From Cornus controversa (taxonomy: Eukaryota; Streptophyta; Magnoliopsida; Cornales; Cornaceae): a stretch of 64,000 bases of DNA. Every line of letters starts with the position of its first letter. Position 1 is the first letter of the stretch. Positions 1 to 64,000 of the stretch are shown in pieces. The DNA is taken from positions 4,526,001 through 4,590,000 of the forward strand of contig CM048850.1 in assembly GCA_026545225.1 (NCBI GenBank), read 5' to 3'. The notes beneath the pieces are model-generated. The model had not been told where the DNA came from, made no database searches, and saw nothing but the letters and a program-made list of their open reading frames with translations. A program made the position numbers and the translations under genes.

Positions 1-1490
1 TGGACGAGTATAGTCTTGTGAGGGTTTCCAGAAATGTTACCCACAAACATTCAAAACTCTGTTTCAACATTAATTCAAGAAGAAGATTACAATACATAGT
101 TACAAACTTGCATTCAAGAATAATTTCAAACTTTCAAATTCCACAATTCAAAGCAATGGTCCCCACACATAATTCACATCAACGTATCTCAAAATAATCA
201 AGTCTAGCTCTCTCGTGTAAAGTGAACTAGCAGTCCTCTCATGTAGCATAACCCAGCTCTAAATATATTAAGGCACATACCCCTTCAACTCACTAGCTCC
301 CCTCATTGAAATCATACTTCCAAACATGAATACATGACTTCTTTTTTCTATTTTTTTTCTTTTTCATTGCTTTATTAGTTGTGCAATGTCTTGATCTATT
401 AAGCTTTCTGAAATATCCATATAGCAACCTTTCAATCAGTGACTCCCAAACTAGATGGCTTTAGGGCACTAGGCTTAAAGATACCCCGAAGAACCTAATT
501 ACTCGAATCAATCAGGCTACAAATCAAGACAACCAACGCTCATCTTTTCTCACCCTTTCACTTTTGACGCGAACACTCCGTGCTTCCTGAGGCATAAAGG
601 CCCAGTTACTCATAAAAAAGATCAAATTGATTTGTTTATTCATCACTTTTTTCCTTCTTTTTTTTTCTTTTTTTTCATTTAAGTCAAGTAAAACATATCA
701 TCGGTACTCATTCTCAAGAGATACTAATTAATATCAAGCATATGTAACTCAATAACTCAAAGCATAAGTAAATACCCCATAAAATTATGCTAGTGTTTTC
801 ATGCATGTAAGGAAACTAAAATCAATCACTCCAAAACATGTTATTGCAAACCATGATTAAAACCACTTAATTTAAACCATAGTTTCCAAGAATTTAAAAC
901 ATACTCAAAAATTACAAGTTATGCACCTACATAAGGTATTAATCCCTTGAATAATGTTAAAACATTCTATCTAAAAACAAAACAAAATAAAATAAAATAA
1001 ATAAACTAAGAAAATAAAATAAACAAAAACCCTAAAATAAGAAGAATTTCACAAAAATTTCCCCCAAAATGAAATAAAGCACATAAATAGGCATCGCCTC
1101 ACCCCCAAACTTAAATTGTACATTGTCCCCAATATACACCAATCAAAACATAGAGAAGGGTAAAAACGATGTTACCAGGACCATGGAGTAGTGGAAAGAA
1201 AATATAGCAAACCAATATAATGAAGGTAATGCAAGCACACCCCCAAACTTGGATGTTACAACCTGTCAAAACAAACCACTATACCCCAAAGTACAAGTGA
1301 AATAGTATGGGTAAAAATAAATATGAAAGAGAAAAATCCTAAATAAAAGAAAATTTCTTTTTTTTTATTGTTATATTTTTTTTTTAAATAAAAATCTAAC
1401 TACAGAAAGAAAAATAAAAATAAAATACAAAAGATAGTTACCTTCCTGTCAAGGATGTGGTGGTGACTGAGCATCTGGATCCAAGTTCGC
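1..1490 (-). mobile_element. Non-coding interior of a non-autonomous LTR retrotransposon (left end outside window)
   Basis: This AT-rich stretch has no credible coding region on either strand. It lies downstream, in element orientation, of the ORF at 1491-2621 and belongs to the minus-strand element whose 5' LTR is at 3336-4832. It holds poly-T/poly-A runs and two blocks beginning 'cccccaaactt' (about 1100 and 1240), a phrase I associate with the non-coding interior of plant non-autonomous LTR elements. No gag, protease, RT or integrase is visible. The 3' LTR would lie left of the window. Confidence 0.45.
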
Positions 1491-2621
1491 TTAGTGCATC
1501 AGTGCACGCAGCATCCTCCTCATCTCCTGTTGATCCTGGCGAGTTTCACGAAAGTGATCCGCCATCTCAGTCCTCATAGCTCCAAACTGTGTGGAAACCT
1601 CTGTCTGTAGAGTGCCAAACTGGGCAGTCAACCCAGCAATCTGCCCTTCTGCGTCCATCTCCTCTGGATCTTCCACCGGTGGTGGTATATCTACAGGTTC
1701 CCCTCCCTGGGCCAATCGAGACACTTCACTAAGCGCAGCTATGACTCTCTGGTGCATATGAGATTGGCTCAAATTCCAGTCATGCGAGCCATAATGAATA
1801 TCATGTGAAAAGGCGAGCTCGTCTTCATGGACTGCATACCCTTGTGCAATAAGCAACTGATGAATGATAGTGGGGAATGGAAACTCCCAGTCACTTGCAC
1901 TGTCCGGTGCTTTGGCCACAACTTTGGAATAGAACTTTTCCATCTGGCCCCAGACAATCTGTGGGAATGACAGCCAATGTCCAAAATGTATGGCATATAA
2001 GGATCTAAGGAACTCTTGACGTCTCTCAGTTTTATGTCCAATAAGACATATATTCTTGAGTAAAACAGCATCAAGGAACCATAAGTGATTTGGCATAGAA
2101 GACTTCAAAGCTGCATTCCTTTTCGGTCCAGAAAATTGATTAGCACACAAACGTGCAACCAAATTACCCACTGACAAGTCATCGGGTAGAGGAGTATAGA
2201 TATGAGTCAAATCGTCTGGGCACTCATGAGGATAACCCATAGTAATAGCAATGGATGACATATCCACCTGAACTACTGTTCCATCTACTGAAGAAATAAG
2301 CACATCCCGCTCATTAGGTTTTGGTATTAAGTTCTGATAAAATACCTTGACAAGGCTCGGGTAGATAGTAGAAGAGAGTGGAACAAAAATCGATGCCGAC
2401 AGATGACGACAAATGTCAGAAATCCCCCATCGTGTCTCGGGAAACATACCATAGAGTTCGGCGATGTCAAACGTTGTTTCAAAATTCAAGGCCCTTGGAT
2501 GCCATCGCTCATCAATACCATCTCGGCGAGATCTTGAAGAATCGGGTGTTGGATTATGCCTTGCTCGGCGAGGATTGCGTGAGCTTGAAGCACCTTGGTG
2601 ACTTGCTCTCTTCGGTGCCAT
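1491..2621 (-). CDS. Putative plant transposon protein-domain ORF (376 aa) at the gag position
   Basis: Intact ORF of 376 codons starting at the ATG at 2621. The N-terminus is basic and Ser/Arg-rich (about residues 1-40). The middle (about 45-290) resembles the plant 'putative transposon protein' domain (I believe Pfam Transposase_32), with the SIYPSLVKVFYQNLIP segment matching YYPKLVRLFFAHLIP in the 433-aa ORF at 18226-19527. The last 60 residues are charged and heptad-like, a probable coiled coil. There is no zinc knuckle, protease or polymerase motif. It is the first ORF after the primer-binding site and leader, where gag normally sits. Its biochemical function is unknown. The open frame in a decayed neighbourhood suggests recent insertion or constraint. 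I recognise it by pattern, not by a search. Confidence 0.6.
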   Translation of the reverse strand: MAPKRASHQGASSSRNPRRARHNPTPDSSRSRRDGIDERWHPRALNFETTFDIAELYGMFPETRWGISDICRHLSASIFVPLSSTIYPSLVKVFYQNLIPKPNERDVLISSVDGTVVQVDMSSIAITMGYPHECPDDLTHIYTPLPDDLSVGNLVARLCANQFSGPKRNAALKSSMPNHLWFLDAVLLKNICLIGHKTERRQEFLRSLYAIHFGHWLSFPQIVWGQMEKFYSKVVAKAPDSASDWEFPFPTIIHQLLIAQGYAVHEDELAFSHDIHYGSHDWNLSQSHMHQRVIAALSEVSRLAQGGEPVDIPPPVEDPEEMDAEGQIAGLTAQFGTLQTEVSTQFGAMRTEMADHFRETRQDQQEMRRMLRALMH

Positions 2622-3312
2622 AGAAATAGAAAAAAATTGGTTGAGGAATTAAACCAAACACTTGGCGTGCACAATTGAATTGTATCCTTCAACCTCCTCT
2701 TTTTGTCACTTTTTTCACTCAAATTGAATAATTAAATTCACCAATGAAATCCCCCAAACTTGGTCTTCAAAAGCCCTCAAAAAGATTTGCACAATTTTGC
2801 CAAAGAAAAACTTCACTTACTTTGATGTAGAACTTGAAAAAGTGAGAGTTTCCTTGAGAACTAGTGAGGATCAATCTGGTTTTGATGTTGATGTTGATGA
2901 TGATCAATGTTAAATACTTGTTTAAGAATCACCAATTAAAGAAAATAAATTCCCGATTCAAGTAGGACTTAAATTGGGGCTCAAAGAGGTCAAGGAAGTA
3001 AGTAGTAGCATCAAAATAGGAGAAAGAGGCTTTAAATACCAAAAAATTTAGGGCAGCCCATATTTTTGCCCTGAGCGATCGATCCCCCTAGCCATGGGCG
3101 ATCGATCGCCCACCTGCTGGTGGGTGTCCTTTTGAAACATCATGGGGCGATCGATCCCTTTCCAATGGGGCGATCGATCCCCCTTCTGGTAGCCTATTGG
3201 ACCCTCCATCGCCCAAGGTCGACCGAGACATGTATTTTTGGAGTCTCCATCGCCCAAGGTAGATCGAGAGCACGTTTTTTCACCCATCTTGAGTCCAAAT
3301 ACCTCGGTGCAC
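2622..3312 (-). other. 5' leader of the non-autonomous element, with palindromic words
   Basis: Untranslated leader between the primer-binding site and the 376-aa ORF. Overlapping short ORFs here arise from low-complexity repeats and look spurious. The notable content is the CGATCGATC array at 3074-3270, listed separately. Confidence 0.5.
3074..3270. repeat. CGATCGATC palindromic word array
   Basis: Four copies of a (g)gcgatcgatc word occur at 3075-3084, 3096-3111, 3144-3158 and 3167-3183. The second is a perfect 16-bp palindrome, GGGCGATCGATCGCCC. Two further 'ccatcgcccaaggt' phrases follow at about 3207 and 3249, each trailed by gaccgagac or gatcgagag. Spacers between words are unrelated to each other. 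This is not a tandem repeat with fixed period. Confidence 0.75.
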
Positions 3313-3330
3313 CTCTTGGCAACAGCGCCA
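3313..3330 (-). other. Primer-binding site (tRNA-Asp-like)
   Basis: On the minus strand this reads TGGCGCTGTTGCCAAGAG, close to the TGGCGCC-type site of Athila-like plant elements that is complementary to the tRNA-Asp 3' end. It sits five bases (ATTTT) inside the LTR end at 3336, as expected. This fixes the minus orientation of the element and the inner LTR edge. Confidence 0.65.
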
Positions 3331-3335
3331 AAAAT

Positions 3336-4832
3336 TGATTCGTGTGTGAGTGTGACTCAAAAAGTATATCAATTAAAAATTTCCACACTTTGCAATAGAA
3401 CGAATTCCTTGCAGAATAGGACTATCGAAAGGGGTATCGTACCTCAGGGATTATGGTCTGATGAGTTGGAATACTGAATTAATTCTAATTAAATTTAAGA
3501 GAAAAGAATTCTGATTTTTAAACTAATTAAAAAGTAAAATAAAATCAATCAAAGTAATTAGAAAGTGAAGATAATATGAGAGAAATCTAGGGTATTTGAC
3601 TTCACCACTAACTCCACAATCAATGGTCAATTGAATCAGCTATGGGGAATTACATCATGCATAAGTGGTGTCGGTGGCTACAAGCTCACCTTCATCCATC
3701 AAGAAGATAACATATGATTAAGGCTAAGTCATGGACTATCTTCGATTGGCATGGGCCATCTACCTAACTACTCTAATCTAGGGTGTAGTATGGTTCATCT
3801 TCTCTAGGCATAATCCATCAAAGCTTTTAATGATATATTCAGTGATTACCATTGTGTAATAATCGCTCTCATGATCACAGAAAATAAGAGAGATTGAGTT
3901 CAATAACAACAACTAAATATCTAAGACAAGATAAGAAATCATTAAAACTGAATTTACAAGACTTTTATTGCTCAATTCTATAATAAGAATCCTCTAAATT
4001 ACACAATCTATGCATGTATATAAAGGTCCCCAATAATTAAAACAATCAAACCATTGATGCTTTGTTAGGGCTACATCAAAACCCTAGTGGATGAACTAGC
4101 CGCTCATGGTAGAAGCAGAAGCTTCAACTGTTGAGGAAGAAGGTATCATCTTCATGAATTACGCATATGACTTCGTTCTCCAATGGCTCTGCAAGTATGT
4201 CTTCTGTTCTGTCCTCAGCCCTCTCAGACTCTCCAATCTCTGTATTCTTCCCCCCCCTTTAACTCAGCCTCCAATTCTTCACTTTATACCCTAAGAGAAT
4301 ACACCAAAATCCTAATCCAATTAGGAATTAATTAGGTTTTCCCGCAGCACTAATCAGGTGGGTTTTTCCTACTGACATTCGGCCCAATTTTTGACCCACT
4401 AGAAGTCCAATTCACGAACTTTTCGTGAAATACAAAAGTGTGCAAAATCAAATTTTGTTCAATTCGATGTAAAAATGAAGTCAATTTGAGGCTCGAAAAT
4501 AAGACTTTTGGTCCATTTTTCAAAATGGGATTAAGACTGTATTATGCGCAGATTTGGGCTTCAGGCCCGAAACTTTCTTAAGCAGCTGTAATTCTCTTGG
4601 ACCTCTTCCTTGGGCTGATTTGAGTTGACATAAATATTTAAATGAATCTCCTTGATGTAGGTTTCATCTAACCATTTTGGATGTCTTCTTTAAAAGCCCA
4701 AAATCATGGTTTTAACTGAAATAATCATTAAGGCCCTACAATTACAGAAAATACTAAAACAAAGTAAAATAACAATATAATCTATTAGTAAGAGAATAAA
4801 ATACATAAGTTAAGGGGCTAGAATGCGTAACA
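3336..4832 (-). repeat. 5' LTR of the minus-strand non-autonomous element
   Basis: About 1.5 kb. On the plus strand it begins TGATTCGTGTG and ends GCGTAACA, so on its own strand it begins TGTTACGC and ends ATCA beside the primer site. It separates that element from the plus-strand integrase remnant that starts at about 4833. The partner LTR is outside the window, so ends and target duplication are not confirmed. Short ORFs inside (for example 4106-4294) are unlikely to be genes. Confidence 0.5.
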
Positions 4833-5520
4833 TTCAACGCCTATCAGCCACCCTAGCCAGTATTGGGATGGCACAATTTGAGGCGTTATATGACAGACCT
4901 TATAAATCTCTAGTTTGTTGGACTGAGGTGGGCGAGACCCCATCCTTAGGGTGAAATATTGTGCATGAGACTACAGAAAAGATCAAATTGATTAGACAAC
5001 GATTGTTAACAGCTCAGAGTAGACAAATGAGCTATGTCAGTTAGAGGAGGAGACCGTTATCCTTTGTGGTGGGAGACCATGTGTTTCTTAAAGTTTCACC
5101 ACGAAAAGGGTTAATGTATTTTGGGCGAAGTGGTAAGTTGTCGCTGAGGTACATTGGATCCTTTGAGATCCTTGAGTGTGTTGGTGAGGTGGCCTACAGA
5201 TTGGCTTTGCCACCCCAGTTGGAGAAGGTTCACAATGTATTCCATATTTTGATGTTGAGAAAATGCAAACTTGATCCATCTCATGTCTTAAATTGGGTAG
5301 ATATTGAAGTCGACGAAGATGTCACCTATGATGAGAGACCGGTACAGATTCTTGATGCTAGTGAGCAAGTTCTGAGGGGTAAGACCATTCTGTTAGTCAA
5401 AGTTTTGTGGCATCATCACAATGTTGAGGAGGCTACTTGGGAGTGAGATCAAGAGGTTTGTTCTAAGTATCCAGACTTGTTTCCTTCAGGTATGACTTGA
5501 TTTCGGGGACGAAATCCTTT
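4833..5520 (+). pseudogene. Ty3/Gypsy chromovirus integrase C-terminal remnant
   Basis: Translation gives the typical end of chromovirus integrase: an ASIGMAQFEALYDRP block with VCWTEVGE, then a conserved tail (5066-5446) with GDHVFLKVSPRKG, LSLRYIGSFEILE, LPPQLEKVHNVFHILMLRK and EEATWE. It is broken by a stop shortly after the CWTEVGE block, a stop before the tail and a TGA after ATWE, where intact elements read on. The 5' remainder of pol is missing, displaced by the minus-strand element at 1-4832. It leads directly into the LTR at 5535, so this is the 3' end of a plus-strand element, probably Tekay/Del lineage. Confidence 0.8.
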
Positions 5521-7061
5521 TAAATTGGGTAGGTTGTAAGAACCGTGACCACTTTTATCTGGTTTTTCATCATTTTCATTTAATTGTAATATTAATGCTT
5601 TAAATTATTATTTATGTGTTTTAAATGTGAAATATATGTTTAGAAAATATATTTAAGATTTTAGTAAATTTTTGGAGCATTTGACCAAAGTTAACTTTTT
5701 TGGGTCTGGTTGACCTAGAGGCGTGGGTCCCATGGGCCCAAAAAATTCAATATTGTTTAGAATAACTCTAAATTTGGAGGATAGCATAAATAAAATATTT
5801 GACATGCTACGGAATCTATTTCGTGTTTATCGGAGTTACGGATTTCCAAAAATGAGCCTGGAAAGGTTTAGGAAAAATGTGATGGCATTTTTGTAAATAA
5901 TTGTAGGTCATTTTTCTATAAATAACAAAGAGAGTGATGGGTCTACGGGTTGAGAGCTCAAGATTGATCGGTCTGGAGTCAATTTTTGATAAGTTTGAAA
6001 CTTTGAGTGAAGTAAAGAATAGCTTGAAACTATAGCTATTGAGGTAGGAGTGTGTGTTGTGTCTTACATTTCAAGTTTAATTTCATGTTTTTAGCATAAA
6101 ATTGATTTATTTATGTTATATAAGATGTTATGAAATTTTGTAGATGAATTGATTGAATTAGATTAATAATATATGTTCCATGAATTAGAAATGACTGATA
6201 GGTGTTATTAAATGCCTGAATTGCTTAAATGTGAAAATTGAGACATGAATTGCATATGTAGAATTCTGATGAATTTATTAAAAAGCTTAACTTTGGAATT
6301 TGAATGTGTACATATGTCATTATGAGTTCTTGTATGACATGCTAGAATGGACATAGGACATAAATTGGGTGTAATGCATCTAGATGTGTAAATGTGTGTA
6401 CAAAACGTGACATGTTTTATGTGAGTAGGTGTGAGGCTCGGAAGTGGTTCATGAGAAAAGTAAACGGGGAACATTTTCCCAGGGGTTGAAAGACCTCGTA
6501 CTTAAGAAGATGGTTAGTTACTAGTGGATTTGTAGCCCTAAAATAACTAAAAAATGGGATATGGGGCTTCAGCAGGTATCCAGGATGTGTGTAAGTGTGA
6601 CACTAATTCTGAGAGCATCTTTGAGTTTTAAGTGTACAATGTGACTTTATGTTGAATTATGTGAGATAATGTGACTTATGTGAATTAAGTGAATTGTGAA
6701 TTAATTCAGTTATGTCATCGGTTATAGATATGATGATTTGTGCAATGAAGCATGTTACGAACTTTATGGTTGTCAAATGTATTTGATGAGTACGTCATGA
6801 AAATAAACATTGTAAATTGACTAGAATTCTAGAAAGCATGACACGTAGCATGATTATACATGTTAAATTGCCTTTATGTTAATGATATGAAATATGAACT
6901 TGAATGAATTGCACAACATATTACTTTGAGCTGTTGAACTTACTCATCCCCCTACATTAATAATTTTCAGGACGTGGCAAGGAAGTAGTTGATGGTGAGC
7001 ATCCATGAGATGGACTCGGAGTCATGGAACTCCCTTTTTAGTTATTTTCATTATTTAGCAC

Positions 7062-7076
7062 GTCCGGGATTTGGAC
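7062..7076 (+). repeat. Hairpin with 7-nt loop (GTCC/GGAC)
   Basis: Stem GTCC 7062-7065 with GGAC 7073-7076, loop gggattt. At the comparable place in two other LTRs there is a hairpin with the same loop size and a GG-starting loop but different stem bases (28655-28673 and, on the minus strand, 63507-63525). Confidence 0.5.
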
Positions 7077-7447
7077 TTAGTGCATATTGACTTATGTATG
7101 AAACTTAGACTTGATATGTTGCTTTTATATTCCAAGAATATGTTGAGATTATGATCTTATGATTTCAATGCTCTAACTATATATGATAAGTTTGACAACT
7201 TTTAAGGATTATGTAAAATTGATGTTTTCTTGAAATAGGTGTATGACAATGCAAAGATTATCATTTCTTTGTGTTTCAAGTGTATGAGGTGGAATCTAAT
7301 TGTGATGAATTATCACTTTGTGGATGTTTGGAATTTGTGAAAATGATAATTATGTTCTATGATTGTATGTTTAAGATGAGTAGGGGATAATAAAAATGGC
7401 AATTTCAATTACTTAGTGGATTTGTTAATGTTCCAAGGTGAGTGATT

Positions 7448-7605
7448 ATGATGCATCATGATCCCCATTACGATGCATCGTAAACCTAATAATGATGCAT
7501 TGTAAAAAGGGTGGAGTGTTCCGTACAAAATCCAGTAGGTTTTGCAGAATGTTACGCATCTTCAACGATACATCGTAACCAACTTTATGATGCATTGTAA
7601 TGTGT
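7448..7605. repeat. ACGATGCATCGT palindromic word array in LTR E
   Basis: Perfect palindromes ATGATGCATCAT (7448-7459) and TTACGATGCATCGTAA (7468-7483), then imperfect copies near 7491-7505, 7565-7576 and 7587-7600. All share the core GATGCAT or GATACAT inside unrelated spacers. The same word family is in the LTR fragment at 28960-29135. Confidence 0.75.
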
Positions 7606-8053
7606 GGCTGAGTGGATTAAGATCAAATTGGGCATGGATTAGGGATGAAATGTGTGGCCACATGTGGGGCCATGGTGGGTTATTACAGTTAAATCATACA
7701 TAAGTAAATGTATGTGGGTGATTATGATTTTGCGCTAATTTAATGATTTAGGTTGTTTATTAGGATTTTATAGACAAATTCGCCCTTGTAGCTACGAGCA
7801 AGTTCCAGAATTGATCTAACTTCAATCGGACATAATTCCTTTGTTTTAAATTGAAATTGAGTGTGGTTTTTTTTTTAAATTGAGTATTTTTGAATCATTT
7901 TTCCAATGGGCCAAGTATCACTCTGAAATTCCAAATATACATAGAATTGAGTTCTAGAATTGAGTGGTTTATAAGTGCGAACCGGGTGGAATTTTCACTA
8001 TTCACCTCCATTTCCCTTGCTCTTAATCAGGTGTTGGAAATTGGGGTGTGACA

Positions 8054-8708
8054 TGATGGCCGAGCGATTATGTACTGAGTTGACTTCTCCAATTCTCTAG
8101 AATTTTTGGGCATTCTTGAGATTCAACCGCCTTTCAGACATTCTCTCTTGGTCAGAGGCTGGTTGACCATGAATTACATTGATAACCCGAACAGGAACAG
8201 GGTTCAGCTACTTGTTTGCTTTCTATTGGGGTTAGTTAAAATTTTTTACCTGTTCTTCCTGAACGACGTACTATGACAAACTATTTTTGGCGATCAGAGC
8301 CTCCACCTATTGCTTTAGGCTCCTGCACTCATTAGTGATGTGGCCGAAGTCACTGTGGAGGGAACAATGTTTGTTCTTATCCCTTTATTCCGGGGGTTGT
8401 CTAATAGTCGAAGATGAGCGAAAGATTCATTTGCCCTTATTTTCATAATAGAGTCTGACCAGAGATACTTTTAGAGGGGTGATCTTTTCCTCAACCTTCT
8501 GCTTTTTCACAATCTCTGGTATAGACGATGTGACGGTCCGAGAAGCCCATGAGCATGTTTGCCCAAGTTTTAATATCAAAAAGGATCTACAGGGGCATTA
8601 CTATCAATTGTCTTTAAATATATTTGTTGGGTTTAATTTTATAGTTTGTCAATTATCTTGTGGTATTATATTTTTCCATGTATTTACACTAACCAAAATC
8701 GCAGGGGC
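8054..8708 (-). pseudogene. TAT-type Ty3/Gypsy gag fragment
   Basis: The minus strand of about 8325-8370 encodes a C-x2-H-x4-GH-x4-C-like knuckle (CSLHSDFGHITNEC), the form seen in gag of the TAT/Retand/Ogre branch rather than the canonical CCHC. Surrounding sequence is consistent with gag but has stops. Two fragments of one older element may be represented here and beyond 12728, since the LTR derivative at 8709-12722 was inserted between them with a ggggc target duplication. Confidence 0.45.
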
Positions 8709-8854
8709 TGTAAGGACCGGAATTATTTTGACCGGTTCCGGGTGATTTTGGACCGGACCGATTTTTTTTTTTTCGAATAAATTAAAATTCGAAAATATGT
8801 TATAAATATATATATACGGAATTATATATATATTTATATGAAGTTGGAGGATAT

Positions 8855-8890
<36 letters not shown>

Positions 8891-9111
8891 GAAAATATAT
8901 ATATATGCACATGGTGGGCTTATATGCAAATATGAAGAAGTGTGGGTGCCTATACATGATTGTAGGTATAAGTGAGATAAAATATATGGGATATATTTTT
9001 TTGTGTAGCATATATTATATATATATATATGTGTGTGTGTGAAATGTGTGGCTAAGACTAGTTGAGAAAGTGGGTGGACCAAAAGATAAAAGACCCAAGT
9101 GGGTCGGCTGA

Positions 9112-9960
9112 AGAAAAGGAAAAAGAAAGAAAAAGAAAAGAGAAGAAAAGAAAAGGAAAAGAAGAAAAGAAAAAGAAAAGAAAAGAAGAGGGAAGAAGAG
9201 ATCGGGGAGAGAGAAAGAGAGAGTGACGCCGAGAGAGAAGGAGCTTCAGTGCTCCGGCGGCTGCCCCGACGTGGGCCTCTCAACGGCCAGCCGCGGTTGG
9301 TGGCAGCGGCCGAAGGCGGTGGTTGCAGGTGAGCACGGTGGGGGTTTCACCTGGGCGACGGCGGTCGCGACGGCTGGGTTCGGCTGCAGCGGTCACGGCT
9401 GTGGCTTGTTTGGCCGTGGCGGGTGGCGACGGTGCTGGCGGCTCGGTCGGCTGGATCGCTGGGTTTAGCAGGTGAGTTGGGCTTCGGATGCTCACGGTGG
9501 ATCTGGGTTTTCACGGCTGTTTGGACAGCTTATTTGGGGTGGTTCACGGCGACAGTGGACGGTTCTCTTGGCCGAAAGTGCTGGGGTTTTGGGTGGTGTT
9601 TGGCTCGGTTGTAGCAATGTTCGACGGTGGAGACACGGCTGTGTTTGGTTCCGGGTTGGGTTTGGTTTTCAAATGGATTTCGTTTGGGTAGTTGGAGTGG
9701 TGAGTTTTTGGGTGGCCATAGCAGTTCGGTTTAACGGTAAATGGTGGTTGTTCAGGCTGTCCACGGTGGTGAGTGGTGGCTGTTTTGACTTCGGGTATGG
9801 CTGTGCATGGTTCGGCTTTGGAGTCTGTGAGAGTGCCGAAGCTTGGGGCTTTGATTGGGTAATTTTTGGAAGACACGGTGGTGCCCGATGGAGGTGCGAC
9901 AAGGGGTCTTTCGGCCAGTTTTGTGGCTGAAAAGTGGGCTATTATGGCCTGTCCTATGGT
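9112..9960 (+). other. GA tract plus GC-rich island inside the LTR
   Basis: A 130-bp GA-rich run precedes about 700 bp of GC-rich, GGTGG-rich DNA, sharply unlike the AT-rich flanks. Splice-donor-like cag|gtgag strings occur at about 9327 and 9470. Several overlapping ORFs (for example 9472-9930) exist on both strands because stop codons are rare in GC-rich DNA; none resembles a known protein. The homologous LTR has an equivalent tract at 14984-15900. It may be the promoter-proximal untranslated leader; this is inference. Confidence 0.5.
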
Positions 9961-10110
9961 AGTCTTCTTGGCCGAACAGGGTAACTGATATGGGTCCTTG
10001 ATAGTTATGGGTTTTCTTCATGGATTGCATGGACTTTAGCACGGGACCGGACTGGACCAGGCTTGGCATGGACCGCTTTGCAAGCGCGGACTTGGCGAAA
10101 GCTGGACCTA

Positions 10111-10130
10111 AGGCAAGTTGATTCTTGCCT
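10111..10130 (+). repeat. Conserved hairpin AGGCAAG/CTTGCCT
   Basis: Perfect 7-bp stem with loop ttgatt. The homologous LTR retains it at 16274-16289 with the inner five pairs intact. It marks the end of the GC-rich island in both LTRs. Confidence 0.55.
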
Positions 10131-11189
10131 CTATCTCATACAGATATTTTATGTATATTGAGTAATTTACATACGTTTCAATTTAATCATATGTGGTATG
10201 TGTATATACATATATATGTAGGCGTTTATATATATATGTGTATAGGGAATGTGGTACATACATGGGATGTGAGAGGATATACATATGCGTGTGTGTATAT
10301 ATATGTATGTGCGGGTTTGGGAAGCGATAGCATGTTAGATTAATCGCCTAATTGCATTGTGATATGCATGTATGTATAGATTAAAGTCTATGGAAAGCAT
10401 GCTAAATAATACCTGTTTAGCTCTGTATTGTCTTGTATGCATATGTGGTTCTTATGCATGGTGTTCAGGAAGTATATATGTGTATGTGATTATATATATA
10501 TGGTTGCAGTGGTAGAAATGCATGCTAAGTTGAATATAACTTTTGGCCAGCATTTGAAAAGCATGAAATGTGCTAAGTGTTTTATATGTTCTTGATACAT
10601 ATGTGGGTGATGTAATATATATATGTGTATATATATTGTGATTGGAATGCATGTTAGCTACTTGTAATGAATACATGCATTGAATGAGAGCATGACTATA
10701 TTTATGCTAGTGTAAGTGCATATGTGATTTATATGCATGATTTGACATGTACGTGTTTACATGTAGGGTTACGTGAATGAAATGCATGCTATCTGTTTAT
10801 AGAAAATGTATGCATTGGTTATAGCATGATAAAAATATGCTAAGTTGGAATTGTTTGCATATGTGAGGTGTTATGCAAGTATTTGAACACATATGTGCTA
10901 TATGTGTTGGAATGTGACGAAAAGCATGCTAAATACTTCTTTTTAGTATTCATAAGCATGAGTTGAAGCATGAAAGTATTATGCTGTGTATATATGCATT
11001 CATATTGCATGTATAGGAGGGAAATGACATATATGTGGTTATATGTGGCCTTGTGGAGGTGAAATGCATGCTTAGTGTTTTCATAACTTAATTATGCATT
11101 GTTTAGCATGACTCTTAGATGCTTGATCATTATATGTTTGAAATGCATATATGGGCCCGTTGTGAGGAGATGGGAAAGAGTGGTTGAAT

Positions 11190-11500
11190 TGCCTAGAGTA
11201 GGTCAATACTCGGTGAGGGCGTTGGAGTGGTTGAGTCACCTTGGAGTAGAGAATACTCGGTGACAAAATTCAAAAATTTATCTAATCACCTCGGAGTAGA
11301 GCATACTCGGTGATGGTTCGATCACCTCGGAGTAGAGAATACTCGGTGACGAATTTGAAAATGATCTAATCACCTCGGAGTAGAGAATACTCGGTGACAT
11401 ATTTTGAAGCGGTCCAATCACCTCGGAGTAGAGAATACTCGGTGGCGGATTCGGCAGCGGTTCAATCACCTCGGAGTAGAGAATACTCGGTGATGGATTC
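11190..11500 (+). repeat. Hairpin array with CGGAGTAGAGAATACTCGG core
   Basis: Seven units. Each full unit has an outer stem (TCACC/GGTGA type) around a core that itself folds (GAGTA, gagaa loop, TACTC). Examples are 11235-11264 (GTCACC/GGTGAC), 11285-11314 and 11465-11494 (ATCACC/GGTGAT). The first outer pair changes from G-C to A-T on both sides. Spacing is irregular (about 36-60 bp). A reverse-oriented copy of the array begins at about 63920. Confidence 0.8.
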
Positions 11501-12618
11501 CGCAATTGTGTGGGAAGTGTCTCGGTCACATGGTTGGTTGAGAATCATGTTAGGGTGTCGGGTGGGACCCGAGAGAGAGTGAGACGAGTTGATGGAACTG
11601 CTTGTATTTTCTATTGTGAAGCATGCTTTATGTTTAACGCATCCTTATATATGCGTTGTTTGTGACAGAACGTGATATGTGTTCGATATTTATTGCTTTT
11701 GAGCATGTTATATGGTTTAAATGCATCTTTATTGCATTTGAGATGTGCTACTTGATGAGTAGGAGACGTGATGATTGATTTACATCGTTTATGTAAATGG
11801 GTTGATATATATATATATGTTCCATATACATATTGATGCCGGATGTTTACTGCTTTCAAGCATGTTGAAAATGATTTCTAAAATCATGTGTTGTGGATTT
11901 TGTATGTTCATATGTGCTAGAGTAGCCACATACATCATTGGTTCATGCATGCTAGGTGGGGCATGGTCTTAAATATTGTGATATATTTAAGTGCATGTAT
12001 ATTTTTGAGAATATGTGAGGATCGACCTGCTGCAGCGGTGATAGTATGGTTCTACATACCTTGTTGGGCCTTTGAGCTCACCCCCTCCCAGGTTTTGCAG
12101 GTATTGCTGGTTTTGGAGTTAGTTGGGGAAACTGATAGTCCGAGTTGCAGAGGTAGTAAGTAGATTCTTTAGAATCTAATGTATGTCCAGGATAGTGGAT
12201 AGATAGATGCTTTACATTTGGATTAAATGTATGAGGCAATTACGTAGATTCAGTTCCTTTAGTTGTATTTTATTCATGTGATGTATGTATTTAATACGGA
12301 CATTCAAGGACTGAGGCATGTATATTTATGATTGAATTATGCATGTTGTAGAAATATTGGGGGGACACGGGCCCAGAAGTGTCCATTTTTATTGTTTAGA
12401 TATAAATGCTGGGGGGACACGTGCCCAGAAGTGTCCATATAAATTGTAAAGCAGGTATATCATGCCAGGAGCTGATTATTCAGAGTGGGTCATGCCCAAT
12501 TTTTGTAAAAATGATAGGAAATTGAGGTTGTATGATCAGGTGGAGGTTATGTCGTGAGGGTGATCTCACGGGGTTCACACCTCGGTTTCCGGGCCTCGGG
12601 AATCGGGGCGTGACAACA

Positions 12619-12630
12619 TGGTATCAGAGC
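12619..12630 (+). other. Primer-binding site, tRNA-Met type
   Basis: TGGTATCAGAGC, the standard plant initiator-tRNA-Met site, three bases after the LTR end at 12615. It shows that 8709-12615 is a 5' LTR in plus orientation. Confidence 0.9.
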
Positions 12631-12884
12631 ATGGTACCTTATAGAGGGTGAAAAGGGTCCATTGGGATTAATGGACCGGTTAACCTCTGGTTTCCCGGGA
12701 GTCGGGGAATCGGGGCGTTACAGGGGCAATATCATTATTTTTCAAAGAAGGTCAAATTGGAATCTAGTGCATGGGCATTTTGGGAGTTAAAGTCATTAGG
12801 GTTTCCTATCATTTCAAAAATGTGATTAAAAAAAAGGAAAATGAAAAATGAGTTGAAATTGCTTGTGATATATATATGAGATAT

Positions 12885-13025
12885 AGGGCGTCTGAACAAA
12901 ACATTGAGCAACCTGAGGGATTTGTCGATACAAAGCATCCTCAACATGTTCTCAAGCTCAGAAAAGTGCTCTATGGACTCAAGCAAGCTCCAAGGGCATG
13001 GTATGACAAACTCCATTCCTATTGT
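12885..13025 (+). pseudogene. Ty1/Copia reverse transcriptase scrap
   Basis: About 45 codons with [19 protein letters not shown] and APRAWYDKL, the hallmark segment of copia RT between the TAFLNG and YVDD blocks. No other copia domain adjoins it. It is an isolated fragment, not related in position to the SIRE-like element at 16437. Confidence 0.8.
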
Positions 13026-13067
13026 TGTGGTGAAAATATTGTTATTTATGCTACCAGACTAACAAGG

Positions 13068-13235
13068 AAATGGAACTCTTGTAAAGGTTAATTTAATGGC
13101 AGGTGTGAATCATCTTTTTGAGATTGTTGTGGTGTTGGTGGAGTTGTAAGAAAATGGAACTCTTGTAAAGGTTAATTTAATGGCAGGTGTGAATCATCTT
13201 TTTGAGATTGTTGTGGTGTTGGTGGAGTTGTATTG
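13068..13235 (+). repeat. Two-copy tandem duplication, 84-bp period
   Basis: 13068-13151 and 13152-13235 are almost identical (from aaatggaactc to ggagttgta). No coding content. Confidence 0.8.
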
Positions 13236-14194
13236 AGGTATTGTGGTGTTGTATTGTACTGAGAGGTTGTACGAGTTATATTATCAGGTTGAATCATTAT
13301 GCATTAACAGGGGACAAAGTCCCTGGGTGCGAACCCCTAAAAGGAATTATGTGTTAATAGGGGACATTGTCCCTGGGTGCGAGTCCTTAAAAGGAATTAT
13401 ATATTAATAGGGGGCATGGTCCTTGGGTGTGAGTCCCTAAAAGGTTCATGTATTATAGGTTAATAAAGACTCTGAGTAAGGGTCTTAAAAGGTTTGAATC
13501 ATAATCTTGTTGAGATATTATCTTTTTCTATTTGTTTATATTGTCCTCATTTTTAGATTTGTTAATCTCTACCTATGTTGTTTTGCATATTAAGTTATTA
13601 TAAATTTTAAAATAGTGTTAACTCTCTACTGGGCTATTTTGGCTCACCCCTATTCTTTTCCCTGCCCAGATTCGACTCAAGGTAATGGCTAGAGTGCTGA
13701 TCTATATACTTGGGACATGATGCTTCCTACACACATGGTGACATGATTTAAATGTTTAGGTGTAGGAGGATTTTTGTGTATATTATGTTACTTTTACTAT
13801 AAGCTTGGCTTGTAATAATTTTGTAATGTAAATATAACGGTTGGTGAGCTTTGTGAGTGCAATGTGTGAGGTTTGTAAACCTTGTATTATAGAACTTAAA
13901 TCCTACGAGTTGACAGGTTTTGGATATGTAAATTTTATAAATGGGGTTGATTTTATTCTGAAGTTTGAATGTATGATTTTAGATATTTTTACTTTGTAAT
14001 CCCAGAATTTTATACAGGTTCTCATTGTTTCAAAATTATGTAGATATATTGCCGAAATTTTCTCTTAATAAACTTTTTAAATGAAAAATGTGTTTCTAGG
14101 AATTCTAAATGTGAGTTAATCTGAATTTTCTCTAAAACCCCTAAACCCTCCACGTCACACCTCGGGTTTTGGGTCTCAAAATCTGGGGCATGAC
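13236..14194 (+). repeat. Truncated chromovirus LTR 'F' (3' part)
   Basis: Ends GGGGCATGACA, like the other chromovirus LTRs here, and contains the shared ctactgggc ... gctcacccc block at about 13627-13670. The 5' end is missing. It carries a hairpin array (13301-13490), listed separately. Confidence 0.55.
13301..13490 (+). repeat. 50-bp period hairpin array in LTR F
   Basis: Three units start at 13311, 13361 and 13411, with a diverged fourth near 13464. Units 1 and 2 contain GGGAC/GTCCC hairpins with loops aaa and att and end with 'taaaagg'. Unit 4 has a different but still complementary stem, AAGAC/GTCTT, in the matching place. Confidence 0.65.
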
Positions 14195-14642
14195 ATTCAT
14201 ATTGCAAAATATGTGCATTTGGTGAAGCATGAGTAATGTATGCTAAGTTGAGCATTGTAGGCATATGTGGGTAATATGAATGTGTTTTGGCATATGTGGG
14301 TAATGTGCAGTTGGTAGTGTGATGCATGCTAGATTTATTTAATAGCAATAATATTCATAGAAAAACATGGTATACATGTTTCATAGTATAGGTGCCCAAT
14401 GAGCACTATGTGAGAAATTAGAGTGTTGTCCAAGGTCTAGGGTTGTCCAAAAGGGTTATGTATCAGATTAGGACCGAGTAGAGGTGTATATGTTTTCTTG
14501 CTTATGTGATTAAACTATTAAGCATGATGTGTGAGTAAATACATTCATTATTGACTTGTATTTGTTTTGTGTTGACATGAGAGCATTGCATTTATCATGT
14601 AGTGTAGCGACATGTAGGTTGATGTCGGGTCGATACCTAGGT
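14195..14642 (+). repeat. Chromovirus LTR fragment 'D', left part
   Basis: AT-rich LTR sequence that continues at 28477 once the inserted solo LTR is removed. The joined sequence (about 1.3 kb) matches the LTR at 62147-64000 by eye, for example over the segment running into 'ttggggtat ... ctact'. Confidence 0.6.
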
Positions 14643-16436
14643 TGTAAGGACCGAGATTATTTTGACCAGTTCCGGGCGATTTTGGACCGGATTAAATTTT
14701 TTCGAATTAATTAAATTTCAGAAAGGGTGTGGATATATTTCTATATAAGTGGAAGGTGTATGTATATATATATATATATATATGGTACATATATTTATAT
14801 TTAATTATAAATATATGGTGGTGCATATGTATTTTTTTTAAACATGTATGTGGAAGTATGTATATGTTGGGATATATATATATATATATACATGTGTTAT
14901 ATTATATATATGTGAAACATGTGGCTGAAAAAGGAGTTTGGGATATTTGTTGTGTATGAAGATTCAAAAAAAATAAAAGGGAGAGAGAGACCCACGTGGA
15001 TCGACTGGAGAAGAGAAAAAGAAGAAAAGAAAAAGAAAGAAGAAAAGAAAAAGAAAAAAGAGAGAAGGGAAAGTTAGAGAGAAAGAGAGAACCATGATTT
15101 TTAGAGAGAGAAAGAGGAGAACAGAGAGAGAGAGGAGCTGATTCTGGCAACTCGACGGTGATTGTGGCGGCGATTGAAGTGGGCTGAAGGTAGCGGTAGT
15201 GGTCGGAGGAGGTGATCGCTCCGGCGTGGTAAACCTTCTTCGCTCAATGGCCATGGTGGCTAGTGGGTTGTTCTAGGTGGTTTTGAGTGGTTGTTTGGTG
15301 ATGAAAATGAATGTCAACGGTGGTGTGCTGATGGTGAGTGGCTGTGTGGTGGCCGAAAGTGAGCTTTTGTGTGGCTAATGGTGGCTCACTGCTAGAGATG
15401 CTACAGAGAGAGAGAGAGGGGTTTTCACAGCTGGGTCTGTTGGTGGATGTCTGACGGATACTCGTGGCTTTAGGTGGTTCTCGGTGGACTGTTTTGGGAT
15501 GACTCTGTGGGCTGGTACCGAAAGGGGGCTGCTATGTGGGTTCTCCTTGGTTGTTTCCGGTGGAGTTGGTGCCCGGGGTGGTGACTCAAGGCGGGTTGAT
15601 GGTGGCAGCCATGGATGGCATTTACTGGATTGTGGTTGGTGCCCGACGGTGGTCTGCTCGGTGGTGGAGGCTGGGTTGTCTGGTTTGTGGCAGCAGGTGG
15701 TGGTTTTCCGGCGTGGGTGTGGCTGGGACCATTCGGCTGGTGCATCATGGTTGTGGGTTGTTTTGGTGATCTAGTGGGTTCAATTGGTGGTGGCAGCACG
15801 TGTGGCTTGCGGTTGTGAAATGGCTGGTGGAGAAAACCCAGATAGAGGAGCTTGCGACTGTTGACTGGGTGGTGAAGATGATGGTCCGGCCATAAATGAT
15901 TGTGCATTTCTTATGGAGCTTCAATAGGCACAAAATGGACAGTGGGCTACCTATTTACATGGTTTTGATTGGAGGATTTCCTGGGTTAAATTTAGTGCAA
16001 GTGTATATACTGGAGTGTGTGTGTTCAACAAATTCATATATGGGTTGGGTTGGACATGACAGCGAGCTGAAATTGGTTATTTGGGTTAATTCAGATGTGG
16101 GCTGAAATTAGTTACGGGCTTGAATTGTACATGGGCTTGCACAAATAACTTGGACCAATCATGGAAATTAGAAGGAAAGAGAGTGGGTTCACATGTGACT
16201 TGGACACGAGATTGGACTGGGCTTGGTATGGACTGTTTTGCAGACGCGGATTCATTGGAGAGCGGGACTTAAAGCAAGTTGATTCTTGCCTCTATCTCCT
16301 ACGTATATTTTACTTACGTTGGGTAATTTACATATGTCTTAATTTGATCATATGTGGTATGTGTATATCTACATATATGTACTTATATATATGTGTGCAC
16401 AGGTGGATATTGTGTATACGTGAGATGTGAGGATAT
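14643..16436 (+). repeat. Solo LTR 'B', left part
   Basis: Begins TGTAAGGACCG like LTR A. It is flanked by target duplication taggt (14638-14642), repeated at 28472-28476 after the other end. It contains TA microsatellites, a GA tract (about 14984-15140), a GC-rich island to about 15900, and the conserved hairpin at 16274-16289. It is interrupted by the SIRE-like element after 16436. No primer-binding site or coding sequence follows its far end, so it is a solo LTR of about 4.1 kb. Confidence 0.8.
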
Positions 16437-17877
16437 TGTTACTCAGGAATTGACTCTAGAGGAGGGGGGTGAATTGAGTCTATAGTAATAATAGATAATT
16501 TTTATTTATCAAACTCCAAGATGACAGAATCAATTTCTCTTCTACTTAAGCAATGAATGTTTGATGAATAATTTAGCAATATAAAGCACAATATAGTAAG
16601 ATAGAGATAGAGAGATCAAACACAATTGACACGATGATTTTTGCGAGGTTCGGAATTCCTACTCCTCGGCTCAAGACCCCTCTTGAGACTTCCCGTGTCC
16701 AATATAGCTACTCCTTGCAGGTGGAGTGCAAAACCTTCTTATACAAGAGAAGCTCCTTCTCTTAATCTTCCTTGGGTCACACCAACCCTTTGCTAAAGGA
16801 ACAACCTCCTTTAGGCTTTCTTTGGATCAAACTGATCCTTTTGAATGGAGAAGTTTTACACAGGAATCTCTAAAAGATTGATTTACAATTTGAAGCTCTC
16901 AATATGGTTTTCTCTTCCAATAGATAGATACACAAGTGTAAGCTCACAGCCTAAATGAATCACAAGTGTTTAAAGCTCAAGTCTTTGAAAAACAGAGTAT
17001 TTGAAACGAATGCTCGATTGATTTTATCAGAATTGATTTTCTCAAGTTCAGTGACCAAAAAGATTCATAGAGTCATTCCTATTTATAAAGAGGAGATCAG
17101 ACAAGCCCGTTTTAAAATAGTTGCACAAGTGGTTTGAGGCATTAAATGCAGAAACTAGCCGTTAATTTTCTGAACCACCAGGTTTCGGTCGACTGATTAT
17201 TTCATCGGTCGACTGAACCAAGTGTTTCGGTCGACTGAAGCTTAGATTCGATCGACTGAAACTCCTCTGTTTTGAAAACCCTACTGGAATTTTTTCCAGT
17301 ATTTTTCAGTATTCATCAGTCGACTAAATAGATGATTCGGACGACTGATACGCTAGTTTCGGTCGACTGAAGCTGATCTTCGGTCGACTGAAACTCCCCT
17401 GTTTTGTAAAGCCTACTGGAATTTAATTCCAGACTTGTTCAGTCGGCTGAAGGACTTCATCGGTCGACTGACACTGTATGTATGTGCGAGGGAACTGATT
17501 TTTGAATGGTCATTTAGATGAGATCATGAAAGACTTGAGCTTTACTTGAATTCAAATAGACTTTAACATTATTTCCTAAGTACTCACCATCCTATCTACC
17601 CCTTCATCAAAGTGGACACTTGTTTGAGATGTTTGATCCTGGAAGACTTTGACACTTTGAATGCTTCATTTTTGATGCTTCTTCACGATCCTTTCTTGAT
17701 TTCATATGGCACTTCTTTGAACTTGAAGGCGATGGTATTTCTTGAAATATGTCTTTATATATATGATCACTGGCATAATTACTTAAATGAAGATATTAGA
17801 AATAAAAACATCATAAATGATTTGTAATCATCAAAATTACAAGATTGCCCTTAGGTTAAAAAACCTTCGGGTCAACA
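16437..17877 (-). repeat. 3' LTR of the SIRE-like element
   Basis: 1441 bp, TGTTACTCAG to GGTCAACA on the plus strand. A TATA-like box (ctttataaata on the minus strand) is at 17080-17089. About ten copies of the CGGTCGACTGA word lie at 17186-17470, that is, in U3 just upstream of TATA in element orientation. ORFs at 16955-17137 and 17612-17827 recur in the other LTR and are not genes. Confidence 0.92.
17180..17475. repeat. CGGTCGACTGA word array in U3 (left LTR)
   Basis: About ten copies at irregular spacing of 20-50 bp, all built on the SalI-like palindrome GTCGAC within (c/t)(a/g)GTCGACTGA. Some copies are mutated (GATCGACTGA, GGACGACTGA, AGTCGGCTGA). The same array is in the other LTR at about 25440-25730, and a related one lies between pol and the extra ORF. 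Confidence 0.85.
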
Positions 17878-17880
17878 ATC

Positions 17881-17891
17881 TCCCCCTTTTT
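17881..17891 (-). other. Polypurine tract of the SIRE-like element
   Basis: Minus strand aaaaaggggga, ending a few bases before the 3' LTR at 17877. It is the expected plus-strand DNA priming site and supports the LTR boundary. Confidence 0.85.
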
Positions 17892-18225
17892 GATGAAGAC
17901 AAATCATTTATGTTATGTGATTTTTGGAATGCTCTTGACAATGCTCCCCCTGTTAACATGCATATTAATTGAACAAAAATGAAAGAATTTGTTTTTCAAT
18001 TATTTTGTGATCATGTATCCTATAAGCACAATTTGACATTAATTTAGCAAAATGATAATTTCATTTATATTCAGGCTAGCACATATGAATTCAAAAAGCA
18101 TGATCATAACACAAAATACCCAAAAATATCCATAACACAAGCTAAAGTCACAAAAGGGCCAAATACATTAGATAAACTAGATGTTTTTATAAACTAGATG
18201 TTCTTACTTCTCCCCCTTTGTCAAA

Positions 18226-19527
18226 TCAAAAAGGGGGAAGGTCTAAGCCAAGACGAAGCTCGGATAAATTCTCATCATGTGAGCCAACTTGTCCAGCAAT
18301 CTCTTCAATACGATCACTAAGATCTTCCAATTCAGATTGCTTGATACTTGAAATTGCAAGTGCATCAATTTTCTTGGTTAAGTCATCCAATTTCTTCTGA
18401 TTGGCCTTGGTAATGGCCAAGTTTTCAGCTATCATGTTTCGAATATCTTGAGGGAACTGGAATGTAGTATCACGAGTGGATGGTGTACCCATTTGGTGGG
18501 ATGAAGGAATGTCAGCCTCTGTAGGCTTGTTTTGGCCTAACTCCTCTTCTTCTTCTTCCTCACTTTCTTCATCACTAGTTTCATTGCCACCAACAAGCTT
18601 TGGATCATACCAATGCCTATGCTCATCTTGCCTTAGTTTCATCATTTTTAGCATTGTGGAGTTGAGTCTGTCTCGCAGGCCATGAGTGACCGAATTACAG
18701 GAGTTCATGTTTACGCCTTTGGTTGTAAAGATTCGAGTGAGAGGCATGGCATAATAAAGATGAACACCGTTTTTCTTACAATCAAGTAGGTGGTGAAAAA
18801 TGAGGTATGAGAGATCAAATCTCTTACCGTTTAGTACACACCATACTAAGAATGCTTCCATGAACGAGACATCAGAACGTCCACCGGATTTGGGAAAGAT
18901 GGTATACATGATTATGTTGTAGACGAGGCGAGCTTCCACTGTCAATTGGCTCGATTTCACTTTCATGATGTTTGTGGTGGTTTTATCTTGACTCATTTGA
19001 CGAACAGCTTCTAAGGGATTGAAATCTGCACCTTCATACCAAATGTGGGAGGTATAGTATTGGATACCTCCTTGGGGAAGATTGAGAATCCGTCCAATGG
19101 ATGCTATATCAAGCATGATGTCGATCCCTGCAACATATGAGTAGACAGTGGATACGGGGGTATCGGTAAGAGGAATCAAATGAGCAAAGAAAAGTCGCAC
19201 AAGTTTTGGATAATAAGGGATGTCCATGGATACAAAATCCCCGAGACCTATGGCATCAAATAGTGCATATGTGTTGAGATTTAGAGACTCACATTCGGTT
19301 CTTGTCAAGATTTTCCCTTTTGCAACGACGCGATTTAGAAACTTTGTTTCATATTTGAGGCGATGATGCTCGGATTTGAACCATCGAATAGAGGTGATCG
19401 ATGATGATGGAGGAATCCCCGAAGCAGTGAGACGAGAGGGTTCCGACTGTGAGGCCTCACCATCGTGCGAAACTTTGGTCTTCTTTTTCGATTGAGAACT
19501 CCTCTCTGGATTTCTGCGAGGGGGCAT
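18226..19527 (-). CDS. Additional ORF downstream of pol ('envelope-like' position), 433 aa
   Basis: Intact ORF starting at the ATG at 19527. Basic, Ser-rich N-terminus (1-50), a folded-looking middle (50-310) related to the 376-aa ORF at 1491-2621 (YYPKLVRLFFAHLIP block, then a V-x-G-x-x-I segment), a Glu-rich stretch near 325, and a C-terminal heptad-rich region (365-425) likely to be a coiled coil. SIRE elements carry an ORF here that has been called envelope-like, but I see no signal peptide or transmembrane segment, so an envelope role is not supported. It is separated from pol by about 300 bp containing GTCGAC words. Function unknown. Confidence 0.7.
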   Translation of the reverse strand: MPPRRNPERSSQSKKKTKVSHDGEASQSEPSRLTASGIPPSSSITSIRWFKSEHHRLKYETKFLNRVVAKGKILTRTECESLNLNTYALFDAIGLGDFVSMDIPYYPKLVRLFFAHLIPLTDTPVSTVYSYVAGIDIMLDIASIGRILNLPQGGIQYYTSHIWYEGADFNPLEAVRQMSQDKTTTNIMKVKSSQLTVEARLVYNIIMYTIFPKSGGRSDVSFMEAFLVWCVLNGKRFDLSYLIFHHLLDCKKNGVHLYYAMPLTRIFTTKGVNMNSCNSVTHGLRDRLNSTMLKMMKLRQDEHRHWYDPKLVGGNETSDEESEEEEEEELGQNKPTEADIPSSHQMGTPSTRDTTFQFPQDIRNMIAENLAITKANQKKLDDLTKKIDALAISSIKQSELEDLSDRIEEIAGQVGSHDENLSELRLGLDLPPF

Positions 19528-19639
19528 GTTTGAGAGTGGTGAATTGGAAGAGGAGAAATTTGCTCGTCGGTCGCCTGAAGCAAGGAGGGAAAAGATAGAA
19601 ATGTTTAAAACCTAGGGTTTGCGACTTAAATTTGGGCAC

Positions 19640-19825
19640 AAAGTAGTTTCGGTTGACTGATTACCCGTTTCGGTCGACTGATTGATGTATCAGTCGCCTG
19701 AAGGTGTTTATCAGTCGGCTGAAAAAAAAACTGCATTTTGTTCAGTCGACTGAAAGTGAGGTTTCGGTCGACCGAAACATCTCTTCAGTCGACTGATGGT
19801 TCTATCAGTCGGCTGATAAATGCAG
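19640..19825. repeat. GTCGAC word array between pol and the extra ORF
   Basis: Eight words at about 19649, 19670, 19690, 19711, 19743, 19764, 19783 and 19806, alternating cGGTCGACTGA with variants such as CAGTCGCCTGA, CAGTCGGCTGA and CGGTCGACCGA. In element orientation they lie 110-300 bp upstream of the start codon of the 433-aa ORF. They repeat the vocabulary of the U3 array. Confidence 0.85.
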
Positions 19826-19835
19826 AGTCTCAGAA

Positions 19836-21740
19836 TCAGCAATATGTGACAACTTCATGTTCCAAAGCCATTCCTATTTCTCTTCTTAAGATATTAAACC
19901 TATCTTCTTGAAGAGGTTTAGTAAAAATATCGGCAAGTTGCTTATCGGTTGAAATAAAGATGAGTTCAATATCTCCTTTTGTAACATGATCTCTAAGGAA
20001 GTGATATCGTATTTCAATGTGCTTTGTTCGGGAGTGTTGGATAGGATTCTTAGAAATGCATATTGCGCTTGTGTTGTCACAATAAATCGGAATGTGGTCA
20101 AATGAGAGACAAAAATCTTGTAGTTGTTGTTTGATATATAGTGTTTGGGCACAACTACTTTCGGCGGCAACATATTTGGCTTCCGCCGTAGATAGGGCCA
20201 CGGAGTTTTGTTTCTTACATGACCATGATATAAGTGATTGTCCCAAGAAATGACAAGTCCCACTAGTGCTTTTCCTATCAATTTTGCATCCGGCAAAGTC
20301 GGCATCCGAGTAGCTAAAGAGATCAAAAGAAGTGTTTCTTGGATACCAAAGTCCCAAGTTGGGAGTTCCGCTTAAATATTTGAAGATACGTTTAACGGCA
20401 CTCAAATGTGATTCTTTAGGACAAGATTGAAATCTAGCACATAAGCATACGCTAAACATAATGTCAGGTCTACTAGCCGTTAGATATAGTAGACTTCCGA
20501 TCATACCTCTATAATTTTTGATGTCAACATCTTTCCCTTTTTCATCTTTATCCAAGTTGGATGAAGGACTCATAGGAGTTTTAGCATGTTTGGCTTCCTC
20601 CAAGCCAAATTTCTTTAGCAAATCTTTAACATACTTAGATTGACAAATGAAAATGCCATCAAGTGTTTGTTTAATTTGCAAACCTAAGAAGAAATTGAGT
20701 TCACCCATCATGCTCATTTCAAACTCCTTTTGCATGTTAGATGAGAATTCTCTACATAAGATTTCATTTGTTGAACCAAAAATTATATCATCAACATATA
20801 CTTGTATGATTAACAAATTTCCATTTACAATCTTGGTGAAGAGAGTGTTGTCAATTTTTCCTCTAACAAAGTTATTCTCAAGTAAGAACCCACTTAGTCT
20901 CTCATACCAAGCTCTTGGGGCTTGTTTTAATCCATACAAAGCTTTTGACAATTTATAAACATGATTCGGAAGATTGTGATCCTCAAAGCCCGGTGGTTGT
21001 TCAACGAACACCTCTTCTTCTATTAGACCATTTAGGAAGGCGCTTTTTACATCCATTTGATATAACTTGAAGTTTTTGTAGGAAGCAAAAGCAAGTAGCA
21101 TTCGAATGGCCTCTAGTCTAGCTACGGGTGCAAAGGTTTCTTCATAATCAATTCCCTCTTCTTGATTATATCCTTGAGCTACAAGTCTAGCTTTGTTTCT
21201 AGTAATGACCCCTGATTCATCCTTTTTGTTTCTAAAAACCCACTTAGTCCCGATAATTGTCTTATCTTTAGGTCTTGGAACCAATTTCCACACTTGATTT
21301 CTTTCAAATTGATTTAGTTCCTCTTGCATTGCAAGAATCCATGACTCATCATTTTCGGCTTCACAAAAGTTTTTAGGCTCAATTTGAGATACAAAAGCCA
21401 AGTGATTGCACATATTGTTAACTTTGGATCTAGTACTAACTCCTTCGGATGGACTACCAATGATTTGATCAATTGGGTGATTTTGTACAAATTTCCAACT
21501 TTTAGGAGGACAATCATCTTCTTTTTCGTTAGAAAGATCTTTGTCAAGGATTTCTTTTGGGGAATCATCAACCATAGGCTCATTATTTTTTGATTCAATG
21601 CTAGCGATTTCATGAGATGTTTCTATTTCTCCCCTTTCATCATCATCATCATCTAAAATTCTTTTGGGAGGAGGGGGGAGTGATTCATCAAAAACAACGT
21701 GTATAGATTCAACAACCGTTAGAGTTCTTTTGTTGAACAC
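19836..21740 (-). pseudogene. Copia pol, C-terminal part: reverse transcriptase and RNase H
   Basis: 634 codons. RT begins at about residue 130 ([22 protein letters not shown]), with TAFLNG-type [27 protein letters not shown] and the catalytic [11 protein letters not shown]. RNase H follows with the YSDADFAGC and [13 protein letters not shown] blocks and the terminal TKPLQEDRF. Catalytic residues look intact. The first residues ([19 protein letters not shown]) are the RT-proximal linker that is in a different frame from the integrase part, so translation as one polyprotein is broken. The stop is followed by the spacer carrying GTCGAC words. Confidence 0.93.
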
Positions 21741-21769
21741 TCTATAGGCTTTGCTTCTAGATGAATATC

Positions 21770-22951
21770 CTAGAAAAACACCTTCATCGGATTTAGCATC
21801 AAATTTTCTAAATTATCCTTATCATTAAGGACAAAACATTTGCATCCGAAAACTTTGAAATAACTAATGATAGGCTTCTTCTCATTCCAAATTTCATATG
21901 GTGTTTTGTCAATGGTTTTTCTAATGATCACTCTATTTATCACATAGCAAGAAGTACTTACGGCTTCGGCCCATAGGTATCTAGGAAGATTATGCTCATT
22001 TAACATTGTTCTAGCCATTTCTTGGAGAGACCTATTTTTCCTCTCAACAACTCCATTTTGTTGAGGAGTTCTAGGAGCGGAGAGGTTGTGATTGTATCCA
22101 TTTTCATCACAAATCCTTTTAATGTCTTGATTCTCGAATTCTCTACCCCTATCACTTCGAATGGTTTTAATCTTAAACTCTTTTTCATTTTGAACTTTTC
22201 TACAAAAATTTGCAAAGATAGAAGAAGTCTCATTTTTGTGAGAAATGAAGAAAACCCAAGTGTATCTAGAGAAATCATCTACAATTACAAATGCATAGAG
22301 TTTTCCACCAAGACTAGCAATTCTTTCCGGTCCAAACAAATCCATGTGAATTAAGTCGAGTGGCCTAGTAGATGTGATATCCTTCTTTCTTTTAAAAGAA
22401 GATTTAACTTGCTTTCCTAGTTGGCAAGCACTACATGTCATGTCTTTCACATATTTAGTCTTTGGGAGGCCTTTGACCAAGTCTTTTGAAGACAATTTTG
22501 AGATTAAGTCCATACTAGCATGTCCTAGTCTTCTATGCCACAACCAACTACTATCACTAGATGACACAAAGCATTTAACATCTTGATCATGTAATTCACA
22601 TAAAAGCAAGGAATATAAATTTCCATTTCTATTAGCCGAGAAGATTTGTTTACCATCTTTTTCAACAATGCATTTATTTGATTTAAATGTAACACTAAGT
22701 CCAATATCACATAGTTGACTAATGCTAAACAAGTTATGCTTTAATCCTTTAACTAATAAAACATTATCAATAGATAGGAAGGATGAAATACCAATAGTTC
22801 CTATGCCGACAACTCTTCCTTTGGAATTGTCCCCAAATGTTACGCTTCCACCATCATAATGTTTAATGGAGGTGAAGATTGAACGATCTCCCGTCATGTG
22901 CCTTGAGCATCCGCTATCAAGAAACCATTTATCTTTGGTTGTAGATTTCAA
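21770..22951 (-). pseudogene. Copia pol, N-terminal part: aspartic protease and integrase
   Basis: 393 codons. Protease: WFLDSGCSRHMTG near residue 10. Integrase: zinc-binding region (HRRLGHASM ... CSACQLGKQ) around residues 140-185, then the DDE core with the D of LIHMDLFGP, the D of TIRSDRGREFEN and the E of QNGVVERKNRSLQEMARTML. It goes out of frame near 21806, where the sequence appears to lack one base relative to the downstream frame, then stops. Upstream it is in the same frame as gag and separated only by a TAG at 22958-22960. Confidence 0.92.
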
Positions 22952-22957
22952 GCATAC

Positions 22958-24637
22958 CTACAAAAAGACATTATGTAACTTCTTTTGGTACCCATGGATC
23001 TTTGGGTCCATATTGGTTAGTTTTTTTTGAAAGGTTCCTTTTACAACCCATACCATTTTTCCATGTCTCTTTCTCTTGAAAGGACAATCAAAAATTTTGT
23101 GTCCCTTTCTTAAGCAAATATTGCATAGATAATTGGAGAAAGGTGATTTATGTTTCTTAACAAAGGTCTCCCTAAGAGATTTTCTTTTCTTGATTAAACA
23201 TAAATCTTTGTTGTAAGGAATATATCCAAGACCTTCTTTGAGAGAGGAACATTTTTGCATTCCTAACATGAGACTTAAGTTCTCTTTACCTTTGGTGAAT
23301 TTTGCAAGAGTTTCTATTTGATCCTCAATGATCTTTCTCAATTTTTCGTTCTCTATTTTAAGAGCGATTGAGAAGGAGTTGTTTGAGGATAAATTTTCTT
23401 GCTCCTTTTTCAAAGAATCATTTTCATTTTGAATTTTTGCAAGACTTTGAGAGAGGTTATGATTTTTTCCTTTAAGAGAAGCACATTTTAAGACCATTTT
23501 TCTAAATTCATCATGCAATTCTCTAAAGGCATCTTGCAATTCATTGTGAGAATCAATTAATTCATCATAAAGATCATCTTGAGATTCAAGGTTAGAGGTT
23601 ACCTTTTCTCCGAAAGCCATGAGGCAAAGGTTTGCCATTTCCTCATCATTATTATCATTGAATGGTGATTCATCATCATCACTCCATGTAGCATTCATGG
23701 CCGCTTTCTTCTTTTCCTTATCTCTCTTGTATTTGAGGCAATCGGATTTGAAGTGCCCGGGTTTCCCACAATGAAAGCAAGTTGGAGTATCCTTAGGTTG
23801 GTTATTCCTTGAATGATGTCCCCGATTGGCCTTTTTCAATTGGAGCATCTTCCGAAATCGATTGGTAATGAGGGCAAGTTCTTCTTCCACATCACTTGAC
23901 TCATTTTCATCTTCCTTGCATGTGGCTTGGAGAGCTAAACTCTTCTTTAGTTTAGAGTCTTCTTGAATCTTTTCTTCACGGCTATTCAAGGTAATCTCCC
24001 AAGTTAGAAGAGATCCAAGGAGTTCATCAAGAGCGAGTATGTTGAGGTCATTTGATTGTGTGATAGCCGCCGCTTGTGCATCCCATTTTGGAGGCAGACT
24101 TCTAAGAACTTTTCGATTCATATCACAATTTGAATATTTCCTACCAAGATGCAATAAACCATTAATAATAGTAGTGAATCTAGTAAACATATCGCTAATT
24201 GATTCATTTTCTTTCATAGAGAATAACTCATATTGGTGAATGAGAAGATCAATTTTAGATTCTCTAACTTGCTTAGTTCCTTCATAGGTTACAATTAACT
24301 TGTCCCAAATTTCCTTAGCCGTTACACATGTGGAGATTCTATTATACTCGTTTGCACTTAAGGCACAATTGAGGTTGACTTTGGCCTTGGCATTTATTGA
24401 GATGAGTTTGAGATCATCTGAGTTCCATTCACTCTCAAGTTTTTCAACTTTTTCTTCTCCTACATTTTTCATTGGAACAAAAGGTCCATTGACAATAACT
24501 TGCCAAATTTGATAGTCTTGGGCTTGTAGAAAGTCTATCATCCTATTTTTCCAATAATTGTAGTTTGTTCCATCAAACCAAGGAGGTCGATTATTTGAAT
24601 GACCTTCTTCATGTTGACGATTTCCTATGTTAGCCAT
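22958..24637 (-). CDS. Copia gag polyprotein region (559 codons)
   Basis: Starts MANIGNRQHEEGHSNN. The N-terminal half carries the copia gag pattern (PWFDGTNYNYWKNRM and the UBN2-like region to residue 230). A CCHC knuckle, CFHCGKPGHFKSDC, lies near residue 290. Then comes a long coiled-coil-like segment (350-460) and a second knuckle, CNICLRKGHKIFDC, near 510. Long gag with extra coiled coil is usual in SIRE/Maximus. It ends at a TAG that is in frame with pol (next codons lead to DKWFLDSGCSRHM), so either a nonsense mutation or a suppressible stop. The start codon is 40-50 bp after the primer-binding site. Confidence 0.9.
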   Translation of the reverse strand: MANIGNRQHEEGHSNNRPPWFDGTNYNYWKNRMIDFLQAQDYQIWQVIVNGPFVPMKNVGEEKVEKLESEWNSDDLKLISINAKAKVNLNCALSANEYNRISTCVTAKEIWDKLIVTYEGTKQVRESKIDLLIHQYELFSMKENESISDMFTRFTTIINGLLHLGRKYSNCDMNRKVLRSLPPKWDAQAAAITQSNDLNILALDELLGSLLTWEITLNSREEKIQEDSKLKKSLALQATCKEDENESSDVEEELALITNRFRKMLQLKKANRGHHSRNNQPKDTPTCFHCGKPGHFKSDCLKYKRDKEKKKAAMNATWSDDDESPFNDNNDEEMANLCLMAFGEKVTSNLESQDDLYDELIDSHNELQDAFRELHDEFRKMVLKCASLKGKNHNLSQSLAKIQNENDSLKKEQENLSSNNSFSIALKIENEKLRKIIEDQIETLAKFTKGKENLSLMLGMQKCSSLKEGLGYIPYNKDLCLIKKRKSLRETFVKKHKSPFSNYLCNICLRKGHKIFDCPFKRKRHGKMVWVVKGTFQKKLTNMDPKIHGYQKKLHNVFL

Positions 24638-24677
24638 GGATCAACTCTAAGTCGGTAAAGACAATGTTAGAGCCGAG

Positions 24678-24689
24678 GCTCTGATACCA
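24678..24689 (-). other. Primer-binding site of the SIRE-like element (tRNA-Met)
   Basis: Minus strand TGGTATCAGAGC, two bases inside the 5' LTR end at 24692. It confirms orientation. Confidence 0.92.
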
Positions 24690-24691
24690 AT

Positions 24692-26132
24692 TGTTACTCA
24701 GGAATTGACTCTAGAGGGGGGGGGTGAATAGAGTCTATAGTAATAATAGATAATTTTTATTTATCAAACTCCAAGATGACAGAATCAATTTCTCTTCTAC
24801 TTAAGCAATGAATGTTTGATGAATAATTTAGCAATATAAAGCACAATATAGTAAGATAGAGATAGAGAGATCAAACACAATTGACACGATGATTTTTGCG
24901 AGGTTCGGAATTCCTACTCCTTGGCTCAAGACCCCTCTTGAGACTTCCCGTGTCCAATATAGCTACTCCTTGCAGGTGGAGTGCAAAACCTTCTTATATA
25001 AGAGAAGCTCCTTCTCTTAATCTTCCTTGGGTCACACCAACCCTTTGCTAAAGGAACAACCTCCTTTAGGCTTTCTTTGGATCAAACTGATCCTTTTGAA
25101 TGGAGAAGTTTTACACAGGAATCTCTAAAAGATTGATTTACAATTTGAAGCTCTCAATATGGTTTTCTCTTCCAATAGATAGATACACAAGTGTAAGCTC
25201 ACAGCCTAAATGAATCACAAGTGTTTAAAGCTCAAGTCTTTGAAAAACAGAGTATTTGAAACGAATGCTCGATTGATTTTATCAGAATTGATTTTCTCAA
25301 GTTCAGTGACCAAAAATATTCATAGAGTCATTCCTATTTATAAAGAGGAGATCAGACAAGCCCGTTTTAAAATAGTTGCACAAGTGGTTTGAGGCATTAA
25401 ATGCAGAAACTAGCCGTTAATTTTCTGAACCACCAGGTTTCGGTCGACTGATTATTTCATCGGTCGACTGAACCAAGTGTTTCGGTCGACTGAAGCTTAG
25501 ATTCGATCGACTGAAACTCCTCTGTTTTGAAAACCCTACTGGAATTTTTTCCAGTATTTTTCAGTATTCATCAGTCGACTAAATAGATGATTCGGACGAC
25601 TGATACGCTAGTTTCGGTCAACTGAAGCTGATCTTCGGTCGACTGAAACTCCCCTGTTTTGTAAAGCCTACTGGAATTTAATTCTAGACTTGTTCAGTCG
25701 GCTGAAGGACTTCATCGGTCGACTGACACTGTATGTATGTGCGAGGGAACTGATTTTTGAATGGTCATTTAGATGAGATCATGAAAGACTTGAGCTTTAC
25801 TTGAATTCAAATAGACTTTAACATTATTTCCTAAGTACTCACCATCCTATCTACCCCTTCATCAAAGTGGACACTTGTTTGAGATGTTTGATCCTGGAAG
25901 ACTTTGACACTTTGAATGATTCATTTTTGATGCTTCTTCACGATCCTTTCTTGATTTCATATGGCACTTCTTTGAACTTGAAGGCGATGGTATTTCTTGA
26001 AATATGTCTTTATATATATGATCACTGGCATAATTACTTAAATGAAGATATTAGAAATAAAAACATCATAAATGATTTGTAATCATCAAAATTACAAGAT
26101 TGCCCTTAGGTTAAAAAACTTTCGGGTCAACA
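24692..26132 (-). repeat. 5' LTR of the SIRE-like element
   Basis: Same length as the 3' LTR and differs at about nine sites, mostly transitions. Its GTCGAC word array is at 25440-25730, with one word mutated to GGTCAACTGA. ORFs at 25210-25392 and 25867-26082 are LTR sequence, not genes. Confidence 0.92.
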
Positions 26133-26137
26133 GATAT

Positions 26138-28471
26138 ATATATATGTGTGTATATATATATGTGTGTGTGTGGGTTTGGGGAGCGATGACATATTAAATT
26201 TAATCGCTTATTTGCATCGTGATATGCATGTATTGTATTGATTGAAATCATGTAAAAAGTATGCTAAATTACGTACATGTTTAGCTATGTGTTGTCTTAT
26301 ATGCATATGTGGCTTTTATGCATGGTGTTAAATATATATGTGATTATATATTTGTGGTGGTAATGGAAATGCATGCTATATATATGAATATGGCTTTGGC
26401 GAGCATTTGAAAAGCATGAAATGTGCTAAGTGTTTTATATGTTCTTAATACATATATGGTGACGGAATATATATATGTGGTTATATATATTGTGAATGAA
26501 GAGCATGCTAGTTACTTGTAGTGAATGCATGTCTTGAGTGGAAGCATGGTTATATTTATTCTAGTATACATGCATATGTGACTATATGCAGGATGTGACA
26601 TATATATGGGTTTATATGTGGGAACGTGAATATGAGATGCATGCTAGTTTTATTTATATATCGAATGTATGCATTGGTTGTAGCATGATAAAAATGTGCT
26701 AAATTGAAGTTGTTGGCATATATGAGGTATTATGCGGGTTTTGAACATGTATGTGCTATATGTGTTGAAATGTGATGAAAAGCATGCTAAATACTTCTTT
26801 TTAGTATTCATAAGCGTAGGTTGATGCATGAAAATTTATACTATGTATATATGCATCCATATTGCATATATGGGAGGGAAATGACACATACGTGGTTATA
26901 TGTGGATTTATGTAAAGAGAAATGCATGCTATGTACTTTAATACTAGCTGGTGCATTGGGATAGCATAAAATAAAATGCTTGATTACGTATGCATCCACA
27001 TTACATATATGGGAGGTTGCAGGAAAACTTAACCCAAAAAGAGGTACACGGGACTTTGGAGTGGTCCAACCGTGTCACGAGAAGTGGTATAATTATCCAC
27101 TACGTATGGCCCTCGGAGTGGACCCGCCATACAAAGGCTCTATGCCTAGAATTGGAGAATGTCCAACATTAGTGAGTTTCGGAGTTGCCCCTCACAATTT
27201 GGCAAACCAATATATATTGTCATCGGAGTATGTCTAAGAAGTATAGCCCTCGGAGTGGACCCGCCATGCTCAAGCTTAATGCCTGGAATTCGGAGTATGT
27301 CCAACGAATGTGAGCCTCGGAGTTGGCCCCTCACATAATGGCAATCCTATACATTGCCATGGTAGAATGACCTTTCAGAGTGGTCCAGGTCATAGGATGG
27401 TTATCGGAGTTGTCCTAAGTCACATGATCCTTGGAGCGGGCCAATCATGTGGGGTATCGGATGAGGGCCAAGAGTCAGAGTATATGCAAGCCTTGATGCT
27501 TGTATTATGTATCGGATTATGACTATGGAAGGTGAAAATACCTTTATGCTTATGTGTTTATCTGTTAAGCATGTTTTTCTATTTACATGCATCTATATCG
27601 CATTTGAGATGTGCTACTTGACGAGTAGGGGAAGTGGTAGTTGATTTACATTGTTTATGTAAATGTGTTGACATATATGTTCTATATACATATTGGTGCT
27701 GAATGTTTAGTGCTTTCAAGCATGTTGAAAATGATTTCTAAAATCATGTGTAGTGGATTTTGTATGTTTATATGTGCTAGAGTAGCCATATACATTGTTG
27801 GTTCATGCATGCTAGGAGGAGTATGGTCTTAAATATTGTGATATATTTAAATGCATGTATATTTTTGAGAATATGTGAGGATCGACCTGCTGCAGCGGTG
27901 ATAGTATGGTTCTACATACCTTGTTGGGCCTTTGAGCTCACCCTTTCCCAAGTTTTGTAGGTATTGCTGATTATGGAATTAGTTAGGGGACTGACAGCAC
28001 CGGTTGCAGAGGTAGTGTCTAGATTCCTTAGAATCTGATGTATGTCCAGGATAATGGATAGATAGACGCATTACATTTGGAATTAAATGTATGGAGCGAT
28101 TATGTTGATTCAGTTCCTTCAGTTGTATTTTATTCATGTGATGTATGTATATAATACGGACATTCAAGGACTGAGACATCTTTTTTTGATTGTATTATGC
28201 ATGTTGTAAAAATGTTGGGGGGTCACGTGCCCAAAAGTGTCCATTTTTATTATTAGATATAAATGCTGGGGGGACACGTGCCCAGAAGTGTCCATATGAA
28301 TTTAAAGCAAGTATAACATGCCAGGATCTGATTTATTAGAATGGGTCATGCCCAATTTTCGTGAAAATAATAGAAAATTAAGGTTATATGATCAGGTGAT
28401 GGTTATGTCGTGAGGGTGATCTCATGGAGTTCACACCTCAGTTTCTGGGCCTTGGGAATCGGGGCATGACA
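26138..28471 (+). repeat. Solo LTR 'B', right part
   Basis: Continuation of the LTR left at 16436. Its 3' end is GGGGCATGACA, followed by the target duplication taggt at 28472-28476. It includes the hairpin array at 27046-27502 and the acceptor-like block near 27930-27960. Short ORFs inside (26980-27237, 27310-27522) coincide with the hairpin array and are not considered genes. Confidence 0.8.
27046..27502 (+). repeat. Hairpin array with conserved core and changing stems
   Basis: Long-loop hairpins: 27046-27075 ACACGG/CCGTGT; 27104-27132 GTATGGC/GCCATAC; 27172-27195 GTGAG/CTCAC; 27308-27336 ATGTGAG/CTCACAT; 27367-27393 ATGACC/GGTCAT; 27393-27417 TAGGA/TCCTA; 27421-27451 CACATGAT/ATCATGTG. 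Loops are 14-18 nt, mostly 15, and resemble cctcggagtggaccc. Between them are short-loop hairpins: 27083-27101 AGTGG/CCACT, 27152-27165 TTGGA/TCCAA, 27199-27210 TTGG/CCAA, 27338-27360 ATGGCAAT/ATTGCCAT, 27487-27502 CAAGC/GCTTG. Confidence 0.85.
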
Positions 28472-28654
28472 TAGGTGGGTTGGGGTATTCCTACTGAGTC
28501 GTTAAAATGCTCACCCCGTTCCCCTAAACATTTTTATAGGTATGACACTATGGATGGAAAGGACTTGATGATTCAAATGGAGCTCATAGGAGCACTTTTG
28601 GATATTCTGGGGCATTTTTTAATGTTTTGTTCATAGACTATGTATTTGTCTATC

Positions 28655-28673
28655 CATGCCGGCATGTGGCATG
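28655..28673 (+). repeat. Hairpin CATGCC/GGCATG with 7-nt loop
   Basis: Stem 28655-28660 and 28668-28673, loop ggcatgt. The related LTR at the right edge has CGTGCC/GGCACG with loop ggcttgt, a two-sided change at one pair. Confidence 0.6.
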
Positions 28674-28959
28674 AAGTTTATGTTAAGTTTGTAATTACAA
28701 TGACAATATGGATGTAACTCATGTTTATTTGGACCTTGTATGCACAGACTAATGAAGTTGATGGATATTTTCAATGCGAGTGAAATGTGTATGGAAGGAA
28801 ATGGTTCATATTGATGTAGGATTTGATCATAAGCATGATTTAGAACTTGTGAAGGATGTTGGTACCTTTCTTCCATGATTTAAATGTTGTATGAATAGAT
28901 AAGGAGGGTAGAAAGGACTTAGAACACCAAAAGTGACAAAGTGTGTAGTCGTAGGATTT

Positions 28960-29135
28960 TATGTTGATGCATTCGTCCAGTTATTACGATGCATCGTTAT
29001 ACCCATTACGATTCATCGTCCCTGCAATGCATCATAATGTCCAGGACGATGTATCATAAAAAGACTACAGAGATTTGGAAAACCAAAAGTCCCGAGAGTG
29101 ATTTTCTGGCAATACTTGTGCGATGTATCGAAATC
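28960..29135. repeat. ACGATGCATCGT word array in LTR D
   Basis: Perfect ACGATGCATCGT at 28986-28997, with variants near 28965, 29005, 29023, 29042 and 29120. Same word family as 7448-7605, about 200-370 bp before the LTR end. Confidence 0.7.
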
Positions 29136-29335
29136 CTCAGAGGAGTAATGGTTGGCTCTTGATGAATGGGAGTTCAGGTGGGGCCCATAGAGGTTGGTTA
29201 GGTCTGCAGTGCATGTACATATGTGTACGCATATGAGATGTGCTTCCGCGATAGTTGAGATGTTAAAACGGTCCGTTAGGGTTAATGGACGGAAGTCACC
29301 GTCGGTCTCTGGGAGTCGGGAATCGGGGCGTGACA

Positions 29336-32300
29336 GAAAAGATGATCCTACAAATATTGGGACTTTTCTGAGCAAAGAAAAAAAAACGTAGTTAATACAG
29401 TTACTAAAAGCAAATACAGATGTCTTCACATAGGACCATGCGGATATGTCAGGAATTGTTCCTTCAGTGTCGAGCCATGTGCTCAATGTTAACCTAAACC
29501 ATCCACCTATTAAGCAAAGGCCGAGATGATTCGTTCCAGAAAAGAATCAAATCATACCGGTAGAGGTAGATCGATTTCTCTAGTTTGGTTTTATCAGAGA
29601 GGTGCAATTTCTGGATTTGCTCTCTAATGTGGTAGTAGTGTAGAAAAAGAATGGCAAATGGCGAATCTGTATAGATTTCACCAACTTGAATAAAACTTGC
29701 CACAAGGACAGTTTTCCTCTTCCAAAGATTGATCAAATGGTTGACGCCACAACTGGTTATGAACAATTGATGTTCCTCGATGCATACTCTGAATATAATC
29801 AAATTTCGATGAATCCTGACGATAAAGAAAAAACATCTTTTATCACCGAGAAGGGAATCTATTGCTATAAAGTGTTGTTGTTCAGATTGAAGAATGTCTG
29901 TGCAACCTACCAATGCCTAATCAACAAGGTTTTAAAAAAACTGATAGGCCGAACAGTCGAAGCATACATAGATGACATGGTGGTGAAGAGTCTCAGAAAT
30001 GAAGATCACATGAATCATCTACAAGAGGTCTTTAACACTTTACGAAACCAGAGAATGAAGTTGAACCCATCAAAATGTTCCTTCGGGGTTCCTTAGGGCA
30101 ATTCTTGAGGCACATAGTTAACGGAATAAGAATAGAAACAAATCCAATCCAGGTGAAAACTATCCTTTACAATGAGGAACGAAAGACTCGTAGAGATATC
30201 TAGATCCTAACAGGATGCATTGTTGCTTTAAGTATAGTCATCTCTCGACTTTCAGACAAATGCAAACCATTTTTTAACGTTATCAGAACGAGGGGTAAAG
30301 GAGTATGGGAATCGAACAGAATGAGGCTTTGGCAAAGCTCAAACAGTATTTGGTCCAATTACCAACGCTTTCAGTACCTAATACATGAGAGCCTCTATAT
30401 TTATACCTTGCAGTATCCCGAACAACCACAAGTGTAGTTCTAATAAGAGAACTTGGTAAAAAACAACACCCATTATTCTACTCAAGTAAAACCATGACTG
30501 AAGTTGAACAGAGATACTCAAAAGTTGAAAAGATAGTACTAGCCCTAATCCAAGCAAAAAGAAAATTGAGGCATTATTTTAAAGCACATCCTATTGTTGT
30601 CCCAATTAAATTTTCAATCAAAATAATTCTCCACAAACTGGATCAATCAAGAAGGCAATTGAGTTGGGAGTCTATGACATAATCTATGAGCCTCAGACTA
30701 CAATAAAGGGATAGGCAGTGGCTGATTTCCTACTTGAGTATGAACTAGAGAATGACGAGGAACCAGAAGTATCAATTTCACCTGAATAGAAGTTTTACGT
30801 TGATGGGTCATTAACAAACATAGGATCGGGCATCGACACAGAAATCCAAACTCCTGACAGAACTACTCTATAGCAAGTAATCCATTTAGATTTTCCTGCA
30901 TCAAACAATGAAGTTGAGTACGAGGCCCTTTTAGCAGGACTGAGGCTAGCAAAGGTGCTCTAGGTAAAACATCTGCAAGTTTTTAGCGACTCTAAGTTAG
31001 TTATAAGACAAGTTAGTGGAGATTATTACCCAAAAGATGGCTGCATGAAAGTTTATAAAGACTTAGCGGAAAGAGAGCTCAGGGAATTTGATCAAGTCAA
31101 TATTTTCCAAAATCCAAGAGAGTAGAACCTGGAAGCTAACAAACTAGCATGTATGGCTTCAACAGCTCGATCAGATCTAATCAAGGTAGTTTCGATCGAT
31201 ACCTTGGAAGTACCTAGTATTCATGCTAAAAAAGGAATAATGGTTCTACAAACAAAACCCAATTGGATGGATCCTATAAAGGCCTATCTCATTAGCAAGA
31301 TTCTACCAGCGTCGAAAGAAGAAGCAAGGAATATCATAATGAATTCATCAAGATATGCAGTGATTGGTGGACATGTTTGCAAAAGGTTATTTTCAGGACC
31401 ATACCTGAGGTGTGTGGCACCATTAGAAGCAAAAGAAATACCCTCCAGAATCCATGGGGGCGTATGTGGAAATCATTCAAGAGGAAGATCGTTGTCCCAC
31501 AATGCCATCACTCAGGGGTATTTCTGGCCATACATGGCTTAATACGTCGAAGAAAATACTAGAATATGTGACAAATACCAGCGACATTCAAGGATACCCC
31601 ATCAACACCCCCCCCAAGGATCTAATCCACCATAGCCAGCCCTTGGCTATTTGTAAAAATGGGGAATGGATTCAGTTGGACTCCCTAAAGCCGCCAACAG
31701 CAAGAAGTTCATTTTATTCGCTACAGATTATTTCACAAAGTGGGTTGAAGCAAAAGTTTATACAATAATCACTTACGTGCAAGTGAAAAGGTTCATCTGG
31801 AGTAATATTATCTACTGGTTCGATTTTTCAAAATCCATCATCAAGGATAATGCCAAAAACTTTGACAATCGGTTGATACAAAAGTTTTTCAGAGAATATG
31901 GTATTAATAAAAAAAATTTCCTCTAGATCGTATCCACAAGCGAACGGCCAAACAGAAATAACCAATAGGACTATCTTTGAATGCATTCGAAATAAATTGG
32001 AAGCTCAAAAAGGTAAATGGTTGGATGAGCTGCCCAAAGTGCTCTGGGCCTACCAAACGATGCACAGGCGACCGACCTAAGAAAGTCCATTTTGTTCGGC
32101 CTATAGGTCTGAAGCAGTGATACCAGCTAAGCTATCTACCCTAATGATCAGATCAAAAGTGCTGGAGAAGGAGCATAACGATCACATCTAGAACATAATC
32201 TAGATTTGCTAGAAGAAAGAAAGGAGGCAGATCAGATCAGATTGACATCGCATCAAAGGATGGTCAAAAATAATTATGACAAAAAGGTGAAGCACCGAGT

Positions 32301-32520
32301 ATTTGGAATGGAAGACTGGGTACTAAGAAAAGTTACTGACAATGCAAAAGAGCTCAATGCTGGAAAGTTTAGAGAAAATTGAGAAGGTCCATCTGAAGTC
32401 ACTAAAGTGATTGGAAATGGGCCAAACAAGCTTTGTAGAGTTAGCGACGCCGATTCAATTCGAAAGCCTTGGAATGCAATCTATTTGAAGAGGTACTATA
32501 TTTACAATTCAGTATATTAG
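29336..32520 (+). pseudogene. Decayed TAT/Retand-type Ty3/Gypsy pol (RT, two RNase H domains, integrase)
   Basis: Recognisable in order: RT (29640-30100; FPLPKIDQMVDAT, catalytic YIDDMVVKS, LNPSKCSFGV), first RNase H (about 30430-30700; EQRYSKVEK, KLRHYFKAH), a second RNase H (30790-31140; FYVDGSLTN, NNEVEYEALLAGL, VFSDSKLV), integrase zinc region (31330-31540), core (31620-32090, with DYFTKWVEAK and the E of SYPQANGQTEITNR) and C-terminal domain (32280-32510). Dual RNase H is diagnostic of the TAT branch. Many stops and frameshifts divide it into short ORFs (29686-30096 is longest). It lies directly after the end of LTR D and is in plus orientation. Confidence 0.85.
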
Positions 32521-34499
32521 AGTTAGAAATTTCTTTTTTGGCAATATAGCCCTCACTTTGTCTGATGATAAGGAAGTTTCTTAATAAAAGAGCATTTTTC
32601 TAAATATTTCACTGTAAAAAAAAAGAATGTACATGGTCCCACATCAAGGAAAAAGTTTCGTACTTTGTGATAAATAAAGAAGAAAATCAAACTCAAAAGT
32701 TGTGGTAAGGCATGGGCACTGCGCAAGAAGATAATAAGTTGTTATGCAATATAAGAGCATTAGATAAAACAATAAGATATTTCGGGAGTTGCTTGACGAA
32801 ATCATGAAATAGTAAACCATACTTATAGGAGGTGACTTGAGTGGTAATGTAGTCATTGAATTATGACATGACTTCGGAAAGAAATGATTTAGGGTAAATA
32901 CTCTTACATATTGCAAAAACATATGATTAGTTAGGACGAAGCCAAAAATTCATTTTGGGGGCGCAATGAACTTATATAATTTTTTTCCCACATTAACGTA
33001 ATGACTAACAATACAACAAAATAGTAAGCCAAAATATAGATTACAATAATCAATATTCAAATGCTATATCATTATTCTAAAAAAAATATGGAATAAAAAA
33101 ATTTAAAAATGTAAAATACAAACATTAAGTCATAAAATTGCAGTGAAATTCAAATAAAAAGAAAAAAAAATAAAAAAAGAGAAAGAAAGTTACTACGCAA
33201 ACATAACTTAAGAGTGCAAAAATAAAGATATTTAATAAGAGAAAAACTAAAAACGAAAGAAGAATAAGAACACGAAGAGGAAAACAAAAAAAAAAAGAAA
33301 GAAAAATGAGAGAACTTTGAAGAGACAAATTAAATTTGATTGAAGGAAGTGAATACAAATTTTTTGAAGGGATCAAAGAAACTTGAAAAAGTAAGAAAGT
33401 AAAAGAGAAAAGAAATAAAGATTTAGAGAGATTTTTAGAAAGGGAGAATTTTAAATGAGAAATTTTGTAAAATTTTTAAAAATTAAATACAATAAAATAA
33501 ATAGGAAAAATTACAACTTAGTCCTACTTTTGCACCTTAGAGACAACTGAATCCTGTAAAAATTTCACTAGGACAAAGAAATCCTATTTTTGAGATTTAT
33601 TTTCAAATATGTTCAAATTTAAACTTTTTCCAGTATTACAAATTGTTACTAAAGTACCAATCATGTGTGAAACTTATCCATTATTTTCTTTAGCTCTCAC
33701 TATAACTATAGTAAGAGGAAAAAAAAAAAAGGAGAGACAAATGACAAATATGGAGATTAATACTATGTTTGGTTGGAGAGATGGATTGTGGAAGGATGAA
33801 AGAGCAGAGGGATGGATGAGGTTGTTTTGGTTTGGATGGAAGGAAGGGAGGAAGCAACTATCTCACTTAATTGAGGATTTTGTATTCTGTCCAAAATTGG
33901 ACGGAAGAGAGGAGGGAAATAATGAAAGGGTGCCGATGAATTTGTATCTATCCAAAATTGGGCAGAAGAGAGGAGGGAAAGAATGAGAAACTAACCTAAT
34001 AATAAACCTAATTTAATCCTAAATTGACTACAAAATTTCAACACCTAATATAACACTGAATTGATTACTTATAAAACTTCAAGTTAAATCCTATTGAAAT
34101 TCTATCACATAAACAACTACGATTAACTAAGATATCAATACAAGTCCGCTATCAACCACGCGAGCACATATACTCAAAAATAATGGTTTGTTATAGTTTT
34201 TTTTAGGTTCACAAACGTAAATTTGCCATTAATATGCATATTTATGAATGACTATCTCAAAAAAGTACATGTCCACATGAATGACTATTTCAAAAAAGTA
34301 CATTTTTTCTCCTATATTTTTTAACTTTGGGTCTTATTTTTTTTAACCGGCCAAGAAACACACTCAAACACCCACTTTGCTCATACGAGAACTCGAACCC
34401 TCAACCTCTAACTTAACTTTGGAAGGTGAAGAAGTACTATTACGTTACAACCATTGATAATAAAACTAACAATTTGCATGGCTGGCTTATGAAGAGGGT
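32521..34499. other. Intergenic, no gene seen
   Basis: AT-rich sequence with long A-rich runs (33100-33430). A G/A-rich patch at 33770-33990 repeats a 'ccaaaattgg ... gaagagaggagggaaa' phrase twice and gives an ORF (33609-33986) with low-complexity, Trp/Gly/Arg-rich product that I do not accept as a gene. Possibly contains 3' LTR remains of the preceding TAT element. Confidence 0.5.
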
Positions 34500-34965
34500 A
34501 AGTTGGCTGTAAGGACTGGTAAATGATTTATTTTTAATGAATTGTTGTAAGATGATATTGAAAATGGGGATGTATTGGATGTAATTTTTTGATTTGGTAT
34601 CAATAAAATGCAGTTCTTGCCATGAAAAAAAAAAAACTTAACAATAAATTGTTACTCCTAATCCCTCGATTTTAAATTTAAGTGTCTATAGGCCTGGTTT
34701 CACATGCATTTGGCTCTTGCATATTAGGCCTAAGTTGGCTGTAAGGACTGATAAATGATTTATTTTTAATGAATTGTTGTCGGATGATATTGAAAATAGG
34801 GATGTATTTGGATGTAATTTTCTGATTTGGTATCAATAAAATGCAGTTCTTGGCATGAAAAAAAAAAAAAAAAACTTAACAAATTGTTACTCCTAATCCC
34901 TGGATTTTAAATTTAAGTGTCTATAGGCCTGGATTCACATGCATTAGGCTCTTGCACATTAAGCA
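34500..34965 (+). repeat. Tandem duplication with A-tailed, LINE/retroposon-like 3' end
   Basis: Two copies of about 232 bp (from 34500 and 34732). Each contains ttggtatcaataaaatgcag followed, after a few bases, by 12-14 A residues, as in the 3' tail of a LINE. Copy 2 has a longer A-run. It lies just upstream of the host gene's first exon. Confidence 0.7.
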
Positions 34966-34979
34966 TTGAGCCCAGATTC

Positions 34980-35324
34980 ACACTAAATCCCACTAGCCCA
35001 CAAACTCATTGGTCTCGAGTGTTGACAGGGCCCAAGTTATGCTGAATCCAGCCATGATGGAAGCAATTAACCCGAGAGAATTGGATTCGGCCTTGGGCTT
35101 CTTACGGACCGTCGGCTTAAATTAGTAATGCAAATCGGGAAAAAACACCACTTAATCCCAGTACTCGAAAGACCCTCTTCTCAAAACACGAGAGTTCCCA
35201 AATATACATATATTTTTTTGGGAGGTAGTTTCCAAAGCACCATCAAATTCGGTTCGTTGTTGTTGAAGCACTTGATCCCCGTTGAAGCTTCGTTTCAATT
35301 AGGACTGGGTTGATCACGTTACAG
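34980..35324 (+). promoter_or_regulatory. Probable promoter and untranslated first exon of the host gene
   Basis: Ends in a strong splice donor (acag|gtaagt at 35324/35325). The preceding 200 bp has no long ORF and a TATA-like atatacatatat near 35203. Acceptors with identical surroundings occur at 35660 and 35903. Assignment is inference from splice-site grammar. Confidence 0.4.
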
Positions 35325-35660
35325 GTAAGTTTCTGTCCATTTCAGGGTTTCGATTATGGTTTCATTTAGGGTTTTCGATTATTGTTTCATTTAGGGTTTT
35401 CGATTGGGTTTCATTTATGATTTTGGTCATGATATTTTCATACAGTTTAGTGTTTATTTTGAATTTGGGTTGATTACTGTATTTGAATATGTTTAATCTG
35501 TTCATGCAATCTATTTTGAATTTGCGTTGATTACTTGAATTATTCTACTTTGTGATTTTTTTTCTGCTTCATTTATTCATACAATATATTGTTCGACTGT
35601 TTATCGAATATTCTACTTGTTGTATTCTACTTGTTTTAAATCTGGGTTTTGCTGTCACAG

Positions 35661-35800
35661 TTTCCAAAAATCTCGATGGAGAGAGAGATGAAATTGATGA
35701 TGATGGAGGAGATGGTGGCACCGCCAGTGCCTGTGGAATTAACGTTGAAGGATGAGGAGGAGGAGGCACTGCCAGTGCCGGTGGTGGTTGTGATTTTTTT
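35661..35800 (+). other. Duplicated exon-like segment upstream of the host gene coding exon
   Basis: Starts after the same acceptor context (gctgtcacag|tttccaaa) as the coding exon at 35904 and has an ATG at 35676 that opens a frame beginning MEREMKLMMMEEM, with GTG-rich and ALPVP phrases like the coding exon. The frame runs into intron-like sequence and stops at 35882. It could be an alternative first coding exon or a duplicated relic. Confidence 0.4.
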
Positions 35801-35930
35801 TTTCTCCTTTATTTATCCATACAATATACTGTGTTTATTGTATGACAGTTTATTGAATATTCTCTGGTTGTACTTGTTTTAAATATGGGTTTTGCTGTCA
35901 CAGTTTCCAAATTTTTTGCTGTTGGAAAGG

Positions 35931-37509
35931 ATGAAATTAGAGTCAGTGCTGTCGATGGGGGAAAGGAAGAAATTAGGGATTAAGGGGAAGGAGAAGTGGG
36001 CACTGCCGGTGTTTGATGAGGTAGAGTCAGTTCTGTCAAAGTTTCCAACATTTGGGATTTGGGGGAGGATGAGATTAGCGGTGAAGGCAAATGAGAAGGG
36101 GGCACCGATGGTGTTTGAGGAGGTAAGGTCAGTAGTGTACATCGTTGGCCAGTTGGATTATTCTTCTAAGTTCTCTGCTGCTATTTTTAAAATAGAACTC
36201 GGAAGGAATGGAGAAATACTTGGAGATGCCACAAAGGCTAAAGATCGAATTGCTGGTGTGTTTGATCAGAAGAAGTACTTTGACTCTGAACCTCCTGCTC
36301 CATGTTTGTCAAATGTGGCTTGTGATAGGGTGGATGAGTTATTATGTTTAGTTTGTAGCTATTCGCGGCTGGGCTGCTATGGTGGCACCTTCCAGGCTCC
36401 TGTTTGTGTATTCAATACTCTGACTGAAGAACTCATTGAGTTGCCCGAGAGCCCAACGCTTGCACCCAAACCATTCCCCTTAGTCATGGCTGTTGGTAAA
36501 AATCTTTATGTTTATGGGCAATGTATGTCAACGTCAGTGAAGGTTCCACAGCCAACACTTGAGTTATTTGACCCCATGACGTGTCAATGGGAATCTTCAT
36601 CATCTTCTTCAGTACAATTATGTACCCCGCAGTTTGAATTGCTGAGGTCTATGGACGTGGAAGGTTATGCGGTCGTAAAGAATTTTCTCGTCATTTCGGT
36701 TGTAGATGCGAATGGTGGTTGTGCCCGTAATGAATTTCTCTACTGTAAATTATCTGGTTTTAATTCAAGCAACAAGTGGGAGAAGTTGATCGTGTCAGAA
36801 GACACAAGACGCTACCCCTTCTCAGGAAAGGCCGAGTTTGTGAACGATGTGATCTTTTCTTACTCCAGAGACGGCTTGGTTGCATACCGGGTTGACTGGT
36901 GTTCTGGGGGGGAGGAGGAGGGTGTACTTGTTATATCTCCTCCTCTGGTAGTTGGATTTCCGGAGTTTGCAGCCCTGCCTGTTGAGTGGTACGACTCTGA
37001 CTCTTTCTGCTTTGCATATATGGGGTTCGAGCAAAGATTCTGTATCATCCAGACAGGGGACGAGCTTTCTATTCCTGATGAACAATATGTGGCCATATCT
37101 GTAGTTGAAGTTTCTAATGATTTGAGTAGTCTAACCACCCTCGCTTCCTCAGTCCTCCCTCTCAACATCAGGGGATTAAGCAGTGAACTGTTCCTCACTT
37201 CTTGCTTTGTCAGGTAAGTTCCATGCATTCCTTAATTAATTGTCATTAATTAATCCGGCATATATAAACAAATTCTTGTCAGTCAATTTTAATTGTATTC
37301 TTTTGATCAACAATCTATTTCTTTATGGAATCGTGTCTCTCTGAACTACTTTTTCAAGTATGTCCATAAATTTTTTATTCTATGAAAACTTCTCTGTAGC
37401 ATAAGCATGTCTGATGCATTGACATCATACTTGTAGGAAGGAATTTCATGTGTGTTTGAGAAGAGTATTGGTTGGTGGGATGCTATGCATCCATTTTAGT
37501 GTAGATTAA
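35931..37509 (+). CDS. Host gene: kelch/galactose-oxidase-like protein (about 450 aa, two coding exons inferred)
   Basis: Main coding exon from the ATG at 35931 to a donor at 37213 (cag|gtaagtt); an acceptor at 37435-37436 (acttgtag|g) in the right phase adds 24 codons to a TAA at 37507. The frame also meets a TAA three bases into the intron, so an unspliced form would end there. The N-terminus has two repeats of LS-x-FP-x-F ... RM(K/R)L (about residues 1-65). From residue 80 it shows kelch-like blades: VCVFNTLTEELIELPESP, VMAVGKNLYVYG, LELFDPMTCQWES and YAVVKNFLVISV. No F-box is visible. Plant proteins of this type are often F-box/kelch or plain kelch proteins. Codon content and long open frame stand out from the repeats around it. 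Family call is moderate, gene call good. Confidence 0.6.
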
Positions 37510-38103
37510 TGTTGTGAAGAAGAAACTTGAACTCTTTCTTATTAAATATATATATGTATATATAAATATATGAGAAAAGAGAAGAAAGGAAAAAAATACT
37601 CAGTGCCTTTAGTAGTTTACAACATTTCTTTTACATCATTGTTCTTCATGTTATCACGAAGATAGGAAAAAAATTTCAACGCATTTTTGTTGGTGACATT
37701 TAGTTGCATGAGCCAGTTTGCATGCCACGGGTTGCAACAAATTTTGTTTTTTATCCATTAAGAGATGATGTATAAGGTAATTAGGTTTGTGGTATTGTAC
37801 CAATCTAGGGTTTCAATCACTCCATCTTGGTATGGTCCTCTTGGTTTCTAATCACTTTGACCCTTAACTTGTATTTTACTTTACTTGTATTAGATAGAGA
37901 GGAACGAAAATGTAGGATTCTTGTAGCTGACCCCAAATAGCTGGAAAAGGCTTTGGATGTTGTTGTTGAGGGATGAGTAATATATAAATTTATTGCGCAT
38001 GTCTTTAGATTGCAAGGGATTTCCATTTAGTGGAGGTGATGTTTGGCAAAACTAATATCTTATTGAATGGCCTTATTTCTTCTCTTCACATTTTCTGTTG
38101 TCA
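37510..38103. other. Intergenic, with a possible SINE/LINE tail
   Basis: No gene seen. At about 37915-37972 a phrase 'gaccccaaatagctgg ... ggctttggatgttgttgttg' resembles the TTG-repeat 3' end common to plant SINEs and RTE-type LINEs. Confidence 0.35.
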
Positions 38104-38876
38104 AAGGCGCGCCCTAGGCTCAAGGCTCAGTAGTTGCGCTTGAAACAAGGCTAGGCAAGACCCCTTCAATAAGGCACGCTCCTTTGCATCTTAGGCCCAG
38201 TTGCAAGACGCGCCTCAGGCGCTCTTAATATAACACTTATTTTTTCCCCTACTTCTTAGCATGTGGTGTATTTTTCTATTACGGTGGACTTTAATCATAT
38301 AATACAATCCCTGATGGTAAAAGAAATATAAAGGGTCGATCGATAGATTCGATACAATCAGTCGATTTAGGGCTTTCTCGAAGTTAATACATAGTGGGAC
38401 GAGTTCTCCGACAACTTCTTCTCTGTTTTTTTTTTCTTTCATCCTTATTGTTCTATTATTTTATTCTTTGTTCACATTTTTTTCTTTTTATGGTCTTTCT
38501 GATCCTTTCTCTTTCGTTCTTTTTTTTTTTTTTTTATAATTTTTTAATGAACTTCTAATTTGTGTATGTTTTGTAGTTTGTTTCTCTAATGCGTGTAACA
38601 GTTGCTAAAGCATATTATCACAAAAAACACTGAAAATTCGGAATATTATAGATTCTCATTTTGTGGTTTGATGTTCTCATACTTTTGGCTAAACAGTAGT
38701 ATGAGGCTGAGGCTGTTGAGCAACTACTGCAAGCTTTGTATTATTGGCTACAAATTTTATTATATTTTCAACTTGTGCCTTGCTTCGGTTAGGCCACGCC
38801 TTGCCTTGCGCCTCAGGGTCCAGGATGCTTTAGCGCCTTTGTTCGCTGAGCCTTTAACAACTATGTTCAGTCCTTA
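38104..38876. repeat. GC-rich foldback-like element (possible MITE)
   Basis: Both ends carry GC-rich phrases (aaaggcgcgccctaggctc and gcctcaggcgctc on the left; gcgcctcaggg and agcgcctttgtt on the right) that are loosely inverted relative to each other, with AT-rich sequence between. Outer edges read ttgtcaaaggc and, reversed, ttgttaaaggc. I could not find a clean target duplication, so the superfamily is undecided. No gene inside is credible. Confidence 0.4.
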
Positions 38877-39248
38877 GCCAATGGAGGGGCATTTTCATGG
38901 GAAGCTCAGTGTTTAGATGGATCCTCATTGTAAGCCTTGTCTAACAAGTTGGTCGAGTCATTCTTGGTGGTTGTTAGCTAGGGAACCTTGGGTCAATTGG
39001 GCATTTCTTACATATTCATGAACTATATCGTCAGGTGGCTTGCACCATGTGTTATGTGTTATTGCCTTGTGGATCGGTTATTACCATTAAGATTGTGTTA
39101 TGTTGATGGATCTAGAAGACGACAAGGGAAAAAGTTGGAGATGGAGCAATGAACCAATATTCATGTGAGAGAGGACAAACATGTTGACGAAGCGGAAGCT
39201 ATGAACGTTTGCGCACGAACAAGATAAACAACTTTGAATTCACAAAGT
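38877..39248. other. Intergenic, no gene seen
   Basis: No ORF, repeat or RNA gene recognised, apart from the eight-base copy cacaaagt at its end that pairs with 40101-40108 as a target duplication. Confidence 0.4.
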
Positions 39249-40100
39249 CTAAGAAGCATGGAAACGGATACGGGGCACGGATACGATATGACACGGACAC
39301 GGCAACACGACAAATCCTAAAAAATTAGGACACGGACACGGCGGGGACACGACAAATAATAAATATTTATTTTTATATAATATTTGATGTCGTACTTTAA
39401 ATAATCAAGAGTAATATTATTTTTCATTAACCTAACAAAGAAAAAATTCACAAATCATAAATCACAAGTACACAATTGAATCTAATCCACAATAACAATA
39501 ATTATAAGAGAATGATGTCACAAAGTCATAAAATCAAATCAAAACGACACATTAGAACAAAAACTAGTCTTATCATTTAAATATCATCATTCTAGCTTAC
39601 TCCAAATAAAAATGCATCATCAGAAAGTTAAAGTCACATGTAAAAGATAACAGTTGTACAGTAAGAGAAAGAAGAGTAAAAAGAACAAAGATGAAGAGAT
39701 GAGATGGGTTATAGTTGAATTGTTAAAACAACTATTCTAGAACTTGTGTGTTGCGAGGAAAAAGAAAGAAAAAGGCTAAAAAAGGAGAAAAAAAGCAAAA
39801 ACAATTAGGGTTTTGTTAGAAAAATAATTAGGGATTAGTGAAAAATAAAGTAAGAATTAATGGAAAAGAGAAGATTCATGAAAACAAGAGGAAAAAGAGA
39901 AAAAAAAAATTGGCGTGTCCAACATGAGTCTGCGCCGTATCCGAAAATTCAAGCCGTGTCGGACGCGTGTCCACGCCGTGTCCTTGCCATGTCTGAAAAT
40001 TAAAAAAAAAAAAAAATCAGACACGTTTTTTGTCGTGTCTGACGTGTGTCCGTGTCCGACACAGATTCTTTGCCTTTTTAGGCGTGTCTGTGCTTCCTAG
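39249..40100. mobile_element. Non-autonomous hAT element, copy 1
   Basis: 852 bp with a perfect eight-base target duplication cacaaagt (39241-39248, 40101-40108), the hAT length. Terminal inverted repeats are CTAAGAAGCAtgGa on the left and, reversed, CTAGGAAGCACAGA on the right. Subterminal regions are packed with ACACGGACACGG-like units in inverted orientation at the two ends. No transposase. A second copy is at 62408-62937. Confidence 0.88.
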
Positions 40101-40280
40101 CACAAAGTTAAAGAAAATTGCAAAGCAATTGATATATTATTGATAAATTGATTGATTGATTTCTACCCTATGGCAGTACATATATTTATAATAGAGAAAT
40201 CCTAATCATAACAACACAAAGAAACCTAGAAACAGAAGGAAATTTGTAGAAACCCTAATCCTAATAGGATAAGGAGAGCT

Positions 40281-41469
40281 TTTTTTTTATAAGTAAGATT
40301 TCATTAAAAAATGCTCAAGAGGAGAGCGCTCCCAAGAGAATACACAAAAAGCCTTCAAGGCCAACTATAATTTCAAACTATCAACAAATTCCACCATATC
40401 CCCCATGGATTTACAATTTTGCCCATTAATCCAAAAGAATAAAGAACAGAGAATGTTATACTTGAGAGACCAAATAGGAGTCCCCTCTTTCTCGAAGGAT
40501 CTCTTATTCCTCTCGCGCCACATGCCCCACCATAAACAAAGAGGAGTGGCCCTCCAAGCGTCTCTGACTCGGCCAACCACTGGACACCCTCTCTAAGCCT
40601 CAATTGTGTCCACTGTGGAACTCGGAGACACCTAAAACAGCTCGAACGTAGCCAAAAACATAGACCAAACATTCCTCGCCACTATACAATGAAGAAGGAG
40701 ATGGTTCACCGACTCCTCCGCCTTCTTAGACATGCAGTACCACCTATTCACCAAAATATGCTTCCTCCTTTTAAGATTGTCAATGATAAGTATCCTATCA
40801 AGGGCTGTTGTCCAAGTAAAGAAAGCCACCTTCAATGGGACTTTCGATCTCCAAATGGCCTTCCAAGGAAAGGTAGATCCCGTAATCCCCAAAAGGCTAT
40901 GGTAGAAATAGCGAACTCCAAAAACCCCTCTCGAGGAGCCCAACCAAACCATCTAATCCATCCCAACGCCCTCCACAACCTGACTATATAGCAATGCAAG
41001 AAATTCTACTACCTCTGCAAGTTCCCAATCATGGAACTCCCTCCGAAATTGCACATCCCAAGTAATCCTACTGCTATCAAGCCGATAATAGTCGGCAACC
41101 AAGGCGTGCCTATTCATAATAATCCTCAAAAGTCGGGGAACCTACGAGCCAACACAATGTCCCCACACCAGGGATCCTCCCAAAACCTGACAAGCCTCCC
41201 ACTCCTAACCATGAAACGAATGCGTATGGAAAACTCATCCTAACCCTTCTGGATAAGTTTCCAAATCCCCACTCCTGCAGGAGATCTCATCTCTCTAGAC
41301 AACCACCCACCAACTTCCTCCCCACTTCATCAAACAATGACCCTCCTTCACAATCTAGATCTCTTTCTCCCAAATCTCCAAAGCCATTTACCCAACAAAG
41401 CCTTATTGAACAATTCCAACTCCCTAATTCCCAATCCCCTTACCTGAATAGGGGAACACACTTTCTCCT
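40281..41469 (-). pseudogene. L1 LINE 3' half: RT-to-zinc-binding region and tail
   Basis: Minus strand. A T-run at 40281-40289 is the poly(A) tail in reverse. Upstream lies the plant LINE zinc-binding domain of reverse transcriptase (zf-RVT; about 40600-40952, with WKAIWRSKVPLKVAFFTWTT, NRWYCMSKKAEESVNHLLLHC), then the preceding linker (41000-41465, with [15 protein letters not shown]) containing stops. It continues at 58531, where the reading resumes in the protein sense, showing the LTR between was inserted into the LINE. Confidence 0.85.
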
Positions 41470-43057
41470 TGTAAAACCTCGAATTTTTTTATTATTTAAA
41501 TACATGGTTAATTAATTGTTAAGCATGATTATATAGTAATTGCATGCTTATGTGTGTGAGTTTCGGGACCACTTTAAAAGTTCTAAAAAGGGTTTTAAAG
41601 TACCTTAGGACGATAGTGGGATGGAACCAAGGTTCGGGTAAATTTTCGAAATTTTTATGAAAAGTTACTTTTAATGGTTCGGGTTTTTCGGAAAAATAAT
41701 TACGGATCACTTAAGTGACGTAGGGGTATGAATGAATTTGGAGGGGCTTTAGTGAAGTTTGTTGAAATGAGGGAGTGTCATTTTGCGATTAAATGGAAGT
41801 AGAAAAAGGTAAAGGAGCAAAACTAAAGAGATGTGGGGCTAATGTGCAATTTTGGAAAAAAAGAGCAAAACTAAAGAGATGTGGGGCTAATGTGCTTTTT
41901 TTCTATAAATATCCCAAAATGGTTGATTTGGTCATAACTAAAATCAGATTTCTCTCTCTAGAGATCAGCTCTACAATCTTTCCTCTCCTCTCTTTCATCT
42001 TTTTGGTTGATCTTAGTTTTGGACGCTTAGAAGTGTGATTTGGGCCTCGGGACTTTACACGATGATTGTTTCCCTCGAGATTGCCTACATTCTACACTGA
42101 TTGGAAATTCTTTTTGGTAGATTTTCAAGTGTTTTTGGGTTAGGGCAAATTTTAGGGCTTGGAGCTCTCTTGGTTTTTGAGCTTGAATTCGAGGTAGAGG
42201 TGTTCTCTCTTTCTTATCATCGATTCCTTAGAATTTCGGGTGGATTAACATGCTAGAAAAAACTTAGAGAATTCTGTTTTGATTTCTTTTTTTCTTTTTT
42301 TGGAATAAGCATGTGTTAAAAGTGGTTTTCATATGCTCTATATGAAGTCTTTGAATTATATATGCATTGTATGTGCATATGGTTGATCTTTATAATTAAA
42401 GTGTGTTAAAAGTATGTGATTCTTGCATTAGAATTATATTTTGAGCATGTATGTCTTATGTACTAGTTTGAGAATGCATGATATCCATTTAGAATCATGT
42501 ATGAGTTATTAGGATAGCAGGTGAACGTGTTGCATGCTATGTATTGATTAAAAGCATATAAAGGACAATATCGTCATTTTTGCATTTGTATGATTTCTTG
42601 TGACAGAAATGGTATTGCATTGTATATGCATGCTTTAATATAAGTGGCTTATGATGTAATTATATTGAACGTGATTTAAGTAGCTTATGATGCACTTATT
42701 TGAAACTATGTGTTTGATGATTTTGGGAAAAGGTCGGAATAAAGTAAGATAAACTCAATACTCAAGGGTGCAAGACCTCAACCTTGGCCAAGTGGTTTCT
42801 TTTAGACCTTCGGGTTAGCAACCCGTAAAGATAGGAAGATAGATATTTAATCCAAGGGTACTTTTGGTTACTACGAATACTCCCTACTCATGGATTGATT
42901 TTGAGCTTATTTGACTTTATGATTCAAGCTTTGTTATGAATTGTGATATTCATGGTTATTGTTTAACTTGTATAGTTGCGAAATGCTTTGTGTTTACTTA
43001 TGATAAATTAAGCATGTTGGATCTGATGTATATTTATATTGAAGCACGATTTGTACA
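41470..43057 (+). repeat. Chromovirus LTR 'G', first part
   Basis: Begins TGTAAAACCTC; the flanking duplication is ctcct (41465-41469) against ctccc (58531-58535), one mismatch. It has a TATA-like ctataaata near 41902 and hairpins CGGGTT/AACCCG (about 42813-42827) and CTTGGCCAAG near 42785 at the location where related LTRs have hairpin arrays. No coding sequence. Confidence 0.65.
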
Positions 43058-44773
43058 TGTTAACACCTAAATTATGGCCAAAGTTATTGGGACACGTGGC
43101 CAAGATTAGGAGACTTTCGATGAAGTCGCCTAAGAGTTTCGATGGAGTCGCCTAAGAGTCTCTCGATCTCATCGCCTAAGACTCTCGACGAGAGTCGCCT
43201 AAGAGACTTTCGATCTCATCGCTTAAGACTCTCGACGAGAGTCGCCTAAGAGATTCTTGATCAAGTCGTCTAAGGAGAAAGTTGCCCAATCGAGTCTCAA
43301 TCACTCCTCGCCTAAAGATTTTGGCCAATCATGGCCTAAGAATATTTCGATCATTTCTCGCCTAAGAGAGTGACCTAAGAGTTTCGATGGAGTCGCCTAA
43401 GAGTCTCTCGACCTCATCGCCTAAGAATCTCGACGACTAGTTGCTAGAGACTCTCGACGATCTCATCGCCTAAGACTCTCGACGAGAGTCGCCTAAGAGA
43501 CTCTCGACGATCTCATCGCCTAAGACTCTCGACGAGAGTCGCCTAAGAGATTCTTGATCAAGTCGTCTAAGGAGAAAGTTGCCCAATCGAGTCTCAATCA
43601 CTCCTCGCCTAAAGATTTTGGCCAATCATGGCCTAAGAATATTTCGACTACTCATAGCCTAGAAGTTTTGATCACGCCTAAAAGGACTAAGTTTGGGCGA
43701 AATAGAATCAACTTCGTTTTAGGCCTTGGAGACGAATGAAGATTTGATCCGAGTCAAAGTAGAATTAGCTGCGAATTTCAAGGGCTCGAAAATCAAAAAG
43801 TCGGGTTCGGAGACTATGAAAGCTAAAAATAGAAGTGACAACTTGATCGACTTCTAAGGTTCAAATACTCAAAGCTTCAAATGGGAGAATCTCACCCACT
43901 TCTGATGAAACAATCAGAATGGTCAGAGGAATCCAGAGTCAGAGTCAGAGACAGACTTGGTGGTTGAGGAGAGCTGGAAATAGGGAGCAACCTAAGTCAA
44001 CGACTTGAAAGATTTCACAAACCAAAGCCAAAAATGTCATGCTAGATATATATCTCTCTATCCATAGAGATGTGTGCTAATATGCCAAAATAGGCTCAGC
44101 AATGTAGTTGGGAGGCCACTTTCAACCTGCACCCATTTATTGTCTAGAAGGACGGACTGAAAGGGACATGATCAGTCCAATGGCCTCTATAAATACTGAT
44201 GCAAATCCTACAAAGAAAAGGTCCACGACCATCAGATCTCTAAGTCATATATCACTCATATCACTTAGCAATTTACTTCATTCAGCTTTCTTAGCTTTCA
44301 GACTCAGCTTAGCATTTACTTGTTTTCTTAGCATTAGAATCTTTAGTTTCTCTTCCAAACCAGTAACTTAGATTCTCAATTTCAGTTCCTAGTATTGTTC
44401 TATCTTTAGTTTTTATTGTTAGAAATCAATCATTTCCTTTCAATCAAAGCTTGTAATACATTCATCATTGTAATTGTTCCACAAGATTAATGAAGAAGGT
44501 GTTACAAACTCAGGTATAAATGTTGTCCCTTTACATTATTTGCAAATCTTATCAAAAGAACTTCTAAAGTCCTTTCTTCAAAGGCAATAGTAACCTCAAG
44601 GAGGGGGTCATTCCTACCCTCCAACTTTCGCCTGAACCAGCTGAGGTCAATGACTCGACCCGATAGGAATAGTTTGGTACAAAAATCTTTGAGTCCATTC
44701 GGACTCTGGCACGCCCGCGTTTCAGGTCAACCATTGATTGATCAACGACCTCAGACCACTTGTGAGCCAAACA
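43058..44773 (+). repeat. Solo LTR 'H' (TAT-like), nested in LTR G
   Basis: 1716 bp, TGTTAACACC to GCCAAACA, with a perfect five-base duplication gtaca (43053-43057, 44774-44778). TATA box ctataaata at 44188-44196. The long pyrimidine-rich 3' part and general layout resemble TAT-branch LTRs. It contains the CGCCTAAGA array at 43111-43682. An ORF at 44108-44371 overlaps the TATA region and is not credible. Confidence 0.8.
43111..43682 (+). repeat. CGCCTAAGA array with changing palindromes
   Basis: About 15 copies of a TCGCCTAAGA-like core, many directly preceded by a short palindrome: ACTCTCGaCGAGAGT (43228-43242 and later copies), CTTGATCAAG (43256-43265), TTGGCCAA (43321-43328). A larger duplication (43251-43350 and 43548-43647, offset 297) covers part of it. 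It lies 500-1100 bp upstream of the LTR's TATA box. Confidence 0.8.
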
Positions 44774-44778
44774 GTACA

Positions 44779-45017
44779 CTATATTGCCGATGTTATGAGC
44801 ATTGAAAATATGTCATGTAGTGTATAGGAATGCTATGACTGCATTTCATGTAGGTTGCATCGAGTCGGTGCATAAAGGGTTTGGATGTCTCTACTGAGCT
44901 AGTCGGTTGCTCATCTCTCCCCTACAAACTTTTTACAAATAAAGCACCAGTTGGGGATAACGCTTGATTACCGTGGTAAAGGCCTCGGGCCTTCTTTTGG
45001 GCTTTGGATGTTTCATG
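44779..45017 (+). repeat. Chromovirus LTR 'G', middle part
   Basis: Continuation of LTR G after the solo LTR. Contains the shared block ctactgagc ... gctcatct (about 44900-44940). It runs into the TA microsatellite where the viral insertion lies. Confidence 0.6.
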
Positions 45018-45020
45018 GTA

Positions 45021-45088
<68 letters not shown>
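45018..45088. repeat. TA microsatellite, left edge of the viral insertion
   Basis: About 70 bp of (TA)n interrupted by 'atacat'. The counterpart lies at 58044-58086. Florendoviruses are reported to sit in TA-rich repeats, which this fits. Confidence 0.9.
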
Positions 45089-45089
<1 letters not shown>

Positions 45090-47520
45090 GGTAGCAACTT
45101 CAAAAAGGCTTCAATGGAGTGAAGTCACCAAACCTGAAAAATGGATTCTCAACCAAGCCACAGTTCCAGAGACCCCCCAAACAAGCCAAGTAGAACAAAT
45201 TATCCAAGATGAAGATGGAAATGTAGAAATTAAGTTTGTCAAAACTCTAGAACCATTACAAATCCAATTGCCTAGAACATCTACTTCAAGGCCAAGATCA
45301 GAAGAATCCTTTTACACTGCCAGGAAATCTTATGATCTTTCTAGATCTTCCTCTAGAAGGAAATCTAATGCTAGATCCAGCCATTCTAGTGCTAAACCTA
45401 GACTTCACATGGAAGGAGCCCGTAACCAAATTAACCAAATCCCTCAAGTTATTTACTCTGAAGAAACCCCTGAGCTTAATCCAACTCTGTCTGACGTTGA
45501 AATAGATTTGAATCTCATGACTATTTCAAAAGAGTTCCAAATTGATTGAAAGACTGCTCAAAGAGAGTTCATGAAGGACCAATACATAATGCAAAGAAAA
45601 GAATTATTCTCCACTTATTCAGCTCAAGAATTAAGTCAAATGAAAGAATATTATAATCATCTTCAAATAATTCAAACCTTTATTCCCTTTTTCTAATGGA
45701 AAACTCAATGTTTTGATCAAGGAATCAAGGTTCTTGTTGATCATGAAAAATCATGGAAACCAATCATAAGAGCATATGAGAAAGGAATTCATCCGCCCTT
45801 TAAAGTCCTTACAATGATCGGAGCAGACAATCAACTGGTCAAGCTAGCACCACTCAAAGTTCTGGATAAAGATAATATTCATGCCTCAGCAGAACAAGTC
45901 TCTCAAATATCGGAACAAGGCAATTTTAGCAATACTATCCTTAGTATAATAGGAGCCCAAACCAATAGAATAGAAAATCTCTTGGATATTACCAAGAATA
46001 GTCAAATTAAGATAGCAAGGAATTCACAAAATTTGATCAAAGAATCCCAAACAGTAATTTTAGATGCTATCAAAAAATTTCAAGAGGGTATTGAACCTTC
46101 AAGACAATTACCTACCAACCAAATTTTTTTTGGAAAAACATCTTCTCAGTCAAAACACTTGGTCACTAATACATTGATCAAGCCTGCAATCCAATTGGAA
46201 CCAGATTTTAATCTTAAATCAGGTCACAAACAGTTCATGGAAGAATTATTTAAACGATTCAAGAATACTGAAATACCCAGTACCTCTACACCTGAATTCA
46301 AACCTTATCCACCTATTGATCCGGATCAACCAATGACAGCTACTCCATTTTCTGAAGACGAAGGAGAATCAAAACTCAAAAAGACTATTGAAACCCTTTC
46401 CAAAAATACCCCTTCTGAAAATGATTTTGAAGAAATTAATCATTAATTTACTCTCAATAACCTCCAAAATCCTAAACCATATTATCTAAGACCAACTCCT
46501 ATAGACTTTCAATTAGAGGAAAAACCTTACCCAAAGACTTCTTATAATGGATCAGCCATTTACGAATGGAATTTAGATGGCCTTACTGACTATCAAATTG
46601 TTACCCTCCTCCAACATATGATGATGGCTGCCAATTCTATTAGAAATCGTAATCTCCAAAACTCTGAGATTGGCATTGCTAAATATCTCATTGCTGGAAT
46701 TGCTGGGTTCTCTGGTCAATTAAGAGGATGGTGGGATAATTACCTTACCACTGAACAACAAAATACAATAATTCTTGCGGTCAAAAGAAGACATGATGGC
46801 ACCATAATCTTTGATGAAAACAATCAGCCAATCCCTGATGCAGTAACAACTCTCATCACTGCAATTACTCAGCATTTCTTAGGAAATACTCCTGCCCTAT
46901 ATGAAAGAGGAAAAGAAATCCTCATCAATCTTCGATGTCCAACTCTGACCCATTTCAATTGGTACAGAGATGTGTTTCTTTCTAAACTTTACCAAAGGAA
47001 TGATGTCAATCATGATTTCTGGAAAGAAAGATTCATAGCAGGGTTACCCACCCTTTTTGCCGAAAAGGTCCGTACCCGAATCAAAAATAAACACAATGGA
47101 GAAATTCCATATAACTAATACACTTTTGGTGAAATCATATCTGAAGTTTGTGCTGAAGGTCTTAATCTTTGCACAGATATCAAGTTACAAAACCAACTCA
47201 AAAAGGAGAGAAAATCTGGTCAAACAGAATTAGGACAGTTTTGTTACCAATTTGGATATGATTCTCTTAAACGTCCTCTCTCTCTATCAAAATCCAGCAA
47301 AAAGGCTAAGAAATTTAAGAAAAATCCTCACAAATTCACAAAGTCTAAACCTCCGGAACAATCTTCTAAGAAATTTAGAAGAAAATCTTTTCCTAAGAAA
47401 AAATCCCCTACTTGCTTCAAATGTGGAAAGAAAGGACATTACCAAAGTCAATGCAGAGTCAAAGACAAAAATACCACCAAAGACAAGATCAATAGCCTTG
47501 AATTATCTGATGATGTCAAA
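45088..47520 (+). pseudogene. Endogenous caulimovirid capsid region (left copy)
   Basis: The frame opens inside the viral sequence that follows the movement protein, passes a Ser/Arg-rich region, and includes a gag/capsid-like segment (about 46560-47115, with GQLRGWWDNYLT and HFLGNTPALYERGKEIL) and a CCHC knuckle CFKCGKKGHYQSQC at 47413-47454 after a Lys-rich stretch. In-frame stops occur at 45547, 45694, 46444 and 47116. The apparent N-terminus at 45004 is translated microsatellite and not viral. Role: nucleic-acid binding and virion shell, by family. Confidence 0.8.
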
Positions 47521-48423
47521 AATGAAATATTTTTTAGATCATTTTTCCTCAGAATCGAAATTGATTATTACAAGGCTATTTTGGAAACAAATGGTCTTCA
47601 ACTTAATGTTCTTACTAAAGAAGAAACTTCAATTCTTGAAATCTTTGACTAAATAGAAGACTCCATCAAAAAACAGCATACTATTTTACAATACATTGAA
47701 GTAATTAGGAATGCTTTCCCGAAACCAAAAATTACAACTCATCTTGACAACTCTCCATATGAATTTCGTAATGTCATCTCCAGGATAGAACAAAAATAAG
47801 GTAAGACAGGACCACTCTCTCTACAAGACCTCCAACATGAAATTAGTGAAGTAAAAAAAGAGGTCAAAGATTTGAAACTTAGGATTCAGGATCTAGAAAC
47901 TCAAGAGCAATTTTCTCAACAAGAATTTTCAGAAATCCCAAATGCAGATTTAACTCATCTGGAACCTACATCTTCAGAAAACAAATTTCTTGAAACAATT
48001 GATCACATAAACTTCTAAAAATGGTTTGTTCATGTCAAGCTTATCATCAATCAAGAATTCATCCTCGAATCCATTGCTCTTGTAGATTCAGGTGCTGACA
48101 TGAATTGTATCAAAGAAAATCTTATTCCATCCCAATATTACACAAAAACTAGTAATAAGTTACACACTGCTGATGGCAGTAAGATGCAAATTAAATACAA
48201 ACTTTCCAAATCTCAAATCTGTAACAATCAAGTCTGTATCAATTCTAGTTTTCTTTTGATTAAAAATCTTAATCAACAAATCATCCTTGGAACTCCCTTT
48301 TTATCCTTAATCCAACCTCTGACAGTAGATTCAAAAGGGATTAGATCTACTTTTGATAGAGGAGATCAATTTTCCATTCATCCATCCTCCTCAAGAAAGT
48401 ATAATCAATTCATTAAAAAATGA
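47521..48423 (+). pseudogene. Endogenous caulimovirid linker and aspartic protease (left copy)
   Basis: A coiled-coil-like linker (about 47820-47930) precedes a retroviral-type aspartic protease with the active-site motif LVDSGADMNCIKE (about 48078) and the second conserved loop IILGTPF (about 48283). Stops at 47650, 47797 and 48016 interrupt it. The frame then fails to run into RT: RT is in another frame from about 48353, in both viral copies, so the shift may predate duplication. Confidence 0.82.
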
Positions 48424-49939
48424 TTTAATAATAAAAAATAAACATATTTTTTCACTCCAAACAAATCTTAATCATGAAAAGATTGCTATTCAAATTTCGA
48501 CCGAAGGTTTTAAAGAAAAAATTAGGCAATTTCAAGAAACTCTACAAATCCAAATTTGCTCTAATCTTCCTAATGCCTTCTGGCACAGAAAGAAACATAT
48601 TGTTTCTTTACCATACTCACCAGATTTTAATGAAAAAGAAATTCCAACCAAGGCAAGACCGATACAAATGAATCATGATATGATGGAAATTTGTAAAAAA
48701 GAAATTCAAGATCTTCTTGAAAAACAATTAATCAGGCCTAGCCATTCTCCTTGGAGTTGTGCTGCATTTTATGTTACAAAAAATGCAGAAAAAGAAAGGG
48801 GATCCCCAAGATTAGTCATCAATTACCAACCATTAAACAAAGTTTTGCAATGAATCAGATATCCTATTCCCAATAAGCGAGATCTCTTAAATAGATTATA
48901 CAATGCCAAAATATTTTCCAAATTTGATTTAAAATCAGGATTCTGGCAAATACAAGTCATTGACAAAGATAGATACAAAACTGCCTTCACTGTCCCATTT
49001 GGACACTACGAATGGAATGTTATGCCCTTTGGTCTCAAGAATGCTCCCTCTGAATTTCAAAGGATCATGAATGATATCTTCAATCCATATTCTGCTTATA
49101 GTATTGTTTATATTGATGATGTTTTAATTTTCAGTAATACAATTGATCAACATTGGAAGCACTTTGTTAAAATTATGAAGCACCATGGTTTAGTTGTTTC
49201 TGCACCAAAGATCAGCCTGTTTCAAACAAAAATCAAATTTCTTGGTCATAATATTTATTTAGGAAAAATTATCCCAATAGATCGATCTATTAATTTTGCT
49301 GAAAAATTTTCAGATGAAATTAAGGACAAAACCCAACTCCAGAGATTCCTAGGAAGTCTTAATTATATTTCTGACTTTTACAAAAATCTTGCACAAGACT
49401 CAGCAATCCTTCACCAGAGGTTACGAAAAAATCCTTCTCCATGGACCATACAACACACAGAAGCTGTCCAGAAAATAAAGAATAAAGCAAAATTTATTCC
49501 TTGTTTATGTATCCCTAATCCACATGCTTTCAAGATTGTTGAAACAGATGCTTCTGAGATAGGGTACAGGGGAATACTCAAGCAACAAACGGAAGATGGA
49601 AAAGAACAATTAGTTCGTTTTACTTCCAAAACATGGAAAACCTCCCAAAAGAATTATTCCACCATAAAAAAGGAGATTCTTGTTATTGTTCTCAACATCC
49701 TTAAATTTGAAGGAGACCTTCTTAACCAAAAGTTCATCTTGAGAATTGATTGCAAGGCAGCAAAAGATGTTCTCCAGAAAGATGTCAAAAATATTGCATC
49801 TAAGCAAATTTTTGCTAGATGGCAAGCTTTACTCTCTGCATTTGATTTTGACATTGAATTTATTAAAGGAGAAATTAATTATTTACCTGATTTCTTGACC
49901 CGTGAATTTTTACAGGGAAAAGCTCACACCAACACATGA
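48353..49939 (+). pseudogene. Endogenous caulimovirid reverse transcriptase and RNase H (left copy)
   Basis: RT blocks: QLIRPSHSPWSCAAFYV, RLVINYQPLNK, a stop at 48851, FSKFDLKSGFWQI, MPFGLKNAPSEFQRIMN and catalytic YIDDVLIFSN (about 49110). RNase H follows: ETDASEIGYRGIL, FTSKTWKTSQKNYSTIKKE and the C-terminal FDFDIEFIKGEINYLPDFLTR. Catalytic aspartates look present; only the one nonsense codon and the upstream frame break disable it. By family it copies the pregenomic RNA into DNA. The stop TGA at 49937 overlaps the ORF2 start codon. Confidence 0.9.
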
Positions 49940-50879
49940 CATCTACAGGAAAAGGCCAAAGACATCAGTTTTATGGCCCATCAGAAAACAAAGAGACAGA
50001 TACTCAATCAAGTCACTCAAGCCAGTCCAGTCAATCCAAAGGAAAAGGCCCAGAAATTCCTCTACCTCAATACTTTACCCATGGAACCTTATGGCCAGTC
50101 TTCCCCATAGAAAAAGATGAAGTTCATTTGACACCAAAAAATCTTATCCAAATATATCTTCCTGAAAATTACCACTACCCTCCTGAAGCTTCTGGCAATA
50201 ATAGATGGTACTTCGAAACAATTCTGACATGTACTGGTTCAGCTATTATTGAACATAAGACCTCTTCAGGAGCCAAGTTTGAATATGATCCTTCTTCTAA
50301 TTTTACCCAAATTGAATTTTCTCAATTAAAGATTCTTCGGATCCTTTCTCGAAAGGAATAGGGAGACCCTTCCAGAATAAAGAGGATTCCTCACTCTTTA
50401 AATATCTTCCCCAGAGATTTTAATTATTTTGATTATTAAAAAGCTTGGAAGTTTACCCTTTTCCTCCAAAATAAAAGGTTGAAACATTCCTGGTTTATTA
50501 CTTTTGTCAAAGGCCAATTTTTCCAAGAAATTCCATCATGGTTCTCTGTTTGGTGGAATCAATTTGGTCCTGACCCTATATTTTACCAAATCCCCTCCAA
50601 AAAGCATTTAATGCTTATGATCGAATGCTACGCACCAGTTCAGCATATCCAGATGATTCATTCCTTGATTTTATGGCAAAATTTTCCATTCCCTAGATTA
50701 TAGCTTGGCAATATGTAGTAAATACCACTGATAGTCCTCCTTCCCTTTGCAGACAAATTGCTTCAAAGTGGTGGGACAAGTTCAATTACGGACACATCAA
50801 CCCTTCTCAAATAGAAAAAAATGGCAGACTTATATGTTCAAGCTCAGGATTTCCAACCTCCTCCAAAGCCTTATGATAT
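49936..50879 (+). pseudogene. Endogenous caulimovirid ORF2 of unknown function (left copy)
   Basis: Starts with an ATG that overlaps the RT-RNase H stop (ATGA). The product is about 310 residues: a Ser/Gln-rich head, a segment with NRWYFETILTCTGSAIIEHK, then aromatic-rich HSWFITFVKGQFF, PSWFSVWWNQFGPDP and SKWWDKFNYGHIN. Broken by stops at 50359 and 50438 and a frameshift near 50578. I know no enzyme with this pattern. Other copies are 53593-54475 (minus) and 57114-57966. Position matches the second ORF reported for florendoviruses. Confidence 0.65.
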
Positions 50880-51084
50880 GGACAAATTGTCCACTCTCAA
50901 AAGAACCATAAAAGCAAAAATCCTTAGCAAAACTCCAAAAATTTCTAAAAAAGAACTTCAACAACAAATTGTTGTTCAGCTCACTGCTGCTATTCCAGAT
51001 TCAGATTCTGATAATGATCCAGAAAATTTTGACAAATATGCCCCTCCAAATGGAGATGACTGTTATGGGATTCTACTCCCATAA
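50821..51084 (+). CDS. Endogenous caulimovirid small ORF3 (87 aa), left copy
   Basis: Starts MADLYVQAQDFQPPPKP, overlapping the end of ORF2 in another frame. Middle is Lys-rich, end is acidic (DSDSDNDPENFD). The minus copy at 53329-53592 encodes the identical protein, and it is the only viral ORF intact in both copies. No known domain. It could be a genuine third gene or the tail of ORF2 after a frame change. Confidence 0.5.
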   Translation: MADLYVQAQDFQPPPKPYDMDKLSTLKRTIKAKILSKTPKISKKELQQQIVVQLTAAIPDSDSDNDPENFDKYAPPNGDDCYGILLP

Positions 51085-51666
51085 AACATTTCTAATCAAA
51101 TTCCAGAACCTCTCTCTCTCTTGCAATGATCGTATCCTTAAAAAGACAAATTGTCTTTTCCTACCGACAAAAGCCACCTCACATGGCTACAGTTCAATTC
51201 ACATGGTTACAGTTTATTCTCTGAAGATAATCAATGATACTCAAGAATTTTAGTTCTTTCTGCAATAATAATGTTTCCAATTTCACGCCAATCAAGATAC
51301 TTTTTGAAAGTAAAGAGGAGTGCTCTGAACGACTCCAACCACCACAAGGACACGTTGCTCTCCACTGGCAAACACTTTTATTTTCTTTTCTTAAGTCCGG
51401 ATTTGAAATCCGTAAGGGTGTCTATAAAAGGTGACCTCCAGTTTGTGGCAAGGCACCTTGGTTTGAAGTTTTCTTTCAGTTTTTAAAATTACTTTCAGGT
51501 TTTCAGTGTTAGTGGATTTCAATCTCTGCAACTATTGTAAGTATATGACTGTAATCATGTTATCTATGTTTATGTTTATGTTTGTATAATATCAAGTAAT
51601 ATCAGTGTTTGTATAATATCAAGTAATATCAGTAAGTTTGTTTTTATTCCTCAATTCCGCAAAGTT
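51085..51666 (+). promoter_or_regulatory. Endogenous caulimovirid intergenic promoter region (left copy)
   Basis: TATA box ctataaaag at 51422-51430, downstream of an aagtccggatttgaaatccg inverted segment, followed by a leader with a duplicated 25-bp AT-rich phrase near 51582-51632. By family this is the pregenomic RNA promoter. The copy ends at 51666, one base into where the tRNA-Met primer site starts in the other copy. Short ORFs here are shadows. Confidence 0.7.
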
Positions 51667-51948
51667 AGGAGATCTAGAAAGATCATAATATTTTCTGGCA
51701 GTGTAAAAGGATTCTTCTGATCTTGGCCTTGAAGTAGATGTTCTAGGCAATTGGATTTGTAATGGTTCTAGAGTTTTGACAAACTTAATTTCTACATTTC
51801 CATCTTCATCTTGGATAATTTGTTCTACTTGGCTTGTTTGGGGGGTCTCTGGAACTGTGGCTTGGTTGAGAATCCATTTTTCAGGTTTGGTGACTTCACT
51901 CCATTGAAGCCTTTTTGAAGTTGCTATCGTTCCTGTTTCTAAATTGGC
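51667..51948 (-). pseudogene. Endogenous caulimovirid capsid N-terminal segment (right copy, truncated)
   Basis: Continues in frame beyond the movement-protein stop at 51949 and matches 45090-45370 of the left copy in reverse, with KPEKWILNQATVPE and RTSTSRPRSEES. It stops abruptly at the inversion junction at 51666/51667. Confidence 0.75.
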
Positions 51949-52605
51949 TTAAAAGAGGATGGTTGATTTATCATTGGTAACTGGCATACAATATTGAGGG
52001 TTTAAAGTAGTCATTGCCTTATAGTAAATTCTGTAACTTAAACAAATATTTCTTGTAGTATCCTTCATTCTATATCTTTGGGTTTGGATATTGACAGTAA
52101 GAACATTAAGAATATGAGGATCAAGCAATGATACTGAGAAATTGGGGTAGCAATTAAAATAAACAGGGCCTTGACAAAGACTTGTTTCAACCATACCTAA
52201 GAGAGAATCCTCGAAATCTAGATGACGACAGTCTCTTAGATTGATGAGAAGGGAGGTATTTAAACCTGTAGCAGTGAGAGGTTTGACACAAATTTGGACA
52301 AGTCCAAGATGAACATATTTGAATTTATCTTTTAATCGATCAAGAGAAGATTTGTTGAGGAGTTGAAAGGTTTGGTTACTATTGGTGACATCAAGATCTT
52401 GCTCAACTGTCTTGATAGAGTAGGATTGTTTCAATTCAAACTCTTTCAGATAAAGATCACTGACTTTAGCCTTAGGCATAGTCCAATTTGCCAAAACTTT
52501 CTCTAAGTCTGCAATATTTATTTCATTTAGGTTCTGGATATGAGATCCGGAATTAGAGCTGCTACTATTCTCTTTTTGAAACATAGATCTTATCAATTTA
52601 TCCAT
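51949..52605 (-). pseudogene. Endogenous caulimovirid movement protein (218 codons, right copy only)
   Basis: Opens at the ATG at 52605 and runs to a TAA at 51949. Shows the 30K-superfamily caulimovirid pattern: VHLGLVQICVKPLT, LLINLRDCRHLDFEDSLLGMVET and PVYFNCYPNFSVSLLD. The sequence after the stop continues in the same frame into the capsid region, so the stop looks like a nonsense change within a movement-capsid polyprotein rather than a natural end. By family it modifies plasmodesmata. The left copy lacks this region except its last codons. Confidence 0.8.
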
Positions 52606-52734
52606 AAAGACTATTCAAAGCTTACTCACAAGGGCAAAATGGCATAAACAAGAGTAACCTTACCACACGACAGCAGAGAAAATTATAAAGATAAATTGAA
52701 AAGAATCTTAGCATACAAATAATAACAGTAGAAT

Positions 52735-52747
52735 GGCTCTGATACCA
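52735..52747 (-). other. Caulimovirid primer-binding site (tRNA-Met)
   Basis: Minus strand TGGTATCAGAGCC, the conserved origin of minus-strand DNA synthesis that defines position 1 of caulimovirid genomes. The left copy terminates at this same point. Confidence 0.88.
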
Positions 52748-53328
52748 ACTTTGCGGAATTGAGGAATAAAAACAAACTTACTGATATTACTTGATATTAT
52801 ACAAACACTGATATTACTTGATATTATACAAACATAAACATAAACATTGATAACATGATTACAGTCATATACTTACAATAGTTGCAGAGATTGAAATCCA
52901 CTAACACTGAAAACCTGAAAGTAATTTTAAAAACTGAAAGAAAACTTCAAACCAAGGTGCCTTGCCACAAACTGGAGGTCACCTTTTATAGACACCCTTA
53001 CGGATTTCAAATCCGGACTTAAGAAAAGAAAATAAAAGTGTTTGCCAGTGGAGAGCAACGTGTCCTTGTGGTGGTTGGAGTCGTTCAGAGCACTCCTCTT
53101 TACTTTCAAAAAGTATCTTGATTGGCGTGAAATTGGAAACATTATTATTGCAGAAAGAACTAAAATTCTTGAGTATCATTGATTATCTTCAGAGAATAAA
53201 CTGTAACCATGTGAGTTGAACTGTAGCCATGTGAGGTGACTTTTGTCGGTAGGAAAAGACAATTTGTCTTTTTAAGGATACGATCATTGCAAGAGAGATA
53301 GAGGTTTTGAAATTTGATAAGAAATGTT
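52748..53328 (-). promoter_or_regulatory. Endogenous caulimovirid promoter region (right copy)
   Basis: Reverse copy of 51085-51666, including the TATA box (about 52979-52990) and the duplicated AT-rich phrase. Confidence 0.7.
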
Positions 53329-53592
53329 TTATGGGAGTAGAATCCCATAACAGTCATCTCCATTTGGAGGGGCATATTTGTCAAAATTTTCTGGATCATT
53401 ATCAGAATCTGAATCTGGAATAGCAGCAGTGAGCTGAACAACAATTTGTTGTTGAAGTTCTTTTTTAGAAATTTTTGGAGTTTTGCTAAGGATTTTTGCT
53501 TTTATGGTTCTTTTGAGAGTGGACAATTTGTCCATATCATAAGGCTTTGGAGGAGGTTGGAAATCCTGAGCTTGAACATATAAGTCTGCCAT
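53329..53592 (-). CDS. Endogenous caulimovirid small ORF3 (87 aa), right copy
   Basis: Identical in protein sequence to the ORF at 50821-51084. See that entry. Confidence 0.5.
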   Translation of the reverse strand: MADLYVQAQDFQPPPKPYDMDKLSTLKRTIKAKILSKTPKISKKELQQQIVVQLTAAIPDSDSDNDPENFDKYAPPNGDDCYGILLP

Positions 53593-54475
53593 TTTTTTCT
53601 ATTTGAGAAGGGTTGATGTGTCCGTAATTGAACTTGTCCCACCACTTTGAAGCAATTTGTCTGCAAAGGGAAGGAGGACTATCAGTGGTATTTACTACAT
53701 ATTGCCAAGCTATAATCTAGGGAATGAAAAATTTTGCCATAAAATCAAGGAATGAATCATCTGGATATGCTGAACTGGTGCGTAGCATTTGATCATAAGC
53801 ATTAAATGCTTTTTGGAGGGGATTTGGTAAAATATAGGGTCAGGACCAAATTGATTCCACCAAACAGAGAACCATGATGGAATTTCTTGGAAAAATTGGC
53901 CTTTGACAAAAGTAATAAACCAGGAATGTTTCAACCTTTTATTTTGGAGGAAAAGGGTAAACTTCCAAGCTTTTTGATAATCAAAATAATTAAAATATCT
54001 GGGGAAGATATTTGAAGAGTGAGGAATCCTCTTTATTCTGGAAGGGTCTCCCCATTCCTTTCGAGAAAGGATCCGAAGAAACTTTAATTGAGAAAATTCA
54101 ATTTGGGTAAAATTAGAAGAAGGATCATATTCAAACTTGGCTCCTGAAGAGGTCTTATGTTCAATAATAGCTGAACCAGTACATGTCAGAATTGTTTCGA
54201 AGTACCATCTATTATTGCCAGAAGCTTCAGGAGGGTAGTGGTAATTTTCAGGAAGATATATTTGGATAAAATTTTTTGGTGTCAAATGAACTTCATCTTT
54301 TTCTATGGGGAAGACTGGCCATAAGGTTCCATGGGTAAAGTATTGAGGTAGAGGAATTTCTGGGCCTTTTCCTTTGGATTGACTGGACTGGCTTGAGTGA
54401 CTTGATTGAGTATCTGTCTCTTTGTTTTCTGATGGGCCATAAGACTGATGTCTTTGGCCTTTTCCTGTAGATGTC
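53593..54475 (-). pseudogene. Endogenous caulimovirid ORF2 (right copy)
   Basis: Same product as 49936-50879. Here two bases are missing at the RNase H/ORF2 boundary (about 54487), so the two are fused in one frame instead of overlapping as ATGA. The aromatic-rich middle is open, but the frame changes at DPIF, as in the left copy. Confidence 0.65.
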
Positions 54476-56457
54476 ATGTGTTGGTGAGCTTTACGCTGTA
54501 AAAATTCACGGGTCAAGAAATCAGGTAAATAATTAGTTTCTCCTTTAATAAATTCAATGTCAAAATCAAATGCAGAGAGTAAAGCTTGCCATCTAGCAAA
54601 AATTTGCTTAGATGCAATATTTTTGACATCTTTCTGGAGAACATCTTTTGCTGCCTTGCAATCAATTCTCAAGATTAACTTTTGGTTAAGAAGGTCTCCT
54701 TCAAATTTAAGGATGTTGAGAACAATAGCAAGAATCTCCTTTTTTATGGTGGAATAATTCTTTTGGGAGGTTTTCCATGTTTTGGAAGTAAAACGAACTA
54801 ATTGTTCTTTTCCATCTTCCGTTTGTTGCTTGAGTATTCCCCTGTACCCTATCTCAGAAGCATCTGTTTCAACAATCTTGAAAGCATGTGGATTAGGGAT
54901 ACATAAACAAGGAATAAATTTTGCTTTATTCTTTATTTTCTGGACAGCTTCTGTGTGTTGTAAAATCAAATGCAGAGAGTAAAGCTTGCCATCTAGCAAA
55001 AATTTGCTTAGATGCAATATTTTTGACATCTTTCTGGAGAACATCTTTTGCTGCCTTGCAATCAATTCTCAAGATTAACTTTTGGTTAAGAAGGTCTCCT
55101 TCAAATTTAAGGATGTTGAGAACAATAACAAGAATCTCCTTTTTTATGGTGGAATAATTCTTTTGGGAGGTTTTCCATGTTTTGGAAGTAAAACGAACTA
55201 ATTGTTCTTTTCCATCTTCCGTTTGTTGCTTGAGTATTCCCCTGTACCCTATCTCAGAAGCATCTGTTTCAACAATCTTGAAAGCATGTGGATTAGGGAT
55301 ACATAAACAAGGAATAAATTTTGCTTTATTCTTTATTTTCTGGACAGCTTCTGTGTGTAGTATGGTCCATTGAGAAGGATTTTTTCGTAACCTCTGGTGA
55401 AGGATTGCTGAGTCTTGTGCAAGATTTTTGTAAAAGTCAGAAATATAATTAAGACTTCCTAGGAATCTCTGGAGTTGGGTTTTGTCCTTAATTTCATCTG
55501 GAAATTTTTCAGCAAAATTATTAGATCGATCTATTGGGATAATTTTTCCTAAATAAATATTATGACCAAGAAATTTGATTTTGTTTGAAACAGGCTGATC
55601 TTTGGTGCAGAAACAACTAAACCATGGTGCTTTATAATTTTAACAAAGTACTTCCAATGTTGATCAATTGTATTACTGAAAGTTAAAACATCATCAATAT
55701 AAACAATACTATAAGCAGAATATGGATTGAAGATATCATTCATGATCCTTTGAAATTCAGAGGGAGCATTCTTGAGACCAAAGGGCATAACATTCCATTC
55801 GTAGTGTCCAAATGGGACAGTGAAGGCAGTTTTGTATCTATCTTTGTCAATGACTTGTATTTGCCAGAATCCTGATTTTAAATCAAATTTGGAGAATATT
55901 TTGGCGTTGTATAATCTATTTAAGAGATCTCGCTTATTGGGAATAGGATATCTGATCCATTGCAAAACTTTGTTTAATGGTTGGTAATTGATGACTAATC
56001 TTGGGGATCCCCTTTCTTTTTCTGCATTTTTTGTAACATAAAATGCAGCACAACTCCAAGGAGAATGGCTAGGCCTGATTAATTATTTTTCAAGAAGATC
56101 TTGAATTTCTTTTTTACAAATTTCCATCATATCATGATTCATTTGTATCGGTCTTGCCTTGGTTGGAATGTCTTTTTCATTAAAATCTGGTGAGTATGGT
56201 AAAGAAACAATATGTTTCTTTCTGTGCCAGAAGGCATTAGGAAGATTAGAGCAAATTTGGGTTTGTAGAGTTTCTTGAAATTGTCTAATTTTTTCTTTAA
56301 AATCTTCGGTCGAAATTTGAATAGCAATCTTTTCATGATTAAGATTTGTTTGGAGTGAAAAAATATGTTTATTTTTTATTATTAAATCATTTTTTAATGA
56401 ATTGATTATACTTTCTTGAGGAGGATGGATGAATGGAAAATTGATCTCCTCTATCAA
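54476..56457 (-). pseudogene. Endogenous caulimovirid RT-RNase H with internal duplication (right copy)
   Basis: RT is in two open pieces, 56083-56457 and 55549-55965 (with YIDDVLTFSN), separated by stops and shifts. RNase H follows and is duplicated: 54562-54961 and 54962-55361 are a 400-bp tandem repeat, nearly identical. The ORF 53710-55065 begins within the duplicate and includes the RNase H motif ETDASEIGYRGIL. Confidence 0.82.
54562..55361. repeat. 400-bp tandem duplication inside the viral RNase H
   Basis: Copies 54562-54961 and 54962-55361. The junction joins the start of RNase H to the middle after 'tgtgttg'. The left viral copy has a single copy, so this arose in the right copy. 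Confidence 0.9.
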
Positions 56458-57113
56458 AAGTAGATCTAATCCCTTTTGAATCTACTGTCAGAGGTTGGAT
56501 TAAGGATAAAAAAGGGAGTTCCAAGGATGATTTGTTGATTAAGATTTTTAATCAAAAGAAAACTAGAATTGATACAGACTTGATTGTTACAGATTTGAAA
56601 TTTGGAAAGTTTGTATTTAATTTGCATCTTACTGCCATCAGCAAGACTTTCTTTGATACAATTCATGTCAGCACCTGAATCTACAAGAGCAATGGATTCG
56701 AGGATGAATTCTTGATTGATGATAAGCTTGACATGAACAAACCATTTTTGGAAGTTTATGTGATCAATTGTTTCAAGAAATTTGTTTTCTGAAGATGTAG
56801 GTTCCAGATGAGTTAAATCTGCATTTGGGATTTCTGGAAATTCTTGTTGAGAAAATTGCTCTTGAGTTTCTAGATCCTGAATCCTAAGTTTCAAATCTTT
56901 GACCTCTTTTTTGACTTCACTAATTTCATGTTGGAGGTCTTGTAGAGAGAGTGGTCCTGTCTTACCTTATTTTTGTTCTATCCTAGAGATGACATTACGA
57001 AATTCATATGGAGAGTTGTCAAGATGAGTTGTAATTTTTGGTTTCGGGGAAGCATTCCTAATTACTTCAATGTATTGTAAAATAGCATGTTGTTTTTTGA
57101 TGGGGTCTTCTAT
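56458..57113 (-). pseudogene. Endogenous caulimovirid protease and linker (right copy)
   Basis: The protease ORF 56466-56894 has LVDSGADMNCIKE but lacks about 12 codons after it compared with the left copy, and an additional T in a T-run shifts the frame after IILGTPF. The copy ends near 57113, where orientation flips. Confidence 0.78.
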
Positions 57114-57966
57114 TTGGCCATCAGAAAACAAAGAGACAGATACTCAATCAAGTCACTCAAGCTAATCCAGTCAATCCAAAGGAAAAGGCCCAGAAATTCC
57201 TTTACCTTAATACTTTACCCATAGAACCTTATGGCCAGTCTTCCCCATAGAAAAAGATGAAGTTCATTTGACACCCAAAAATCTTATCCAAATATATCTT
57301 CCTAAAAATTACCACTACCCTCCTGAAGCTTCTGGCAATAATAGATGGTACTTCGAAACAATTCTGATATGTACTAGTTCAGCTATTATTGAACATAAGA
57401 CCTCTTCAGGAGCCAAGTTTGAATATGATCCTTCTTCTAATTTTACTCAAATTGGATTTTCTCAATTAAAGATTCTTCGGATCCTTTCTCAAAAGGAATG
57501 GGGAGACCCTTCCAGAATAAAGAGGATTCCTCACTCTTCAAATATCTTCCCCAGAGATTTCAATTATTTTGATTATCAAAAAGCTTGGAAGTTTACCCTT
57601 TTCCTCCGAAATGAAAGGTTCAAACATTCCTGGTTTATTACTTTTGTCAAAGGCCAATTTTTCCAAGAAATTCCATCATGGTTCTCTGTTTGGTGGAATC
57701 AATTTGGTCCTGACCCTGAAATTTTATCAAATCCCCTCCAAAAAGCATTGAATGCTTATGATCGAATGTTACGCACCAGCTCAGCATATCCAGATGATTC
57801 ATTCCTTGATTTTATGGCAAAATTTTCCATTCCCTGGATTATAGCTTGGCAATATGTAGTAGATACCACTGATAGTCTTCCTTCCCTTTGCAGGCAAATT
57901 GCTTCAAAGTGGTGGGACAAGTTCAATTACGGACACATCAACCCTTCTCAAATAGAAAAAATGGCA
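57114..57966 (+). pseudogene. Endogenous caulimovirid ORF2, third fragment
   Basis: Plus-strand copy of ORF2. The ORF 57268-57969 (233 codons) is the most open version and preserves the C-terminal half lost in the others, with SIPWIIAWQYVV and SKWWDKFNYGHIN. It ends artificially at the junction with reverse leader sequence. It helps show where the other two copies are frameshifted. Confidence 0.7.
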
Positions 57967-58043
57967 TAAACAAGAGTAACCTTACCACACGAGAGCAGAG
58001 AAAAGTATAAAGATAAATTGAAAAGAATCTTAGCATACAAATA
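57961..58043 (-). other. Endogenous caulimovirid leader piece, right edge
   Basis: Matches 52641-52724 (leader next to the primer site) in the same plus-strand orientation, so viral orientation flips again. The junction with ORF2 falls at a shared ATGGCA, then TA repeats follow. Confidence 0.7.
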
Positions 58044-58084
<41 letters not shown>

Positions 58085-58086
58085 TG

Positions 58087-58530
58087 TCATGTGTGGGTAT
58101 TTTGAGAAGAACTATATATATTGTATGTGGAACGGATGTATTAGCATTCTAGACATGGGTACTTTTATATTGTTAAGTGGTGGTTCCATTAGTTCTCTCT
58201 ATGTTGGACAATTGTGTATATTTTGATATGATTGGACAAGTTACATTTTGATGTATTTATGTAACTTTGTTATATTTTAGTTTTAATGATGTAAATGTGT
58301 TTTAAAAGTCGCTTACTCGGTATTAAGACTGTTTGGATGAGTGGTCTTAAGAGGGGTATTCTGGTAATTTCATCCCATATTCACACCTAATGTCCTATAT
58401 CTGTTTCGGTGTCGGAAGTCAGGGTGACAATTGAGCATTAAAGTTTGTCTATAGTTGTAAGGTGTTGAGGTTTTATTTAATCACCTCCATTTTTCATGCC
58501 CTTCCGGGTGTTAGAATTTGGGGCGTGACA
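58087..58530 (+). repeat. Chromovirus LTR 'G', last part
   Basis: AT-rich LTR end finishing GGGGCGTGACA at 58530, then ctccc target sequence and resumption of the LINE. No gene. Confidence 0.65.
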
Positions 58531-59400
58531 CTCCCAGTTCACCAAATGGTATTTGAACTCATCTCCCATACTATCTCGTAGAAACTTCCTCTGAATCATC
58601 TCTAGCCTTTGATTAGGCATCAGAAAGAGAGACATAAAGTAGGTAGGAAGATTTGAGAGGGTACTCTTCATGAGAGTTACACGTCCTCCTTTCGAAAGAT
58701 TTTGCTTTTTCCGTCCTTGGTCTCAAATGGATGTCCTCCTTGACGAAATTCCCAACGGCAATCCCAGATAAGAGATTGGCAAAGAACCAACCCCACAACC
58801 AAGAATATGCAAAATCCTGAATCTCCTCTACCACCCCCACCGGAATCAACTCAATCTTCCCAATGTTGATCTTTAAACCCGAAACAACTTGGAAGCAGAC
58901 CAACACACATCTCAAGTATCTTAGTTAGTCCTCCACTGCATCACAAAAGACAATGTGTCATCCCCAAAGAGCAAATGAGAGACCACTAACTGATTAGGGT
59001 CTCTACCCACCAAAAACACTCTAATGAAGCCCAGCCTTTCCGCCCTCCTCATCAATCTACTAAAGGCCTCCATAATAATGATAAACAAAGAAGGATAGAG
59101 CGGATCTCCCTGCCGCAGGCCTCGAGAACTAGAAAAGAACCCCGCTGGTGAGCCATTCACTAAGATTGAAAATCGAACTGTCGAGGTACAATAATAAATC
59201 CATCTCCTCCATCGAAGGCCAAACCCCATCCTTTTTAGCATATACATCAAGAAGTTCCAACTCACATGATCATAAGTCTTCTCAATATCCAGCTTGCAAA
59301 CAATCCCCGGTATCCCACTTTTGATTCTAGACTCCTCGCACTCACTAGCAACAAAAACTGAATCTAATATCTAGTGACCTCCAACGAACGCATTCTGAGT
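58531..59400 (-). pseudogene. L1 LINE reverse transcriptase fragment
   Basis: Minus strand. Contains the LINE RT core: [25 protein letters not shown], the catalytic block altered to [10 protein letters not shown] (the usual second-alanine form FADD is here FGDD), and the following [17 protein letters not shown] and IQRKFL. Stops and shifts separate ORFs 58477-58671, 58613-58915 and 58921-59265. It continues at 41469 after the inserted LTR. The 5' end is cut at about 59400. Confidence 0.88.
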
Positions 59401-60112
59401 GAATTACATATACAAAGATTATCACATTTCACATATATTTTCAAAAAAGAGGTTTTCATGTTACAAGTATGTGACCTATAAAATCAAAGCAAAGAGAGGA
59501 TTTACACCCCTACTTTGAATCTCAAGATTGGAAACCAAGTTTCCCAAATCCCAGCCTGTTCAACTTTGCCAAACGTAAATTTTGTTCTGTCCAAAGCATA
59601 GCCCTTGCTGAGTAGAGTAATCTACTTGTCTTCAATGTTTGCCAAATCCTAGCATAGCACCTCCAAAATGTAAAGAGAATGGAGAGAGATGAAGTGGGAG
59701 AGTTAGAGAGAGATATGGCTATAAAATATTTACATCTTAGCCCCTCTAAATATTTATAATATCTTGGGGTGCAAGATGCCTGAAACACCCCCGAGTGACT
59801 TAACGTACCCTCCCGACATCCGTTTTCGATTCTGAAAGCGGTTATGGCTCTAAAATCGCTTTCTTAATCTCTAAACATATTTTTTGGTCTAAAACCAAAA
59901 ATCATATTTTTTAAAAAAAATTATGAATTCCCGGGCCCTCCCAAGGCCCTGTTGACCCAAACAGTCAAAAATTTTCAAATGTTCTGAAAACTTTCCAACA
60001 CCTTAAAACAACTTTCCAAATATGTTTCCCACAATTAAAGCATGATTAACATCATTTAAGATGAAATTAGAGCAAAAATGATAATTTAAATGGAAACCGC
60101 TCAAAATTGGGC
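59401..60112 (-). repeat. Chromovirus LTR fragment 'I' (5' part)
   Basis: Reverse orientation sequence has a TATA-like ttataaatatttag near 59752 followed by a CT-rich stretch, and upstream an AT-rich part resembling the start of LTR E. It abuts the truncated RT at 60113 and the LINE at 59400. The ORF 59522-59788 is not credible. Confidence 0.4.
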
Positions 60113-61002
60113 CCGGTCTCTAAGTGCTCTCTCAAAATCTATAGTACGATCATCAAGAGAATCTCATGCTCCTACATAGAAGAAGAATACACAAGAATAT
60201 CATCCACTAATACCACAACAAACCTATCCAAGTATACACTGAAGACTTGGTTCATTAAGTCCATAAACACCGCCGGTGCGTTAGTTAAATTAAATGGCAT
60301 CACTAGAAACTCATAGTGTCCATATCTAGTCCGAAAAACTATCTTCGAGATGTCCTCTTCCTTTACCCTCCATTAGTAATACCCCGACCTCAAGTCGATC
60401 TTTGAAAATCACATTGAACCCTTGAGTTGATCAAACAAGTCATCTGTCATTGGGAAATGATATTTTTTCTTGATCGTTGCTTGGTTTAATTTCTGGTAGT
60501 CTATACATAAACACAAAGATCCGTAATTCTTCTTAGCAAAGAGGACTGGAGCTCCCCAAGGTGATGTACTAGGTCGTACAAATCCTTTGTCTAATAATTC
60601 TTGTAATTGATCTCTCAACTCTATTAATTCTACCAGGCCTATACGGTACTGTGCAATAGAGATGGGCATGGTACTAGGAGCAAGATCAATGCTAAACACC
60701 ACATCCCTCATCGGAGGTAACTCCATCAAGTCCCCCAAAAATACATCTAGGAATTCACACATCATTGGTGGAAATCCTCCATAAGTCATAACCTCATCAT
60801 CCTTGGCTAACAAGCTAATTAGGAAACACCTAATCTTGTTCTGAGCACCGAAATTAAGTAATGACGATATGTAGAAATTATTGCGCTCTCCCACAAAATA
60901 GAAGCAATCACCCTTGGGTATGTATATCGTCAGTCTCCTACAAAGACAATCAATTGTGGCTCTAAACGTAGACAACCAGTACATACTTAGAATAAACATC
61001 AA
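60113..61002 (-). pseudogene. Ty3/Gypsy chromovirus reverse transcriptase remnant
   Basis: RT pattern: [40 protein letters not shown]-type block, [37 protein letters not shown] and [14 protein letters not shown]. Stops at about 60406 and further on. It is cut at 60113, before the RNase H. Preceded by the protease region, minus orientation. Confidence 0.85.
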
Positions 61003-61060
61003 AAGTGGTCATATCTAGCAGCACAAAGTCGAACACTAGTCGACGTACCACAATCTCAAT

Positions 61061-62040
61061 CTAGCAAGACTGACACACTCTACCTGGGGTAAGTTTACCC
61101 CCAATAGGTATATCAATAGACAATTGTGATTCCAGTGATGACACTTCTAGCCCCAAGGCATAAGCAAATGCTGTAGATATGAATGAATGAGATGTACCTG
61201 AATCTATCAACACCCTAGCCCACGAGCTAGAAATCAAGAAAATACCTCTAACCACTAACGGCCCTAGTAGCTTCTTTGCTTGGGCAAGTGTGAAAACACA
61301 GCTCTGTGTCTGTTGACACTACTGGCTAGTCCCCTGTAATCCCGATTACTGACTAGAAGCAGGCATAGACCCTCTCGCTGCTTGAGAACCATGTACTGAC
61401 TGAGCTAGCTGAGGTGGTGGCAACGCCTTAAAGCTAGAGTGAACTGTGGCAACTTGTACAGACCTTTGCTGAGACCTTGAACCACTCTGTGTACTCTACC
61501 TCTGTGGGCAGTTCATCCTAACATACCCCAACTGACGATAATAGAAGCATGTCCACGCCCCCACTGATACCACTAGTACTAGAACCACAACTTGCATCTG
61601 AGGGCACTCATCTCTGTAATGGTTAGACTGCTGGCAATGATAGCACACCACCGTAGATTATGAAGATCCGGTAGGTAAAGTCAATGAAGGCACTGGGTGT
61701 GTCTGTTGTTTCCCCTAAGAAAGTGACATGTTCTCTCTATGCCTTTTCCTTCCTTGATTACCCAAGAATGCCACGGCACCCTTCGTCTGATTCTTAGAGT
61801 CCAATATCCTTTGGGTATCTCTACCGTCTTCCTCTGCTACCAATACTAGGTCAACTACCTCATCATAGTCTTTCAATCCTAGAATTGATACCCCTTTTGT
61901 GATAGAGGCCTTCAACCCCTTCACAAATTTTTTCATTGCTACCATTTTCTGGCTCAAGCCAATCCTAGGTTGCACTTGAACTTCCTTTTCTTGAGCTTTT
62001 CTTGCGATTTGTTTCATGGTATCTACAATGTCTCGCATGA
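61061..62040 (-). pseudogene. Ty3/Gypsy chromovirus gag C-terminus and protease
   Basis: Gag tail (61715-62038), knuckle-like CYHCQQSNHYRDEC near 61640, then a second Cys-rich stretch, then the protease with RVLIDSGTSHSFISTAFAYALGL (61061-61255). Stops near 61340 and 61480. The N-terminal half of gag and the leader are missing: only about 107 bp separates it from the LTR, with no recognisable primer site. Confidence 0.8.
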
Positions 62041-62389
62041 ACTGTGCTTTATTTATTGGCTCTTGTGGAGCATCAGCGCCTCTACCTCACGCTCTTCCTG
62101 GTGCATTCTTGCTATACACATAATGAAGGAAATTCAATACCAAGCATGTCACGCCCCAATTTCCCGACTCTTGGGAACCGAGGGTGAAGAGTAAAGGTCC
62201 CACCCAGCTCACGTCCATAAATCGCTAAGTCTCCAGAATCTAACTTTATGTACATTTAGAATCCAAGTTTGATACTTATCCCATTAGAAAGAGGATCCAA
62301 AAATACTCAATTTCAAAAAAGAATCACTTGATTTGGATTTGAAACGACCAAGTTATGCCTATTTAAAAAATTTGAAAATCTGCATTAAT

Positions 62390-63060
62390 CGACTTGTCAG
62401 TCGACTTCAGGGAAGCACAGATACGCCATTTGTATAGCTGTGGCCGTATCGGACACGTATCCGATACGGATAAGGCCCGAATACATGTCCGATACAACTA
62501 AGAAGTATCCAATTTTTTAAAATTATTTTTTGAATATCGGATACGGCTGGGATACGGGAGGGATACGGTTAGGATACGCGGAATATGTCAAGATACGGGA
62601 ATGATACGGCTGGGATACGGGAAGGATACGTTTAGGATACTTTTTGGGGCAAATTTGTAATTTTTTGTTATATAAAATGGGGTTGATATGTAATATTAAA
62701 AATTTTATAGGTTAGAAAATAAGAATTATTTTATAATAAATCAAAAATAGTTTTAAATACATTTATTTTATGGTTGAAGAATAACACTTAATATTTTATT
62801 TATAATATTATATTTTATTTATTTATTTATTTAACGTATCCTTGCCGTCTCCGTATCCTACTTTTTTGAGATTTTTCGTATCGCTGTATCCGTATCGTAT
62901 CATACTCGTATCCCGTGTCTGTATCCGTGCTTCTTAGGTCGACTTATAGGGCATCAATCGACTTATGAACTAAATCAGTCGACTAATTTGCTGTTCTAGA
63001 AAGCTCTAAAACACTCTATCAACGTTAGTTGACTTATAGAGAGGAGTAAGTCGATTACTT
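62390..63060. repeat. AGTCGACTT word array in LTR C
   Basis: Words near 62390, 62400, 62938, 62957, 62977 (AGTCGACT), 63031 and 63050, interrupted by the hAT element. It occupies the same place, 240-390 bp from the LTR end, as the GATGCATC words in LTR D. Confidence 0.7.
62408..62937. mobile_element. Non-autonomous hAT element, copy 2
   Basis: 530 bp with a perfect eight-base duplication gtcgactt (62400-62407, 62938-62945). Termini CAGGGAAGCACAGATAC and, reversed, CTAAGAAGCACGGATAC. Interior has many GGATACGG units on one side and inverted GTATCCG units on the other. It landed in one of the GTCGACTT words of the LTR. Confidence 0.9.
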
Positions 63061-63506
63061 CAGCCTGAAAATTCCATTTCATACCTTCTTGACCAAAATT
63101 TACCCCAATACTTATATATAAACCTTTCCAACATATAAAGCTCATCCAACCACATTCAAATCATCTAGAAATGTTATATCATCATACCCATTCATCAAAT
63201 CACACACTTGAATCACAAAGGTCTCATAATCCATTTTCATTCTCATCAAGATTACATATATCTCTACATATGTCCACAAATTCTCATAAACCAAGCTCAT
63301 CTTCATACATACAAGATTCAAATGAAAACATAAGTTACATGTATGGAAATGTAACTACAACATTTATATAGTCCCAAAACATTCATTGGATCCAAAATAT
63401 ACATCCCAAATCTAAACGACTTCCAAATTTATAATCATTATAAGGATTTCATGCATAAAGTCCAAAAATGCTAAAAATTCAACCATGACTACAATTTCCT
63501 AATCAA

Positions 63507-63525
63507 CGTGCCACAAGCCGGCACG
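63507..63525 (-). repeat. Hairpin CGTGCC/GGCACG with 7-nt loop
   Basis: Stem 63507-63512 and 63520-63525; loop on the LTR strand is ggcttgt. Counterpart of 28655-28673. Confidence 0.6.
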
Positions 63526-64000
63526 GATAGCCAAATATACAATATCCAAAATATATCAAAATACTACTAGAATTCCACTTAGACACTCAAGTCCCTTCCG
63601 TCATTGATGTCTAATCTGTAAAAAAGTTTAGAATAAGGGGGTGAGCACCACTGCGGCTTAGTAGAGATACCCCAACGCTCCTAAGTGTCGACCGACAACG
63701 ACCTACATGAATGTATGTCACTACATTACATGTATCATCCAACATATACCATGTTCATCCACAGACAATGCATATATATATATATAAAAATGCATTAAAC
63801 ACATAGCATGCTTCACAATTTAGAATGAAAGTATTAACCACACACTTGTCTCTCTCTCGAACTCAACCCAGAACCCTAACATGATTCTTGACCAAACCAT
63901 GTAACTTAGACACTTCCCACAATATTCCAACTCCGTCATTGAGTATTTACCTACTCCAAGGTGGGTAGACTACCGTCACCAAGTATTTACCTACTCCAAG

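What the first reader, a model, noticed from the sequence alone, without database searches (positions are those of the whole stretch)
27046..27502. Hairpin array with a conserved loop core and stems that change together
At least seven hairpins have 14-18 nt loops (mostly 15) that look like one sequence (c-c-t-c-g-g-a-g-t-g-g-a-c-c-c and variants), but each is closed by a different 5-8 bp stem: GTATGGC/GCCATAC, ATGTGAG/CTCACAT, CACATGAT/ATCATGTG, ATGACC/GGTCAT, TAGGA/TCCTA, ACACGG/CCGTGT, GTGAG/CTCAC. Short-loop hairpins alternate with them. Random drift would break stems before it broke loops; here stems differ and still pair. This implies either selection for structure or a copying process that makes new inverted repeats around a fixed core. 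I know of no named LTR feature like this.
Basis: seen in the sequence. Interest (0 to 1): 0.88.

Follow-up and report, generated by a model that had tools for sequence, protein, structure and literature searches.

The report
Selected hairpin array in retrotransposon LTR
A repeated plant mobile element carries, in its long end repeat, rows of small hairpins whose paired arms differ from unit to unit yet match, and comparison with other copies in the same genome indicates that the paired arms were kept by selection while the element was active.

Summary
The hairpins are real (63 stem bp against 26.7±9.1 in shuffles, 0 of 500). Over 14 cores, own flanks pair far better than swapped ones (0 of 5000). 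The array lies in a ~4.1-kb solo LTR (TSD TAGGT). A related LTR in the window is followed by Ty3/gypsy protease and RT. In 39 other genomic copies, private mutations hit stems and loops about alike, but inherited variants avoid stems: 0.087 per site against 0.205 in loops (0 of 539 rotations). The contrast recurs over the ~2.3-kb zone and in a second subfamily, where it fades with longer stems. In a third subfamily six paralogous hairpins keep slightly different outer stems, with C-G / U·G / U-A series. Best reading: stem-loops selected for pairing in the active lineage, perhaps acting as RNA. Against RNA: the G·U preference fails a composition control, whole-array RNA folding is no better than shuffles, and compensated double changes are not in excess in the flanks. 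Sirevirus LTR palindromes are the nearest known feature, but there the arms are conserved. New variant of a known kind.

The parts
14643..16436 (+). 5' part of the solo LTR (copy 2) that holds the array; starts TGTAAGG, preceded by TSD TAGGT (14638-14642)
26138..28471 (+). 3' part of the same solo LTR, after the nested copia element (16437-26132, TSD GATAT); ends GCATGACA, followed by TSD TAGGT (28472-28476)
27046..27512 (+). hairpin array (type II): 14 degenerate cores around T-Y-G-G-A-G-T about every 35 nt, 7 of them inside long-loop hairpins (6 of 7 intact in this copy)
27046..27075 (+). hairpin unit ACACGG/CCGTGT (first pair A-T in 17 and G·T in 23 of 40 copies)
27104..27132 (+). hairpin unit GTATGGC/GCCATAC, standard pairs in 39-40 of 40 copies at each position
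27172..27195 (+). hairpin unit GTGAG/CTCAC, whole stem standard in 39 of 40 copies
27308..27336 (+). hairpin unit ATGTGAG/CTCACAT, whole stem standard in 36 of 40
27338..27360 (+). short-loop hairpin ATGGCAAT/ATTGCCAT (outermost pair A·G in 28 of 40 copies)
27367..27393 (+). hairpin unit ATGACCT/AGGTCAT, whole stem standard in 38 of 40
27421..27451 (+). hairpin unit CACATGAT/ATCATGTG, whole stem standard in 36 of 40
8709..12615 (+). related LTR (copy 1, 3907 bp), followed by TGGTATCAGAGC at 12619, which I recall as an initiator-tRNA-Met-type primer binding site
11186..11495 (+). hairpin array (type I) at the same LTR position in copy 1: 7 units with inner GAGTA/TACTC, 6 of them with outer TCACC/GGTGA (or GGTGG) and a 3-nt bulge
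62147..64000 (-). related LTR (copy 3); its array is cut by the window edge (63934-64000) and seen whole in L048:1935-2241
60175..61318 (-). Ty3/gypsy-type protease (61064-61318, RVP_2 7.5e-21) and RT fragment (60175-60372, RVT_1 1e-7) downstream of copy 3's LTR
26138..27045 (+). upstream hairpin zone, second loop class (TGTG) with differing stems
27513..27966 (+). downstream hairpin zone up to the splice-acceptor-like site

Best explanation
The array is a set of stem-loops in the long LTR of a Ty3/gypsy-type plant retrotransposon family. Shown: the arms pair; arms differ between units while the loop core is kept; and in the array's own subfamily inherited (not private) changes avoid the stems, with supporting but weaker signs in two other subfamilies. 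Inferred: pairing mattered while the element was replicating and stopped mattering once a copy was inserted. Inferred, about 0.55: the acting molecule is the element's transcript, whose variable stems present a conserved loop core to a protein. Inferred, about 0.2: that use is genome packaging or dimerisation; alternatives are splicing or translation control of a long leader, since the array begins 2.45 kb (copy 1) or 2.7 kb (copy 2) into a ~4-kb LTR, upstream of a conserved splice-acceptor-like site.
For: Own against swapped flanks: 0 of 5000. Covariation over 7 paralogous units: 14 cells changed on both sides against 5.2 shuffled, 0 of 500; slid partners pair in 28-43% of cells, the structure itself in 73.5%. 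39 genomic copies: singletons per site stem 0.302, loop 0.328, outside 0.346 (124 of 539 rotations as low); variants in >=2 copies 0.087, 0.205, 0.199 (0 of 539); in >=3 copies 0.024, 0.107, 0.128 (0 of 539). Whole zone, stems >=5 bp: >=2 copies 0.248, 0.362, 0.384 (0 of 2294); singletons 0.360, 0.364, 0.429 (101 of 2294). Copy-1 subfamily, 29 copies: shared transitions and transversions in stems 0.50 and 0.47 of the non-stem rate (0 and 1 of 2556), singletons 0.77 and 0.85 (270 and 817 of 2556), stems >=5 bp. Shared variants keep pairing more than singletons: 31 of 58 (>=3 copies) against 33 of 148, stems >=6 bp; copy-3 family 17 of 28 (>=2 copies) against 10 of 44. On transitions and paired changes only: p=0.004 (stems >=6) or 0.05 (>=5) in family 2, 0.16 in family 3, combined 0.0014 or 0.017. 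Copy-3 family: six units keep their outer stems, the five pairs next to the bulge standard in 15-21 of 21 copies each, with C-G/U·G/U-A series at three pairs.
Against: Whole-array RNA folding is not better than shuffles and single units only weakly so. With stems picked automatically, the array's >=2-copy depletion is 22 of 427 rotations (>=3 copies 0 of 427), and the upstream zone alone is weak at stems >=6 and >=7 (52 and 99 of 868). At stems >=5 bp private variants are also slightly low in stems (101 of 2294). After composition correction inherited G·U-making and A·C-making transitions are depleted about equally (0.78/0.78, 0.92/0.69, 0.85/0.72 of expectation at stems >=5/6/7; rotations 560, 73, 292 of 1152). 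In the copy-1 subfamily transitions and transversions are depleted alike, and the effect fades with stem length (at >=7 bp 63 and 499 of 2556). Double compensated pairs are not in clear excess: 5 against 3.6 and 4 against 2.4 within family 2, 1 against 1.2 between families. In the copy-3 array site-level depletion is slight (0.233 against 0.248), and the steps of its C-G/U·G/U-A series are all C>T or G>A, the commonest mutations. A model from type I units finds no type II unit at E<=1. No expression or protein data.
Confidence: 0.55

Rival explanations
1. DNA-level palindromes: the inverted repeats are cis-regulatory sites (dimeric factor sites or cruciform-prone DNA) of the LTR promoter, as proposed for Sirevirus LTR palindromes.
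For: No robust G·U against A·C asymmetry; short-range folding is enriched on both strands and more with DNA parameters; in one subfamily transitions and transversions are depleted alike, as fixed sequence would be; palindromic LTR arrays elsewhere are read as cis-regulatory (PMC2829016, PMC10760457, passages). Two loops, in the two copies of a 137-bp duplication, hold GTGGNCCC, which I recall as a class II TCP site.
Against: A dimeric factor site keeps its arms; here arms differ (identity 0.35) and the loop is kept (0.73). In family 2 inherited transversions are depleted more (0.32-0.46) than transitions (0.69-0.92) in stems, which points to pairing rather than fixed sequence.
Confidence: 0.25
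2. A mutational copying process (template switching in replication or reverse transcription) keeps making perfect inverted repeats around a palindromic core, without function.
For: Template switching can create and repair stems in one event (PMC8794818; abstract and start of the introduction read). A cluster of four adjacent differences between the two 137-bp duplicates makes one arm of a 5-bp inverted repeat ATTCG/CGAAT at 27288-27309.
Against: That repeat is complete in only 6 of 40 copies (one search had scored it one base out of register). The copia LTRs and interior of the window lack the excess. A purely mutational process predicts no difference between inherited and private variants, yet the depletion in stems is far stronger for inherited ones.
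Confidence: 0.12
3. Hairpin transcripts from the array mainly serve host recognition: they are diced to small RNAs that silence the family.
For: In maize, Copia LTR hairpins with CACCGGACNNNGTCCGGTG attract small RNAs (PMC10760457, passages).
Against: Short stems with 15-nt loops are poor Dicer substrates (general knowledge, not tested), and such an effect would select against pairing, not for it.
Confidence: 0.05
4. Chance or low-complexity artefact of an AT-rich tandem repeat.
For: Plain stem length ranks only 126 of 1271 for the window at 27001; a similar-looking tandem array at 43110-43554 has no hairpin excess.
Against: Dinucleotide shuffles 0 of 500; stems with >=2 G/C rank 9 of 1271; swapped-flank test 0 of 5000.
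Confidence: 0.03

Closest known systems
Sirevirus (Ty1/copia) LTR repeated palindromic motifs
   Same: Plant LTR retrotransposon; arrays of small inverted repeats inside the LTR in many copies.
   Different: There the paired arms are the conserved motif with a CGG-CCG signature (PMC2829016, passages) and the host element is Ty1/copia; here arms differ and the loop is kept, and a related LTR is followed by Ty3/gypsy-type protease and RT. In maize, Ty3 elements lacked an obvious hairpin peak (PMC10760457, passages).
Dispersed RNA packaging signals (for example hepatitis B virus, loops with RGAG)
   Same: Many stem-loops with a shared short loop motif (abstract start of PMC7612645 seen in the listing). 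The cores here read GGAG or AGAG in 7 of 7 units.
   Different: Works-like comparison only: different virus group, no binding data, array confined to the LTR.
LARD-type large non-autonomous LTR elements (recalled)
   Same: Copy-1 relatives include 7 array pairs 5.9-6.6 kb apart among 40 rows, which with a 3.9-kb LTR would leave about 2-2.7 kb of interior.
   Different: Interiors were not read; membership not tested.
Retrosat2-type long LTRs of rice
   Same: LTR over 3 kb; there most of the LTR is R, that is transcribed (PMC3485330, passages).
   Different: No hairpin or palindrome is mentioned in its main text (0 occurrences of either word).
Template-switch-made RNA hairpins (PMC8794818)
   Same: Perfect stems, multi-base changes that keep pairing.
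   Different: Describes a mutation process; the inherited-against-private contrast here needs selection as well.

Membership tests
Sirevirus LTR palindromes | Ty1/copia Sirevirus element | tested here: not met
   Copy 3's LTR is followed by RVP_2 and RVT_1, not RVT_2. The array's own LTR (copy 2) is a solo LTR without pol, so the link is by LTR family.
Sirevirus LTR palindromes | conserved palindromic arms with CGG-CCG signature | tested here: not met
   Arm identity 0.35 against loop 0.73; arms such as GTATGGC/GCCATAC and CACATGAT/ATCATGTG.
Sirevirus LTR palindromes | array upstream of the TATA box, in a CpG island | not tested
   Start site unknown; no CpG-island call made.
Ty3/gypsy LTR retrotransposon | protease and RVT_1-type RT next to this LTR family | tested here: met
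   RVP_2 7.5e-21 and RVT_1 1e-7 downstream of copy 3. Copies 1 and 2 share the LTR family; no such interior was found with them in the window.
Ty3/gypsy LTR retrotransposon | integrase downstream of RT; chromodomain (Tekay/chromovirus clade) | not tested
   Not searched past the RT fragment; a clade name would be recalled from LTR ends only.
Solo LTR | complete LTR between identical 5-bp target duplications, no interior | tested here: met
   TAGGT at 14638-14642 and 28472-28476.
Rfam RNA family | reaches a curated gathering score | tested here: not met
   0 matches in the window.
Dispersed packaging signals | binding of the loops by the capsid protein | not testable with these tools
   No binding data.

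The most novel reading that the evidence does not exclude
The Ty3/gypsy family carries, inside an LTR intron or leader, a fast-turning-over array of RNA stem-loops that present a constant loop core (RGAG-like) on ever-changing stems: an array that marks only full-length unspliced RNA for packaging or control, and that is rebuilt in each subfamily (types I and II).
Probability: 0.15. Interest if true: 0.85.

Novelty: new variant of a known kind. Interest (0 to 1): 0.6.

Why it matters
[quoted passage not shown] A family with many dead copies gives a test of selection on non-coding structure: private mutations are the neutral yardstick, inherited ones the test. If the array acts as RNA, it would be a structural cis-element of a major class of plant genome filler, open to direct probing.

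Tried and rejected
Rejected or weakened readings. (1) 'Stems in the LTR flanks are conserved between copies 1 and 2': largely ascertainment; neutral simulation gives stem divergence 0.077-0.080 (3' flank) and 0.139-0.142 (5' flank) against 0.044 and 0.111 observed (14-15 of 300 and 33-36 of 300 as low). (2) 'G·U is preferred over A·C in stems': a composition artefact, gone or weak after per-base correction. (3) Excess of A·C-interrupted stems: all 13 are TA-repeat stems, several in more than one register. (4) The 43110-43554 tandem array as a second example: no hairpin excess. (5) One origin for type I and type II units by covariance model: not found. (6) Relatives in viral and prokaryote collections: 0 matches to a 25-nt conserved LTR block, not to the array. 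(7) Pair-keeping p values are inflated by more transversions among private variants; the transition-only figures are the ones to use. (8) One search's long-stem excess is not counted, as TA runs enter it many times. (9) One search's row 'alt27289' was one base out of register; one search replaces it.

Literature: searches listed no paper whose title or abstract start describes conserved-loop, variable-stem arrays in Ty3 LTRs. I saw those listings, passages of PMC2829016, PMC10760457, PMC3485330, PMC3601003 and PMC6911290, the abstract and start of the introduction of PMC8794818, and the abstract start of PMC7612645. Bousios 2016 is not held and is known to me only through PMC10760457.

Not done: the copy-4 subfamily (search unanswered); 19 of 39 listed copy-3 relatives and 10 of 39 copy-1 relatives were not read. 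Search rows are the best 40 of 2141, 2612 and 2446 first-look candidates, so divergent copies are under-sampled.

Full report
WHAT IS THERE. The window is plant DNA (named matches of a copia protein are plants) from a 772-Mb assembly. The array 27046-27502 lies in a solo LTR of about 4.1 kb, 14643-16436 plus 26138-28471, flanked by TAGGT on both sides and interrupted by a copia element 16437-26132 with target duplication GATAT. Related LTRs lie at 8709-12615 (copy 1, followed by TGGTATCAGAGC at 12619), on the minus strand from the window end to 62147 (copy 3), and, read by eye, as an older piece into which copy 2 inserted (copy 4, 14197-14642 continuing at 28472). Copy 3 is followed by a protease (RVP_2, 7.5e-21) and an RT piece (RVT_1, 1e-7), so this LTR family is Ty3/gypsy-type. 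The clade name Tekay would be recall only.

IS IT MORE THAN CHANCE. Ten non-overlapping perfect hairpins hold 63 stem bp against 26.7±9.1 in dinucleotide shuffles (0 of 500), and loops of 13-18 nt number 10 against 2.0±1.35 (0 of 500). The fairest test uses all 14 cores: own flanks sum to 59 bp of best stem, swapped flanks to 39.6±4.0 (0 of 5000). For 7 units picked because they have stems, 14 cells change on both sides against 5.2 in shuffles (0 of 500) and slid partners pair in 28-43% of cells against 73.5%. Against this, whole-array folding is ordinary (z +0.26, -0.8; -0.34), and single units folded alone are matched by 28 to 107 of 500 shuffles, 470 for the decayed one. Folding limited to 32 nt beats shuffles on both strands, but so does one of three non-LTR stretches.

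THE ZONE. Hairpin excess covers the LTR from about 10030 to 12000 (copy 1) and 26133 to 28000 (copy 2): mean z 4.06 over 9 windows, against 1.23 in 4 windows of copia LTRs, 1.00 in 13 of the copia interior and 0.45 in 82 others; a few windows outside the zone also reach z 3 to 3.5 (8501, 9001, 14501, 19501, 56001, 59501), the first three in this LTR family. Upstream of the array a second class has loops starting TGTG and differing stems; own flanks beat swapped ones in copy 1 (4 of 4000) and copy 2 (51 of 4000); of three control stretches one is also low (46 of 1000), two are not (865 and 817 of 1000).

GENOMIC COPIES. The array query gave 2141 first-look candidates, 40 scored, 93-95% identical apart from the window itself. 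In the 39 others plus the window (mean identity 0.945) the seven long-loop stems are standard as a whole in 34 to 39 of 40 copies. Variants seen in one copy only should be mostly post-insertion and so neutral (inference): 0.302 per site in stems, 0.328 in loops, 0.346 outside (124 of 539 mask rotations as low). Variants in two or more copies, taken as inherited from active elements, are 0.087, 0.205 and 0.199 (0 of 539), in three or more copies 0.024, 0.107 and 0.128 (0 of 539), all at sites where the window carries the commonest base. The whole zone repeats it with stems of 5 bp or more: shared 0.248, 0.362, 0.384 (0 of 2294), private 0.360, 0.364, 0.429 (101 of 2294). By part it is uneven: with automatically picked stems the array gives 22 of 427 (>=2 copies) and 0 of 427 (>=3 copies), and the upstream zone 4, 52 and 99 of 868 at stems >=5, 6 and 7. 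In 29 copies of the copy-1 subfamily shared transitions and transversions in stems are 0.50 and 0.47 of the non-stem rate (0 and 1 of 2556), private ones 0.77 and 0.85 (270 and 817 of 2556); at stems >=7 the shared figures are 0.62 and 0.70 (63 and 499 of 2556).

PAIRING OR SEQUENCE. Shared variants keep pairing in 31 of 58 cases (three or more copies) against 33 of 148 private ones at stems of 6 bp or more, but private variants hold more transversions, also outside stems. On transitions and paired changes only, shared (two or more copies) against private gives p=0.004 at stems >=6 and p=0.05 at >=5; the copy-3 family alone p=0.16; combined p=0.0014 or 0.017. In family 2 inherited transversions are depleted more than transitions (0.32-0.46 against 0.69-0.92 of expectation); in the copy-1 subfamily they are not. 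The G·U preference is gone or weak after composition correction (560, 73 and 292 of 1152 rotations), so the strand, RNA or DNA, is open. Compensated double changes are not in clear excess (5 against 3.6 and 4 against 2.4; 1 against 1.2).

THE THIRD SUBFAMILY. Copy 3's array continues outside the window (L048) as units with inner GAGTA/TACTC and outer stems that differ at one or two pairs. In 21 copies (20 fetched of 39 other rows listed; mean identity 0.890) six homologous units keep their own outer stems: ATCACC/GGTGAT, CTACC/GGTGG, AATCAC(T or C)/GGTGATT, TCACC/GGTGA, GTCATC/GGTGAC, CCACC/GGTGG, each of the five pairs next to the bulge standard in 15-21 of 21. Three pairs run through C-G, U·G and U-A (12 TG, 5 TA, 4 CG; 9 TG, 7 CG, 2 TA and 3 unpaired; 15 TG, 4 CG, 2 TA), and one inner pair is G·T in 21 of 21 where the other units have mostly T-A. 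These steps are all C>T or G>A, the commonest mutations, so the series are suggestive, not proof. The first of the seven units does not fit the register. Among variants in these stems 17 of 28 shared ones keep pairing against 10 of 44 private ones, while the number of shared variants per site is hardly lower in stems (0.233 against 0.248). Twelve units of copies 1 and 3 covary (covariation score reached in 3 of 500 shuffles). Swapping outer arms among the six units is only moderately worse (48 of 720 permutations as good for standard pairs, 10 of 720 for Watson-Crick), because their stems are similar.

TWO ARRAY TYPES. Type I (copies 1, 3) and type II (copy 2, and by eye a remnant in 4) sit at the same LTR position and share the core TYGGAGT. 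Five of five type I units and three of seven type II units fold as outer stem, 2-4 nt bulge on the 5' side, inner stem, loop. A covariance model of type I units finds type I units but, in the window and eight loci, no type II unit at E<=1, so common descent is plausible but unproven. The arrays differ while the LTR around them is 80-88% identical between copies 1 and 2, so they turn over faster.

HOW IT MAY WORK. Stems that vary while a loop core is kept suggest that the loop is read and the stem is a holder, the reverse of a palindromic factor site. In copy 1 the zone is T-rich (0.35) with 51 ATG per kb, follows a CAG|GTGAGT donor-like site at 9469, and ends with a 92-nt stretch identical in copies 1 and 2 (4 of 5000) that leads into CTCACC...TTTTGCAG; an acceptor-like site recurs in the four copies. 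This fits an intron or long leader; in Retrosat2 most of a >3-kb LTR is R (PMC3485330, passages). Whether the array is transcribed was not shown.

VERDICT. A real array, present in many copies, with stems selected at least in its own subfamily, in a Ty3-type LTR family. It resembles Sirevirus palindromes in setting but fails their defining feature of conserved arms, so it is filed as a new variant of palindrome-rich LTR regions, not as a member.

Noticed in passing
10200-11050 and 26138-26900: Second hairpin class: loops starting TGTG with different perfect stems (ATGCATA/TATGCAT, AACACATA/TATGTGTT, TTGCATA/TATGCAA and others).
   Followed up: partly
11992-12083 with 12077-12101; 27937-27961: 92-nt run identical in LTR copies 1 and 2, running into a branch-point plus splice-acceptor-like site that recurs in copies 3 and 4.
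   Followed up: partly
G000 rows: Copy-1 arrays include 7 pairs 5.9-6.6 kb apart among 40 rows, which suggests young ~10-kb elements with only 2-2.7 kb of interior (non-autonomous).
   Followed up: no
47651-57966: Large inverted and direct duplications (96-99% identical) carrying RT/RNase H domains and, at 51949-52605 minus, a viral movement protein domain PF01107 (1.6e-21): looks like endogenous caulimovirid-type sequence. Described only.
   Followed up: no
43110-43554: Tandem array of about 25/50 bp (GACTCTCGACGAGAGTCGCC-like) that looks palindromic but has no hairpin excess over shuffles.
   Followed up: partly
13296-13459: Tandem 50-bp repeat with GGGGACATAGTCCC-like palindromes downstream of copy 1's primer binding site, and an 84-bp tandem at 13064-13232.
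   Followed up: no
12903-13019: Copia RT fragment (RVT_2, 1.5e-8) in what remains of the interior of copy 1.
   Followed up: no
27288-27309 against 27151-27172: Clustered differences between the two 137-bp duplicates that make a 5-bp inverted repeat ATTCG/CGAAT, of the kind a template switch would leave; complete in 6 of 40 copies.
   Followed up: partly
40000-40456: A non-LTR stretch with strongly low short-range folding energy on both strands (z -4.6).
   Followed up: no
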